Below are positions 1-64,000 of a DNA stretch of 64,000 nt, piece after piece. The stretch is from Geosiphon pyriformis. Taxonomy: Eukaryota; Glomeromycota; Glomeromycetes; Archaeosporales; Geosiphonaceae. The position numbers and the translations under genes are program-made. A model generated the notes under the pieces. It had not been told where the DNA came from. It ran no database searches and saw only the letters and a list, made by a program, of their open reading frames with translations. Where the stretch lies: positions 1,161,322 through 1,225,321 of the forward strand of contig JAAOMT010000664.1 of the NCBI GenBank assembly GCA_016748015.1. Reading direction: 5' to 3'. How positions within the stretch are numbered: the first letter of the stretch is position 1; every line of letters begins with the position of its first letter.

Positions 1-221
1 CAGACAGTGGGTAGATTTCAGTTCAGCCTCTGAGAAGGAGTACATAAACACACACAACAATCAAGAATTAAAGAATAACTTACATCACAACAGTAAAAAG
101 AAAGCCTTCAGTGTAACAGTGACATTATCACACAAATAGAATTGAGAAACTCACAAAAGACTGATTGCAATTAAAGCGGGATATCAGCAATTAAATATAA
201 CAAGAAAACCATCCCGTAACA
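1..221. repeat. Right end of a solo-LTR-family repeat, clipped by the window edge
   Basis: This stretch closely resembles the right halves of the repeats at 12658-13474 and 51102-51920. Shared landmarks are the 'gtagatttcag' block, the 'acattacaac/acatcacaac' block and the 'gattgcaattaaa' block. It ends in CCGTAACA, the counterpart of CTGTAATA at 51913-51920. The better G+C retention makes it the least decayed of the three copies. Because its left part lies outside the window I cannot tell whether it is a solo LTR or belongs to a longer element. Confidence 0.7.
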
Positions 222-350
222 ACGCAGGATAACACAGAATAACATGTAATAATATCAGATAATGTGTTATAACATAGGATAACTAGCGATAACGTAGAAA
301 AATGAAGCAATAACAGAAACAACAAAGCAATAGCTAGCAATAGCGAGACA
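222..350. repeat. Degenerate short tandem repeat of an ataac core
   Basis: Immediately after the LTR end, variants of (g)gataac/aataac recur about every 10-15 bases (for example around 228, 238, 270, 280, 290 and 311). The pattern looks like an eroded minisatellite. No coding potential is supported. Confidence 0.4.
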
Positions 351-1299
351 ATTGAAAGCAATCCTGTAAAACCAAAAGAATGTATAAAAGCAAGTAGTTG
401 TAGAAGTGAGAAAAGACAGAGAAGAAAAAAATAGATATGAACCTCTAGACCAGAAATTAAAATATTCATACTCCTTCATTCTTTATTATCTTCCCTATTT
501 CATTTCCTAAAATAAACCAATTATTAAAAGAAATCAGAATCACAAATTCATGTTCTCAAACTTCGTGGAATTTATGTGAATTAATCCTTGTCTCGTACCT
601 CCATTCTAGAACAGATACTCTTAGCATAACCACCTCGAACCTATTAACAATTTGAACCAATTGCTTTTGATTATGGCGATTAACAATACTAATTTATCTT
701 TTTTCTCTTTTCTTTTCTTTTCTTTTTTTTTTTCTTTCTTTTTCTGTCTTAATTTTTTGTGAAGCAGCAACATAGTAAAATTGACTGTCTGGGAATAGAC
801 TTTGTGATAGCCTGGTAAAAGAGGGAAGCTCCCCCTAAGTTTTGGATATTAACATTATCTTGTTAGCTTACCAGAAGGGCGAAAAGACAATGCCAAACCC
901 TAACAACTGTGCTCGTTAGCTCAGAGAAGAAAGCTCACATTTACGAAAAATGTTGCAATCAACAAAAGACAAACTCTGTGTCTTATAACCAAAGAACTTA
1001 ATGGGTAAAATTCACATCCAGGAATAGACCTTCAGAAACTGATAATCAAGACTAAGCCAACAGAATTACGCAGAAGATGCATTATCAATAATTAAGAGCA
1101 CCAAATGTTACCATTTCCCATACCTACCAAGTTTACCTGTAACAGCACTTAACCTGAGCATATATAACTAGATGACAATTGATAATGCAAGTTTTCTCAT
1201 TCACAAATTAAACAAAGTCCCAGATATTATAAGCATTAGTCCTCATTGGCAATGTATAAAGCAGCATTCTATAATGATCTCTTTTATTTCATGTTTCTT
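351..1299. other. Non-coding stretch with pyrimidine tract and possible LTR junction
   Basis: No credible gene is seen. A pure pyrimidine tract of C/T runs lies at about 698-748. At 1096-1112 the string gagcaccaaatgttacc equals the primer-binding-site/LTR junction of the intact gypsy element (61715-61730), so a remnant of a related retroelement end may lie here. A matching LTR far end was not found. Short open frames are not supported. Confidence 0.35.
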
Positions 1300-2340
1300 T
1301 GTCTAAATCAGCCCTGGCAATACACACAGCATCCTTTCCAATCAGGATAGACCACTCAGCTGCGACCAAATCAGCATGATTTGATTGCTCAAATTCCACC
1401 ATTGTTTTTTGTCACAGCTCCACCAATTGCATCTTGATCGACTTAATTATTCCAAACTCGGATAGTGCAGCATGCACAGCCTTAGCTGAAGTTCCAACTG
1501 GAATTTTTTTTACTACTACAGCCCAATCTGAACAACCAGTTGATTTTTTGAGATCAGTATTAACCAAAATCTTTGCATCTTTAGCCCTTTTGGAAGCTTG
1601 CATTAAGCTTAATTTGGAAGTAAATAATGTTCTGATGATCCCAGCAAATTTTAAGAGGATAAAGGCCCCCCCAAAACCATTGATTTTTGAAAATAACTTT
1701 CTGACCACCACAAGCTTTTCTTGAGCAGATTTTCCAACAACATTGTCCAAACTGATATCCAGAATGAAAAATTTCCTAACAGAAACATTAACCAAGTTTT
1801 TTAAAGGGAGAGAGAATATTACAGAACTATTTAATAGAATATTATTATCATCATTATTATCCAGGAAGTTGATTTTGCCCAAGAGCTTGCTCAAAGCTTG
1901 CTTAGTAACCAATCTAAGACTTTTTGGCATTTGGTTAATATCTTTACTCTCTAAAAGATCTCTTTCACCATAATTCACATTTGTTCCTTAATTAAGAACT
2001 TCTCTTCCATATTCACACTATTAAATTCAGTGGTATTACCAGTTTTAGACCCCCAACAACCACCAACAGCTCTTTTAGACAAGACCAGTTCATTAGGAGC
2101 ACTATTCTTCAAAACACTACCCTTTTTTTTCTTTTTAGAAACAACATTCTTTTCAATATCTATCTTATTATTAACAGGACCAGAATCTTTAACAGACTTT
2201 TTTATTACAGCAATACTACAGCCAACAGTGGCCTTATAATCTAACAAAAAAGTTTGGATTTATTATACTGAATTGTAAAAAAAACTTCTTTCAGAAAAAA
2301 ACTTTTGACTTTTTTTGGAAATTTTGGACGAAGGAAAGAA
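1300..2340 (-). pseudogene. LINE ORF1 fragment (5' part only)
   Basis: Read on the minus strand, 2247-1975 and 1978-1412 encode the N-terminal part of a LINE ORF1 protein. The 188-residue piece contains KLFSKINGFGGA, RTLFTSKLSL and KKIPVGTSAKAV followed by SIKMQLVEL. It aligns by eye with the same blocks in the LINE copies at 8629-9522 and 49639-49908. After QLVEL a TGA stands where the other copies and related LINEs have Trp, and the frame then continues to about 1300 (GKDAVCIARA). The 5' leader (2275-2340) resembles the leaders of the copies ending near 50440 and starting near 50960. The zinc knuckle and all of ORF2 are missing, so this is a truncated relic. The function in intact relatives is nucleic-acid binding in the LINE ribonucleoprotein. 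Confidence 0.75.
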
Positions 2341-2736
2341 AGAAGTTTTTACAAGTTTAAATAATTAATAAATTATAAAATATTAAGTAAATAAAAAAAA
2401 ATAATAACAATTTAAATAATAATATCTAATACAAAAAATACCTAAATATATAAATACTAAAAAAAATATTATTATTATTAAAGTATATATAAATATTCTA
2501 AAAAATTTTATTAAATTCATTATTTAACTTATATATTAATTTTAGTTATTGTTTATTATTTATTTAAAGCTAATTAAAAATCTATCAAAAAACATGATAA
2601 TTAAAATTCAAATATTATTTAAAATAACTAAATTATTTGTACTTTGACAATATAAAAAATTTACTAATTAATTAATTATATTATAATTTATTAACAGATT
2701 TTTATTTATAATTATTTTTTTAATTTTGTGTTTTTT

Positions 2737-2740
<4 letters not shown>
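2341..2740. other. AT-rich spacer, no gene seen
   Basis: The stretch is almost pure A/T with short homopolymers. It includes the left copy of the candidate target-site duplication (2730-2741) of the adjacent LINE. No gene or recognisable element fragment was found. Confidence 0.6.
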
Positions 2741-2780
<40 letters not shown>

Positions 2781-2890
2781 AGTAAGATCCAAACACTATC
2801 TAGTACTATACATTATACAAATGATCTAAACTAGGTGTGAATAATGCACTTTCTACACATGACCAGTCACTTGGGCCAGTCAGGACAACA

Positions 2891-5800
2891 CTACACACCT
2901 ATATGCACAGAGACTGTGTCTTCAATACCCGAAAAGAACAAACAAAGCTTGCGAAACCTGAAATTAACCCCAAAAGCTTCAGCAATACCCAACAGCCTAA
3001 TCACACCAGTCGAAAATACCATAGGCAAACCAGAAATTGACACAGGAATGGACCCATCTTATGAGATCAAACCACACCTCTCCATAAATGCCCAGTGTTT
3101 GGTGTGGACCAACCAGATGTCATCCCTAAATACAAGACAAAACTCACGCACAAAGCCCACAATCCTTTTAGTACCTTCCTTAGAATCTTTAAAAACTAAG
3201 ACAGACTCCCGAAACCAGTTATCAAAAGCAAAGCTCTTATACAGAGCAACACCAACTCCAACCTCAGAAATACAAGAAGCCAGCACCTGTAAAACACATG
3301 AAAAAGAGTGAGATAGACCAGAAAGAGCCTTCCAAGCTGAAGCATGAGTGTCTAACAAAGGAGCATGGTCTGCAGCATCCTAAGAACATGAAAAGACATG
3401 ATCTGAGATCTCAACATTACTACAGAACAAACAGACCACACTAGGGTATCTTCTATCATATAAACGCTTGCACACAGCAACAGGAAGCTGATGATGGAGA
3501 GCCTTCATAAAGTAAGTGCGACAGCTTGCCATGCACATGCTGATGAAACTGGAGGCCAAGTGAGAATTGGTGTGCCATACCATAAAAGACTTAAACCAAT
3601 TGACATTAGCATGCAAACTATCAGCCACAACACAAAAACCAACTCCAACCTCCCAACGAGCATGATGAACTGATCAGAAAATATTGTGAACAAAGTGTTT
3701 AGAGTTACCAAAAACTGCCGTACCACCAGCACACAAAAAATATTCACTAACTAAATGAGGCAGACACCAAGCAGAAAGAGTAGTACTTTTGGCAAATGCA
3801 TCAACATGCTCATTGCTTGAGACACCTGAATAACATTTCACCTTAATCCAATTTACATCCAAATTCTTTTGACGAATAATGGTAGCAATGTGGCGATGCT
3901 CGATCCAACAGCAGTTCCTGAAATCCAGATGAACCAGCAAAGACTCTGACCTACATGCATCCAAAGCAGCTTGGCTATCTGAAAACAAGTCAATTGAATG
4001 AGAAGAAGGAACACACTCAAGAGCCAAAGCTATGGCTTGCAGCTTCATTAGAGTAGAAGAAACCAAACCAGACACCTCCACCCCCAAACCCAAGTTAATG
4101 TCCTCAAAATAAACAGCAGCACCTGCTTTCACATCAACAGTGCCCAGACCAGACAGAGACCCATCCATATACACAGAAAGGTGGGCAGCATTAGCAGTCA
4201 GCAGAGTGTTACAAACCATACCAAAATCATGAGAGAGACAAATATCTGATACAGCATGACCATCCATCAAAGAAGAACCTGAGGAGAGGGGACCAACACC
4301 ACCAAAAAAGTAAACAAAGAGATCAAACCAGAAAGGGATTGGGCCACAAAGGTCTAGCCTTTTCCAACACTTAAAGGCTTTCCAATTAAAAACATCACCA
4401 TTATGGTCATGAAGCTGTTCTACAAAAGCAATTCCATAACGTCTAAATAAAAAAACACACCTGAAAAAACAGGGTTCACCAAGGACCAAAGACATAAGAA
4501 TACTACACCAACAGCAAAAAGCACAAGCCAGAGAGCCACCCAAAGACAAATCACATCTGGAAAAAATGCAAACCACACCAGCCAAAAAATTGTTTGAGGG
4601 GTTGACACCAATATGAAATGAAAACAACAAAGGATGACATGGGTGCCAGCTAAAAACTTAAAGATCATAAGACCTATAAGAAAACAGGTGACCCAAAATG
4701 CCAGCAGAATTTGTGAAAGTAACAGCGGATACCAATTTACTCTCAGCCTGAATCTGTTCAAAAGTCTTTAAACCATACAATGAGGGGTGGTGCAGTGCAT
4801 TATTGGAGAAATTATGAGGCAGTCCAAACTTAGATTTCAAGATCATGTATACCAAAGCATCCCATTTGTTACAAACACCCACAGAAACAAAACTGAACTG
4901 AGTCCTATAGCTGATGATAGGAAAAAGAACCGCGAACACCAAATACACATACTGCTTATTAGAAACTGCCTTTCTTAAAACTAAATTCACAAAAAACCAC
5001 ACATCTGCCTGGGCTTTAGTTAAGCTGGACTTCGAAAGACCCTCAGAAGATAAAAAAATGCCCAGATAACAATGAGATTCCCCTTTCTTGGCAATAGAAA
5101 TAGGCACACCACTGATAGTTAAATGAGGGTCCAACACCCGGCAATTGATGAAGATGGCCACCATTTTGTCATTATTTACAAAAATATTGTTAAATTTGAA
5201 AAACTCACTAGCAATATCAAGGATATATTGTGTAGCAGCCTGGCTGCTACCAACCCAAATAGTATCATCAACAAAAGTGCTGGCAGCAAAAAATGAAGAC
5301 AGCCCAGCTTGAGAATTCACCTGGCCAGTTTTGGATATAAAATGAGAATTCAACCTGTAGCCATACACACTATTTAGTCTTTTGACTTCACACAAGAGTG
5401 AATCATAAAATATATACCAGAGAAGAAGAGAGAAAACTTCCCTTTGGTCCAGTCTGTCATAAACACAATACCCATCAGTTAGGCCAAAGTCAGTCATCAC
5501 TCTGTTAACACGACCATTGTGAATGCTGCCAAAAAATCTAATAAACTTCTCACACATCTTAATTCTGACCAGACTTCTCCTGAGAGGTTCCCAACTAACT
5601 GAGTTATAAGCCTTACGCATGTCTTGTAAAACCAACCAGAGTTCTCGGTTTTTTTTCAGGGCATCTTCAATCACTGAACCAACAGCAAAAATGGGAGACT
5701 GAGTTGTTGTACTTTTTAAAACTGAAAAATTGTTTCTGCAAAGAACATCAAAAGTGCTACAAGCCGAAAAAATCCTATCCAAGAGGATCTTGGAAAGAAT

Positions 5801-7618
5801 TTTGCGAGCCATTTCAATCAAAGCAATAGGGTGAGTGTTTGTGAGAACTCTCTCCTATTCATATGGTTTAGGGATCATAGAAACCCAAGCTTCTTTCTAA
5901 GGTCCAGGAACTGATTCACTAGCTAAACACAAGTTCAAGAGCACCAAAAGCATATCCAAAACTGATCTGTCACAACACTTCCACAATTTATTAGAGATAT
6001 CAGAGAGACCAGCCGCCTTCCCATCAGGAAAATTTTTAATGACTGCCAACATTTTATCAAAACTAATCGGACACATGACACTAGAAAAAGCATCATCAAA
6101 AACATACTCTAGAGGCCAATATTGGTGAGCCCAATTTTTGGAGATATTAGAAACCACTCTACGTTTCCTGGTTCACCTCTCCATAATTTCGTCCACCTTC
6201 GATTTGACAGAATCAGGCTCCAAAATCAACTCATCTTCCATAACCAGATGATCCAAGACCATCTTGCAAAAAGGACACTCCAAAACACCCCTAATGGTGT
6301 GACCCTTGTCTAGTTCAAAACTTTCCATCCTCTTACTAATAGCCTGTTTGATCGAAGAATCCTCAGCATGTTTGGATTCCAACAACTTAGAAACATGGTA
6401 CAACTTCCTCACTTTGGCCAGTACAAAATGAATAAGATCAAAACCAGAACCTAAAAGAAACAGAGACCTCACCACCAATGCACTAGAAGAATCAAGCCTG
6501 TGCCACACCTCCAACAAAGCAGCAAACTCTTTACCAGAAACTGAATGTAAAGCCTTAACCAACTTTGAAACCAGCAATTCTAGCCTATAGAACCTAGAAG
6601 ACACCTTGGTGAAAATGCCATCAAAATTTTTAAACCACTTCCTTTTAAAAGTACCATCCACAGAAAGAATCATGATCTTGCAAACAATATCTCACATAGC
6701 ATTCATATCAGAAAATTTCACAGCAGCACCAAACGCACCTAAAAACATAGAGGCATTAGCAGCCGAAGTGTTCTTGAACTCCAACCACTTAGCTCCATTG
6801 GCATTCTTGATGTCAAATTTCCAATAATCCCTGGTGGCCTGTTTGTGCAACAAAGAAAGCTGCACATCCAACAATCCACCTATACTCACAGACACAGAAA
6901 CAGCCCTATGATCAGTATCAAAAAAGTCATCAACACCAGCCACACTACGATCCACAACCACATTAATTAAATTAGAAGAGACAAAAACATAGTCAATTGT
7001 TTTGACAACACCACAAAAATTGCACCAAGTCAGAGACTTCACAAACGAACTCTCACTCAAAGAGTTGACTAGACCCAAATCGAAACACTTTTTGAAACTG
7101 GCACATTTGTGAAAACCATCCTCATTGAAATCACCACCAAGAATGACAAAGGAAGATTCATTCACCGCTTTAGCAATGAAAGAGTTAATATCACCAGCTT
7201 GAGAGAAATGAACCACTGAGAAAGTGCCAGCATACAGCCCCAGAATCAATACAGAAAGCTTGTTCTTAAAAAGCAGCCTTACCAACAAAAGCCAACCAGA
7301 CACCTCCAAGACCTTGCACACATGTCTTGCCAAAGAAGAGTTCAAAATAATAGCAACACCAGATTCCATGTGACAAGAATTCAGACCAGAAGTAAAAACA
7401 TAAACACTATTAAACCTATCAGCAATCCAAGAGTAAACCTTTCTCTGCAACTTTGTTTCAGTGACAATAGAGACCAGATTGTTCATATCCTTATGCCAAT
7501 AAACAATGTCTGCCTGCTTTGCACAATTGTTCATACCTCTGACATTGCATGTTGCAATTTTCCAAATTAAATGAGTCATTGAGAAACTGTGGGAGCTGAC
7601 AAACCCAAACCAGAGCAC
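2891..7618 (-). pseudogene. LINE copy 1 ORF2 (endonuclease, reverse transcriptase, RNase H)
   Basis: On the minus strand from 7618: an AP-like endonuclease (IATCNVRGMNN, VTETKL, GGDFNEDG, DTDHRAVSV, to 6692). Next a connecting region (6673-6173), then the start of the RT (FPDGKAAGLSDISNKLWK, 6157-5897). The main RT block (5821-4658) has QDMRKAYNSV and the catalytic FVDDTIW intact. RNase H follows (4630-3674: YMDGSLSG, FSDSQAAL, SNEHVDAFA), then a zinc motif CLFCSNVEISDHVFSC (3628-3380) and a tail ending in HIGV with a TAG at 2891-2893. In-frame stops lie near 6698, 6176, 5896, 5845 and 3060. By comparison with related LINEs the first four are former Trp codons and the last a former Arg codon. 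The copy cannot make full-length ORF2. Confidence 0.88.
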
Positions 7619-9522
7619 AGAAAATTCAATTTATCTAAAACTGAACCAACTGAAGCCTCCAAAGTGACCAATTTTGTCTTCAAACTGCCCACCTTGGTAG
7701 TAAGAACCTTGGAACTACTAGCACTGAGATCAACAACAGCATCATCAGTAATAGGGGAGGTAACATCAGAAAAACCCAAAGCATTGTCCACAATTATATT
7801 TGAATTCACCCCAGAACCCAAAGCTGCAGAAGCAACAGGAGAGGAGGCCAGAAAAGAAGAAACTGCAGGAACCATACCAAAGGAATCCAACCTAACCAGG
7901 ATGCCAGAAACACGGTTAGCCAAAAGCTCCAAAGAGCACTCCAAAACTGCCAAATGATCATCCAAATGGGAAACAACAAGAGGATCAGAGACAGCTAAAG
8001 GAGGAACCAGACCAGAATGCAAACCAGAACCAGAAGAACCAGAAGGAAATGCACAAGAGGGGGTGCCACTAGCAACTTGAGCCCATGTCTTGCCACCAAA
8101 CAAAACCAGACAGACAATAGGAGCCGATTTTTTCTTATATATACCAGCCAAATGAACCCGATCATGATCAGAAACCACTCTCTTCTTATGAATACCAGAA
8201 CTTTCATCCACAGAACAGTTGACAGTGATATGACCAAATTGTTCACATTTGGTACAACTAGCCAAAACAAGACTAGCCCAATGCAAACTAACACCCTTGA
8301 AAATTGGAATGATATAAACAGCAGCCAATCTGGCAGCTTCATTTTTAAAACTAATAATTGCACACCAATCATGAACATATGAACTAGGATTGCGGCCAAT
8401 GAAACAAGTCTTCCCACCATATGATATCAACAAATCAGACAAATCATAAGCAGAAGTACTCACAGACAAAGTATAAAGCATAGCCCGATGTCAATCCCTA
8501 GATACCCACATTTGTTTATCACAAACAGCCAGTGCTACGCAAACTGAATTCTTTCCCACAAGAACAGACCACTTAGAAGCGACCAAACTGGTAACTTCTG
8601 ATGACTCAAATTCAATCTGGGCCTTTTGTCAAAGACCAATCAATTGCATCCTGATGGAAACAATCTTGCCAAATTTAGAAAAAACTGATTCCACAGTCAC
8701 TTTTGGAAGATCTACTGGGATTTCCTTAATGACCACTTCCCAATTTAAACGAATGTTTGTTTTTTTGAAATTACTATTAACAACAATTTTCTCACGGACT
8801 GCTATTTCCCTGGCCTTAATCAAACTAGACTCATTTGTGAAAGTTGAACAAATAACACCAAGAAATTTTGAGAGAGTTGAAGCTCCTTCAAAACCATCAA
8901 TTTTGTAAAAAATCTTTTTGATTGAAATGAGCTTATTATTATTAGTTCTGTCAGGAACAGCTGACAAATTCACATCCAAAGCAAACGATTTCACTGGCCT
9001 GAAACTACGACTCTCGAGAACACATAATTTAGAAGAAGGCAGCTGATTGGATTCATTGACTTTAGAAAATGACAACACGGAATTGTCGTTGTCTTTGTTC
9101 ATAGTAGCAAATAGAAACGCCTTAAGAGGTTGTTCCAATACATACATCCGAGTGTGAGTTCTATGCAGTGTAGTCTCGTCCATTTTGTCATCCCCATCTG
9201 AATCAATGTAGCTTGTCTCCTTGGCAACTAAGTTCTCCAAATTCTCAACATCTAAAAGACCACTTACACTGCCAGAAATGCTACCCACTCTGCTTCCCCA
9301 GGACACTGCCGGCTTACCATTATTACCACCCAAGTTTTTTAAACATAGAAGACCAGCAGACAACTCAACTGAAATGCCAGCTGTAGGCTTTTTAGGCTTT
9401 TTGTAGAATACACCACGGGCGTAGACCATATCAACATGCTTGTTTTTAGCACTCTGGCGGGTCCCCAAACCAGCCAAACCTGAACCAGAACCACCAGCAG
9501 ACAAGCCCACCAGTTCCATCAC
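7576..9522 (-). pseudogene. LINE copy 1 ORF1 (gag-like nucleic-acid-binding protein)
   Basis: Two long open pieces, 9522-8629 (297 codons) and 8481-7576 (301 codons), form one ORF1 broken by a stop after QLIGL, near 8629, at a position where related ORF1 proteins have Trp. The N-terminal part is Gly/Ser-rich and low in complexity. The middle carries the KIDGFEGA, STFTNESS and KEIPVDLPKVTV blocks, which look like an RRM-type fold. The C-terminal piece holds a zinc knuckle, CTKCEQFGHITVNC (C-x2-C-x4-H-x4-C), then a Ser-rich region and a leucine-heptad tail that could be a coiled coil. The product would coat LINE RNA. The 3' end overlaps the ORF2 start at 7618. Confidence 0.82.
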
Positions 9523-9839
9523 AACAAATAAAGGTAAGTTAGAAGAAATAGTTAACAGAGACTAAGGTAAGAGAGAAAAAGAAAAAGCAATTTCTTCAAA
9601 ATTATCTTTTGCTTTTATTGTGGTTAGGAGATTGACGAAAGAAAAGATTTTTTTTTGTTTTTTAATTTAATACTTATTTTTATATTTAGATTTGTAATAT
9701 GTAATTTTAAATTAGTATATTTTAATAATTATTTTATTGTTTATAAAAATTTTATATAGTTTTTTCTAAATAAAATTTATTTAATAATATTTAATTAATT
9801 AATATTAATAATATTAAATCTGTTATTTAAAAAAATTAT

Positions 9840-12060
9840 TCTTTGTTTCTTTAATTTTATAACCATAACCAAAACAAAAAATAAAAAAACTATAATTAAT
9901 AATTTTTTTTGGTATTTCATAAAGTTTTAATTAAAAAAATTTTCTCTGTTATAAAAACAGCTAAACAAAATATTTTGGAAGCTTTTTTCTTAACTAATAA
10001 TAATAAAAAACTGCTTTTGATAATTGTTAAAACATTTTTCTTATTTTTGTCTGGTTTTTTACTGGTCAAAGTTCTTTTAAAAAACACATTTAAGTTAATT
10101 TTAATATTGTTTTTACTTTTTTTAAAAGCCTAAAAGTTTTCAATAACAAATTAGTTAACAAGCTGGTTTTTTTATTATAGTTTCTATATCTGGTGCTTTT
10201 AGTATTATCTCTTTAAAAATAATAATTAAAAAAACCAAAGTTTTAAAAAAGCAAAAATAGCTGTTTATTTCTGTTATTATTACACTAAACTTCTTTGTAA
10301 TTTTAAATAAAATTTCTATTATATTATCTAATTTATTACTCAAGATAAGCCAAGATTAATTACTGGCTGTATTATTAAATATGATGCTTTTTGGCAGATT
10401 ATCACCAGTTTTAAAAACAAAACAATAGTCTTCTGTTAAATTATTTGTTCTTGAAAATTGGGCTAATCAAATAGAAACTGAATTATTCTTTTTGTTGGTT
10501 TTTAATACTGCTGTTGATAATATTTAAAAAATTATTTCTAGTTGTTAAAAATTTATTGGATAAGTGGTATTTATTCTGGTACTTAATACTACTTTTAAGA
10601 TTAAATTGGCTTATATTAAGACTGTTTTTTAGTCTGTACATGATTTTTTAGATGTAAAATCAGTATTAAAAAACAATATAAAGCTTTTTTATATGGAGTT
10701 TACTTTTCAAAAGTTTTTAAAAACTGGTTTTTTGGTTGAGCTTACAAGTTTTGTTTGTCTGGCCACTTTTAAATTGCCAAATATTTGGTGGCTTTTGAAT
10801 TTGGTTCTTTTTTTGCTATTATTGTTTTGTATAATATGCTGTTGAATATATTTGCTGCCAATATTAAAATATTATTTAGTGTTTTTAGTAAGATTGTCTG
10901 TGTTGTAGTGAAATTTACTGGTGTTTAACAATATGTTGTTGTTTATTTTAAAAAGCTAAATGCTGTTGTATTTACTTTGAATTATTAGTTAGTATTAATA
11001 AGCAAGAATAGTATTAAAATTTTCTTTTTAATTAATCAAAATAAGACTATTTTGTCTTATAATAAATTTAAACTTAAGTTGATTAATTTTTTTTTTAATT
11101 GTACTGTTGTTGAGATTAATAATATAATCTCTTAAGTTGGTGATCAAACTTGTTTTATTTTCTGCTTTTTTGATTTTGGTCAATATTTTTGGTTTGTACT
11201 AATTATGTTTAAATCTTAAAGTGATTTAAATACTACAGTAATTAAGACTAGTACACTAAAAAAATGCTATATTTGATAGAAAACTTTTAATTGTAAATGC
11301 TATTTTAGATATTAAAAAGTAAGCCATCTAGTTATAAACTGTAAAATGTTTTTACCTTTTTCTTCTAAAAGTCTCAAAATACTCAAGATGTTTACACTAT
11401 GTTTTATGAATATTAAGTTTTATGTTAAAGCTTCTGGTTTTTTGAGTTCTCTTGAATTTTCATCTTTGATAACTTTATCTTTTTTTTGTAATTGTTGGTA
11501 ACTCTTTAGTGTTTTTTTGATTAACTTCTTTAAAATCTGATTTGGCCAAACTATTTGTATTGGTTAAGTTAATTGTTAAGTCTGTTGGCTTTTTAGTTAT
11601 TATATTTGAACAATTTATTAAGAATAATTTGGTTTTAAGCAGTATTTTTAATCTCAAAATTAATAAACTTATAATTTATTTGGATTTTTTTAGCAAAATT
11701 GTTGGTAAGTTGGAAAAAAAAGTGCTGTATAGATAATATTAATATATCTGTAATTTAAATTTTTTAGTTGGTATTGATAATAACATATTTTTTAACTTGA
11801 TGTTCTTTTGAGAACATAAATTTAATAGTATTAAAATTAATCTTTTAAAAATGACTAAATGACTGATTTAATTAGTCTCTTATAGTATTAAATTATTTGA
11901 TGTAGTTCAAAAAATATTAACTTTGAATAAGTTTATTTTTGTTGTATTATTATAATATAATCTAAACTGGTTTAAATAGCTAGTTATATATAGAAAATTT
12001 ATAAACTACATTTAGTTTTGGAATATTTAGTTTGTTTTTAATTTCTAGATAATAATTACA
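9840..12060 (+). pseudogene. Strongly decayed LINE ORF1 relic A
   Basis: Very AT-rich. Translating the plus strand through its stops gives recognisable blocks of a LINE ORF1 type different from copies 1 and 2: YIKTVF, SVHDFLDVKS, NIKLFYMEF, FLVELTS (about 10610-10770), then QYVVVYFKKLN (about 10930-10965), ILSYNKFKLKLINF (about 11050-11100), GDQTCFIF (about 11140) and a wrecked zinc knuckle (about 11290-11340). Stops at GV*QYVV and CYI**KT fall where I recall Trp in related Rhizophagus ORF1 proteins. The last open part is at 11542-11736. I could not trace an ORF2 behind it. It is a parallel partner of relic B (12470-15400). Confidence 0.6.
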
Positions 12061-12469
12061 CTATACTTGTTAAATCTTAATAATAATAAAAAAGTTAAAA
12101 AAATACAATAATATTATCAAAACCAATTTTAAATTAATACTTTTATTTTAAATTAAATTTTTTAAAATTTAAAAGTTTTTATTTTTTAAAAATATTTAAA
12201 CTATTATTTTTATTTTTTTTGTTAAAAATTGTTTTATATAATATATATTTAAGTTTTTAATATATATATATATTAAAATATTTGGTTTTATTTGGTATTT
12301 TTATATTAAAATATTAATTTTAAACTTAAAAAGCATATTAATAATAATTATTTTTATTTTAACTTGAAATTTTTTTTAATTTATATTAATTAAATAATAA
12401 TTTTTAAATTGTTTTTTATTTTTATAAAATTAATTAACAGATTTTTGAAAAAAATAAATATTTAAAAAT

Positions 12470-15400
12470 TTTAAATTACTTTTTTTTTAATTTTATAATA
12501 ATTAGAACAAAAAGTAAAAAAGTTTTAAATATTACTTTTTTTATAGTAACTAATAAAATTTTAACAAAAAAAAGTTTTTTTGTTATTAAAGCAATTAAAT
12601 AAAATATTTTAATAATATTTAAAAAAAATATTAATTATAATAAACTGTTTTTAACAGTATTACAGTTCAAAAATTTAGCAAAAAAAATATAAATTATCTA
12701 ATCATAATATAACATAGTAATAATCTTAAAAAAATAACAATTAATATAATAACAAGTACTAGCTTATAATAGTGATCAATACCAACTGATAATAATAACA
12801 AACACCAGATTAAAATATCAAAAAAATATTACAATGTGTTTTTTTGTAAAACTACAAATATATATATATATAGTAATTTTAATATTAAAAAAAATAACAA
12901 GTTATCAAACAATTTATTTAACAATTTTACTTTAATTATCTTTTTAGTCTTTATTTTTAAAATAAATATCCACAAAGATTTTTAAATAAAAACAAATCAA
13001 AAAGAATATTAAAAATTAAATTATTATAACTTAAAGTATTAAGAAATTTACTTATATTATTTATTAAATAAAACTATTATTTATTAGCTAAATCTCTTGA
13101 AAAAATAATTTTTAATCAAAATTATTTATATTTTTATTAATTCATAAAAGCTTTATTATAAAAATTAAAAAAAAGACTAAAGACTATTAATATTTTATGT
13201 TTTTAAATTAAAAAAACACATTAGACAATTACAAAAATAGTCTTAAAAAGAATCTTAAATAGTAAGTAGATTTTACTTTAGTTTCTAAAAAAAGTGTATA
13301 AACATATACAACAATTAAAATTGAGAAATAATTTACATTACAACATCAAAAAAAAGCTTTTAGTATAAATATTAATATTATTACACAAATAGAAATAAGA
13401 AATTCACAAAAGATTAATTGTAATTAAAACAAAATATTTGCAATTAAAATAACAAAAAAAACCATTTTATAATAATAATTTTTAAAGTATTTTTTTTACT
13501 TTTGGCTAATGGTTTTTTTTTAATAAAAATTTTTTTTAAGAAATATATTTAAATTAATTTTAATGTTATTTCTACTCTTTCTAAGAATCTTAAAATTTTA
13601 ATAATAAATTAATTAACAAACTAATTTTTTGTTTTTATTACTATTACTACTATTTTATAAATAACTAAAAAAACCAAAAACTCAAAAAAACAGCAATAGT
13701 TACTTATATTTATTATTGTTATATTAAATTTTTTTGTGGTTTTAAATAAAATCTTAAAAAAAATCTTTTTAATAGCAACTAATTTTCTTTTTAATATAAA
13801 CAGCAACAATAATAACACATTTTTCAAGATAAATTAAGATTAATTATTAATTGTGTTGTCAAATATGATGTTTTTTAGCAAATTATTATTAGTTTTAAAA
13901 ACAAAGCAACTTATTAAGTTATTTGATTTTAAAAATTGAATTAATTAAATAAAAATTAAATCAACATTTTTTTTTTGTTTTCTAATACTGTTTTTAGTAA
14001 TATCTGAAAAATAATTTTCAGTTATTAAAGATTTTTTAGATAAGTGGTTTTTATTCTAATATTTATATTATTTTTAAAATCAAATTAACTTTTATTAATT
14101 TTTTGTTTTATTTGTTATTTGGTTTTATTAAATTTAAATCTGTTTTAAAAGATAATATTAAGCTATTTTGTATAGATTTTGCTTTTAAAGCTTTTTTGAT
14201 TACTATTCTTAAAATTTTTATTAATGAATTTATTTTAATTACACTTAAAATTACAAAATATTCAATAGTAGCTTTTGGTTTTTTTTTTATCTTTGTTGTA
14301 TTTCATAATATTTTGCTTGACATATCTTTTAATAATATTAAAAATGTTTTTAATATTTTAATATTATTATTTTAATAAAATTAAAGTTTGTTGACTTGTG
14401 ACAATATATTATTATTAATTTTAAAAACTTTTTTTTTGCTGTTACTGCTTTTAATAACTGGTTTGTATTAGTTAAAAAAGATAATATTAGAATTTTTATT
14501 TTATTTAATTAAAGAAAAATTATTACTTTAAAAGATATTTTTAAGATCAAATTAGTTAATTTTTTTTTAGTTGCATTGTTTTTGAAATTAGTAATTTGAT
14601 TTTTTAAGTTAATAATTATATTTGCTTTTTTTTTTGCTCTTTTGATTCTTATTATTGTTAATATTTTGTTATTATTATATTTAATTTTTATAAATTTTTG
14701 AATTTTATTTTTGTTAAAATTAATACTTTGTACAATATTATATCTGATAGAAAATCTTTAAGTATTATTGTTGCTATAATTATTAAAGTTTGAATTATTT
14801 ATTTACTAATTATAAAGTATTATTATCTCTTCTTTTTAAGTTATTTATTAAGTTTATTGTTAATTTTAAGTCTTTTATTTTGGTTTTTGTTGGTAAAAAA
14901 TTCTATATTAAGACTTTTATTTCTTTGGTTTTTTTTTGGTTATTTCTGTAACTGTTTTTGTTGTTGATTTTGTAATTAAATTAAGATTGAATTTTTTAAA
15001 ATTTCAGATTTTAGATTTGGCTTTTTAATTAAGTTTGTTGTTATACTAATTAATATTTTGATAATATTAATTACTATTTTTTTAAATGCTTTTTTTGTTT
15101 TTGGTAATATTATAGATTAGTTTTTTATAAATATAATATTAGTTAAAACTAAATATAATTTTAATATTAATTTTATAGAAAAATGTAATATTAATCTACT
15201 TAATAATAATTTTTATACTAAGTTAATTATTTTTTAAGAATATTAATCTAATTTTATCAAATTTGATATTAATACAATTATTGTATAATTAAGTAGTTTT
15301 GTTAAAAATAATAATATACTAATTAGTATTATAAGTAAGATATTTTTTTAAAATAAATTTTTTTTTATAATAATATTTTAATTAGCTTAAATAATTGATT
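12470..15400 (+). pseudogene. Strongly decayed LINE ORF1 relic B, split by a solo LTR
   Basis: This is a second copy of relic A in the same orientation and is even more AT-rich. The left part (12470-12657) matches 9840-10030. The right part (13475-15400) matches about 10030-12060, for example NIKLFCIDF at about 14150-14180 against NIKLFYMEF in relic A, and the 'tcaagataa..aagattaatta' block at about 13823-13845 against about 10341-10362. The two parts are separated by the repeat at 12658-13474. The open frame 14103-14375 is a surviving piece of the ORF1, not a separate gene. Confidence 0.55.
12658..13474. repeat. Solo LTR inserted in LINE relic B
   Basis: It starts with TATTACAG and ends with TTATAATA, the decayed form of the TATTACAG...CTGTAATA ends seen at 51102-51920. 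Its 817 bp length is nearly the same as the 819 bp of that copy. The right third matches 1-221 as well. It interrupts an alignable LINE relic, which supports insertion. No convincing target-site duplication could be recognised after decay. No internal retroelement sequence is attached. Confidence 0.65.
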
Positions 15401-16963
15401 ATATATAGAAAGTACATGATTTATATATAGTTTAAATTACTTAATTTAATATATTGTATTAGATTGTGTTTGAGTCTTACTTATTAAATAAATAAATAAA
15501 AAAAGTTTGAATTTTATTTTAATATATATAAATAATAAACTTTTATTTAAAAATTTATCCAATAAATTTTTTGTATTTATAAATGGTATTATTATAATTA
15601 TTTTATTTTTTATTTATATTTATATAAATATTTTAATAATATAAAAAAACAAATAATAAATAATCTTTTTTGAAAAATTTTTAAACAAATTTATTTTGAA
15701 TTTTTTTTATTATTCTGTTTTAAAATTTACATTTTTTATTAATAAAATAAAATTAAATATAATATTTAATAATAAATTACAAAATTATATATATATTATT
15801 TATTTAATATTGTTTTTTTGAATGTTATATTATCAAAAAACAAATATTATATTAGTTTTTTATATTTGGTTTATTTAATTTGTTAAAAACATAATTTAAA
15901 TATTAATAAAATTTACTTAATTTAATTATATTAATAATTTAATTATATTTTTTATTTTAGCATTTTTTATTTTTTAATTAATAAAAATAGCAATAGTTTT
16001 TATTATTAATAGTAATATTATTGATAAAAAAAACCAATTAATTAAGTTTAAAATATTTTATATAATAATATAACTATTATTTATTAAATAATATTATGTA
16101 TAAAAATATATATATTATTATTTATGTTTTAATATTAATTATTTAATTATTATTTAACAAACTTTTATTTTATTAATAATTTATATAATTTACAAATATA
16201 ATTAAATTATATATAAGAATTTAAAATTAAGAATATATAAATATTTTTAAACTTTTAACTTAAATTAAAACTTTTTTTAAAAAAGCAAACAAATTAAGTT
16301 ACCAAAAAAGTTACAATGTATAATTACAATAAAAATTACAATAGATATTTAATTATTTTTTAATACTTAAAACATTTTTAATAACAATATATGTATATAT
16401 ATTGTATTTATAACAAAGTTTTCAATTTAATTAATATTTACAAATTAAAACTTGATTAATTATTTTTAATAAATTTTATAAAAAACTATTAAAATTTATA
16501 TTTAAATCTAAATTAATTGTAATTATTAAATATATTAATATTAATATAAAAGCTTTTATTTTTATTTTTCAGTTAAATATTAACATATTAAATTAAGAAA
16601 TTAACAATTAGCAGAAAACAAATCATTTGTAATTTGAAAAAATAAAATAAAACTTTACAATAAAAATATTTTCAATTCATGTAATAAAAGCAAACTTTTC
16701 ATTCAGACATCAATTGGTTCCAATTTTATATCAATTCAAAACTTCCAGATTCCTAAGTCAGATTTATTTCATGTAGCTTTTCTACATAGGACGAGATTTT
16801 CGTCGAACAAAGATAGTCTTGGAAAATTATATGAATCGTATTTTTAACAAATATCGAATCATTCCAGTAATCCGAGAGCACAAAAATGAAAGATACCGTT
16901 GTTGGAATTTATGCAAATTTTAAGAAATTAGGATCCGTTCTTTCGTGGATTCAATCTATAGCT
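15400..16963. other. AT-rich spacer before the gene island
   Basis: To about 16650 the sequence is almost only A and T with no supported gene. From about 16680 the base composition changes sharply towards that of the host genes. 16700-16963 is probably the 3' flank or 3' UTR of the minus-strand gene that ends at 16964. No RNA gene was seen. Confidence 0.5.
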
Positions 16964-19468
16964 TCATCGAAGTTTCATAAATATGAGGTAACAAGCCTAT
17001 TTTCGCAAAACAAAATTCAAATTTAGTATTAATTGACTTTTAAATAGATAATCGAATATATAAAAAAACCTACGTGAACAATTGGTAAATGATCTACATT
17101 TCCTCCATCGGCTATAGCTTTTTCATCGACGTATTCTTCATATGAACAGATTTTTCTTTTATCTTTAGCGTGTCCTTCGGGAACAGTGATAACTAGCTCC
17201 TTTAACGGCATCACATCTCCACCCACCGCACGATTAATATCTTCCATAAATATCATGCTCAAAGGCCATAGTTTACCTTCTGGGCTCCTAAAATCTTGGG
17301 CACCGACTATTAAGAAGCCAGAGGGAGGAAGATTATTGTGTGCTTCACGGGCTAAATGGGTAATTGCGGTTCGATAGGCTGGGATGTTTTCGACATTAAG
17401 TGTTCCATTTGGAATATGGGGTACCACAATAAGTGCTGTAGGTGTAGGTGGAGGCAATGGTTTACTAGCAAGAAGTTTCTCAACATGTGAAATATCATCC
17501 GATGATTCACTTAGATCAGAGATGAGACCCTAAGAGTAATTAATTCAGGAATTGGGCTTATTAAGAGAATATTCATGAAATAGGCAGAATAGAAATAAAA
17601 AAAAACTTGCCAAAGAAAGAAGCATTTTCTGATTTTCTTGTATTCTTTTCTGCCTTATTTTCTCATACTCTGACAATCCATCCAATTCACTATCTAGTGT
17701 CTCTGAGTTAAAGCAATAAAAAAGAGATTATCTCAAGTGCATATATAAAGAATACTGAAGGTAATCACAACAAACCTTCATCTTCTTTTAATTTAACATC
17801 CTGTTTATGATTGGTTTTCTAAAAGAAAAAACAGATTAAGAGCCGTGAGAAGAAATGATTTGATGAAAAGAGTTGTTTAAATAAAATTTTTACCAATAGA
17901 GCATTGAAATTTAATTTAATTTCTTCCCAATTGGCCAAGTCTCTACCAAAACGTTCAACCTGCACAAAATTCAAATGAGCGAATTATAGATGGTTATTCA
18001 TTGTTAAGTCGTTAATGTCGTACCATTCTTGATGTACATAACAGCACAAAATCATGACGTGGGGAAGGCTTAAAAGTCCAAGTAGTTCCCATGACAACAC
18101 TCTTTCGTGCAATGGGAACTGTGGGTATTTCACGCCAGGTGCGAGAAAAAGTCACATTTTCTTGAATGGTTGAATGATCTGAGGAAGAGAAATATTGTTG
18201 AGTAATAACAAGATTTGTCTATATCTTAGAAAAACGAAAATTTAAAATACCAGGTGTCAACATCATTGAGTCATTATTTCTCAAATCTACTTTTTTCAAT
18301 GTGGCAATAAACTCATGCGTAAACATTAAAAAGTCGTATTGTACACATAAATACGTCCCTAAACCAAAGGCCTGGCAGTATCTTTGCCTTTTCACTATCT
18401 GAACACAGAAAGGTTGACTTAGATTATTAAACTATTCCATCTTCAATATAAAACATAGCCTGGAGAATTACTTACTAGTTCCTCAAGTTCGAAACCACGA
18501 TCCATGTATTGACGAATCAACTGAAAGCTGACTGGAACATAGAAACATTGTTCGCGATTGTCACCAATCCCTAGTGTGACTCTCTTTCCAGGTTTTAGTA
18601 GCCTTTAGAGTTTATAAATGAAATGATTTTCGTTATTGATTGAGCAAAGGCTCAAAGGCTAAAAATATAATACCTCCAAGATTCATCAACCACTTTGGAC
18701 ATTTCCATATTAAATTCCGCCGAGTTTGCAAACCGCGATAAATCTCCGTCGATGTGGGTTGAATACTCAACACTGATTTAATAAAGAGGAGTAATAGGTC
18801 AAAAACGAGAAACAACGAACAGACCTATCTATTCTACTAACCAATTTTTATATGGGGGATGGCTCAAAATGTGATCAAAGGACTCATCTTCGAATAGCCT
18901 TCCACTCAGTTGCCGGGAATCAGCTTGTAAAATGATGGGCCGATGTTCAGCTGTGGTACCACGACCAGGTGGAATTGCGAAAGAACAATTACGTTGTGAT
19001 AAAGCGACAGCTGCCTATATTCGGATGAAAATTTTACATTTTGCCTCTAATTAATTCACCCCATGCTATTATAAACATACCGGATTTATATCTACTCCAA
19101 CGCCTCTGTTAAACAGTCCAAAGGATATATTATCAGATGAAAAATCGAAAGAATATAGCAAGCTAAATGAAGTTTACCTTCGAGAGAGCAAAAAACATTC
19201 AATCGCGTCGGTTCCTGATAATTATAAATTTAAGTTCTTTTATATCTACACCTACTACAGTTAACATGTGAGCTAACGAACCTCTGCCAAGAAAATTGGA
19301 AAGAATCCTTTCATTCTTTTTGGTATAACGAAGTAATGCTCTAAAATAAAAAATTAATTTTCGTAATTAATATAGTAAATGATTCGAATTTTTCCTTTAA
19401 AAAATCATACCTGCGGACAGTTTGTGGTAACCATGTGCCATGATAATCCGTACCGCTATGAGTAGCCC
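16964..19468 (-). other. Exons 15-28: amino-methyltransferase domain plus second methyltransferase-like half
   Basis: Conserved start DYHGTWLPQTVRR (19468-19411). SAM motif I is ILSNFLGRGTDAIECF (exons 16-17), followed by RGVGVDINPAAVALSQRN with the acidic residue after strand 2. Motif IV is DHILSHPPYKN (end of exon 19, about 18845-18875), then CVEYSTHIDGDLSRF, LLKPGKRVTLGIGDNR, YVPVSFQLI, LIVKRQRYC and YDFLMFTHEF. The order I before IV and the PPY tetrapeptide are those of prokaryotic N4-cytosine/N6-adenine methyltransferases of gamma-like order. MT-A70 enzymes carry DPPW instead. The final 170 residues (GFLIVGAQDFR, GKLWPLSMI, LKELVITVPEG, HLPIVHACYLIFMKL) resemble the C-terminal strands of a second methyltransferase fold, but without visible motif I or PPY. 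Confidence 0.8.
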
Positions 19469-22400
19469 CTTATTTCCAAGGTAAAGTTGAAATTAGCAAG
19501 TAGAAATAAATTTATCAAAAATAATTGCAACTAACATCGAGGTGCTCGCCCCGGAATATCAAAATATGAACTGTCAAATGGCAATGAAAATAATTGATTC
19601 TCAGCAGGTTCATAGCTGTCTAAATAGAGCGCTTGGGATTGTGAATAGTCAAATTTCACACCAGAGACCGAAGTTCTTGTCAGATATGGTGTATGAGTAT
19701 AATCCTCGATGGAAGCGACGTATTTTTCTTTTCCGAATTGCGACTCATCTGTAGGATTGTTTACAAGTGCAAGTTCAAAGCAGTCTTCACACATTAAAAC
19801 ACCATTGTAACCTGTCGAAAAGTAAAATTCCGCTTTTTGTTATTGATGTGAAAGGTATTTTAAGAAACCTAATCTTTGATCCGTAGCTAAAAAGGGAGTC
19901 GATTAGATACCTTTTCTCCATCGAGATGACTCTTCTGACCAACAGTAAGAACACTGAACTTGTGACCCATTTTCTCGCTTCTTGAATGTGCTTTTCGGTT
20001 TTCTTCGGGATGCTTGAAACGAGGAGTTGTTGAAAAAACATTATAACAGCAATTGCACTTCGTTAATATGATCTTAAGATATTTGATCATGCATACCATT
20101 CTCAGATTTGGCCTTCTCTTTATTTAAAGTGATAGCGGCTCTTTTTGAAGATTCCTCTTCCTGAATTTTGCGTAAAGCTATAACATATACCAAAGGGATG
20201 AGATACTTAAGTTTTTTTTTGAAAAAGTGAATCATTGGGAAAATACGGACATGTTTCCCGAAACTCATCTTTAGAATGTTCATGTTCATCTGGAAAACAT
20301 TCTGGAAAGCACTTTGGATAGGATACAAATTGAAAGTCAATTAAATAGGTCAGTTCATCGTAATCCATGAATACAGCTGGATTTTTACCTTGGAACACAA
20401 ATCAAAGGTAGTGAAGAATTTTTCAGCACAAGGAGAGCAGGACCACCATGCTTCTTCCTCCTGCAACTCAGCAGAACAAACATCACATCTAAAACATTCA
20501 TTATATTCTTCTGAAAAGAAGTTTGATATGAGATTCATGGTAATACTTAAAGATAAACGAGGAATATGAATTTAAGAAATAGCCGTACCTATTTTATTGT
20601 GAATCGCCTCATGACTAGGACAATAGAAAATAACCCCAATTTCAAAATGGGAAAGAGGTTTACCAGTACATGCCAGATGGAAGCTGCGGTTACATTTAGG
20701 TTCAAAACAACCAATCGTTGCCCCCCGCTCTTTACATTTTCCACATTTCTTGAATGATTAATTGTATTTCAATTAGCCTTATACGTTTTTGATAAATGGA
20801 ATAATCAATAACCTACCATACTTCTGCCTCGTCTCCAAGCAATTGTCACATTGTACCATTCGTTATTTTTAGTTTGGACAACTTCTGGGGAATATTTCGC
20901 GCACGCATAATGGGCCCAGAATATTTTTTTTCTTTCACCGTGACGTGAAGCGGCAGACGAAGCAAAAGGGTGAGGCCCGATAAAGCCACCAAGACGTTCA
21001 TTTTCATCGTCATTGCAAAACCCACAAATTTTTCGTGCGCTCCACGCTTTTAAATACAAATATCCCATATCACTTTCTGGAGGTACTAATTCATTCAATA
21101 ATTTGCTGTTTTTATCCTTGAATGTTGTGTCAAATTCATCTTTCTCAAAGGTCGAAATAAGTTCGCCTTTAGAAGATAAATTGGGTACCCCATCACCAAG
21201 AACAGATTGCACAGCGAATGAGCAACGTGGATGTTGATGATCTTCAGGAAAGTTATGAGCAAAACACCTTACAAAAAAATTAATGTATGAGAGCTAAGAA
21301 ATTCATTTTTTTAAATAATAAATAACAAAATAGTGCATGTCGCAGACTTTACCAGATACATAACTCAAAACTCTTATAATCATTTCCTTCTGAAGGAGAT
21401 TCACAATATGTACAATAATATCTAAGTTAATAAATAAGAGAAGTTAATCATTTTTGTACAGAAGGTTTTAGTTTGGGCAAAATTATATTTATGATTGAAA
21501 AATCATTGGAGTAATTGAGATCTACCTATATTGCTTGATAATAACGTTACATTGGTTACAATATATAAACCAATTGCCCCTGTCTATACAATTTTAAAAG
21601 GTAGAAATATTGATAAATATAATGATACTTGTGTCAAAATTCAAGTGTATGATTAAACTCGTAAATTTATACCTGAGTCATTTCCATAAACTTTACCGTC
21701 TATAACGTATTCAATATTACTGGCGATTTCATCGAATTTAGAATTCTTCTTGGTTTTTTTTGTCCTATTAGCTGCGGATAACAAGGATTCTAATTCATCA
21801 CTTTCAGCACTGGTAGCACCCTCAACGTATCCACCCCGCAAGCGCTGACTATTCATGTCAATCCATTCATCGTAAACAGAGGAGGAATTGTCATAATGGA
21901 TCAAAACTCGATAGCCTTTAGCTTCCACGACTCTAGCTGAATGCCATTCTTTAAATGCATCACGTGCCTCTACTTTGGCTCCTGCTCTAAAACGAGCCTT
22001 CAACTCGTGTAGGTCTGTCGAAGTATCTTCATCAAACCGATTTTTGGATTTACCTTCACGTACAGCTTGACGAGAACTACGCCTGACATATAATTCTCGC
22101 CAATCAAAGGTACTGGAATACTCTAACGTAGATTGTCGACTCTTAGTATCCGAATCATCAGAAGAACCTTCGACTGGCTCATAATTTTGAAGACTGAATC
22201 TCGGTTTTGTTCTTGGGGGGTTTCTACCTTTATGATGCAAAGGTGATTTTATTTTTTCACGTAAAGCTTTACCTCGGCTTTTGGGAGCGATTATTAAATA
22301 GTCATCTTCAACCATTTCAGAATCGCTTGAATCGGTTTGATATTGAGGCTCTTCAATATCTAGCTGCGCGCCTCTTTGAGAATCTAATATTTCTTCCAAA

Positions 22401-25400
22401 GTCATTTCACGCAATCTAGAACTTTCGGCTGGTATCCATTCATCAAATTTAGCGTCCCATCCATCATAGTGAACACGAATCCTGCTGTTTTGAATATCCA
22501 TCATCATTCCAGTATACCAATTCCCATCAAGGCACAAGACTTTGACTCGTTTATAAAGTTCAAAGCCGTATTGGCCACCTCTTCGAGACCGGCTTCCTAA
22601 ATCATCTCCGAAAAGGCTTCGACAATAAGAGCAGAGTTCAAGGCTTCCCACTCGTTGAACATTCAAGTGCAATACATTGCAAGATTCACAAACTTTCTGA
22701 ACAAGTTTCGGGTGCTTTTTTGAAAAATATAAGGATTCATCATCCTCTATATTTGAAGTTTTTCTCCTAACTTTAAGAACTCCTTTATTACGGCGTTGAG
22801 GCTCAGTTTCACTAAGGCTTGTTGATTGCTTACTAATACTGAGAGTATCAAATTGAATATTCTCTACACTATTGGATAAAGAATTGTTGATATTGTGTTT
22901 ATTGGAACTGCTGGATTTTTTGCTAATTTGTTTTCTTTTTGATTTGCCTTTGTCAACCTCTTTATTAGCCTCTTTATCCATCCCAACATCATAGACTTCA
23001 GCATTTGTTTCTAGCTGACTCCTAGAATTTTCCTGATTATTATACATTTTCTGAATATTATTGTCATGAATAGACATTCTTAACCTCTGGCTATCGACCC
23101 GTAACCATTCATCATATTCTTGCCCCCATCCATCATAATGAACTTTCACTTTAGTTTTCTCAACTTTGACAATTTTCCCAGGGTACCACAACTTGTCAAA
23201 ACTAAGAACTTCAACCTTATGGTTTAATTCATAGCTGTGAGACATTGATTTAACTCTGGTCAATTCGGGGGCAAAGAGAGGTATACATTTAGGGCATAAC
23301 TGAAATGCACCTATTTTTTCAATATTTTCGTGAGCCTTATTGCAAGATTCGCAATTCTTCGTAGTGGGGACCCTTTGTTGTTCGTTTGACTTTTTTCGAA
23401 TACTTAAGGTGTTTACCGCAAGTTGTGAGTTTTTTATCTGGTTATTTCTCGGATTTGAGGATTCTTTCTTTTTAATTTGCGAAGCCTTTTCGACAACTTC
23501 GATCCCTCTGTCTAAATTTGACGTTGAATCTGTATTTTCAGAAGCTGAAGAATCCAAGTCTGAAAGTGAAGTTAAATCACTACCGTCACTATCCATAAAA
23601 TCGAAAACTGAGGATGAAATTATTTTTGAAGTAATAATCTCTGGCTGATCAGGCTTCTTTATTTCTGGCTTTAAGGAGATTTCTAATATATCCAACTCTG
23701 GAGGCGTTTGTGGTTTTTCATCAAGTTCTTTTGGCTTGAAATTCTCGCTAAGGCCAAGTTTAAAAACCTTTCCACTATCCTCCTTAGAAATAAATAGGGT
23801 GCTCTTTGAACATTTAAGATTATCAATGGGATATGATTCATTATGATTGCCCTCTATATCACCTATTTGCTGACTTCCTTCATCTGAACATACAGCCTTA
23901 ATCCTATCATCTTCGATGCCCATTGATATGTTAATTTTCCTCAATTTAAATTCTCCCGCCTCAAATGAATCTTCGACTGAAATTTGACTTATTTCCACTT
24001 TGTCATCTTCTCCAGAGACAGAAGTTTCATCATGCAAAAAATGAAAAGATGGACGGATATTTATATTTTGTTGTATACTAGTCGAGGGATTTGTTACAAT
24101 ATCCTCAACACTCGGTGTTTTCATAAGGACATCCAAAGGCTTGCTTGGAAGATCTGGATAATCAGGAGCAAAATTTTGTTGAGGATTTTCCAATCTAACT
24201 TGCTTCATGAACATAGGAAAACCTAGTATTTCGACACTAGGACCATCATCAATTTTCATTGAGCAGATTTTGATATTCGAGTCTACAATGATTGGTGGTT
24301 GGGAAAAAGTGGGATTTTGGGATGCCCGGAAAAAAAGGGGTTCGTTTAATTCACAAAGTTTTTTCACATGATAGCTTGTTCCAGATCCAAGGCTTTGAAC
24401 GGGTAGCAAAGGCTCGTCAGTTCTTTGTTCATCTGGATGTGTTGACCCAAACATTACTGTATTTCCCTTATTATCTATATGACTTTCTACTTGATCTTCA
24501 GGTGAACCAATTTTAGGTGAATTTGATCTACCGTTATTTGACAAAAGCTCTTCTGTTTTGTTCTGATTTTTATTACTAGAGATCGTTAGTTGATCCGAAT
24601 TAAAAAGTTTCTTTCGATGGTCTACTATTGGTCTGTCTTCTGGTAACTTTTTAGGTTCTGAGGATAAAACTTGCTCTTTATTCTTCTCTTCATCATAGAT
24701 GACCATTTCCAACTTAATTCTCTACGAATGAAAGAGATGTGTTCGACTTGGACATATGGCATTTTAATCTCTAATAAAGAAAAATACAGCTTCAACATAC
24801 CTTTTTGAATCCAAAATCTTGGTTTTGATTATCTTCCTGTATTTTGGTCCCAATATTGTTAGGTGTATAGCCTAGTTTTAAGCGGTCCACTCTAGTTCCA
24901 AGATTAATTTTGATGGTGTTACCCATCTTCTTTTGAGTGAACAGTTTGCGGTCATCTTTGAAATAGGATTTTTTCGGTTCTATTTCATTAGCAGTAAGGT
25001 GAGCATTAGAATGGACTAAAGTCCGCTTTTTCGTTTCTAATTTTGTTTTTTTCTCATCTGATTCCTTGGACATATGCTTTATAGTTTCATTTCTGGTTTT
25101 GGTATTCGCCAAACCAAGGCTACTCGAAGTAACATTCTTTTGATCAAATGCGATGTCATTTTGTGTATCCCGTATCGTTGGTTTCTTGAAATTAAAATTT
25201 GGATGTTGTAAAAACACAACAGTTTTAAAATAAAGAACATACTCATCCAATAGAACTATTTACCTTTGTGGAATAGAGAATGGGACCGGCCTCAATATAC
25301 GGAGAGGGAGTTGGGGCTGGAGGAGTTTGATATCCAAAAATTGATTGTAGACCTTGTGCATTTGGATATTGATGATGCAGAAAAACCTGTCGTTGCTCAC

Positions 25401-26124
25401 GTTCATGTGGTATATTATGAGAATCGTAAAGGAGAAACTGAGATAAATGACATCTTAGTGAATATATCATCACTGGAAATTTTCTTTTGGAAAATTTTAA
25501 AACGAAGATTAACCTGAGGATTTTGGGAAGAGTTTTGAATATCTTGACCTAACCAAGTAGGATGATTTTGAAACTCTATATTGGGCCAATTAGAAGCTTG
25601 TTGATAATTGTGGTTCGCTACCCCAGTGATCGGCGAATGGTTGGAATAAATATGGTTTTGAAACACGAATGATTGAAGCGAGCTTGGGGGATACATGTTT
25701 TGAGAATGAAAATATCCCGGTTTGTTTGTTTGGTAATTCTGTCCATTCCTATACAAATTGCCACGTTTCGGTTTTTGTTTCCGAAAATGATCGGTAATGG
25801 TAGTTTGATAATTATGATTACCACCTTGATTTCTATCGGAACTGTTAACAGTAAGCTCTTGCTGAAAACTTGGGAGGTCTCTAGATTGAAAATCTTGAGG
25901 GGCACCTGCTTGTAAAAAATTTTCGAGTATAATTAAATAGGAGAATAGAGGTATCATTGAAAAAGCGCCAAAAAATATTCTATCACTCTAAAACTATTGA
26001 GCAAAATAACAAAGTTAAAGCCAAATGAATAGTGTCCACCTTCACCTGTCCTAGCCGTTTGAGGCTGCCAGTTAAAAGTTGGTGAGTTTTGTGAGGGCCA
26101 GAGGGAATTATGAGAGGACTGCAT
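16964..26124 (-). CDS. Multidomain chromatin reader fused to bacterial-type DNA methyltransferase
   Basis: A 28-exon gene. Exon ends (high to low) include 26124-26046, 25905-25514, 25437-25264, 25184-24801 and 24721-21673, then 23 small exons down to 16996-16964 (TGA at 16964-16966). Summed, they give 7,029 nt with every junction in phase, or 2,342 residues. Domain order: Asn/Gln-rich N-terminus (1-340), acidic/Ser-rich region, Cys4 finger (about 800), Tudor (about 838-888), Cys4 finger (about 1020), Tudor (about 1064-1113), Tudor (about 1255-1307), ZZ finger (about 1365-1420), extended PHD (about 1482-1600), ZZ finger (about 1608-1660), GATA-type finger (about 1715-1738), methyltransferase (about 1825-2055), degenerate methyltransferase half (about 2150-2342). 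Likely nuclear; it probably reads histone marks and methylates a nucleic acid base. Target base and substrate are unknown. The start is the first in-frame ATG after a stop. Least certain are the N-terminal exons 1-3 and the junction of exons 11/12 (donor GTCCGT). The N-terminus could belong to a separate gene, but phases argue for one. Confidence 0.85.
17530..17610 (-). other. GC-AG intron
   Basis: Intron 26 of the reader-methyltransferase gene. After the Leu codon TTG the donor is GCAAGT, the standard form of non-canonical GC donors, and the acceptor is TTACTCTTAG. Only this junction keeps phase 0 between LLSL and GLISDLSE. Confidence 0.7.
19536..21583 (-). other. Exons 6-14: ZZ, extended PHD, ZZ and GATA-type zinc fingers
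   Basis: ZZ finger 1 crosses three exons (YCNQCN, YYCTYC, FELCIWCF, then DHQHPRCSF; 21583 to about 21220). The extended PHD covers 21030-20590: CGFC, FWAHYACA, then after an intron KCGKCKERGATIGCFEPKC, SFHLAC and FYCPSH, so all zinc ligands of the atypical second PHD are present. ZZ finger 2 lies in 20510-20250 (CFRCDVC, WWSCSPC, FDLCSKCF, DEHEHSKDEF). The GATA-type finger is split by an intron between 19911 and 19811: CSYC, SSRWRKGYNG, CEDC, spacing C-x2-C-x17-C-x2-C. These are histone- and DNA-contacting modules in other proteins; the ligands here are unknown. Confidence 0.82.
21673..24721 (-). other. Exon 5: acidic region, two Cys4 fingers and three Tudor domains
   Basis: One 3,049 nt exon. 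Two Cys4 fingers of identical spacing C-x2-C-x15-C-x2-C (beginning CESCNKAHEN and CESCNVLHLN, coding near 23350 and 22690) are each followed by a Tudor domain (KVHYDGWGQEYDEWL near 23150; RVHYDGWDAKFDEWI near 22460). A third Tudor has no finger before it (KVEARDAFKEWHSARV, then HYDNSSSVYDEWI, near 21990-21840). The pattern EARD..K.W...V.......HYD....YDEW...S..LR is that of PHF20/MBT-type Tudor domains, which bind methylated lysine. The first 400 residues of the exon are low-complexity, Ser/Glu/Lys-rich and probably disordered. The stretch from 22700 to 22980 is basic and Ser-rich. Confidence 0.85.
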
Positions 26125-27073
26125 TGCATTTGCTGGCCACACTCCGCGAATTTTTTGGGAGCCTTAAAAAGTTCAGACCTTGCGCATAGAAAGACTTTAA
26201 GACAGCGGTTTTGTTCTAAGTGTTCAGGAGAACATATATCAAGAAACTTACAGACAATCCTCAGAATTTTATGTTGCACGTCCCCGAGGAACCTTTTTAA
26301 TTGGTAGAAATTTATGGCTCAGTTAATAGGCTATATTGTTAGTTACCGCTATTTTGAGCAAAGCTGCCAATTCGAAAAAGAAGAGAAAACAAATATGGAA
26401 TAGTTACAAGAGGCCGAGAAATCCCAAGTTCAAGAGCAGGAACGAAGTTACTAGCACTCTAAAAATGTGCTTTGAAAACTCGTGGCGAATTGGAGGCAGC
26501 CATTATATCGTATGCAGACACATAAAAAAAATTGTTTGACGGAACATGACTGTTGTGCAACCGATTTTAACTTTTTTGAAGATTTTCCGTTGCGGCTAGA
26601 AGGGCTCAACGTAAAATTGGCCATAATAAAGGGTAAAAGACGACATTTTACTTTTATTTAAGAGTTGAGCGAGCGAAGCATTTCTTTCCTGCAAAACATT
26701 TTTATTGATGCAATGTCACACGTTTTCAACACCTAGTTAAGTAAATCTAGTTTTTGGTGTATCATTCCCAGATATTGGGGTTTACAGTTGCTTTTCCTGG
26801 ACAAACAACGCAAGTACGTGCCCCAAGGTTTAACCGTTAAAACTGAACAGTGCATTTGTGATTAACCTTCACTGTTCGGGACAAATCAAAGATTTATTTT
26901 TATTTTTTGAATGATCAGCTATGGTCATCTTTAATGTAATCTATTTCCCAGGCAGTATAGAAATTGAGACAACATCGATCATTTCTGAGATTTTATCAGT
27001 GAAATCCAGATTTATTTGAATGAGAAGTTAGACCATTAATAATCAATAGTTAAACATTGTGAGGATTCAAAAA
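26125..27073. other. Intergenic region between divergent genes (shared promoter region)
   Basis: About 950 bp separate the start of the minus-strand methyltransferase gene from the plus-strand polymerase gene. Base composition is like that of the genes, not of the AT-rich relics. Short open frames here (for example 26336-26539) show no domain and are not supported. I did not recognise specific promoter elements. The arrangement allows a bidirectional promoter, which is inference. Confidence 0.5.
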
Positions 27074-29379
27074 ATGTTCTCGGGATTAAATTTTCATATT
27101 ATTAACGCGAAGCTTAATGGCGAAAAGATAGAAAACCTAAAGGGTCAAATCGTTACTCTAGGAGGCAAAGTTTCTGATAATATTTACGATGCCGATGTAT
27201 TTTTAACAGTTCTTAAATCCCCGGCGAGACTCACACGTTACGTTTCAGAAAAGGTTGAAAAACCAATAGTGTCTTTGGACTGGATTGAAGAATGGTTCGA
27301 AAAGATCATCAATTTGCTAAATAGACATGATTAAAAAGCTTCTTTTCACAAATTTTGGATGTTTAATTCTTCTTAGTATAGTTGCTAAGACAAGGTTGCC
27401 TTTTAACGGGCACCTATTAGCTAGCTTAAGAACAAACAGCAAAACGAATGATGCTGCGGAGTCAGAAATAACTGGCTCTCAAGGATCACAAAGACAATTG
27501 GACATTTATTCGGATGCCAGCAGTTTTGAAAGCGGGTAAGTACCATATTTTAGAAATATCAAGCTTGATTATATTTATCGCTTACGTTCGTAGCTTGTCG
27601 GCCGATTCTAATTTAACGGATGACGAAATTCTCGAACAAGCTGATGAAACTGCTGCTTTGGGTAATGGATAATACTATTGGAGATAGTCTCTTAAGCTTT
27701 GTGCTAAAATAGATATTCCCAGATTATAAGGTTCTTCACTAACTCTATTACCTTAGATCCCAGATTTCTTAACACAAAGTATGAATGTCTTCGCCCTACA
27801 CCGCTCATTCCAAGATATAATCAATCCTTAATTGAGCTACTGGACATTTTAGCAAGAGACCGGGAAGTCAATGAAGAATCTCTTAATGCTTTGAGTTACC
27901 GTCATGCAATAGCTGCACTGAAGGTAAATTTCACATATTTATATTAAGATTTTAAACAGAAGTATGATATCAACTGATTTTTTGAATATTTTGGTTACAG
28001 GCATATCCAAAAGACATTGAAAGTGCCAAGGAAGCAAGAAAAATAAAAGGTTCCTCGAAATGCCTTCTTGCTCCACTTTTTCAAATGCACTAACATTTAA
28101 ATATGCCTAGGGATTGGTCCGAAAATTAGTCTTCAAATTCAACTATTTTTAGAAACAGGTACAATTGAAGAAGCGCAGGAGATTCGTGTTTCTGAGAAAT
28201 TTCAAGTTTTGGATACGTTTTCCCGTGTGTATGGTATGTGGACACTATCTGAAAAAACATAGCTTTCATTACCATCAGGGAAAAAAATTGATTTTCTATA
28301 GGTGTTGGGTTTAAAACGGCACAAGCTTGGTATCGCAAAGGTTATCGAACAATTGATGACTGTTTAAAGAATCCAAAATTGACTGAGAACCAAAGAGTTG
28401 GTCTAGATCTCTTTAAGGATTTTCAAAAAAAGTCTCGTTTTGAAAATTTATCGAAATAACTGCAGTTTTTTCAAATCTTTTGAAATCTAATTTTTAATAA
28501 TATCTTAGGATGACGCGCCGAGATATTGAAGAAATTCTTGAAATTCTTGAAAAAGAGATTACAGCCATACACCCTGATTGTAAAATTACTCCTGTAGGAG
28601 GTTATCGACGTGGTAAAGAGTTTAACGGAGATGTTGATGTTATAATATCGCATTCTGACGAAAAAAAATCCGGAGAATTACTTGAAGAATTGACTGACCG
28701 ATTATCAGCAAAAGGTATAAATTTTGTATCAAGATTAACAGAGAATTTTTCCGATTTTAATGTTTTTTTTTTACTTTCATAGGATTGTTAAAATATAAAT
28801 TTTTTTATACCAAGTCAAGTACAGTTTCTAATCTCATATCTAGAAAGCATCATATGATGGACCGTCTAGATAAGGTAAGACTTGCTATTATTGCCTAATA
28901 CTGATCAAGACGATTGCTATTTAAACAACTTCCTTTAATTATTAGTGCTTTTGTGCATTTTATCAGCCCAGCTCTAAAATTTTTCGGCAGTTAGATATAA
29001 TTGTTGTCCCAAATATCCAATATCCCACTGCACTTCTGGGCTGGACAGGTTCTATTTTTTTTTATTTTTTTATTGATAAAGTTATCTTATAGTTTTTAAA
29101 TTGTTCCTGTTCTTGAATTTCCTTCAGGATCCCGACAGTTTGAGCGTGCATTAAAATTATATGCATCAAAGGTCTTTTCGATTATAATTAGAGCAGTGAA
29201 TACTTTTTTGAAATTTGCATAACGTAAGTTAACTCTTTTAGGAAAAGAACCGAGTTTTTGCATCCCATGGTCTTTTTACCAATACCAGGCCACGCAGGCG
29301 CATCTTTGTCTCAAGTGAAAGGGAAATTTTTGATATTTTACAGATTCCTTGGATAGAGCCTGAAATGCGAAATTGCTAA
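27074..29379 (+). CDS. Family X DNA polymerase, Pol mu/TdT/Pol4-like
   Basis: Twelve exons: 27074-27294, 27395-27535, 27594-27661, 27757-27923, 28001-28049, 28111-28233, 28302-28431, 28509-28714, 28783-28874, 28946-29048, 29128-29171, 29242-29379. They sum to 1,482 nt in phase, giving 493 residues. An N-terminal BRCT domain (GGKVSDNIYDADVFL, SLDWIEEW) is followed by a Ser/Thr linker. Then come the 8-kDa and fingers regions with helix-hairpin-helix KIKGIGPKISLQIQ and YGVGFKTAQAWY, and the palm with catalytic pair GDVDVII and third Asp in RQLDIIVV. The thumb has ALLGWTGSRQFER, SHGLF and EPEMRNC. Such enzymes fill gaps in end joining and base-excision repair. GWTGS and SHGLF are typical of Pol mu/TdT, while Pol lambda and beta usually have YFTGS. 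All catalytic residues are present. Confidence 0.9.
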
Positions 29380-29703
29380 TGAAATCTCCAGATTAAAAAT
29401 TAAAATCCAAAAACATGGAAGAACGTTTTAGAATTATTGAGCAGAAATGACCACAACATTATATACACCCGATTTTTTGATAGTTTTTTTATCGATCAGA
29501 TATAAGTTGTGTCCTCTTAATGGTTGTGGTACAAGCCCGAATTCTTAGAGTACTATTATTAGAATATTGGACAAATTGAGCTACACACATTGTCTGACAC
29601 CACTGTTTTTTAAATGCCAAATAAGAACACTAGCAGTTATCAAATGACCTAAAAACAGGAATAAATATTTTCATTTAACCCTCTCTTAGATACTCTTCTA
29701 TCA
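29380..29703. other. Short intergenic region between polymerase and kinase genes
   Basis: Only 324 bp lie between the TAA of the polymerase and the ATG of the kinase, both on the plus strand. It must hold the 3' end of one and the promoter of the other. No specific element was identified. Confidence 0.5.
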
Positions 29704-31536
29704 ATGGACAAATATCAGGTTAGCTATGATCCATAACCTAGAGCTGCTTTTCATTTTTAAGCAGCTAAGCTCACATTCTGGAATGTTTCTTCATCGCTCG
29801 AAAGAAAATTGAAAAACTCGGAGAAGGTAACTGTGATTTATGTAAGTCGAAAGCTGTAGAAAAGTGCTCATAATACTCTTATGCATGGATTATATTTTTT
29901 AGGAACTTATGGGATCGTTTATAAAGCCCAAAATAGGGATACAAATGAGGTTGTTGCACTGAAACGAATACGACTTGACAACGAAGAAGAAGGGGTAGTT
30001 AAGCGATTGATTTACTATAAAAAAAGTTGATCTTTCAGTTTATCTGATCCTTGATATACTCAGAGAAGCTCGTTAAACATTATTTGAAAAAGGTTCCATG
30101 TACAGCCATTCGTGAAATATCTTTACTTAAAGAGTTAAAGCACCCTAATATTGTCAGGTATCACTTTTTAATTATTAAGTCCTTTTAAATCATATAAATG
30201 TCAAGATGCTTGATTTTTCAAATTATATTTCAGACTATATGATGTATTACATACGGAGAAAAAGCTGACATTAGTATTTGAATATTTGGATTCTGATTTG
30301 AAAAAATTCTTGGATACATACGGAGGAGATCTTGAAGTGCCGACAATCAAGGTACTTAGGAATTTAAAATTGCCAGTCATTATCCCTAAATTTCTAATTA
30401 TATATTCTGAATGAATTTTCCCAGCAATTAATGTACCAACTTCTAAAAGGTATCGCATTTTGTCACGAACATCGGGTCCTACATAGGGTAATTTACTTTT
30501 CTTTTTAGCCAAATTTCCACAATACTATATACTTATCCAATTCTTGGCCATTAAATTTTAGGATTTAAAACCACAGAATTTGCTCATTAATAATAAGGTA
30601 ATTTTGTCTGAAGATGAGGTTTATACACATAAAAAGGCACATTAATAAATTTTATGACACATAAGAAAGGTGAACTGAAATTAGCCGATTTTGGTTTAGC
30701 ACGCGCTTTTGGAATCCCTGTACGAAGTTATTCCCATGAGGTTAGAGATAAAACAATGATACATCTTCAAAATACTTGATCTTTTTATTTAAGTTATAAT
30801 CTTTGATAGGTAGTAACGTTGTGGTATCGTGCACCAGATGTTTTGATGGGATCAAGACAGTATAATACCTCAATTGATGTATGGTCTGCTGGATGTATAT
30901 TTGCAGGTAAATAAATTTCATTTTCTATTGTAAAAATAAGTATTAATTATTGAGATATGTTTATTAAAATATGAGCTTTTAATTATAGAGATGGCCTCTG
31001 GTAGGCCATTATTTCCCGGAAGTTCAATCAAGGATCAACTCCTTCGAATATTCAAATATCCTTCAGATCTTTAACAAATTTTTGATTTTGATTTTCCCTA
31101 GTTTACTATTTTCAATTTCCTTATCACTTTGAACAGTTTTAGGTACACCAACAGAAGAAACGTGGCCAAAGGTATCGCAATTTCCGGAATATAAAGTAAT
31201 GTAAATTTTCTCAATCACTCTTAGCTTGAATTTATGCATAATCGAAGTTATATTAATTGGTTCATACTAAATATTTAAGAGTGATTTCACAATTTATCAA
31301 CGAATTCCTCTTGAGAGCCTCTTGCCAAAATTAGATCCACAGGGTATTCACTTATTAAGTGTAGGTCTATATTTTCAAACCCGGTTTTTTGGGTCCAATT
31401 TTCTAATGATTTTTTTTCATCTTAGAAATTGATAGAATATGAACCTGACAAACGTCTGGGTGCTGAAGATGCGTTACAGCACCCATACTTTGAGGAAATT
31501 CGAAAAAAGGATCAAATTCAACAGGCTCCCGTATAA
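29704..31536 (+). CDS. Cyclin-dependent kinase, Pho85/CDK5-like
   Basis: Thirteen exons: 29704-29718, 29805-29826, 29903-29994, 30093-30157, 30234-30351, 30425-30487, 30562-30597, 30666-30740, 30810-30906, 30989-31055, 31135-31195, 31280-31360, 31426-31536. They total 903 nt in phase, giving 300 residues, the usual CDK length. Gly loop LGEGTYGIVY, ATP-binding Lys in VALKRIRL, cyclin-binding helix [14 protein letters not shown] (PCTAIRE rather than PSTAIRE), catalytic loop HRDLKPQN, DFG in [14 protein letters not shown], and [14 protein letters not shown] and [17 protein letters not shown] are typical of Pho85/CDK5. The enzyme phosphorylates Ser/Thr proteins when bound to a Pcl-type cyclin; in yeast it acts in phosphate signalling and the cell cycle. 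Start ATG is followed by KYQ, as in the family. Ten of the twelve introns are ordinary GT-AG on a quick reading, and one (31056-31134) is AT-AC. Confidence 0.93.
31056..31134 (+). other. U12-type AT-AC intron in the kinase gene
   Basis: The 79 nt intron begins ATATCCTT, the perfect minor-spliceosome donor. It carries TTCCTTATC at 31117-31125, close to the U12 branch-site consensus TTCCTTAAC, with its A 11 nt from the 3' end. It ends in AC. Splicing here joins ..CGAATATTCAA to AGTTTTAGGTACA and restores [15 protein letters not shown]. There is no GT donor nearby that would do this. Confidence 0.88.
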
Positions 31537-32361
31537 TTTTAACGTAATCAATTATTATCAGAAGATTTGATGATACCCTAGTACTTCCACGTGGGCTGTA
31601 TACTATATTCGTCAAAGTGGTATAATTTAATAGCATATGAATAAACATAATTATAGATATTACTAACTATTTTGTGGATTTCAGGTTAGAAACGTTTCAT
31701 TCTTTGATCTTTTAATACAAAAATAATTACACCTTAAATTTAGGGAAATTTTGAATATTTATATCAGATCACTAAATCACTAATCATCCACCCATAAAAA
31801 CTAGTTGGATTTTATTCTTGGGAAATATTTTTTTTTTGGAGACACAAGATTCGGTCGAAAATATTCATCGCTTTTTACAGCAAATTTTTGACACAGTTTT
31901 TGAAGACATTCGACGGATTCTTTAATCAAAAATATTAAAATTGTGGAATACATTAAAAATTTATTAAGATTTTGGATTTGAAAATGAAAATAAATTAAGC
32001 TTGAAAGTGTTTTTTTTTACTTATTTTAATATCTTATTTTGCAAATTTTTGGTTAAGGTTTTTTCTTTTGGCAATTAAAAGATTAATTCTGTTTTTTAAT
32101 TTTTACTTATTATTTGTATTGTTGTTTAATAAAAATATTAATTTGTTTTTTAATTGCTGTTTAATAAAAATAATTAATTTTTGTTTTACAGTAATTATTT
32201 ATGCAAATTTATAGTTATATTATGTTAGTAAATTTTTAATTTAACTGTAAAATGTTTTTTTTAATAAGTTTTTTTAATTATAATAATATTATATTAATTT
32301 TAAAAAATAAAAATTTAATTTTTGCAGTTAATAATTAAATAGTTTTAAATAACTAATTTAT

Positions 32362-32397
<36 letters not shown>

Positions 32398-32451
32398 TTT
32401 TATAATATAATAAAATATATATTTAAAATAAAAACAAAATATAAGGTTTGG
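31537..32451. repeat. 3' flank of the kinase gene, then AT-rich sequence with (ATT)n
   Basis: Composition falls from gene-like to very AT-rich after about 31900. A perfect ATT microsatellite of about eleven units lies at 32364-32396. No gene is supported; the open frame 31403-31648 on the minus strand is antisense to the kinase. Confidence 0.6.
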
Positions 32452-33311
32452 TGTTATAGATGATTATTTAAGTAATTGAAAACAAATAACAAACCTATAA
32501 CTTGGTGTTTAATAGTTTATATAATTGGTATTAGTAATATTTGAAAATTTTGGTGTCTAAAAGTTTTGGTTAAGTCTTTTGTATAATAAACAGAGATTCA
32601 ATATCAATATTCTGTTGTGATATTTTTAGTTTCTTTTTCAACCCTTAAGTTGGTATGCATTATTGTTTATAGCTTCTCAGAATATTTATTCTGTCAATTT
32701 CTTTCTTAGTTTAATAGCCAGTCTCTTGGTAAGCTATTCTTTAATTCTAAGTGTCTACTTTTATTTTTGGATTTTTTACTAGTCTTTTTCCTAATGTTAG
32801 TACTTTGTGCTTTAATCTCCTTAATTAGTTAGTAATCAACAAAACAAAATAAAAAAAAAATTAATATTTTATCAATAGCCATTATCAAGAGCTATTGTTC
32901 CAATGTGGTTAAGTATTAATAGAGTAAAAATAATTAATATTTTTTAATCAAATAATGATAACATAGATTCAAGTAATAATTGATAATTTATTAATATGTG
33001 ATATGAATTTTGAATCACTTCTAATTGGTTTTCTTAATTAGAGATTTTTAGCTATCTGGTTTTTTTTTTGCTTCTAATACTTTTGCTATATATATATAAT
33101 TGATGTTCTATGAGATCTTACACATTCATGAGCAATGTGCTATAATTTTTCAAGCAATGTGCTCTAATCTACTGATATTACTTATATTGTTGAGCAATAT
33201 ATCATAATTTACTAGCAATATATTTATGTGCTCAATACTATTCTCTTATTGGTTTATTTTTTCTATCTGTTTTTCTTACTATTTTTTTTGTACTCTTTTC
33301 TATGAGTAATA
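32452..33311 (-). repeat. LTR of the old gypsy element (3' LTR on the minus strand)
   Basis: Starts TGTTATAG and ends GAGTAATA. It aligns along most of its length with 41137-42030, for example 'tagtttctttttcaac', 'ttggtatgcatt' and 'agcaatgtg'. The differences I noticed are mostly T/C and A/G changes plus a few indels. Confidence 0.78.
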
Positions 33312-35631
33312 TTATTTCCTTCTTTTTAATATTGAGCTCTGTTGAAATTTTTATTTTAAATTAATTTCATTATTTTTTTTTCTAATACTACTTGTTTAAC
33401 TTTGGTTCTTATGTTTTCTACTTGTGAGTTGTTTATTTTTTTCTACTGATTAATAATTATTGTTTCTATTTCTGAATATAGTAGTATTTCTGAATAATTT
33501 TAAAATATAATATATAGCCAATAAATTGTTTTAATGTGAAATAATGAGTTTGTTTTCTTTTTGATAAAGTTTTCAATTTGCTATATTATTTCTTGATTGA
33601 ATATTCTTTTGGATTTATTAATATATAGTTCTTGAATATTTAGCTTTTGTTCTAATTGATAGTAATAGTATAATATTGGAAGTTGTTTTGTTCAGTGTTT
33701 CTAATTTTCTTTTGTTAGCTCTATTGTTAAACTAATTATGGGTATTTTCTCAAAAGTATTCTTCACTTTTTTATTGTGCTCCCAGTTGTGGAATATTACT
33801 GGTTAATAATAATACTATATTGTAATATGATTTCAGTCGATTTTTATGTGCTACTTTAGTTAAAATTTTGTTGTTTTATCTTAGTTTATAAGCTTTATTT
33901 TCTAGAATTTCTTCAGTGTGAAATAATTTATCTCATTTAAGATCAAATTTTCTTCTCTGTTGTTTTTCTACTTTGATACAATATAAAAGTACTTTGTTTT
34001 CAATCCTAAATTCAACTAATTTACTTGGTAATTGGTTATTATATCATTTTTTTTGTTTTTTTTGTGACTTTTTAAATATTATTAGCTGTTTTTTGTCTTT
34101 TGTTTTCTAAAGTTTCTATTAGTTTGTATGTTTTTTTTAGCAATGTTTTTGGTAAATTGGCTTCTATTATTGGTTTTATTAGATATGTGTTGATGTCTAT
34201 CTCAACTGGTAATGTTGCTGTTTTTTTATAAACAAGTTTAAATGGTGTTGCTTATATGGTATCTTGTTTCATTGTTCAATAAGCAAATAATACTAATGGT
34301 ATAAATAAATTCTATTTGTTCTGGTTTTTTTGGCTGATTTTTGCTATTACTTCACACAATGTTCTGTTGAATCTTTCAACTAAGTTATTTGTTTATAGAT
34401 AATATGATAATGATAATAGTTTTTTAATTCCGAATTTTTAACTTAATTCTATTAATGTTCTGTTCACAAAATGAGTCTTTTGATCTGATAATAATTTTTT
34501 TGGATATTTGTATTGACAAATCAAATTTTTGTGAACAAATTTGGCTATGAATTCTGCATTTATTCTTTGGATTGCTTTTGCTTCTGGCCATTTTGTAAGA
34601 TAGTTTATAACTACTGCTATATAATAATTTCCTCTTCTGATTATAGTTAATGATCCAATTAAGTCAATTTCAATTTGATTAAATAATTGTCTTATTTTAA
34701 TTGATTTCAGTGATTTACTGGGCCTTGTTCTTCTTTTTTGTTAACAAACATCACAATTTTGAATATATTAAATGATATCTGAATACATAGATAGTCAATA
34801 GTATTTTTTTCTGGTTTTTTACATGATTGCTTCTTTATGGAAATGTCTTGCTGTTAGATCTGAATACATGTTAAATAGTATTGCTTCTTTTTCTGGTTTT
34901 GTGATAACTCTAAATAGTTGGTTTGAATATTTTTTGTTCTTTCAATATAATATATTTTGGTAAGTGATAAAATATTTTGATTGTTGTTTTATGTTGTTTT
35001 GTTCTTTTTGAGATAATTTCTCCTTGAACTGTTGAGTATTAATATAATGTTGAAATTATTAATATTTTTGTGTATTTATTTTTTGTTATATTTTTGGGTT
35101 AAGATGTTCTTAAATTTGTCTTATTCATAACAAACTATCAGCATTTTCATTTTTTTTTCTCTTTTTATAATATATAATATAATTGAATAGTAATAGTTCT
35201 ATTTTCTATCTTGTATAGTGGTTATTTCCAAATTTTTGCTTCTGAATTAATGTCAATTTTTTGTGATCAGTGTATATATCAAAATTTTGACTCAAATATT
35301 TCTTCTATTTGATAACAGTCTAATAAATAGCCAAATGTTCTAATACTGGAGTTTTATAGTTCTTTTCCACTGGGCTTAAGCTTTAGCTAATATATGCTAT
35401 TGGATATTCTTTTTTATCTGGTTTTTTTTGTAATAGTACAGCTTCCAATGTTTAACCTGATGCATTAATAATGATAATAAATGACTTGCTGTGATCTGAA
35501 TAGATTAGTACTGGTGCTTGAATAAGCTTTTTTTTCAAAATATTAAAAGCTTTTTGTTGGGTTTCAGTCTATTTATATTTTACATTTTTTGTTTAAAGCT
35601 GGTAAAATGGTTAAGCCAATTTGAAGAAGTT

Positions 35632-37304
35632 CTAAATAAAACAGTAATAGTATTCAGCAAATTCCAAAAACATTTTTAATTTCATAAGATTTGTTAATAC
35701 TGAAAAGTTCTTGATTGTTTCAATCTTATCTGGATCTATTTTAATGCTATTTTTGCTTACAACATGTCCTAAAAACTTGAGTTCTGTTTTGCCAAAGAAA
35801 CATTTGTTTGTGTTTAATTTTAATTTGGCTCTTTTTAGTCTTTCAAATACTTGTTGGAGATAGTAAAAATGATTATTAAATGTTTTTGAGAATATATTAG
35901 TGTTATCCAAGTAAACTACTACTGATTTCTATAGTAATCTAGTATAAACAATTTCCATAAGCTGTTAGAAGATAGCTGGAGTATTCATTAAGCTGAATGA
36001 TATAACATTAAATTCAAAATTCTTTTCTCTAATTGTGAATGCTGTCTTTTTTTTGTTGGCTGAATTTATGGCTACTTGTTAGTAACTACTATTCAAATTT
36101 AATATAAAGAAACATTTTTTTCCTCAAAAAACATTAAATAATTCTTGGATTCATAGAATCAAATAGTTATTTCCACAAGTAATGCTGTTAAGCTTTCTGT
36201 AATCTACACAAAAGTGGATTTTTCCATTTTTTTTCTAGACTAGTACTATTGAAAATAACCATGAACTCATTGATAATTAAATTAACCTATTGTTTAACAT
36301 TCTATTAATTTTTTGTCAGATAATCTTATGGCTGGCTAGTAGTACTCAGTATGCTTGTTGTTTGATTGGCATAATATCTCCAGTCTTAAATTATATCAGT
36401 TTTGCCAAACTTATTTTTCTTTGCAAAAATGTTGGTGAAATTATTGAATAATATTTTGAGCTGCATAAGTTAAAGTAAGTCTAAGTTTCTCAAGTTCATT
36501 TGATCTAATTGTTTTGGTTGGAGCAAATAACATTTTTTTATTCATATATGATTTGTGATGTGATATCCACATATCTGCACAGTTGTAAAAAATCTGAAAT
36601 AGTATTTGGTGGTTGATTCTCAACTTTAGTGCTAAAGTATTTGATGATAGTTTCACTTAGTATTTTAATAGTGTTTTTAGTTGTATTATAGATGAAAATT
36701 TTGATGTGTTTATTGTTTTTGGCTGGTATATAGAAATTGATAACTCCAATTTTTTCTGATTTACAAATTGTAGGTTTTGCTTTAAAAATTTGGAGCTGAT
36801 CTCTTATTTTTTTCTCTATTATTAACATATATTAATCATATAATAGAATAGAAACTAATTGATTAGTGAAAATAATTTCTCTTTTATCAATAAATTCCTT
36901 TTCTGTCATATTAATCAGTATGTTTATTTTACTTATTGATCCAAACTCATTTTTTTTTCTGGCTGTAATTCCTAATTCTTTTCTTGTTTCTACTAACACT
37001 AACTGAGCTATTTTAATCAAAGGTAGTGCCTGTGCTATCTTTTTATTTGGTTCAATAATATATTTTTTTTTGAGTTATTTTGTAGCATTGCAATAATATT
37101 TTCTACATATCTTGCATCAATTATTCCTCTTCTAATGTTGATTTTTTTCTTTGCTAAACTAGAACTAGATGCTAATTGAACTATTGTTGTTGTTAAAATT
37201 TTCAGTGTTAATTTCAGATTTATGTTAATGTGTGAATGTGGTTTTAATTTGATGGCAGTTTTTCTGAGATATCTAAGATTAAACTCTACATTAGTATCAT
37301 GCAC
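35632..37304 (-). pseudogene. dUTPase and reverse transcriptase remnants of the old gypsy element
   Basis: Fragments in several frames. 37304-37035 keeps the dUTPase order (HININLKLTLKIL, SSSSLAKKKINIRRGIID, ENIIAMLQN). Frames 36828-36441 lie between dUTPase and RT. 35910-35632 is an RT segment with KCFFGKTELKFLGHVVSK. The catalytic YxDD reads YLDN. The fragments align with 58488-56650 of the younger element in the same order. Confidence 0.75.
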
Positions 37305-40300
37305 TTGTTCTGATATAATATCTTTCTTATTGTCATTGAACCATTTTAATTTTTGCTCTATTGAAAGATCTAAGAGTGCAATATATTATTTAGGTTTATA
37401 ATTGGAGTTTGAATTATTATTGTTATTACTATAATAAATAGAGTTAGAACTATTATTTTTATTATTGTTGGAGTCTGAATTGATATTAAACTTTGATTCC
37501 AATTCTGCTGTACACTCATTGATTGGTCCTTTCTTTTCAGGGATTGAATAAATCATGTATAGTAGTGGATTATAAATGAGATCACAATTATCACAATATT
37601 TGAAGTCACTGGAAATTAAATAGTGTTTATAGAGTCTTGTATTTAATTGTTCTAAATACTGTTTTTGCTTTTCTCTAGTCAGTACTAGGTTTTGATAATG
37701 TTTATAGAATTGTTTTGAATTATCTTTAATATTGTTAAAGACATTAAAAGCTAAGACATATTTGAATACAGGAAGGAATAGTGAGTTGTTTTTGATTTTT
37801 AGTAGTTTACTAAGTGTAGCATCTTCAACTTTGGCACTCACCATTTTTTAAATCTTATGTTTGTTATGTAAATAGTCTTCTAAACATTTTAGTGCTCATT
37901 TCTATGCATTATTAATTAGAGTCTCTTTTTACATCCAATCATTGATTAGGATTGTGTACTAACATGTTTTGTCACATGTTTTTCCTTATCTAAGAATGTT
38001 GTTCCATATTCTTTTATTAGAAAAAATTGTTTTACACATAAAACAAGGTTTATTGTCTCATTTTCCTTGTTTTTTTGGTTATTTAAAACGTTCTATGATG
38101 CATAATTAACAGTAGAACTTGGTTGTCATTGGTTATTTTTCATTATTGCTATAGCATACATTCATTAATAATAATTTTTTACTATAATTAATGTAACTAG
38201 TTTTGGCCAACAATACTGTAAGTTAATATATATAGAATATAAGTGAAAATAGTAGTTAAAGTGGGTTTTTTTTCTCTTTTTTTTTTCTTTCCAGCTAAGT
38301 ATAAGTGGTAATTTGTTGTGTTTTTTTTTGGCCCATAAAACTTTATAGACTTCCCAGGTAGGTTTGTTTTTTTCTTTCTCAAATTTGATTAATGATGCTT
38401 TGTTGTTTGGTTTGAAGTGACTGTATGTGACTAATATCTGAGTATGTTAACTATTTTAGCTAAGCTGTAGCTCTTGTATGGTCTAATTAAGTACAGCACT
38501 GATCTTGGACAGCCAGTTGTTATTAACTAATGCTTAGTATTATGTGGCTTTTATTATTAATACTTTAATTAACATAACAATATCATTAACTTTAAATAGA
38601 AAATTGTTGATTTCACCAATTGAAATCTTTGTTGTTCTATTTGCTGTGATAATTCTAGTGCTGGCAGTATAATTAACTCAGTAACTTAATTGGTCCATGA
38701 GTTGTCATGTGATAATATTGCCTGTTAACTTATTATTAAGAATTAGTTTGATAGAGTAGCCATTGACTTTCACATCAGTATATATCATAATAATTGGTTT
38801 TGCTTCAAGAGTGGCTCCACTGAATAGAAGTGTTTTGACTGTTTTCTCGAATTCCAAAAAAAAATGGTGGTAAGTAATTTGTTTTTGGTAATTGTTGCTG
38901 GTAAAATATTGTTGAAGGATAGTTGAGTTTGATTGGGTTCTGATAGATTAGGTGTGATGATTTCTGAAAATATCAAAAGACTTAAATAGTATTGGACATT
39001 CAGGTTTTGGGTATAGCTAGTTCCCAAATTTTGCTGTTGAAATCCAGATTACTGAGCTGCTGAATTGGAGATTAGTTAGTACATTACTATTGTTGATCAC
39101 TAATTCTGATAGATCTGAATAGTTTTTAGTCTTTGATTTCCATTTTAAAATAGGTTTTGGAATTAATTCTGATTTGGTTGGAACTAATAAATAATTTGAG
39201 ATTGAAGTAATTAATAAATTACTGGTGCTAGTGATTAATAAATTGGTAGTTAATTAATTGGCTGTATTACTTGAACATAATGTAATTGATATTAGTATTG
39301 TTCTGGTAATTAATTACTGGTATAGTTTGGGTTTGAAATCTGTAATTGAGATTTTGGTATTAATTTTTCAATTATTGATTATGTTCTTTGAAGTAGTAAT
39401 CTATTTTTAGATAGTCTTGTCTATTATAATGATAACAATTTTATGTTTTTATTTGCCACTGTTGATTTAATAATGATAATGAACATGTTTGTTGTTGAAT
39501 ACAATTGAAATTTTCTGGATTTTTATGACATTGTGGAGGTTGATATATTGCTTAATTGTTAGCTAAGTATCCCTCAAAATTTTAATTGATTAAATCATTG
39601 AATTGTTTTAATTTAGAATCCAAATCAGATAATTTGTTTATTACTAGATTAACGGCTTAAGCATAATTGGCTTCTAGTTTAACCAATTTGAAATTTTTGG
39701 CATGTGTGATTGTATTTCAGAGTGTTTGTGAATGTAATGAGCACATGCACTAGAAAATACTACTGCTTAGTCCATGGATAAATTGGTTTAAAATCTGTGG
39801 TGCCATAAAGTAATTTATGTCAATTGCTTATATTTGTTACAGATTTCTATGGAAGCATTCTAGATAAGTAGTGACTGCTTTTGTGTCTTTTTGTTTAATA
39901 GTAGTGAAGACAGTTGTCAAGTGATTAATGCTGTTATTATTACTAAAATATCTTAAAAATTCAGTTTTAAAATCATTGAAATTTTGGGATTTCTGAATCA
40001 AGCTTTAATATCATAAGTTAGCAGTATTCTGAAAAAAATATAAGATGGCTTAAAGAGCTCTAACATCATTCCAATTATTAACAGTGATGGTTTTTGTGAT
40101 GTTATTTAATTAAATTTAAATATTGTCTTTCTAATCATTAAATTTTTCTAATTTAGTAATTGATACATATACTATTAGTAATAGTTATTGCAGTGGTTGT
40201 AGTTAAAGTGATTGTTGTAACTGTTATTGTTGTTCAACAATTTGGAACAACTAGTAATAGATTGATCACAATTGTTAGAAATAAGTTTTGGAGAACAATA

Positions 40301-41136
40301 AAAGCTGGATTTAGATTATTTGGGTTTTGCTAAGTTGGAACAATCAGAGTTTAAATGTTTGGGTTTTCTGAAATTGGGTTTTGGTAATTAAATTTCTGAT
40401 CTTCATCTTTTTTTTTTCTAAATCAGTTATTTCTCAAGAACTAATGGCTCTAAAATCAAGTTAAGATAGTAGTAATTAGAATCTTAATGATATTAATAAT
40501 CATAATTTAAATTTTTCAAAAAAATTGCCATAGATTTTCAATTAATTAGCTTTTTTTTGGTTGCTTTAAAACATTATTTTTATTGCTGGTGTTTTTATGG
40601 TTGATGTGGATGTGTCTGTTGATGTTATGTTAATGATATTTTTTAGTGTATAATAATAAAATGGGTATATAAATGAAACTACTCTGGGTTTTTTCTATGT
40701 AGATGGTTGTATTTGTCTTAATGTTTCTGCTGGTGTTTGTAATTTCCCTCTGTCTTTGTTTACATAGGTGATAAAAAATTTTTGTTAGGTGTAATTTTCA
40801 ATTCTTCAGTTAATTTTAATTATAGTAGAAGCAAAGTTGTGATTTAATAATAAGTTGGTATATTAAATTAATTTATTGTAGAAATTTTTTCTTGCTAATT
40901 TAGTATCTGTTGGTTTTTTTAAGAAGTATGTAATTCTGTCATTAACATAACAATTGAAGACTAATTCAGTTGGCCATTAATTGCTGGTTAATTTTAACTG
41001 TTAATGGTATTGTTAAAATAAGAATTTTGCAAATCTTAAGTAATTTGTCTCTCTTATTTTTGATTTTACTACTGTTTTAGATGGTTGTTGTTGATGCTAG
41101 TTCTCTGTTAGATTATATCTCATAGGGAGCATCAAA

Positions 41137-42030
41137 TATTACAGGTAATTATTTGGATAGTTGAAAACAAATAACAAACTTATAATTTAGTGCTTAATAG
41201 TTTGTACAATTGGTATTAGTAATATCTAAAGATTTTAGTATTTGAAGATTTTAGTTGAATTTTTTATATAATAGACAGAGATTTAATGTTAATATCCTGT
41301 TGTGATGTTTCTAGTTTCTTTTTCAACTCTTGAGTTGGTATGCATTGTTGTTTATAGCTTTCTGGAATATTTATTCTGTCAATTTTTTTTTCAGTTTAAT
41401 AGCCAGTTTCTTGGTAAGCTATTCTTCAATTCTAAGTGTCTATTCTTATTCTTGGGTTTTTTACCAGTTTTTTTCCTAACATTAATACTTCACACTTTAA
41501 TTTTCTTAATCATTTAATAATTAATGAAACAAAGTAAAAAATAAATAAATAAATAAATTAGTATTTTATCAATAACCATAATTAAGAGCTATTGTTCCAG
41601 TGTGGTTAAGTGTTAGATTCTATTAATATAGAGTATTGATAGAGTAAAGATGATTAATATTCTTTAATCAAGTAATGATAATATGAATTCAAGTAGTAAT
41701 TAATAATTTATTAATATCTAATATAAATTTTAAATTGTTTCTAACTGGTTTTTTTAACTAGAGATTTCTAGCTGTCTGTTTTTTTTCTGTTTTTAATACT
41801 CTTATTATATATATATAATTGATATTCTATGAAATCTTATACATTTATAAGCAATGTGTTATAATTTCTCAAACAATATGTTCTAATTTACTAATATTGC
41901 TCACATTGCTAAGCAATATGTTATAATTCACCAGCAATGTGTTCACATATTCAATACTATTCTCTTATTGGTCTATTTTTTCTATCTGTTTTTTTTACTA
42001 TTTTTTTTGTACATTTTTCTATGAGTAATA
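41137..42030 (-). repeat. LTR of the old gypsy element (5' LTR on the minus strand)
   Basis: Starts TATTACAG and ends GAGTAATA. It is preceded on the plus strand by gagcatcaaa (41127-41136), a one-base variant of the gagcaccaaa that forms the primer-binding site of the younger element. Confidence 0.78.
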
Positions 42031-43672
42031 TTAGTTTATATATCCTGTTAAGAGTGCTTAAAATGGTAAGTTGCTATAATTTATAGTTCAAAATAATACT
42101 ATAATAAGTTGAATTTGATTTTTAATATTAATTTGTTATTCTTAATTATAGTTAATAGCTTAAAATCTTAAATTATTATATTTTAAAACTTGATACTAAA
42201 ATAGTATTTATAATATTATTTGTGAATATTAATAATAATTTTGAAATAAGTATTAAAATTGTTGAAATAGAAACAAAAAATATTGAAATTTTATAGATTG
42301 TAAATATTTAAGTTATTGCTAATATTAGTTTTTATAATTCTAATCTAATAGTTTTTTGTAATAATTTTTTGTCATGTAATCAAATTTCTAATAATAGTAT
42401 TAATTACGAAAATTTTGTTTCTAAAATTGCTATTATTATTGTTAATATTGCTGTTATTAGTATTTGTTAATATTTTTTTTGTATTAAAATAACTAATAAG
42501 TTTTTGAATTTTCAATAAAAAATTTAAGTTAATTTTTTACTTAATTGAATAAGTTTTGTATCAATATTTAAAGTTTTGTTTATGGCTAAATTAATAGCTT
42601 GAGTATAATTGGCTTTTTGTTCTGTTAATTTAAAATTACAGACAAGTATTACTGCTTTTTATAAATTGTTAAAATGTTAAAGTCTAATAGATTAAAAGAT
42701 ATTGCTTCTTAGTTTTTTGATAAATTAATTAAAGATTTGCCTAAAAGTGTAATAGTCTTTTTTAATCATCTGAATTTGACAGATAGTTTAATTAAATCTT
42801 TTAAAATAAATAGTTACAACTTTGTGATCTTTTTGTTTTATAATATTGAATTGATTTTGTAGTTTAATAAGTATATTGAGATTATAAAAATACTATAAAA
42901 AAACAAGTTTAAAAATAGTAAAGTTATTTAGTTTTTTATTGAAACTTTGGTATTATAAATTTGTGGTTTTAGTTAAAAAAAAGATAAAACTTGAATTGTT
43001 TTAGTCTTATTCTAATTGTTAACTATAATTGTTTTTTTAATTTTTATAATTTATATATATGTATTTTTTTTATTAAAAATTTTTTTCAATTTAACAATAT
43101 TTTTGTAAACTATAATTAAAGTAATAAAAAATTGTTTTTTTTAAGAAAATAGTTATTGATTGTTTTAGTAATTATGATAAAAGTTGTGTCTAAAAAAAAT
43201 GTTTCTGACTGAATTACTGGTTGTTAAGATTAAACTTTTAAACAAGAATTCATATTTTTCTAAAAATTTAATCTAAAAATTTTGATTAAAGCCCCAAAAA
43301 TAAAAGTTTTCAGAAGTTTTTGGAGTTTTTAATTGTAATTTAGTAAGATAATTAAGTAAGATTCTGTTTTTTAGGATCTGATAATATGAAAAAATTGTTG
43401 ATAAAAAAATTTTATTTTTTATTAACTTTAAGTAGAATTTTTTCTTGTAAAATTTATATATTATTATTAAAATCAAACTTGAATTCTTTAAAGTTAAGTT
43501 TTGATATTTGTTTTCTTTTTAATTAAAGATACCACTTTTGAGTATATAACTTAATCTTTTTGTCAATTAAAAAAAAGTTTTAACTATAGTTTTTATAATA
43601 ATTGAAGTTAAATATACTAATAATTTTTGGTAAATTTGCTATTTAAGTTTTTTTATTTTTTATTAACATTTT
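42031..43672 (-). repeat. AT-rich relic sequence, partly gag-like
   Basis: Between the old gypsy element and LINE copy 2. The stretch 42540-42720 ('tatggctaaattaatagcttgagtataattggc') resembles the gag coding region at about 39640-39680 and 60400-60480, so a third gypsy fragment probably lies here. The rest is uninformative AT-rich sequence and no gene is supported. Confidence 0.4.
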
Positions 43673-43749
43673 ATGAGTTTAGTTCAATTACTATTTAGTA
43701 TATAGAGTCAAAACTATGAACTCCAACTAAATACAATTTATGCATTTAC

Positions 43750-46700
43750 CATATGTAACCAGTCACTTAAATTAATCAAAGCAATACTAAGCCCCTATAT
43801 AAACAGTAGCTTTACTATCTAAGCCAAAAAAAACAAACAAGATTTGCAAAAACCAAAATTAATCTCAAATAAATCATTAATACCAATCAATCTAGTCACA
43901 TTATTTGACAGAACTGGCAATGAGTCAACAAACACTACAAACACTATTCTTGAATCACCAACTAAATTATCTCTCTCTATATCTATTTTAAACCTAGATC
44001 TAAAACCTTACAACTCAGAACAGTATTAGACACCCAAACTGCATGCAAAATCAATCAAGATCTAAACAGTCTTTTTATGATCATCAAAAATTTGCACTGC
44101 CTTCTTAAACTATTTCACAAGCACAAAGTCTTTGCAGAGAAGAATATACAAACCTATATCAAATAAACACAAAAGAAGAGATTCCACAATTACAGAAAAA
44201 GCAAGAAGACAAGAATCAGTCAGAGACTTCTAACAAGAAATATGCTCAAACAAAATTGTCTTGTAAGAGCCAAACTCTTTACAATATGTAAATACATGAT
44301 CAGAAAACTCAACTTTACTGCAATGCAAACATAAAACATTAGGATAATGTCTGTTATAAAGTCTTTTTCTAATAACAATAGGCACTCTTCCATAAACAGC
44401 CTTTATAAAATAAATGTGCAAACCAGCAGAAGCCCTGCTTGTAGACTCTGACAGTATGTGTGAACCAAAATGTCAAACAGCCACAGTATAGACCCAATCA
44501 ATATTACGAACTGAAAAACCACCTAAAACTTTAGAACCAGAACCAATTTCTCAACACATCCAATTTACTGACTTAAAAATATCCTGAACAAAATAATGAG
44601 CATTACCAAAAACCAACAGATTATTAGCCACAATAAAGCATTTACACACATTAGTTGGTAACAGCAAAGAAGAGTGAGCAGCTTTCTCTGCCAAAGCATC
44701 AGTACAAACATTACCCAGAACTCCCAAGTGGCCTTTGACCTTTGACTAAACCACAGAAATGTCCTTATTAACAATTAAATTTACAATATGTTTCCTTTCT
44801 ATCCAACAACAATTATGAAAATCAAGACCAGACAACCTCAATTCTGAGACACATGCATTCAAAGCAGCCTGACTATCCAAATATACTATTACTGAACAAA
44901 AAAAGAACATGCATTTTAAAGCCAAAGCAACAGCCTGTAATTCAGTTATTATAGAAGACAAATACCCAACAATTCGAATTTCAATGCCCAAATTAATCTC
45001 AGAAAAAAATGCAACAACACTTCCAGTCACATCAACAGAACCAAGCTCTTTCAAGGAATTATCCATATATATAGTAAAAGTATTTAACCAGATTTCAAGC
45101 AAGCCACTTTTAATATCAAAAAACTGATCAGACAACAAAATATTATCAACATCCAATATAAAATTCCTGTTAAAAAATGCAGATGTAAGCACAGTATTAT
45201 GCAAAAATTTTGACACCAAAACAAACCAAAAAGACATAAGTCTTTTAGAGTTTAATCTCTTTCAATGTCAAAATGTCTTCCAATCTAAAATTTTGTTATA
45301 TTTGTTTAAAAATCTGTTACAAAAAGCTGCACCAAAACTCTTCAAAAAACTAACATAATCATAATACAATAATGACCTAAGACTTTTGAAACAAAAAACC
45401 TGTTAGAACAACAAAAAACACAAAGCAGATTGTTGATTATAGAAATACTATTGTCTAAAAAAACATGCACAATCTTAGCCAAAAAATTGTTTAAAGGACT
45501 AATACACAATTGCACAGAATATTGCAAAAGATTCAAAAGAGCCCAGCCCAAAATCTATAAATCCAAAAATCTGTGCTTAAAAAGCTAACTGAGAATTCCA
45601 GAAGCATTAGCAAAAATGACAACTAATGCTAACTTCCTTTTAACCTGAATCTGCTTAAATGTTTTCAGACCATATAATACAAGATAATACAGTACTTTGC
45701 TTGGAAAATCATATAGCAACCCAGCTTTTAACTTAAAACTTTTTCTAATTAAAGCATCCTAATACTGGCAAACAGCAAAAGAGATAAAACTAAACTGAGT
45801 GCAATAGTCAACAATAAACTACAGAACCACCAAGACCAAATACAAGAACTGCTTATCCAAAATTGTCTTTTTCAATACCATATTGAAAAAAAACTTAACA
45901 TCAAACTGAGCCTTAACCAAACTGGGTTTGGACAAACTATCTGTAAATAAGAAGATACTCAAATATCTGTGAGGTACATTACATTTGGCAATCGAAATGG
46001 GGGATCCACTAATCTTGAAAGCAGTATTTTTTACCTTCTTATTAATAAAAATGGCAACTGTTTTGTCATTATTAATTGAAATATTATTAATTGAAAAGAA
46101 CTTACTGGCAATGTTCAATATAAACTGTGTAGCAAATTGGCTATTTCCAATCCAAATAGTATCATCCACAAAAGTCCCAGCTGTAAAAAAAAAGGTCACC
46201 TCACCCATATTATCAATTCTTTCTGTCTTGACTACAAACTTAATATTAAACTGGTAACTACACACATTTTTCTGTTTTTTGACTTCACACAAAAAGGAGT
46301 CATAAAAAATTTGTCAAAGAAAGAAAGAAAACACTTTATCCTAATCAAGATCATCAAAAACTTGATACCTATCTGAAAGACCAAAATTTGTCATGACTCT
46401 GTTCAACCTATCTTCATAAATCTGACCAAAAAATTTAATAAATTTCTCACACATTTTGATATGCCACAAACTAGCTCTCAAGTGATGCCACCTAACTAAA
46501 TTATATGCTTTGTACATATTTTGCAAAACCAACCAAACCTCTCTGCTCTTTTCTAATACATCTTTAATTACTAAATTGACCACAAAAATAGGAGACTGCA
46601 TTAAAATACCCTTTAAGACTGAGAAGTTATCCCCACAAAAAATGCTAAACTTATTGCAAACAGAAGAAATCCAATTCAAATTTTTTTTTGAAAGAATCTT

Positions 46701-48480
46701 ATGAGCAGTTTCAACTAGTGCAATAAAACAAGTATTTGTCAAGATACTATTCTATTTATAAAATTTGGGTATTATAAAAACTCATGCTCTCTTCCATAAA
46801 AGCAGAACAGCACCCAATCTCAAACACAAATTCAAAAAGTCTAAAAAACTTCTGAGAATGTTATTACCACAATGTTTCCACAATTTATTAGAAATACTAC
46901 TGAGACCAGCAGCTTTTTCATCTGGTAAGTGTTTAACAACTTGAATTAACTCACTAAAACTAATAACATTCATGATATAAAAAAGGTATTGTCATCTACA
47001 TGTTGCAAAGAGACATATTGGCAGGTTTAAAGATTAGGCAAAAACCCAGAAATTGAATGCTTTCTAGTCCATTCTTCTATTATAGCATTTATTTTAGATT
47101 TAACTTTGTCAGAATCCAACACCAACTCATTATCAACAATCAAATAGTTAAGGACCACTTTATAAAATAGTTTATCCAAAATACTCTTGATCATATGGCC
47201 TTTGTTTAAACAAAAATTTTTCATCTTTTTGTCAATAGCACATCTAATAGCAACAGACTAAGCAGTTTTAAATTCATGCATCTTGGAACAATAGTAACTT
47301 TTCCTAATCCTGAACAAGCAATTAAAAGTGTCTATACTGCTAGTGCTATTATTTAACATGTTCTAAACTTCAAGAGCTCTAATTTTATTAGCAATTAACT
47401 AAGCATTAAGCAGCAAAGCAGTCTTAGAAAAGTCACCAGATTGAAGAAACTTAACCATTTTGGCAATCAGCAATTCTAGCTTAAAAAACTTAGAAGAATG
47501 TTTATTAAAAGAACAATTGATATCATGAAACCAATATTTAGAGAAAATCTTATTAGCCAAATCTATCATCATCTTTTTTAGCAAATTCCATATAGTCTCA
47601 AGATCTTCATTAGTATTTGCAAATGAAAACACACTTAATATAGAAAAAACTTGACAGAAACACACTTTTTGAAATGAGCCCATTTGAGGGCATTTGCATC
47701 AGCAATTTTGAACTTCCAATGATTTTTGTTAGCTTGTTTATACAAACCATTTAAATAAAAATCCAAAAGTTCACCCAAACCAACTGATATCATAACAGCT
47801 TTGTGATCAGTATTAAAAAAATCAGAAACAAAAACAACCCCATGACCAACAATCACTGATAATAGACACTTATTAACAAAAATATAGTCAATAACTTTCT
47901 TGATTTCTCTTAAATTGCTTTATGTAGAAGCCTTAGCCAAATAATAACCTCTAAACATATTGACCAAATTCAGATCCAAACAGAATCAAAAACTTGCACT
48001 CCTCTTAAAACTATTCTTATTAAAATCTTCACCCAAAACCATAAAAGTACTGGTATTAACTGTCCTTGCAATAAAAGAATTAATCTCAATCACCTAACCA
48101 AACTTAGTTTTAGTAAAGGCACCAACATACAAACTTAAAACTGTAATCAAAAGCTTGTCTTTGAAAAGAAGCCAAACAAAAATAACATGACTAGACATCT
48201 CCTCAACCTTGGAGACATGTCAAACCAAGAAATTGTTCATGATAATTGCCACTTCAACACTAAGAAAACATTTATTCAAACCAAACATAAACACCTACAT
48301 ACCATCAAATTTGTTTATAATCTAAGGCCTAATACTAGATTTCAATTTCATTTCTGTGATTATAGAAATCATATTACCAGAGTTTATGTGTCAACACACA
48401 ATATTTTTTTGTTTAGCTAGTACATTGATGCCACAAATATTACACATAACAACTTTTCATATCAAACTATTTATTGAAAA
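43750..48480 (-). pseudogene. LINE copy 2 ORF2
   Basis: Endonuclease pieces (about 48450-47635, with FFNTDHKAVMISVG), linker (47683-47027), RT start LPDEKAAGLSSISNKLWK (46973-46782), RT core 46742-46341 and 46292-45819, connecting region to 45342, RNase H 45237-44746 and the terminal zinc motif at 44421-44230. At least a dozen stops or frame breaks are visible. The RT catalytic FVDD is still present. Confidence 0.82.
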
Positions 48481-50292
48481 AGAGAAAATACTTGTGAATC
48501 CAATTCAGCACACAATTGATCTAACTTTACCAACACTAAACCAACAGAAGCATTAAGAGCCATTAACTTAGATCCCAAAAAGCCCACCTTGATAGTTAGC
48601 ACTTTTAAACTACTCAGACCAAGAACTAAAACATCAGAGACAATAAAGAAAAGAGGCAAAAACACCAGCTTGAGATTATCCAAAATTATTGTCAAACCCA
48701 AATCTGAGCAGCCATTGGAGTGTCCAAAACTAAGAAGGAAAAAAAAAGATCTTGAGGCATCAATTCAAAATTGTTAAGCTTATGCATAATACCAGAAACT
48801 TGATTAGTTAGAAGTTTCAAGAAACATTCCAAGAAAGCCAAACAAGCACTTAAGAAAAAGGTATTAGCAAAAGTAGAAAGAAGAGTACCACCTAAACTTA
48901 AAACACCAAAAAGAGAGAAACTGGGACCAGATCCAAAATGAGTGCCACCAGAAAAATCAGCAAGTGAAACCATTTAGGCCCAAGATTTACCACCAAAGAC
49001 AGCAGAGTAAGAGATTAGAATACTTTTTTTCTCATATAACTTGGCAAGCTGAAAGCAAACTTCCTTAAAAGCAATCTTTTTATATAATTTCTTAGACAAT
49101 AGTAGCACAGATATATCTGATACATTACATTTAAGAGCTAAATACCCAATATGCCCACATTTCTCACAATAAACCAAATTTATCCTAGTCCAAGAAAGTT
49201 TTATTCTACTGAAAATAGGTTTTATGCAAAAAGCAGATTCCAGATTGTCATTAAAGTTAAAACCAATTACAGTACAATGAATCCTATTATCAGTTTCCAT
49301 AAATCTATTTATGATACAAGTTTTCTTACCAGCCTTTTTTAAAAAAGTTCCAAGATTATATGCAGTTGTACCTACTGGCAAAATAAATAAAAGTGCTTTA
49401 AACTGATTTCTAGATGCCCAAATCTCATAATCTCTCACAGCTTTGACTATGTGCACAGAATTTTTTCCAATTAGAAATAACTATTTTGAGGCCAACAAAT
49501 TAGCTTGATCTAATTTGGCAAACTCTACTACAGTCTAATTAATTGAATTTTGATTGACTTAATCTTTTCAAATTTGAATACTGCAGTGATAATTATATTT
49601 TTAGGTGTATTTATGGGAATTTTTTTGATTACTACAGCCTAATCTGATCTCATTTCTTGTCTTCTAAGATTGCTGTTTACATTGATCTCTTTTTCTCTGA
49701 CTAATAACATAGTCATTTCTATGCTTTTTTTTGAAGTAAAGGTAGATCTGATAATCTTTTCAAATTTTGAGGAGGTAGTGGCCTCCCCAAAACCATTAAC
49801 AGATGAAAATAATTTCCTAATAAGCTGAGTTTTTGCTGTAACAGATTTGCCATCTACTGCTAAAAAATTAATGTTCAAAGCAAACAATCTTTTAACTGAT
49901 ACTTCCACTGGAGTTTTGATAATCTTTAGGTCAATTCACTTTTTGTCTAAAAAAATGGGCAAGCAAGGAAGGAGAACAACTATATCATCATTCATATCAA
50001 AATTGAGAAAACTAAAGACAATACCAGTATTAATATACTTAGCTTTGAGAGTATTGGCAACTGAATTCAGAAGAGATCCATCATCAATACCAGTCATGTC
50101 AACACTTTTTTCATTACCAGACAAACTATTTACATCAAAAAACATGTTATTACCAAGTCCAGATTTGTTCAAAGAGATATTTTTTTTATCACCTGAATGT
50201 TTAATATTCTTAAGCACAACTTTTTTCTTTTGCAAAAAGGAGCCACTAACAGGACCATAAAAGATATTCTTGGGTGCTTTTTTTTTATACAT
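48471..50292 (-). pseudogene. LINE copy 2 ORF1
   Basis: Pieces 50292-49936, 49908-49639, 49456-48974, 48973-48692 and 48701-48471. The N-terminal part is Lys-rich, the core has KLFSSVNGFGEA and RSTFTSKKS, and a zinc knuckle CEKCGHIGYLALKC (C-x2-C-x4-H-x4-C) lies near 49165-49125. The C-terminal part is Leu/Ser-rich (LKLLTNQVSGIM). The N-terminus differs from copy 1, so the two belong to different subfamilies. Confidence 0.8.
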
Positions 50293-50440
50293 GTTGCTAC
50301 CAGAAACAGTCTTCAGATCTATGAAAAAAAAGTTATTAGAAAGAGAAATAGTAAGATAAACTAACAGAAAAAAAATAAAAAAAAACTTCTTTTCAGAAAA
50401 GTACTCTTTGAGAATTTTTTGGATGTAAGAAATTTTTTTA

Positions 50441-50959
50441 TATTTGTTGTTTAGTCAAATAAATAGTTAATTTTACAATATACATATTAAATAAAATTGC
50501 TTTTGGTGATTATAGTTTCTGTTAATATTTTTAAATTTTTTTAAAGTAATAATATAATATTCTTCTAAATAATAAGTGATTTTTTTCTATAGTTTTAATA
50601 GGTGTTATTTTTGTAAATTTTTAGAGTGTTTTGTTTTTATAGATTTTATAATTTTATAGAAAGCACCAAATATTATGAGTAAACTTAATAAGATATTATG
50701 ATAATATTTAATGCTTTGAATTTAAGTAAGAAAGCTATAAAGTTTTTTTTTGAATATATAAAAAATATATTAAGATGTATTAGTCTTTAAGAATTTTTGC
50801 TATATATAAATTTACTCATAAAATTATTTGATTATAAGGCACAAAAATACATTTTTGGTAGTTTACAGTATTATTAATAAAAATTTAAGATATTAATTAA
50901 CATAAAATTATCTTTATAATTTCTATTATTAATTAGTATATATTTTTATTTTAATTTAT
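50441..50959. other. AT-rich spacer between head-to-head LINEs
   Basis: No gene or clear element is seen. It separates the 5' end of LINE copy 2 (minus) from the 5' end of LINE copy 3 (plus). Confidence 0.5.
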
Positions 50960-51101
50960 TACTAAAAAAAAACTTTTTTCTCTCCTTTGTCCCAAATTTC
51001 CAAAAAAAAGTTAGAAATTTTAAAAAAAGTTTTTTTTGTTTTTTACTGTTATATATCTCAATATTTCACAAAAACTTAACCTTTTGTTATTAAATTGATG
51101 A

Positions 51102-51920
51102 TATTACAGTTCAAGAATTTAATAGGAATTATAAATAATATAAATTAGCCAATTATAAAATAGCACAGCAACAATTTATAAAAAATAATAATTTACAAAT
51201 AACAGCAAGCACTATTGTACAATAGCAGCAAGTACTATTGTACAAAAGCAGCAAGCATTATTTTACAATAGCAGTAAGCATTATTTATAAATAATGAAAA
51301 TAGAGTATTACAAGACATTATTTTGTAAAACAATAATTATATATATATATAATAGTTTTTAATGATGAAGAAAAACAGCTTCAACTAGAAGCAATAAATA
51401 TCTAAATAAAATCTTATTCAAAAAGAATTAATAAAAAAAAATAATAAATTGAATGAACATCACAATTATGAGATTAACAATAGAATTCACATACTCTCTC
51501 TAACAAATAAAACTATTATTCCATCTTTGAACTCTTTGGAAGAATAATTTCTGATCAAGATTATTTATGTAATTACTAATTAAATTGAAAAAGCTTTGTT
51601 ATATACTTAAGGAAATCACGAAAAAGCCATTAACATTCCATGTTTCTAAATTAGAGAAATACATTAGACAATTGCAAAAATAGCCTCAGAGAAAACCCCA
51701 GACAGTAGGTAGATTTCAGATTAGCCTCTGAGAAAAAGTACACAACATACAAAGACAACTAGAATTAAAGAAAAGACTTACATTACAACATCAAGAGAAA
51801 ATTTTCAGTACATCATTATTAATATTCAACACATAAAAATTAAGAAACTCATAAGAAACTAATTGCAATTAAAATGGAAGATCAACAATTAAAATATACC
51901 AAGAAAACACTCCTGTAATA
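51102..51920. repeat. Solo LTR inside LINE copy 3
   Basis: 819 bp with ends TATTACAG and CTGTAATA, which are perfect inverted repeats of 8 bp. It is similar over its length to 12658-13474, and its right part matches 1-221. It interrupts the LINE 5' region. Flanking ATGA (51098-51101) and ATAA (51921-51924) could be a target duplication with one G-to-A change, but this is weak. Confidence 0.72.
51207..51300. repeat. Tandem repeat of about 25 bp inside the solo LTR
   Basis: Four imperfect units of the form cagcaagcactattgtacaa(ta). They are not obvious in the older copy at 12658-13474, where the corresponding stretch (about 12740-12800) is heavily mutated. Confidence 0.6.
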
Positions 51921-52815
51921 ATAACTACTATAAGTGGTTTTAGTGCTAAAAAAAAGTCAACCAAAGTTTTGGTTTCTGGTTTGGTCAATGAAAACTTGTC
52001 TTAAAATCAAAAAGCCTTCTTTAAAAATATGAAACATTTAAGTAATAAAAAAAATTTGAGTTTTAGTAAATTTAGTTATGCTCTGGATTAGTTTATTAAT
52101 ATGAACATAGATAAAAATACTTCTTTGGTGATTTTTCTTGGTGTAAATACTGACTATGGGTGCTAATAACAAAAGTAAAAAAAATTGAAATCAAAGATAA
52201 ATATTCCTAAAGCTAAGTAGTTCAATACTGACATTATAATTGGCTTTCTAATTGAATCTCTTATTTATAATATGAATAATAATAATAAGATTTCTTTTTT
52301 TTTCATTTCTTTATTTTTTTGAACAGGAAGTAAGTCAATTCTAAAATTGTTAAGACACAAGTGGAAGTGTTAATCAAAAAATCTTTTGTCTTGGATATTA
52401 ATCTCTCAGCAATAGAAAACAAATCTATAATAGCAAAAACTTAGTACATTAGAAAAAATTTTTCGATAATCAATGGTTTTAAAGGAGCCACTACTTTCTC
52501 AAAATTTGAAAAAATTATTAGATCAACATTTATATTAGAGAAAAACATGAACAAAGCTGTATTATTGGCCAAAAAAAAAAATCAAAATAAACAACAATTT
52601 TAAGAACAAAAAATTTTTTTAGATTTAACTGTAATGATAAAAAAAATTCTTATGAATATATCAAAAAAAATAATTGTCACTGTTCTCTTTAAGTTTAGTC
52701 AAATAATGTTGATCTAATTACAATTATACAGACTGTAATAAAATTTACCAAATTGAATCAAACAGATTAATTGGCAGCAAGATGGTCATTTTTAATTGGA
52801 AAAAATTCTGTACAT

Positions 52816-53794
52816 TGTTACCAGAGGTTTTTGGTCTCTTTTCTTAAATGTTGTTTATGTTTGTTTGCTGTGAATTCACGTTTTTTGGATGTGGTTGAAC
52901 CTCCAGTAACTGAATTTATCTTCAAATTATCTCCTATAATTTGAATTGCTGGGCTTATAGTGGAATGGCCAATTCCATGCCAGTTACTTGACTGTAGTTA
53001 CATTGTAGTAAACGTCAACTTTTTCTCAGGAATTGCTTGTCTGGAAGCTCACTAAAAATGTGTAGTTACTTTGCTGTGAAAGTCAACTCTTTTACAGGAA
53101 TCTTGTCTGTAGGCTATCTTAATAATTGTAATAAAAAAAGAACAGAAAAATAAAAGAAATGTAAAAGAAATAGGATTTTATCAAAGGAAACGTTTTCTAT
53201 CCAGGTCTAGAGTCACTAACAGTTTACTGAAATTGGTAGCTAATCAATTTCAAAATGTTAGTTGGATTTTGAGGATTTTCTAAGTGCAATAATTAAAGAA
53301 TTTGGTTTTTCAAATTATTTGATATTTATTTCTTTTTGTGTGTATAAGAATGGTTCTAAGTGATAAATCTAAAGTAAAATACATTTTCTTGAAAAAAGAA
53401 GCTCTTCTTTTATACAACTTGTCGTAACACTATTTTATGAACTTGAACTTTGCTATTTTCTACAATTTCGCTGAACTAAAGATACATTTCGGTGAACTAC
53501 AAGTTATTTCTGCAAACTATTAGATATTTCAGTGAACTATCAATTATTTTGGCAAATTTCTACAAATTTTGGTGAACTTTTTAAATGTTACATAGTTTGG
53601 GATATTGCATGATTAATCATCACAATTAGGTTATATTTATGTTATGTGCAAATTGGGTTATTAATTAAATGATAATTTCGGACATTCTGCTAATGTAATA
53701 AGTAATAATTTGAATGATAATATATGCTAATTAATGATAGGAATTATAAAAATAATTTCATGCTAAATAATATCTCCAATTTTGTCTGGTAACA
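52816..53794 (-). repeat. LTR (3' LTR on the minus strand)
   Basis: 979 bp with perfect 10 bp inverted ends TGTTACCAGA and TCTGGTAACA. It has exactly the same length as the other LTR. Confidence 0.93.
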
Positions 53795-54839
53795 TAACCT
53801 CCTTCTCAAGACTGAACTCTGTCAAAGTCTAAGTACTGTCTGTAATTTCCAGATAATAATCCAAAATTATTGAAGAAATTTGGTCTGAAAATTGTTGAAA
53901 TTTCAGTTCTGTGAGCTTTCCAATGTATTGAATCTTTAAAGGTTGTAAAATTGGGTTTTGTAGAACGTTTTCACAGGTGTGAAATAGGTCATAAAGTCTA
54001 AGAGCAGCTCTTAGTTTATAGTGGCTGTTTGTAAATCCAGCTGTTGTCTTAAATTCATTGTGGAGTTGTTTCTGAATAGCTTCTTTTGTGAGATTTGCTG
54101 CTGTAAGCTCCAGTTTTTGTTCGTGAAGTGTTTTTCCAATGTAGAAATATCTATATATTGGGGGGTATTTGCTGTTTTCTTCATTAAAACACAGTTAAAG
54201 TTTTTGTTAAATAGTAGCATTTAGTGGAATACTAATAGGGGTGAGCAATAAGTTTTCCCTTAAAACAAGCTTCAAAAGTTCTGGTAAATAAATTCCAGAA
54301 TAACTTCTTGTGTTCTTTCTATAAGGGTAATACTTTCATGAATTTGGGGTTAGATTTATAACTATTTTTGTTTGGGTATAATTAATATGTTTTCCAGTAA
54401 TAGTAATGGATAATTCGGGTATTGTTTTTAAAGCTAACATTAATTTTTGAGATAACTGTTGAATATTTTGAGAGATAGTCATTATAATGAAATTGGAAAA
54501 ATAAAATTGAAATTATTTTTGGTATGTGAGTTTTTTATGTTATTTTTGTTTTTTAGCATGCTTTGTTTTGTTTTTGTTGTGACATTTTTTCTAAATTATA
54601 AGGGAATAACTATAGTAAAATTGAATTTAAGTGTTCAAGTTGGGGGGTTGTTTAATAACAACTATTGGTTCTAAGTTTTGGAGAATATCTTCAGGATTGA
54701 TTAAAGAAAAATGTATACCAATTTGTGGAATTAATGGTTCAGGATTGTTTCTGGAATTATAGTGTTTCAAATGATCTCCATGTGTAACTTTTGCTAAGAT
54801 TTTGTTATCAAGGCTTAGCTTGTATGATCCATTGCCTAG
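53795..54839 (-). other. 3' untranslated part of the gypsy element
   Basis: Between the integrase frame and the 3' LTR. It contains the purine tract next to the LTR (about 53799-53812). The open frames here show no domain, so a further small ORF is not supported. Confidence 0.4.
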
Positions 54840-55802
54840 AACTTTATGAATAAAGAATGGCCCATCTCATTTATTTTCAAATTTTCCACTCCATTGTTTT
54901 TCAGCTTTAATTCTGTGTAAGAAAACTTTGTTTCCAACTTTAAATTTATTGGTGACTGGAGACAATTTGTTGTCATGCCATTCTTTTTGTTGAGCTTGAG
55001 AGTGTTCAATATGGGTGGCTGTTATTCATCATTTTTTTTCCAACGTGCTAAGCAGAATGTAGGCTCTTCATTGAAGTGTTTCCTGGAAATTGTTTTTATC
55101 AATTGGTTGTGCTGAGTATATTTCTACTGTGAAACTAATTGGTAACATTGCTGTCCTTCTGTAAGTTAAATCAAATGCTATGTGTTTTGTGGTATCTTGT
55201 TTTAGTGTTTTGTATGCTAGTAACATTAATGGAATAAAGATATCTCATTTTTGCTCAAAATCAGTTGAGACTTTGGCTAATAACTCACACAATGTTCTGT
55301 TAAAATGTTCCACAAGTCCATTTGTCTGTGGATGGTAGGGTGAAGACAGAGGTTTTTTGACATTGAATCGTTCACAGATTTCTTGAATTAGATTGTTCAT
55401 GAAATGTGTTCCTTGATTGGATAAAAGTTCAATTGGACATCTATGTCTACAAATAATGTCTTTATAGATGAAATTTGTTACTGATTTTGCATTTGCTCAT
55501 TGAATGGCTCTGGCTTCAGGCCATTTAGTGAGATAGTTTACGGCTACTGCAATATAACGGTTTCCTTGGTTTGTGATAGGTAGTGGTCTGACTAAATCAA
55601 TACCAACTCGGTCAAAAGGCTGTCCAACTTTAATTGGGTTTAAAGGTTCTGTAGGGCAAGTTCCTTCTCTTCTTTGACAACTATTACAAGACTTAACATA
55701 TTCATGAATGTTTTTTCTTATTTGAGGCCAAAAGTAATATTCTTGTGTTTTTTGAGTGGTGCTGTCTTTTCCTAGATGTGCTGATGAAAGGTTTGAGTGC
55801 AT
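54840..55802 (-). pseudogene. gypsy integrase
   Basis: The zinc-binding part is AHLGKDSTTQKTQEYYFWP with HEYVKSCNSCQRR. The core domain has GIDLVRPLP (first Asp), LLSNQGTHF, where the second catalytic Asp is now Asn, and LVEHFNRTL (Glu). A stop follows ARAIQ at 55497. The C-terminal part extends to about 54840. Confidence 0.8.
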
Positions 55803-55899
55803 GTTATATAAAATAGTTTCTTTTTCATGTTCTTGTATTAATTTGAGCAGACTGTCTGGGTTTCTGAAGTTTTGATAATAAATAATATTGTTGTATAAG

Positions 55900-57732
55900 A
55901 AGTATTGTTTGGCTTGTTATTGTAACTGACGTTTTTCATCTGGGGACCAATCTGTTGAGATTGTTAATGTTTTCAGATATTGTTTAAGATTGTTGTAGTT
56001 TTTAGGGTTTATTGTTTGTTGATTTGTTGCTGTTAATTTGAATGGGTGTTGGTTCTGTTTTCTAATCTTGCCTCATTCTTAAGAGACAATCAATGTTGGC
56101 ATGGAGTTTTTCTGGTTTGTGGTGTACAATATATTGGTAGTTGGCTAAAAATCCTGTCCATCGGGTTTGTTTTGCGTTCAGTTGGGTGTTTTTGTTCTGA
56201 AGCCATTTGAGCCTAATATTATCAGTGATAATATCGAATTTTTTAGGTCTGAGATAAAGATTAAAGTGGTGTAAGGCCCAAATTACAGCTGCTGTTTCTA
56301 GTTCTGTGGCAAGGTAGTTTTTTTTGGCTGGTTTTAATGTTCTGCTAGCATAAGCAATTACTCACTCATTTCCATTGTTATTTAATTGTGATAAGATGGC
56401 ACTAAAGGCAGTGTAAGAAGCATCTGTAGCTAGTCAAAATTGGTTACTGAAGTCTGGATAGGCAAAAATTGGAGCTGTTGTCAGCTTTTCCTTGAGAATT
56501 TCAAAAGCTTTTTGGTGTTTTTTCATCTATTTGTATTTGTCGTTTTTAGTAGTGAACTAGTTGAGGGGTTTTGCAATTTCTGAGAATTCTTTGATGAATT
56601 TTTGGTAATAGGAAGCTAATCCAATAAATCCTCTCAATTCTGTGGTATTTCATGGAGTCTTGAAGTTTTTGACAGTACTGATTTTTCTGGGGTCTGGTTT
56701 AATTCCATCTTTGCTCATAATGTGGCCAAGAAAGGCCAAACTCGTTTTTCTGAAGTAGCATTTTTCGATGTTCAGTTTCAATCCTGTTTTCTGTAATCGT
56801 TGAAAAACTTCTTGCAGGTGTTTTAAGTATAATTCAAAAAATGGTGAATAAACATCAGTATTATTGAGATAGACAACTACTGATTTCCAAAGGAGGTCTT
56901 TGTAAACAACATCCATGAGTCTTTAAAATGTTGCTGGTGCATTGCATAATCCAAAAGACATTACGTTGAACTTGTAATTTCCTTCTTGAATGGTGAATGT
57001 TGTTTTGGAGTGATCTTTGGAATTCATGGCAACTTGCCAGTATTTGCTCTCTAAATTTAATATTAAAAAGTATTTGGACTTTCCAAGGGCATCCAACATG
57101 TCATCAATTTGGAAAAGAGAGTAGGCATTTCCAATGGTGATGCTGTTAAGCTGTCAATAATCAACACAAAATTGTATCTTTCCATTTTTCTTTTTAACTA
57201 GGACTACAGGTAAGGCCCATGGATTCATTGATGGTTGAATAAGCCCATTGTTAAGCATCCGTTGTATTTCTTCTCTAATAAATTGGTGGCTTTTTGGAGC
57301 AACTCGGTAGGTTTGTTGTCGTCTTGGTTTGGCATTTTCTGTATAGATTTGGTGTTGAACCAAATTGGTTCTTCCTAAGTCATTGTTGTTTTCAGCAAAA
57401 ATATCAGCAAATTCTGCAATTAGCTCTTTGAGCTGGTTCTGTTGTTGTGATTCAAGTTGTCTCATGTTGATTCGAGATAGTTTTTCCATGACAACATGGT
57501 AGTTTTCAGAGCTGGGGTTTGGGTTAATTTTTGGTAGTGAATGTCCAATGATTTCCAAAAAATTGGAAACTGTTTGGGGTAGTTTTTGTTGAAAGATGTT
57601 ATTGTGAATGACTCCAATTTCTAAGTTATTTAATAAAACTATGAGATAATTGTTGGAATTGTAAAAAGTAACTCGGACTTTCTTTGTTCCTTCTAGAATA
57701 TAAATGTTTAGGATCGAGATATTATGTTCCAA
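55900..57732 (-). pseudogene. gypsy reverse transcriptase and RNase H
   Basis: RT starts in 57732-57154 (LKELIAEFADIFAENN, LPVVLVKKKNGKIQFCVDY) and continues past stops. In 56916-56650 it has VVVYLNNTDVYS, where the catalytic YxDD pair is now NN, and KCYFRKTSLAFLGHIMSKDG. RNase H follows to about 56200 (segments such as ELETAAVIWALHHFN read through the sequence near 56320-56270). It cannot be active. Confidence 0.8.
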
Positions 57733-57957
57733 GCAGACTTGTTCATTGGATTCAAAAATTTATTGTGTGGTTGTTGGCTTTGGGCAGGTATAGATTTCTG
57801 GATGTTCCCCAAAGAATGAAATAGTAATTGGTTGTGGAAGTCGTAAAATCTGGTGAGATTCACTTTGTTCATTAAGAGCTATGTTTATTGGAACTGTGAA
57901 TCGTCCAGTTGAACCAAAACCATTGGTTTTTCTTTCACTTTTTCCCAATTGTTCTCT

Positions 57958-58488
57958 TTAACTGACTAATTGTAAACCTGAAATGTTGATTAAGAGTAAA
58001 TAAATAGTTTGAGCAATTTTTTCAGCATGTTCAATCTGAAAAGGTTTATCAGTTTCATTTTGTAATATGATTGTAATGTCTTCTGTATATCCAGCATCTA
58101 TGATTCCTCCTTTAACATTGATTCCTTTGCTTGCCAATGATGATTGTGAAGTGATTTGGACCATTGCTCCTGATGAGATTTCAAGGGCAATTTTGAGATT
58201 AATCTTGGTAAGAGAATTTGGTTGAAAAACCAAAGTGTCTTTTCCTGGATATTGTAGATTGTATCCAGCATCAATTTCATGTGCTTTTTCAGGCTTTATT
58301 TCTTGTTCATTGTTGTTAAAGTATTTGAGCTGTAAAGCAGGCTGACTTTTAATAAGATAGATAGATGTCGTTTCAATTTCTTCCATTGCTTTAGGTTCAC
58401 CAAATTCGATTTCATATTTGTTACTTTTGCTGGATAATGGAATGCTAAGGGCATAGCATTTAGAACACCATTGTTTATCACAAGGCAT
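57958..58488 (-). pseudogene. gypsy-encoded dUTPase domain
   Basis: 176 codons with the trimeric dUTPase motifs in order: EIDAGYNLQYP (motif 1), QITSQSSLASKGI (motif 2), GGIIDAGYTEDITIIL (motif 3), DKPFQIEHAEKIAQTI (motif 4 region). The enzyme hydrolyses dUTP to dUMP and pyrophosphate and keeps uracil out of DNA. Some family-typical residues are changed (Asn in motif 1 where Asp is usual, Gln in motif 2 where Arg is usual), both explicable by G-to-A changes. The Gly-rich motif 5 expected between this frame and RT is not clear. Confidence 0.82.
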
Positions 58489-58489
58489 T

Positions 58490-59342
58490 ATGCATTCCTC
58501 ACATTTATTTGCTCTAGCTGTTGAGCTTAAGCTTCTTTGGTTGGGTAGGTGTGACTTGCGATTTAATGGTACATTTCTACTTCATCTTTATAATCGAATC
58601 CAGCTAATTCCAAAGTATATTCAATATATTCAGTTTCTTTCATTTGAAGGACATCTTTGGTTTCTCCGTTAATTAAAACCATGGCAAGTTCATAGATCAT
58701 TTTGGCGTTATGGAGGTAATAATAGAGTTTGTTGAGGGTACTATTGTATGCAACATTGAAAGGTGTTCCATGTTTTACCTTTTCTGCAATAGAAAGAGCA
58801 TATTGGCAAGTTTAATCACAGACTCTTCCTCTAAATGTGACATTAATTCAGTTACATTCATCGGGAAGCTGCTTTCCACAAGTAAGACAGGGTGTTTTAT
58901 CTCATTTTCTGCTTCTTTTGATCAAGTGGTCCCATTATTCTCGATGGCAGGCATTGCAGTAGTAGCAGATATGACTTTCATATTCTTTCTCAGGTGAAAT
59001 ACAAGCTCCCATTAACAATAGTTTCTTGTGGCAGTCCTTATATTTAAGGGGAATATAGAGGCATTGTTTCCTTGGTTTAGGCTTTGAGTAAGGGATATTC
59101 CATCCAGAGGTTTCAGGTTCAGAGTGTGGAGTAAAATGTTCTTGTTCAGTTTCCTTGGCCCAATTGGATGTTGATTCAAGAGCCATGAATGTTTTGATTA
59201 TTGGTTTTTCTTCTTCTGGTTTGAATTCAAAAGCTGGGGCTTTTTCAGAGTATTTGTTGAATATACCACAAGTGGCAGGTACTCGGGCATGTTGTCTTTG
59301 GTAAGAGATTTGTAGCTCTTGGGTTTCCCAGTCTAATTTCAC
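58490..59342 (-). pseudogene. Cys/His-rich segment between protease and dUTPase
   Basis: The frame 59342-58935 ends in HICYYCNACHRE. Past two stops it continues with TPCLTCGKQLPDEC. The pairs C-x2-C-x2-C-H and C-x2-C suggest a zinc-binding module of a kind I cannot assign to a standard gypsy domain. A further long charged stretch (YEYTLELAGFDYKDE-like) leads to the dUTPase. Confidence 0.5.
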
Positions 59343-59513
59343 ATTGGCTTTTTGAAGCCAGTCATTTTCGATAAGAGCTTAATACTGAGGAGCATCTATT
59401 ACAAGAACTTTGACTGGAATAGTGATTCCATCAAGAGTGAACAGAAAATTGTCAATTTCTCCCACTGGAGTTTTTTTCATGTCATCAGCAGTGACAATTA
59501 CTGTTTGAGCTGG

Positions 59514-59912
59514 TTAGTCAACATTTCTCTTTAACTGTTGCATCAACTGGTAAGTAATAATACTTCCAGCAGATCCATTGTTTAGGATTAAACAAATTGT
59601 CTTTCCTTTAACTTTAGCTTTAGTATACATAGCTGTAATTGCTTTCTGTTCATTTGCAACAGCATTACTGAGTAGAAATGATGATTCATTGGCTTTGAAC
59701 TTGAAAGAAAAGATATTAGAGAGATTGGCATTTTCAGCAATTTTGGCTGGTAGAATAGTGGTATGATTATGAGAAAAATTTTGTTGTTGTGCTGCAGCTC
59801 TACCTTCCGAGAGTACAGTATAGTGAAAATCCTGTTCTTCTGGCATTGTTAAATAACTGGGTTGAGTATAATAGTGGTTGGGTTTTGGTTGAGTGGAATT
59901 TTGGGAAACCAA
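59514..59912 (-). pseudogene. gypsy aspartic protease region
   Basis: 132 codons. The active-site segment reads CLILNNGSAGSIIT, whereas retroelement proteases have a D-S/T-G triad, so the catalytic Asp is lost. The preceding residues are Gln/Asn-rich linker from the end of gag. Confidence 0.75.
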
Positions 59913-60179
59913 TTAGTTGTTTGAACTAATTCTATTGTTGTTTACTTGGTATCAGTTTTGTGGTGTAAATTGATTTTGTGTAATCAATCTTCAAGCAGGT
60001 ACCTAATAATGTTGTGTGGGTGGTTGTTGGTATTGCTGTTGGATTGGCTGTGGGGCAGGCTGATAATAATTATTTTGGTATTAAGGTCTTGGTGGATAGT
60101 AAGCTGGTGGTGGAGGTTGATAATAAGATTGCTGTAGTAAAGGGTAATATTGATTATTCCTCTGTTGTTGGTCTCATTG

Positions 60180-61723
60180 CAATTTTCTACAATCGCATTT
60201 CCAGTGTCCTAGAATTCCACAATAATGACAATTTTGGATTTGGTTGTTGGATGATGGTCCGAAGTTGTTTTGATTGCATTGTTGTGGGGGTTGGTATCTT
60301 TGTGGTTGTTGTGATTGCTGCAGCTACTGTTGTTGCTGTTGGTTGGTGAAGTAGTTTTCGACTTTCTTGGTTAATTGGTCAATCTTTTTTTCAGCTGCTG
60401 AGCTAGTTTCTCCAATAACAAGATTAACAAGTTTGGTACAGTTGGCTTTTTCTATAGTCATTTCATAGTTTTTTGCCTGTTAAATAGCAGTGACTAAATC
60501 TTCTGGTACATGTGAGCAAACTTTCTTGATAAGTTTGTCTTTTAGTCCAGCAATGAATTAGTCCAAGATTTGTGCATTGAAGTAGTATTCATTGGTTTCC
60601 AATTGGTGAATCCTTCTAAGCAGTTTGTTGAATTTCCCAAGATAGGTCATAACTGATTCACTTGGTTCTTGCTTGATATTTTGGAACCAATTTCGAAGGG
60701 TAATAGAAGTGTTATTGTCAGTAAACTGTTCTAAAAAAGCAGTTTTGAATGCTTTCTAGTATTCTGGTGGAGCTTCCAAGTTTTCAAACCATTCATCAGC
60801 TGTTCCTTGTAAGAAGTATGAAATTGCTTTTAACATTCTGGCAGCATTCCAACCATTTGCATCTCCTGCTTTTAAGACTTTGTCAAGCTATTCTTGAGGA
60901 CTGGTTTTGCTGTCTTCTCTTGTGAACTTAGGGATTTTTGCAATATATGTGGAGGCCATTTCTTCTTTGTTTTCTGAGTCTTCTGTTTCTTGTTTTGCTT
61001 CAGTTTCTTTGCTTTCCAAACTTTCTGAATGATTACTTTCATTTTCCTGTAGGTAATCAAGAAGGTAGTGCTAATTGAGATTGGTTCTTGTTGTTGAATA
61101 GGGCTTTTGGGTGACTGAAAATCTTCTATTCTTAAAAATCAAATAAAAGGTGAATTTGGTGTTTGTGGTTGAGCAAGTGAAATTGGAAATAGTGTGATAG
61201 AAAGTGGTAATTTGATGTTGGTTCTTTGTTTAGGTGTTTGCAAGTGTTTGGCAGTTGTCTTTGTCAATATTGGAGTGTTTGGAGTGGTTTTTGAGTGTTG
61301 TTTTGCTTTTTATTTGCCTTTGTTGCTTGTTTTTGTTTCTGATTCAGAGTCAAAAGAGTATTTGGACTGCACTGGATATTTTTCTTCACAATACTTGATA
61401 ATGTTATAATTGAGTTCTTAAAAGTAGGTGGCAAGTGTTTCACTGTTAAGGTCTTCAGTTCCTAATCATGAATAGTGCACTAAATTATTGTAGAGATTGC
61501 TTCTAACTTCTGAAATGTTGTAATTTCTAAGAAGATAATTGTTGATATGATTTTCAATATATAGGTAAAATGTTCTCTTGACAATTTCAATTTCGTCTGG
61601 AATGTTGAATCTTTGTTTGCAATAGGTGTAAATTGACTGGTAATACTCTAGAGTTGCTGTGTTTGGTGTGGTTGCCACTTTGAATTTTGTTGTTGCTGTG
61701 TTATTTCCATGAGAGAGCACCAA
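60180..61723 (-). pseudogene. gypsy gag (capsid and zinc knuckle)
   Basis: The first Met frame 61723-61466 directly follows the PBS. A capsid-like region follows in about 60850-60480 (SYFLQGTADEWFENLEAPPEY, then WFQNIKQEPSES, LGKFNKLLRRIHQLE, KVCSHVPEDLV). A Gln-rich stretch (about 60360-60290) precedes the zinc knuckle CHYCGILGHWKCDC (about 60220-60180; C-x2-C-x4-H-x4-C). In-frame stops near 60757, 60557 and 60480 break it. The Gln/Pro/Tyr-rich tail reaches about 59950. Confidence 0.8.
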
Positions 61724-61724
61724 A

Positions 61725-62703
61725 TGTTACTGGAAGTTTTTGATCTCTTTTCTTAAATGTTGTTTATGTCTGTTTGCTGTGAATTCACGTTTTCTGGATG
61801 TGGTTGAACCTCCAGTAACTGAATTTATCTTCAAATTATCTCCTATAATTTAAATTGCTGGGCTTATAGTGGAATAGCCAATTTTGTGCCAGTTACTTGA
61901 CTGTAGTTACGTTGTAGTAAACGTCAACTCTTTCCCAGGAATTGCTTGTCTGGAAGCTCACTAAAAATGTGTAGTTACTTTGCTGTGAAAGTTAACTCTT
62001 CTACAGGAATCTTGTCTGTAGGCTACCCTAATAATTGTAATAAAAAAAAAACAGAAAAATAAAAGAAATGTAAAAGAAATAAGATTTTATCAAAAGAAAC
62101 GTTTTCTATCCAGGCCTGAAGTCACTAATAGTTTACTGAAATTGGTAGCTAATCAATTTCAAAATATTAGTTGGGTTTTGAGGATTTTTCAAGTGCAATA
62201 ATTAAAAAATTTGGTTTTTCAAATTATTTAATATTTATTTCTTTTTGTGTGTATAAGAATGGTTCTAAGTGATAAATCTAAAGTAAGATACATTTTTTCA
62301 AAGAGAGAAGCTTTTCTTTTATACAACTTGTCATAACACTATTTTATGAACTTAAACTTTGCTATTTTCTACAATTTCACTAAACTAAAGATACATTTCA
62401 GCAAACTACAAGTTATTTCTGCAAACTATTAGATATTTCAGTGAACTATCAATTATTTTGGCAAATTTCTACAAATTTCGGTGAACTTTTTGAATGTTAC
62501 ATAGTTCAGAGTATTGTATGATTGATCATCGCAATTAGGTTATATTTATGTTATGTGCAAATTAGGTTATTAATTAAATGATAATTTCAGACATTCTGCT
62601 AATGTAATAAGTGATAATTTGAACGATAATATATGCTAATTAATGATAGGAATTATAAAGATAATTTTATGCTAAATAATATTTCTAATTTCGTCTGGTA
62701 ATA
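61725..62703 (-). repeat. LTR (5' LTR on the minus strand)
   Basis: 979 bp, starting TGTTACTGGA and ending TCTGGTAATA. It differs from the other LTR by single-base transitions wherever I compared them. Confidence 0.93.
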
Positions 62704-64000
62704 ACATGTAGCCAAAACTGTGGAAGATTATAATATCTAAACATTAAAAAATCAGTTTAGAGCACTTTTATTTACCTTGTTAATAAAAACAACTGTGCAT
62801 AATTTTGGAATTTTTTTGAAAAAACTAGTGGAAAAACTTGTATCATAAATTAATTATTAGTTATTGGCAATAAGACTTGTTATATCATGAATAACTTTAA
62901 TTTTGATAAAAAATTGGAATCTGTTTTTTACACAGAGCTGATTTTTGGTGGTGTAAAGCTTTTTTAGACTAGAATAAATTTGGTTTGTTGTAAAAGATAT
63001 GAAAATTTTGGACATTTATTTTTAGAGTGTAACATTTTTAGTTTTCTCCATCTTTTTTTCTATAAAGATATTTAAGAAGTTTGTTTCAGATAAAATTTGT
63101 TTTCAGTTAGCCAAATTATTTGCCAAAAAAAACATTTCTATTTTTTGTCTTGTTATATTTGGTGGCCAGTTATAAGCTTAAGTAGTTTTGGTGGCTTCTG
63201 CTTCTGTTTTTCATAATTTGTTTACTGGTTTTGGTTCTTTTCTCTCTAATGTCTCAAATTTTGTTAGAAGATTTTTTTTTATTGTGCTTGATAATTTCTC
63301 TTTGAATGCTCATTTGGTCTTTTTGGAATACTTTTTAGAGTTTTTAACAGATTAAGTCTCTGGAATTGCACATAAAATCAGTAATATAAAATTGGTTCTG
63401 TTGGTTCTATTTTTTTCTCCTTAAGTAACAATAAATATATTAGCTTTTGATCTAGATTTAAATTTGAGCATAGTTTTAAATGATTTGCAAATCTTGTTCT
63501 TACCTTTTTTTTTGGGCATTGGTAAAGCTTAGTTTTGAATTTAAGTAGTTCTAAAATCTTAACCATTAAGATAGGCAGTTTAAAATCTATGTTGATGGCC
63601 TTTGAAGCTTTTGTTAGTTCAATTTTGGTAAAATTAGATCTTTTGTATGTTAGTTTAAGTTTTTTTGTAAATTTTTTTTTCTAATAAGTAAGTTAATTTA
63701 AAAATAGCCATATGTAATGTCAAAGAAATAAACAATATTGCAAAACAAAAGAACATTGTTTGTTGGTACAGAGATAAAAGTAATTCTATTTCTATTATTA
63801 CAGAAACAAAGCTAAGAAGCAAAGTTTGCTCTTGGTTAATAAATAAGTTTAATAAGATTAGAGTTTTTATCTTTGATGTTAACTTCAATTATTTAGGATC
63901 TGATGTTGCTGTGATAATTAACAATAATATTATGAGACATATGTACAAAATTTCAAAGGTGGCTAATTAACTTTTGTTGATATATTTGCTATTTAAAAAT

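Follow-up and report, generated by a model that had tools for sequence, protein, structure and literature searches.

A single gene of the fungus Geosiphon pyriformis joins chromatin-reader modules to a C-terminal methyltransferase of prokaryotic type, and its product is probably a chromatin-guided DNA amino-methyltransferase. The gene occupies positions 16964..26124 on the minus strand of the window, by which we mean the whole stretch of 64,000 nucleotides that was analysed (contig JAAOMT010000664.1). Judged from its sequence, the SAM-dependent N6/N4-type methyltransferase is complete and is homologous over both of its domains to an enzyme of restriction-modification operons. An earlier note on this DNA had described the fused gene, and that observation is confirmed; its first interpretation, a chromatin-coupled writer of DNA methylation, is partly supported.

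Gene structure

Rebuilding the gene on the minus strand gave one reading frame of 2,339 residues in 28 exons, running from 26124 to a stop codon that ends at 16964, with an uncertain 5' end (first exon and start codon). The exon count agrees with the earlier note, while the length that it gave, 2,342 residues, is replaced by 2,339. The 27 introns are 64-149 bases long and have GT-AG borders in 26 cases and GC-AG in one. From residue 94 to its end the model is letter for letter identical to G9A89_017589 (P0037, 2,246 aa), a Geosiphon pyriformis protein that was annotated independently. In relatives, annotation likewise gives a single protein of the same architecture, in agreement with one gene in which the readers are joined to the methyltransferase; chance is excluded as an explanation, given how many genera conserve the arrangement.

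Catalytic domain

The methyltransferase catalytic domain (18291..19566, minus strand; residues 1807-2045) was delimited by Pfam PF01555 and by its prokaryotic relatives. On the same strand it contains the SAM site, motif I (NFLGRGTDAIE, 19198..19297, spanning one intron), motif IV (HPPYKN, 18844..18861) and a GDNR motif (18554..18565); motif I, at residue 1851, precedes motif IV, with HPPY at 1928. The seven motifs listed earlier (FLGRGT, DINP, ILSHPPYKN, GDNR, YVPVSF, KRQRYC and THEF) are all present, in the order claimed. F.GRGTD, HPPY and GDNR were each found in 23/23 relatives chosen for comparison, and HPPY in 143 of 156 proteins. With a median identity of 77% in the 23 chosen relatives, the methyltransferase is the best conserved of the parts measured.

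The cut-off of PF01555 (N6_N4_Mtase) is 26.7 bits; the C-terminal piece scored 43.9 and the whole of P0037 just 27.1. All 23 chosen relatives matched this family at E up to 0.01. The PADLOC type II methyltransferase model PDLC03376 matched the fungal protein P0001 over nearly its full length (E 2.5e-36) and prokaryotic relatives down to E 6e-115. Profile searches thus lead to a DNA methylase family and to a type II restriction-modification methyltransferase model, bearing out the proposed prokaryotic-type amino-methyltransferase. When the single Geosiphon sequence was compared with solved structures, the best match was the tRNA methyltransferase 5e71 (E 3.2e-5), which counts against the DNA reading, followed by 2zie, a putative DNA modification methylase (E 6.6e-4); a profile search reversed this order (2zie 1.1e-13 vs 5e71 1e-7). 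No NCBIfam model exceeded its cut-off, which also counts against the DNA amino-methyltransferase.

Degenerate second half and prokaryotic relatives

The C-terminal methyltransferase of the earlier note is borne out, but the captured piece is larger than was noted and includes a degenerate second half. Over its last ~530 residues the protein matches a prokaryotic enzyme of two domains, a catalytic one and a degenerate second catalytic half (hhalign 99.4%, E 1.7e-21). A conserved linker element (17912..18113, minus strand; residues 2081-2126; median identity 66%) aligns where the C-terminal module of the prokaryotic enzyme begins, and the degenerate methyltransferase half lies at 16967..17439 (minus strand; residues 2208-2339). 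This half was matched by 113 of 114 fungal pieces, two of the 114 being the same Geosiphon protein, and a control piece gave no match.

Identity to the prokaryotic two-domain HPPY relatives is ~35-41% (catalytic domain with HPPY and GD.R). Enzymes of the PDLC03376 kind (loci L007-L086) have the same catalytic domain, degenerate half and motifs, in the same order, as the fungal enzyme; they differ in that they are without chromatin readers, 64 of 80 being 498-563 residues long, and some adjoin restriction enzymes. For 69 genes that follow the prokaryotic relatives, Pfam identified DpnII in 8 and PDDEXK_11 in 3, PADLOC restriction models matched 8, 7 and 1 (overlapping, and among the matches listed), and suspected DpnII-type neighbours were confirmed in 9/9 cases. 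The majority of the 69 matched no restriction family, which counts against the reading that we prefer. An intron-blind scan of the Geosiphon genome gave no DpnII match; negative scans of this kind are weak evidence, because the PF01555 scan missed this very gene.

Small genes also follow many prokaryotic relatives and form clusters of 18 and 12 proteins. One protein from each cluster had no PADLOC match, and comparison of two neighbour proteins with solved structures found nothing useful.

Phylogeny and distribution

The profile matches 345 sequences, 292 of which cover >85% of it, and thinning left 96 for a quick, unrooted tree: 26 single prokaryotic hits, 53 loci and 17 sequences counted as fungal, 11 by name and 6 by resemblance (P0002, P0013, P0023, P0026, P0157 and P0159). 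In this tree, where 11 of 93 inner branches are starred and 48 are open, the fungal copies group as a single clade, itself on a long branch; four fungal branches are long, and two of these meet. The phylogeny called for by the earlier note unites the fungal copies, while no donor is identifiable among the 96 sequences.

The named relatives, among the matches listed, are all early-diverging fungi and belong to Glomeromycota, Mortierella, Mucorales, Umbelopsis, Basidiobolus, Kickxellales, Dimargaris and chytrids. Mucor, Rhizophagus (R. irregularis, P0043), Spizellomyces and Podila carry the gene. An origin peculiar to Geosiphon was rejected, since the fungal copies are one clade and the gene is conserved over many early-diverging fungi.

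Reader modules and fingers

All of the following features are on the minus strand. A four-cysteine finger and the first Tudor/MBT-like barrel lie at 23078..23359 (residues 795-888; Pfam MBT, Chromo_MORC2 and Agenet), a region matched by the solved chains of L3MBTL3, L3MBTL1 and PHF20L1. A second four-cysteine finger and barrel, also from Pfam, follow at 22406..22696 (residues 1016-1112), and the third barrel, the best Pfam MBT stretch, is at 21833..21985 (residues 1253-1303). MBT (PF02820) was matched over three stretches with E 3.3e-18 and 66.1 bits against a cut-off of 22, and at E up to 0.01 in 21 of 23 chosen full-length relatives. A cysteine-rich finger region at 21213..21560 (residues 1365-1417) has a median identity of 64% in relatives and no Pfam family above its cut-off. 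The extended PHD finger (zf-HC5HC2H, PF13771; 20605..21035, residues 1477-1597) scored 42.7 bits (E 6.8e-11, cut-off 29.1), was found at E up to 0.01 in 23/23 chosen relatives, and is matched by solved KMT2D-containing and PHF6 chains. By their resemblance to solved readers, the barrels and the PHD finger are putative readers of histone marks.

The ZZ-like finger (20252..20499, residues 1607-1663) was assigned by its cysteine pattern; Pfam ZZ had no match in the Geosiphon protein at E up to 10 and was found in 2/23 chosen relatives at E up to 0.01. For the GATA-like finger (19771..19959, residues 1709-1738), Pfam GATA was below threshold in Geosiphon (E 0.011, 15.7 bits against a cut-off of 26.8) and was found in 5/23 chosen relatives at E up to 0.01. 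In the alignment of relatives, the cysteines of both fingers either do not vary or reach at least 90% conservation. Thus, of the Tudor, PHD, ZZ and GATA modules described earlier, the MBT/Tudor-like and PHD modules are above cut-off, and ZZ and GATA are weak by profile.

Proposed mechanism

The barrels and PHD finger would bind nucleosomes carrying particular histone marks and so place the catalytic domain, helped by cysteine fingers that may contact DNA. With SAM as donor, the catalytic domain would then methylate a base on its exocyclic amino group, adenine N6 being a somewhat likelier acceptor than cytosine N4. The second half, which is without a catalytic motif, would bind the active half or DNA, much as METTL14 does for METTL3. 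No nuclease partner is fused, and sequence recognition has probably been replaced or supplemented by chromatin recognition.

A wider proposal, which we consider a serious possibility though short of probable, is that this is a third, so far undescribed DNA-base methylation system, present in early-diverging fungi since before chytrids split from other fungi and probably lost toward Dikarya. A restriction-modification methyltransferase would have been captured with its active and dead halves, and histone-reading modules within one polypeptide would have come to govern which DNA it acts on. Its product may be 4mC, or else 6mA at positions not accounted for by Mta1 and MetB.

Target base and alternative activities

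Adenine is mildly favoured over N4-cytosine as the predicted target. The special case in which N4-methylcytosine is written at reader-chosen chromatin, as reported for rotifer N4CMT, is rather unlikely. HPPY is neither DPPY, typical of 6mA enzymes, nor SPPY, typical of 4mC enzymes, and PF01555 includes both kinds, according to the available text of PMC8885841. In the accessible part of the Mucor study (PMC11258239), 70-75% of 6mA was lost on deletion of metB, and mutants of mta1 and p1 yielded no symmetric sites, so that any third source of 6mA could hardly be large in the conditions used; this counts against the preferred reading but favours cytosine, since most Mucor 6mA seems to be explained by known writers, and an additional conserved writer may deposit a different mark. 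Rhizophagus irregularis, called low in 6mA in the portions of the literature available, likewise counts against a DNA amino-methyltransferase, as the species has the gene. The literature searched contains no report of 4mC in fungi. DpnII-type specificity is for adenine in GATC, so the DpnII-type neighbours of the prokaryotic relatives fit adenine better, and some plasmid and phage relatives at ~24-31% identity bear adenine-methylase names (names only). The Clostridium thermocellum methylome, in the part of PMC6791906 available, was reported without a 4mC motif, although that strain may not carry the relative P0187.

That chromatin-bound RNA or protein is methylated instead of DNA is improbable. 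The fold is common to tRNA and protein methyltransferases, the prokaryotic relative P0179 is named as TRM11 family, 5e71 leads the single-sequence structure search, and TIGR01177 and PrmC of NCBIfam turn up as sub-threshold matches; but the closest models are a DNA methylase and a type II methyltransferase, prokaryotic relatives adjoin restriction enzymes, and the C-terminal piece has no tRNA-binding THUMP domain by Pfam at E up to 10. Still less probable is a domain that has lost catalysis and acts as a scaffold for binding DNA or SAM. As a motif IV, HPPY is unusual, and the catalytic role is a prediction from sequence; yet prokaryotic relatives also have HPPY, and all 23 chosen relatives retain the motifs for SAM binding and catalysis within the most conserved domain. 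A model joining two neighbour genes, or bacterial contamination, was rejected as extremely improbable, for although the prokaryotic kind is confined to the C-terminal part and the joint is known from gene models, there are 27 introns, an independent annotation has identical splicing, and relatives from many genera have the two parts joined in the same way.

For the preferred reading of a chromatin-guided DNA amino-methyltransferase, the question of 4mC or unexplained 6mA is directly testable in native long reads, since Mucor, Rhizophagus, Spizellomyces and Podila have the gene.

Comparison with known methyltransferases

A 2016 study by Iyer, Zhang and Aravind, which reportedly classified eukaryotic adenine methylases and their fusions, may be an earlier description of the fungal family. 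No description was found in the literature searched (including the available parts of PMC7862722, PMC6305559 and PMC11065753). Identity with MetB, Mta1, N4CMT or C5 methylases was rejected: C5-cytosine methylase (PF00145), MT-A70 (PF05063, DPPW, where the motif here is HPPY) and the MetB family (PF02384) were not among the Pfam families listed for the Geosiphon protein and 23 relatives, and motif order, HPPY and reader position set it apart from N4CMT. The separate lineage claimed in the earlier note is upheld by these comparisons.

The accounts of known systems that follow are drawn from the accessible portions of the papers cited. The bdelloid rotifer N4CMT (PMC8885841) also combines a bacterial-type PF01555 enzyme with a histone reader of the Royal family, but it is permuted, with SPPY and a C-terminal chromodomain. 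In the fungal enzyme motif I precedes motif IV, which is HPPY, the readers are N-terminal and a second half is present. The authors of the rotifer study state that N4CMT has no eukaryotic homologues. Mucor MetB (PMC11258239) is likewise a bacterial-type amino-methyltransferase of early-diverging fungi and differs in being a PF02384 enzyme with a target recognition domain; Geosiphon has a separate PF02384 match on another contig. The Mta1/AMT1 complex (PMC12695648, PMC13297926) is likewise a DNA amino-methyltransferase with an inactive partner, Mta9, and has a PHD in the p1 subunit of ichthyosporeans, but it is of MT-A70 type with DPPW and its partners are separate proteins; MT-A70 matches occur at three other places in Geosiphon. 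The bacterially derived 4mC methyltransferase of Marchantia, mentioned in PMC12344493, is a captured 4mC enzyme in a eukaryote.

DNA methylation in early-diverging fungi has been described so far, in the literature available, for C5 enzymes, Mta1 and MetB, and one more candidate writer that is intact, strongly conserved and linked to chromatin would change how the methylomes of these lineages are read. It would join rotifer N4CMT and the Marchantia 4mC enzyme as a bacterial-type methyltransferase working on eukaryotic chromatin, and compared with those cases the fungal capture would be far more ancient and would extend across a large share of the kingdom.

Gene structure and domain organization

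The rebuilt gene model reads on the minus strand from position 26124 to 16964 as a single frame of 2,339 residues from 28 exons. Each of its 27 introns is 64-149 bases long and 26 have GT-AG ends; the sole GC-AG intron lies at 17530-17610. A protein search returned P0037, the Geosiphon pyriformis protein G9A89_017589 (2,246 residues), whose sequence is identical to that of the final model from residue 94 through to the C-terminus; the window is thus Geosiphon DNA. The earlier note was right to place putative reader modules and methyltransferase in one gene, and the gene it described is supported except at its 5' end. Six exons in the 125 Mb Geosiphon assembly matched the catalytic domain, every one within this gene.

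Residues 1 to about 790 have no Pfam match in P0037. These are followed by a four-cysteine finger paired with a barrel, a second such pair, and a third barrel. Pfam relates the barrels to MBT (E 3.3e-18), Chromo_MORC2 and Agenet, and the first barrel matches the solved chains L3MBTL3, L3MBTL1 and PHF20L1, proteins that bind methylated lysine. A cysteine-rich finger, an extended PHD (PF13771, E 6.8e-11; nearest solved chains KMT2D-containing and PHF6), a ZZ-like finger and a GATA-like finger follow in that order. The methyltransferase catalytic domain occupies residues 1807-2045, with motif I preceding motif IV. Some 290 further residues, absent from the earlier description, make up the C-terminal part.

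In the flanking sequence, a divergent ORF at 27050-27334 (+) is BRCT-domain-like by eye. Immediately downstream of the gene lies a block of about 4.5 kb (12000-16500) with 7-14% G+C in each 500-base step, in which repeats are short and imperfect only. Several long ORFs in differing frames at 3677-9561 (-) appear by eye to be fragments of a non-LTR retrotransposon, resembling endonuclease and reverse transcriptase.

Distribution and conservation in fungi

The first protein search gave 36 proteins and the second, with a long query, 150. Protein length and shared words restricted the search, and names were taken from the 120 of 150 matches listed for the long query. All organism-named proteins among the matches listed in both searches are from early-diverging fungi: Glomeromycota, Mortierella and kin, Mucorales, Umbelopsis, Calcarisporiella, Endogone, Jimgerdemannia, Basidiobolus, Kickxellales, Dimargaris and Dispira, and the chytrids Spizellomyces, Powellomyces, Fimicolochytrium, Geranomyces, Rhizophlyctis and Borealophlyctis. 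No Dikarya names are among the matches listed. The Mucor ambiguus relative, P0113, carries the protein name DNA methylase N-4.

With Pfam at E up to 0.01, PF01555 and a PHD-like domain were found in all 23 chosen full-length relatives and MBT in 21. Median identity to Geosiphon, over 18-22 relatives per region, is 77% (lowest 68%) for the catalytic domain, 66% for the linker element, 64% for the cysteine-rich finger, 61% for the extended PHD, 60% for the GATA-like finger, 45% for the ZZ-like finger, 44% for the second catalytic half, and 25, 25 and 32% for the three barrels. HPPY and GDNR are identical and F.GRGTD is kept in 23/23, and DINP in 22/23. HPPY occurs in 143 of the 156 proteins pooled from both fungal searches; ten of the 13 lacking it are shorter than 460 residues and three are long. 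This strong conservation of domain and motifs argues for a working enzyme. Because the barrels are strongly divergent, their predicted target may differ between lineages.

A two-domain prokaryotic enzyme and its proposed capture

A third search, using an alignment of nine domains as query, reached prokaryotes (321 proteins). Among the 120 of 321 matches listed, many prokaryotic relatives align across 95-99% of the domain with roughly 35-41% identity; one relative, P0193, has a long C-terminal extension whose beginning is also present in two more. A scan of genome contigs gave 139 loci, and the best 80 come mostly from uncultured bacteria and a few archaea. Among these 80, a pattern-based count found more than 150 residues beyond the catalytic domain in 72, and 64 of the proteins are 498-563 residues long.

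Of 114 fungal C-terminal pieces, among which the same Geosiphon protein occurs twice, 113 are matched by a profile of the prokaryotic extension, 112 of them below 1e-5 and the Geosiphon piece at 8.4e-15; the profile matches neither the fragment P0029 nor an N-terminal control. Profile against profile, the prokaryotic extension matches the fungal C-terminal part (99.4%, E 1.7e-21) and the catalytic half of its own enzyme (97.6%, E 4.8e-12), while the fungal extension matches the catalytic half more weakly (79.6%, E 1.5e-5). At the motif IV position the fungal second half has VPHIP, VGHQ and the like, and PPY in 0/23. The captured unit thus seems to have comprised an active and a dead half within one chain.

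A quick tree of 96 catalytic domains groups the 17 rows taken as fungal (11 by name, six by resemblance) and separates them from the 79 prokaryotic rows by a long branch with full support. The C-terminal module common to both groups points to the two-domain prokaryotic lineage, and the simplest history would be a single ancient capture predating the split of chytrids from the other fungi, with loss towards Dikarya. The proposal of chromatin modules joined to a captured amino-methyltransferase is right in kind. The family is more widespread and more ancient than had been supposed, and the catalytic domain recognized earlier is one of two that the captured enzyme comprised.

Genomic neighbors and target base

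In the best 80 of the 139 loci, 74 have an identifiable following gene, which shares the strand of the methyltransferase in 69 and lies within 30 bases in 57. Pfam assigns eight of the 69 same-strand following genes to DpnII and three to PDDEXK_11, and restriction models of PADLOC hit 8, 7 and 1 of them, with overlapping counts; the majority match none of these models. All nine suspected DpnII-type neighbors score above the PF04556 cut-off, five of them aligning only to the later part of the profile; a tenth neighbor protein, from another cluster, has no Pfam match. On visual inspection, with PP motifs as the only criterion, six of the nine DpnII-type loci have no other amino-methyltransferase motif, two have a further PP motif in an open frame unlike a methyltransferase, and one (L076) has a second motif, DPPY. 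Enzymes of the DpnII type cleave GATC, and adenine methylation blocks them, which mildly favors adenine as the target of the prokaryotic enzyme; the preference is only mild because cytosine methylation might protect as well and the specificity may have shifted.

Lower-identity relatives include 161 plasmid and 37 phage records, with database names such as DNA adenine modification methylase. Another relative, P0187, is from Clostridium thermocellum. The methylome of strain ATCC 27405 of this species, which may or may not carry P0187, is described in the available text as having three 6mA motifs, two 5mC motifs and no 4mC motif, with tentative assignments to named genes (PMC6791906).

Two clusters of small proteins (18 and 12 members, about 125-230 residues; e.g. 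L042:2444-3013 and L040:6206-6790) directly follow the HPPY methyltransferase in many phyla. The one member of each that was checked has no PADLOC match, and they are possibly new restriction or accessory proteins. A third cluster of followers, of about 380-460 residues (L030:6271-7620 and 17 other loci), is a candidate unknown nuclease; its L030 member has no Pfam or PADLOC match.

Evidence against the proposed role in DNA methylation

With a single-sequence query the tRNA methyltransferase 5e71 (E 3.2e-5) ranked ahead of the DNA modification methylase 2zie (6.6e-4); with a profile query the order was reversed. No NCBIfam model was reached over its cut-off. In Mucor, metB deletion is reported to remove 70-75% of 6mA, and mta1 and p1 mutants to have no symmetric sites (PMC11258239, available text), which leaves little scope for a third major source of 6mA there. 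Rhizophagus irregularis has the gene despite being called low in 6mA in the portion of the literature available. The predicted mark of the fungal enzyme may thus be scarce, confined to certain stages, 4mC, or not on DNA.

Comparison with known systems

METTL3 pairs with METTL14, a separate protein. Mta1 likewise pairs with a separate protein, Mta9, according to the available text (PMC11258239); the putative active and dead halves of the fungal protein follow a like plan with no shared descent. In the sources as available, the described 6mA writers of early-diverging fungi are Mta1 and MetB (PMC11258239; PMC13297926). In the Geosiphon genome, MT-A70 is matched at three places, PF02384 once and C5 methylases several times. 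Neither PF01555 nor N6_N4 is mentioned in the main text of the Mucor paper as available (PMC11258239), nor N6_N4 in the available text of a 2025 survey of eukaryotic 6mA (PMC12695648) or a 2026 review (PMC13297926). No description of the fungal family was found in the literature searched; a 2016 classification may contain it. From its sequence, the protein would be a captured chromatin-linked amino-methyltransferase, a known kind, in a family not described in that literature. The nearest solved DNA amino-methyltransferase, 2zie, aligns in the permuted order, with motif IV close to its start and motif I close to its end. The rotifer N4-cytosine methylase N4CMT offers the closest parallel; as described in the available text, it combines PF01555 with a Royal-family reader as the fungal protein does but, unlike it, is permuted and has SPPY (PMC8885841).
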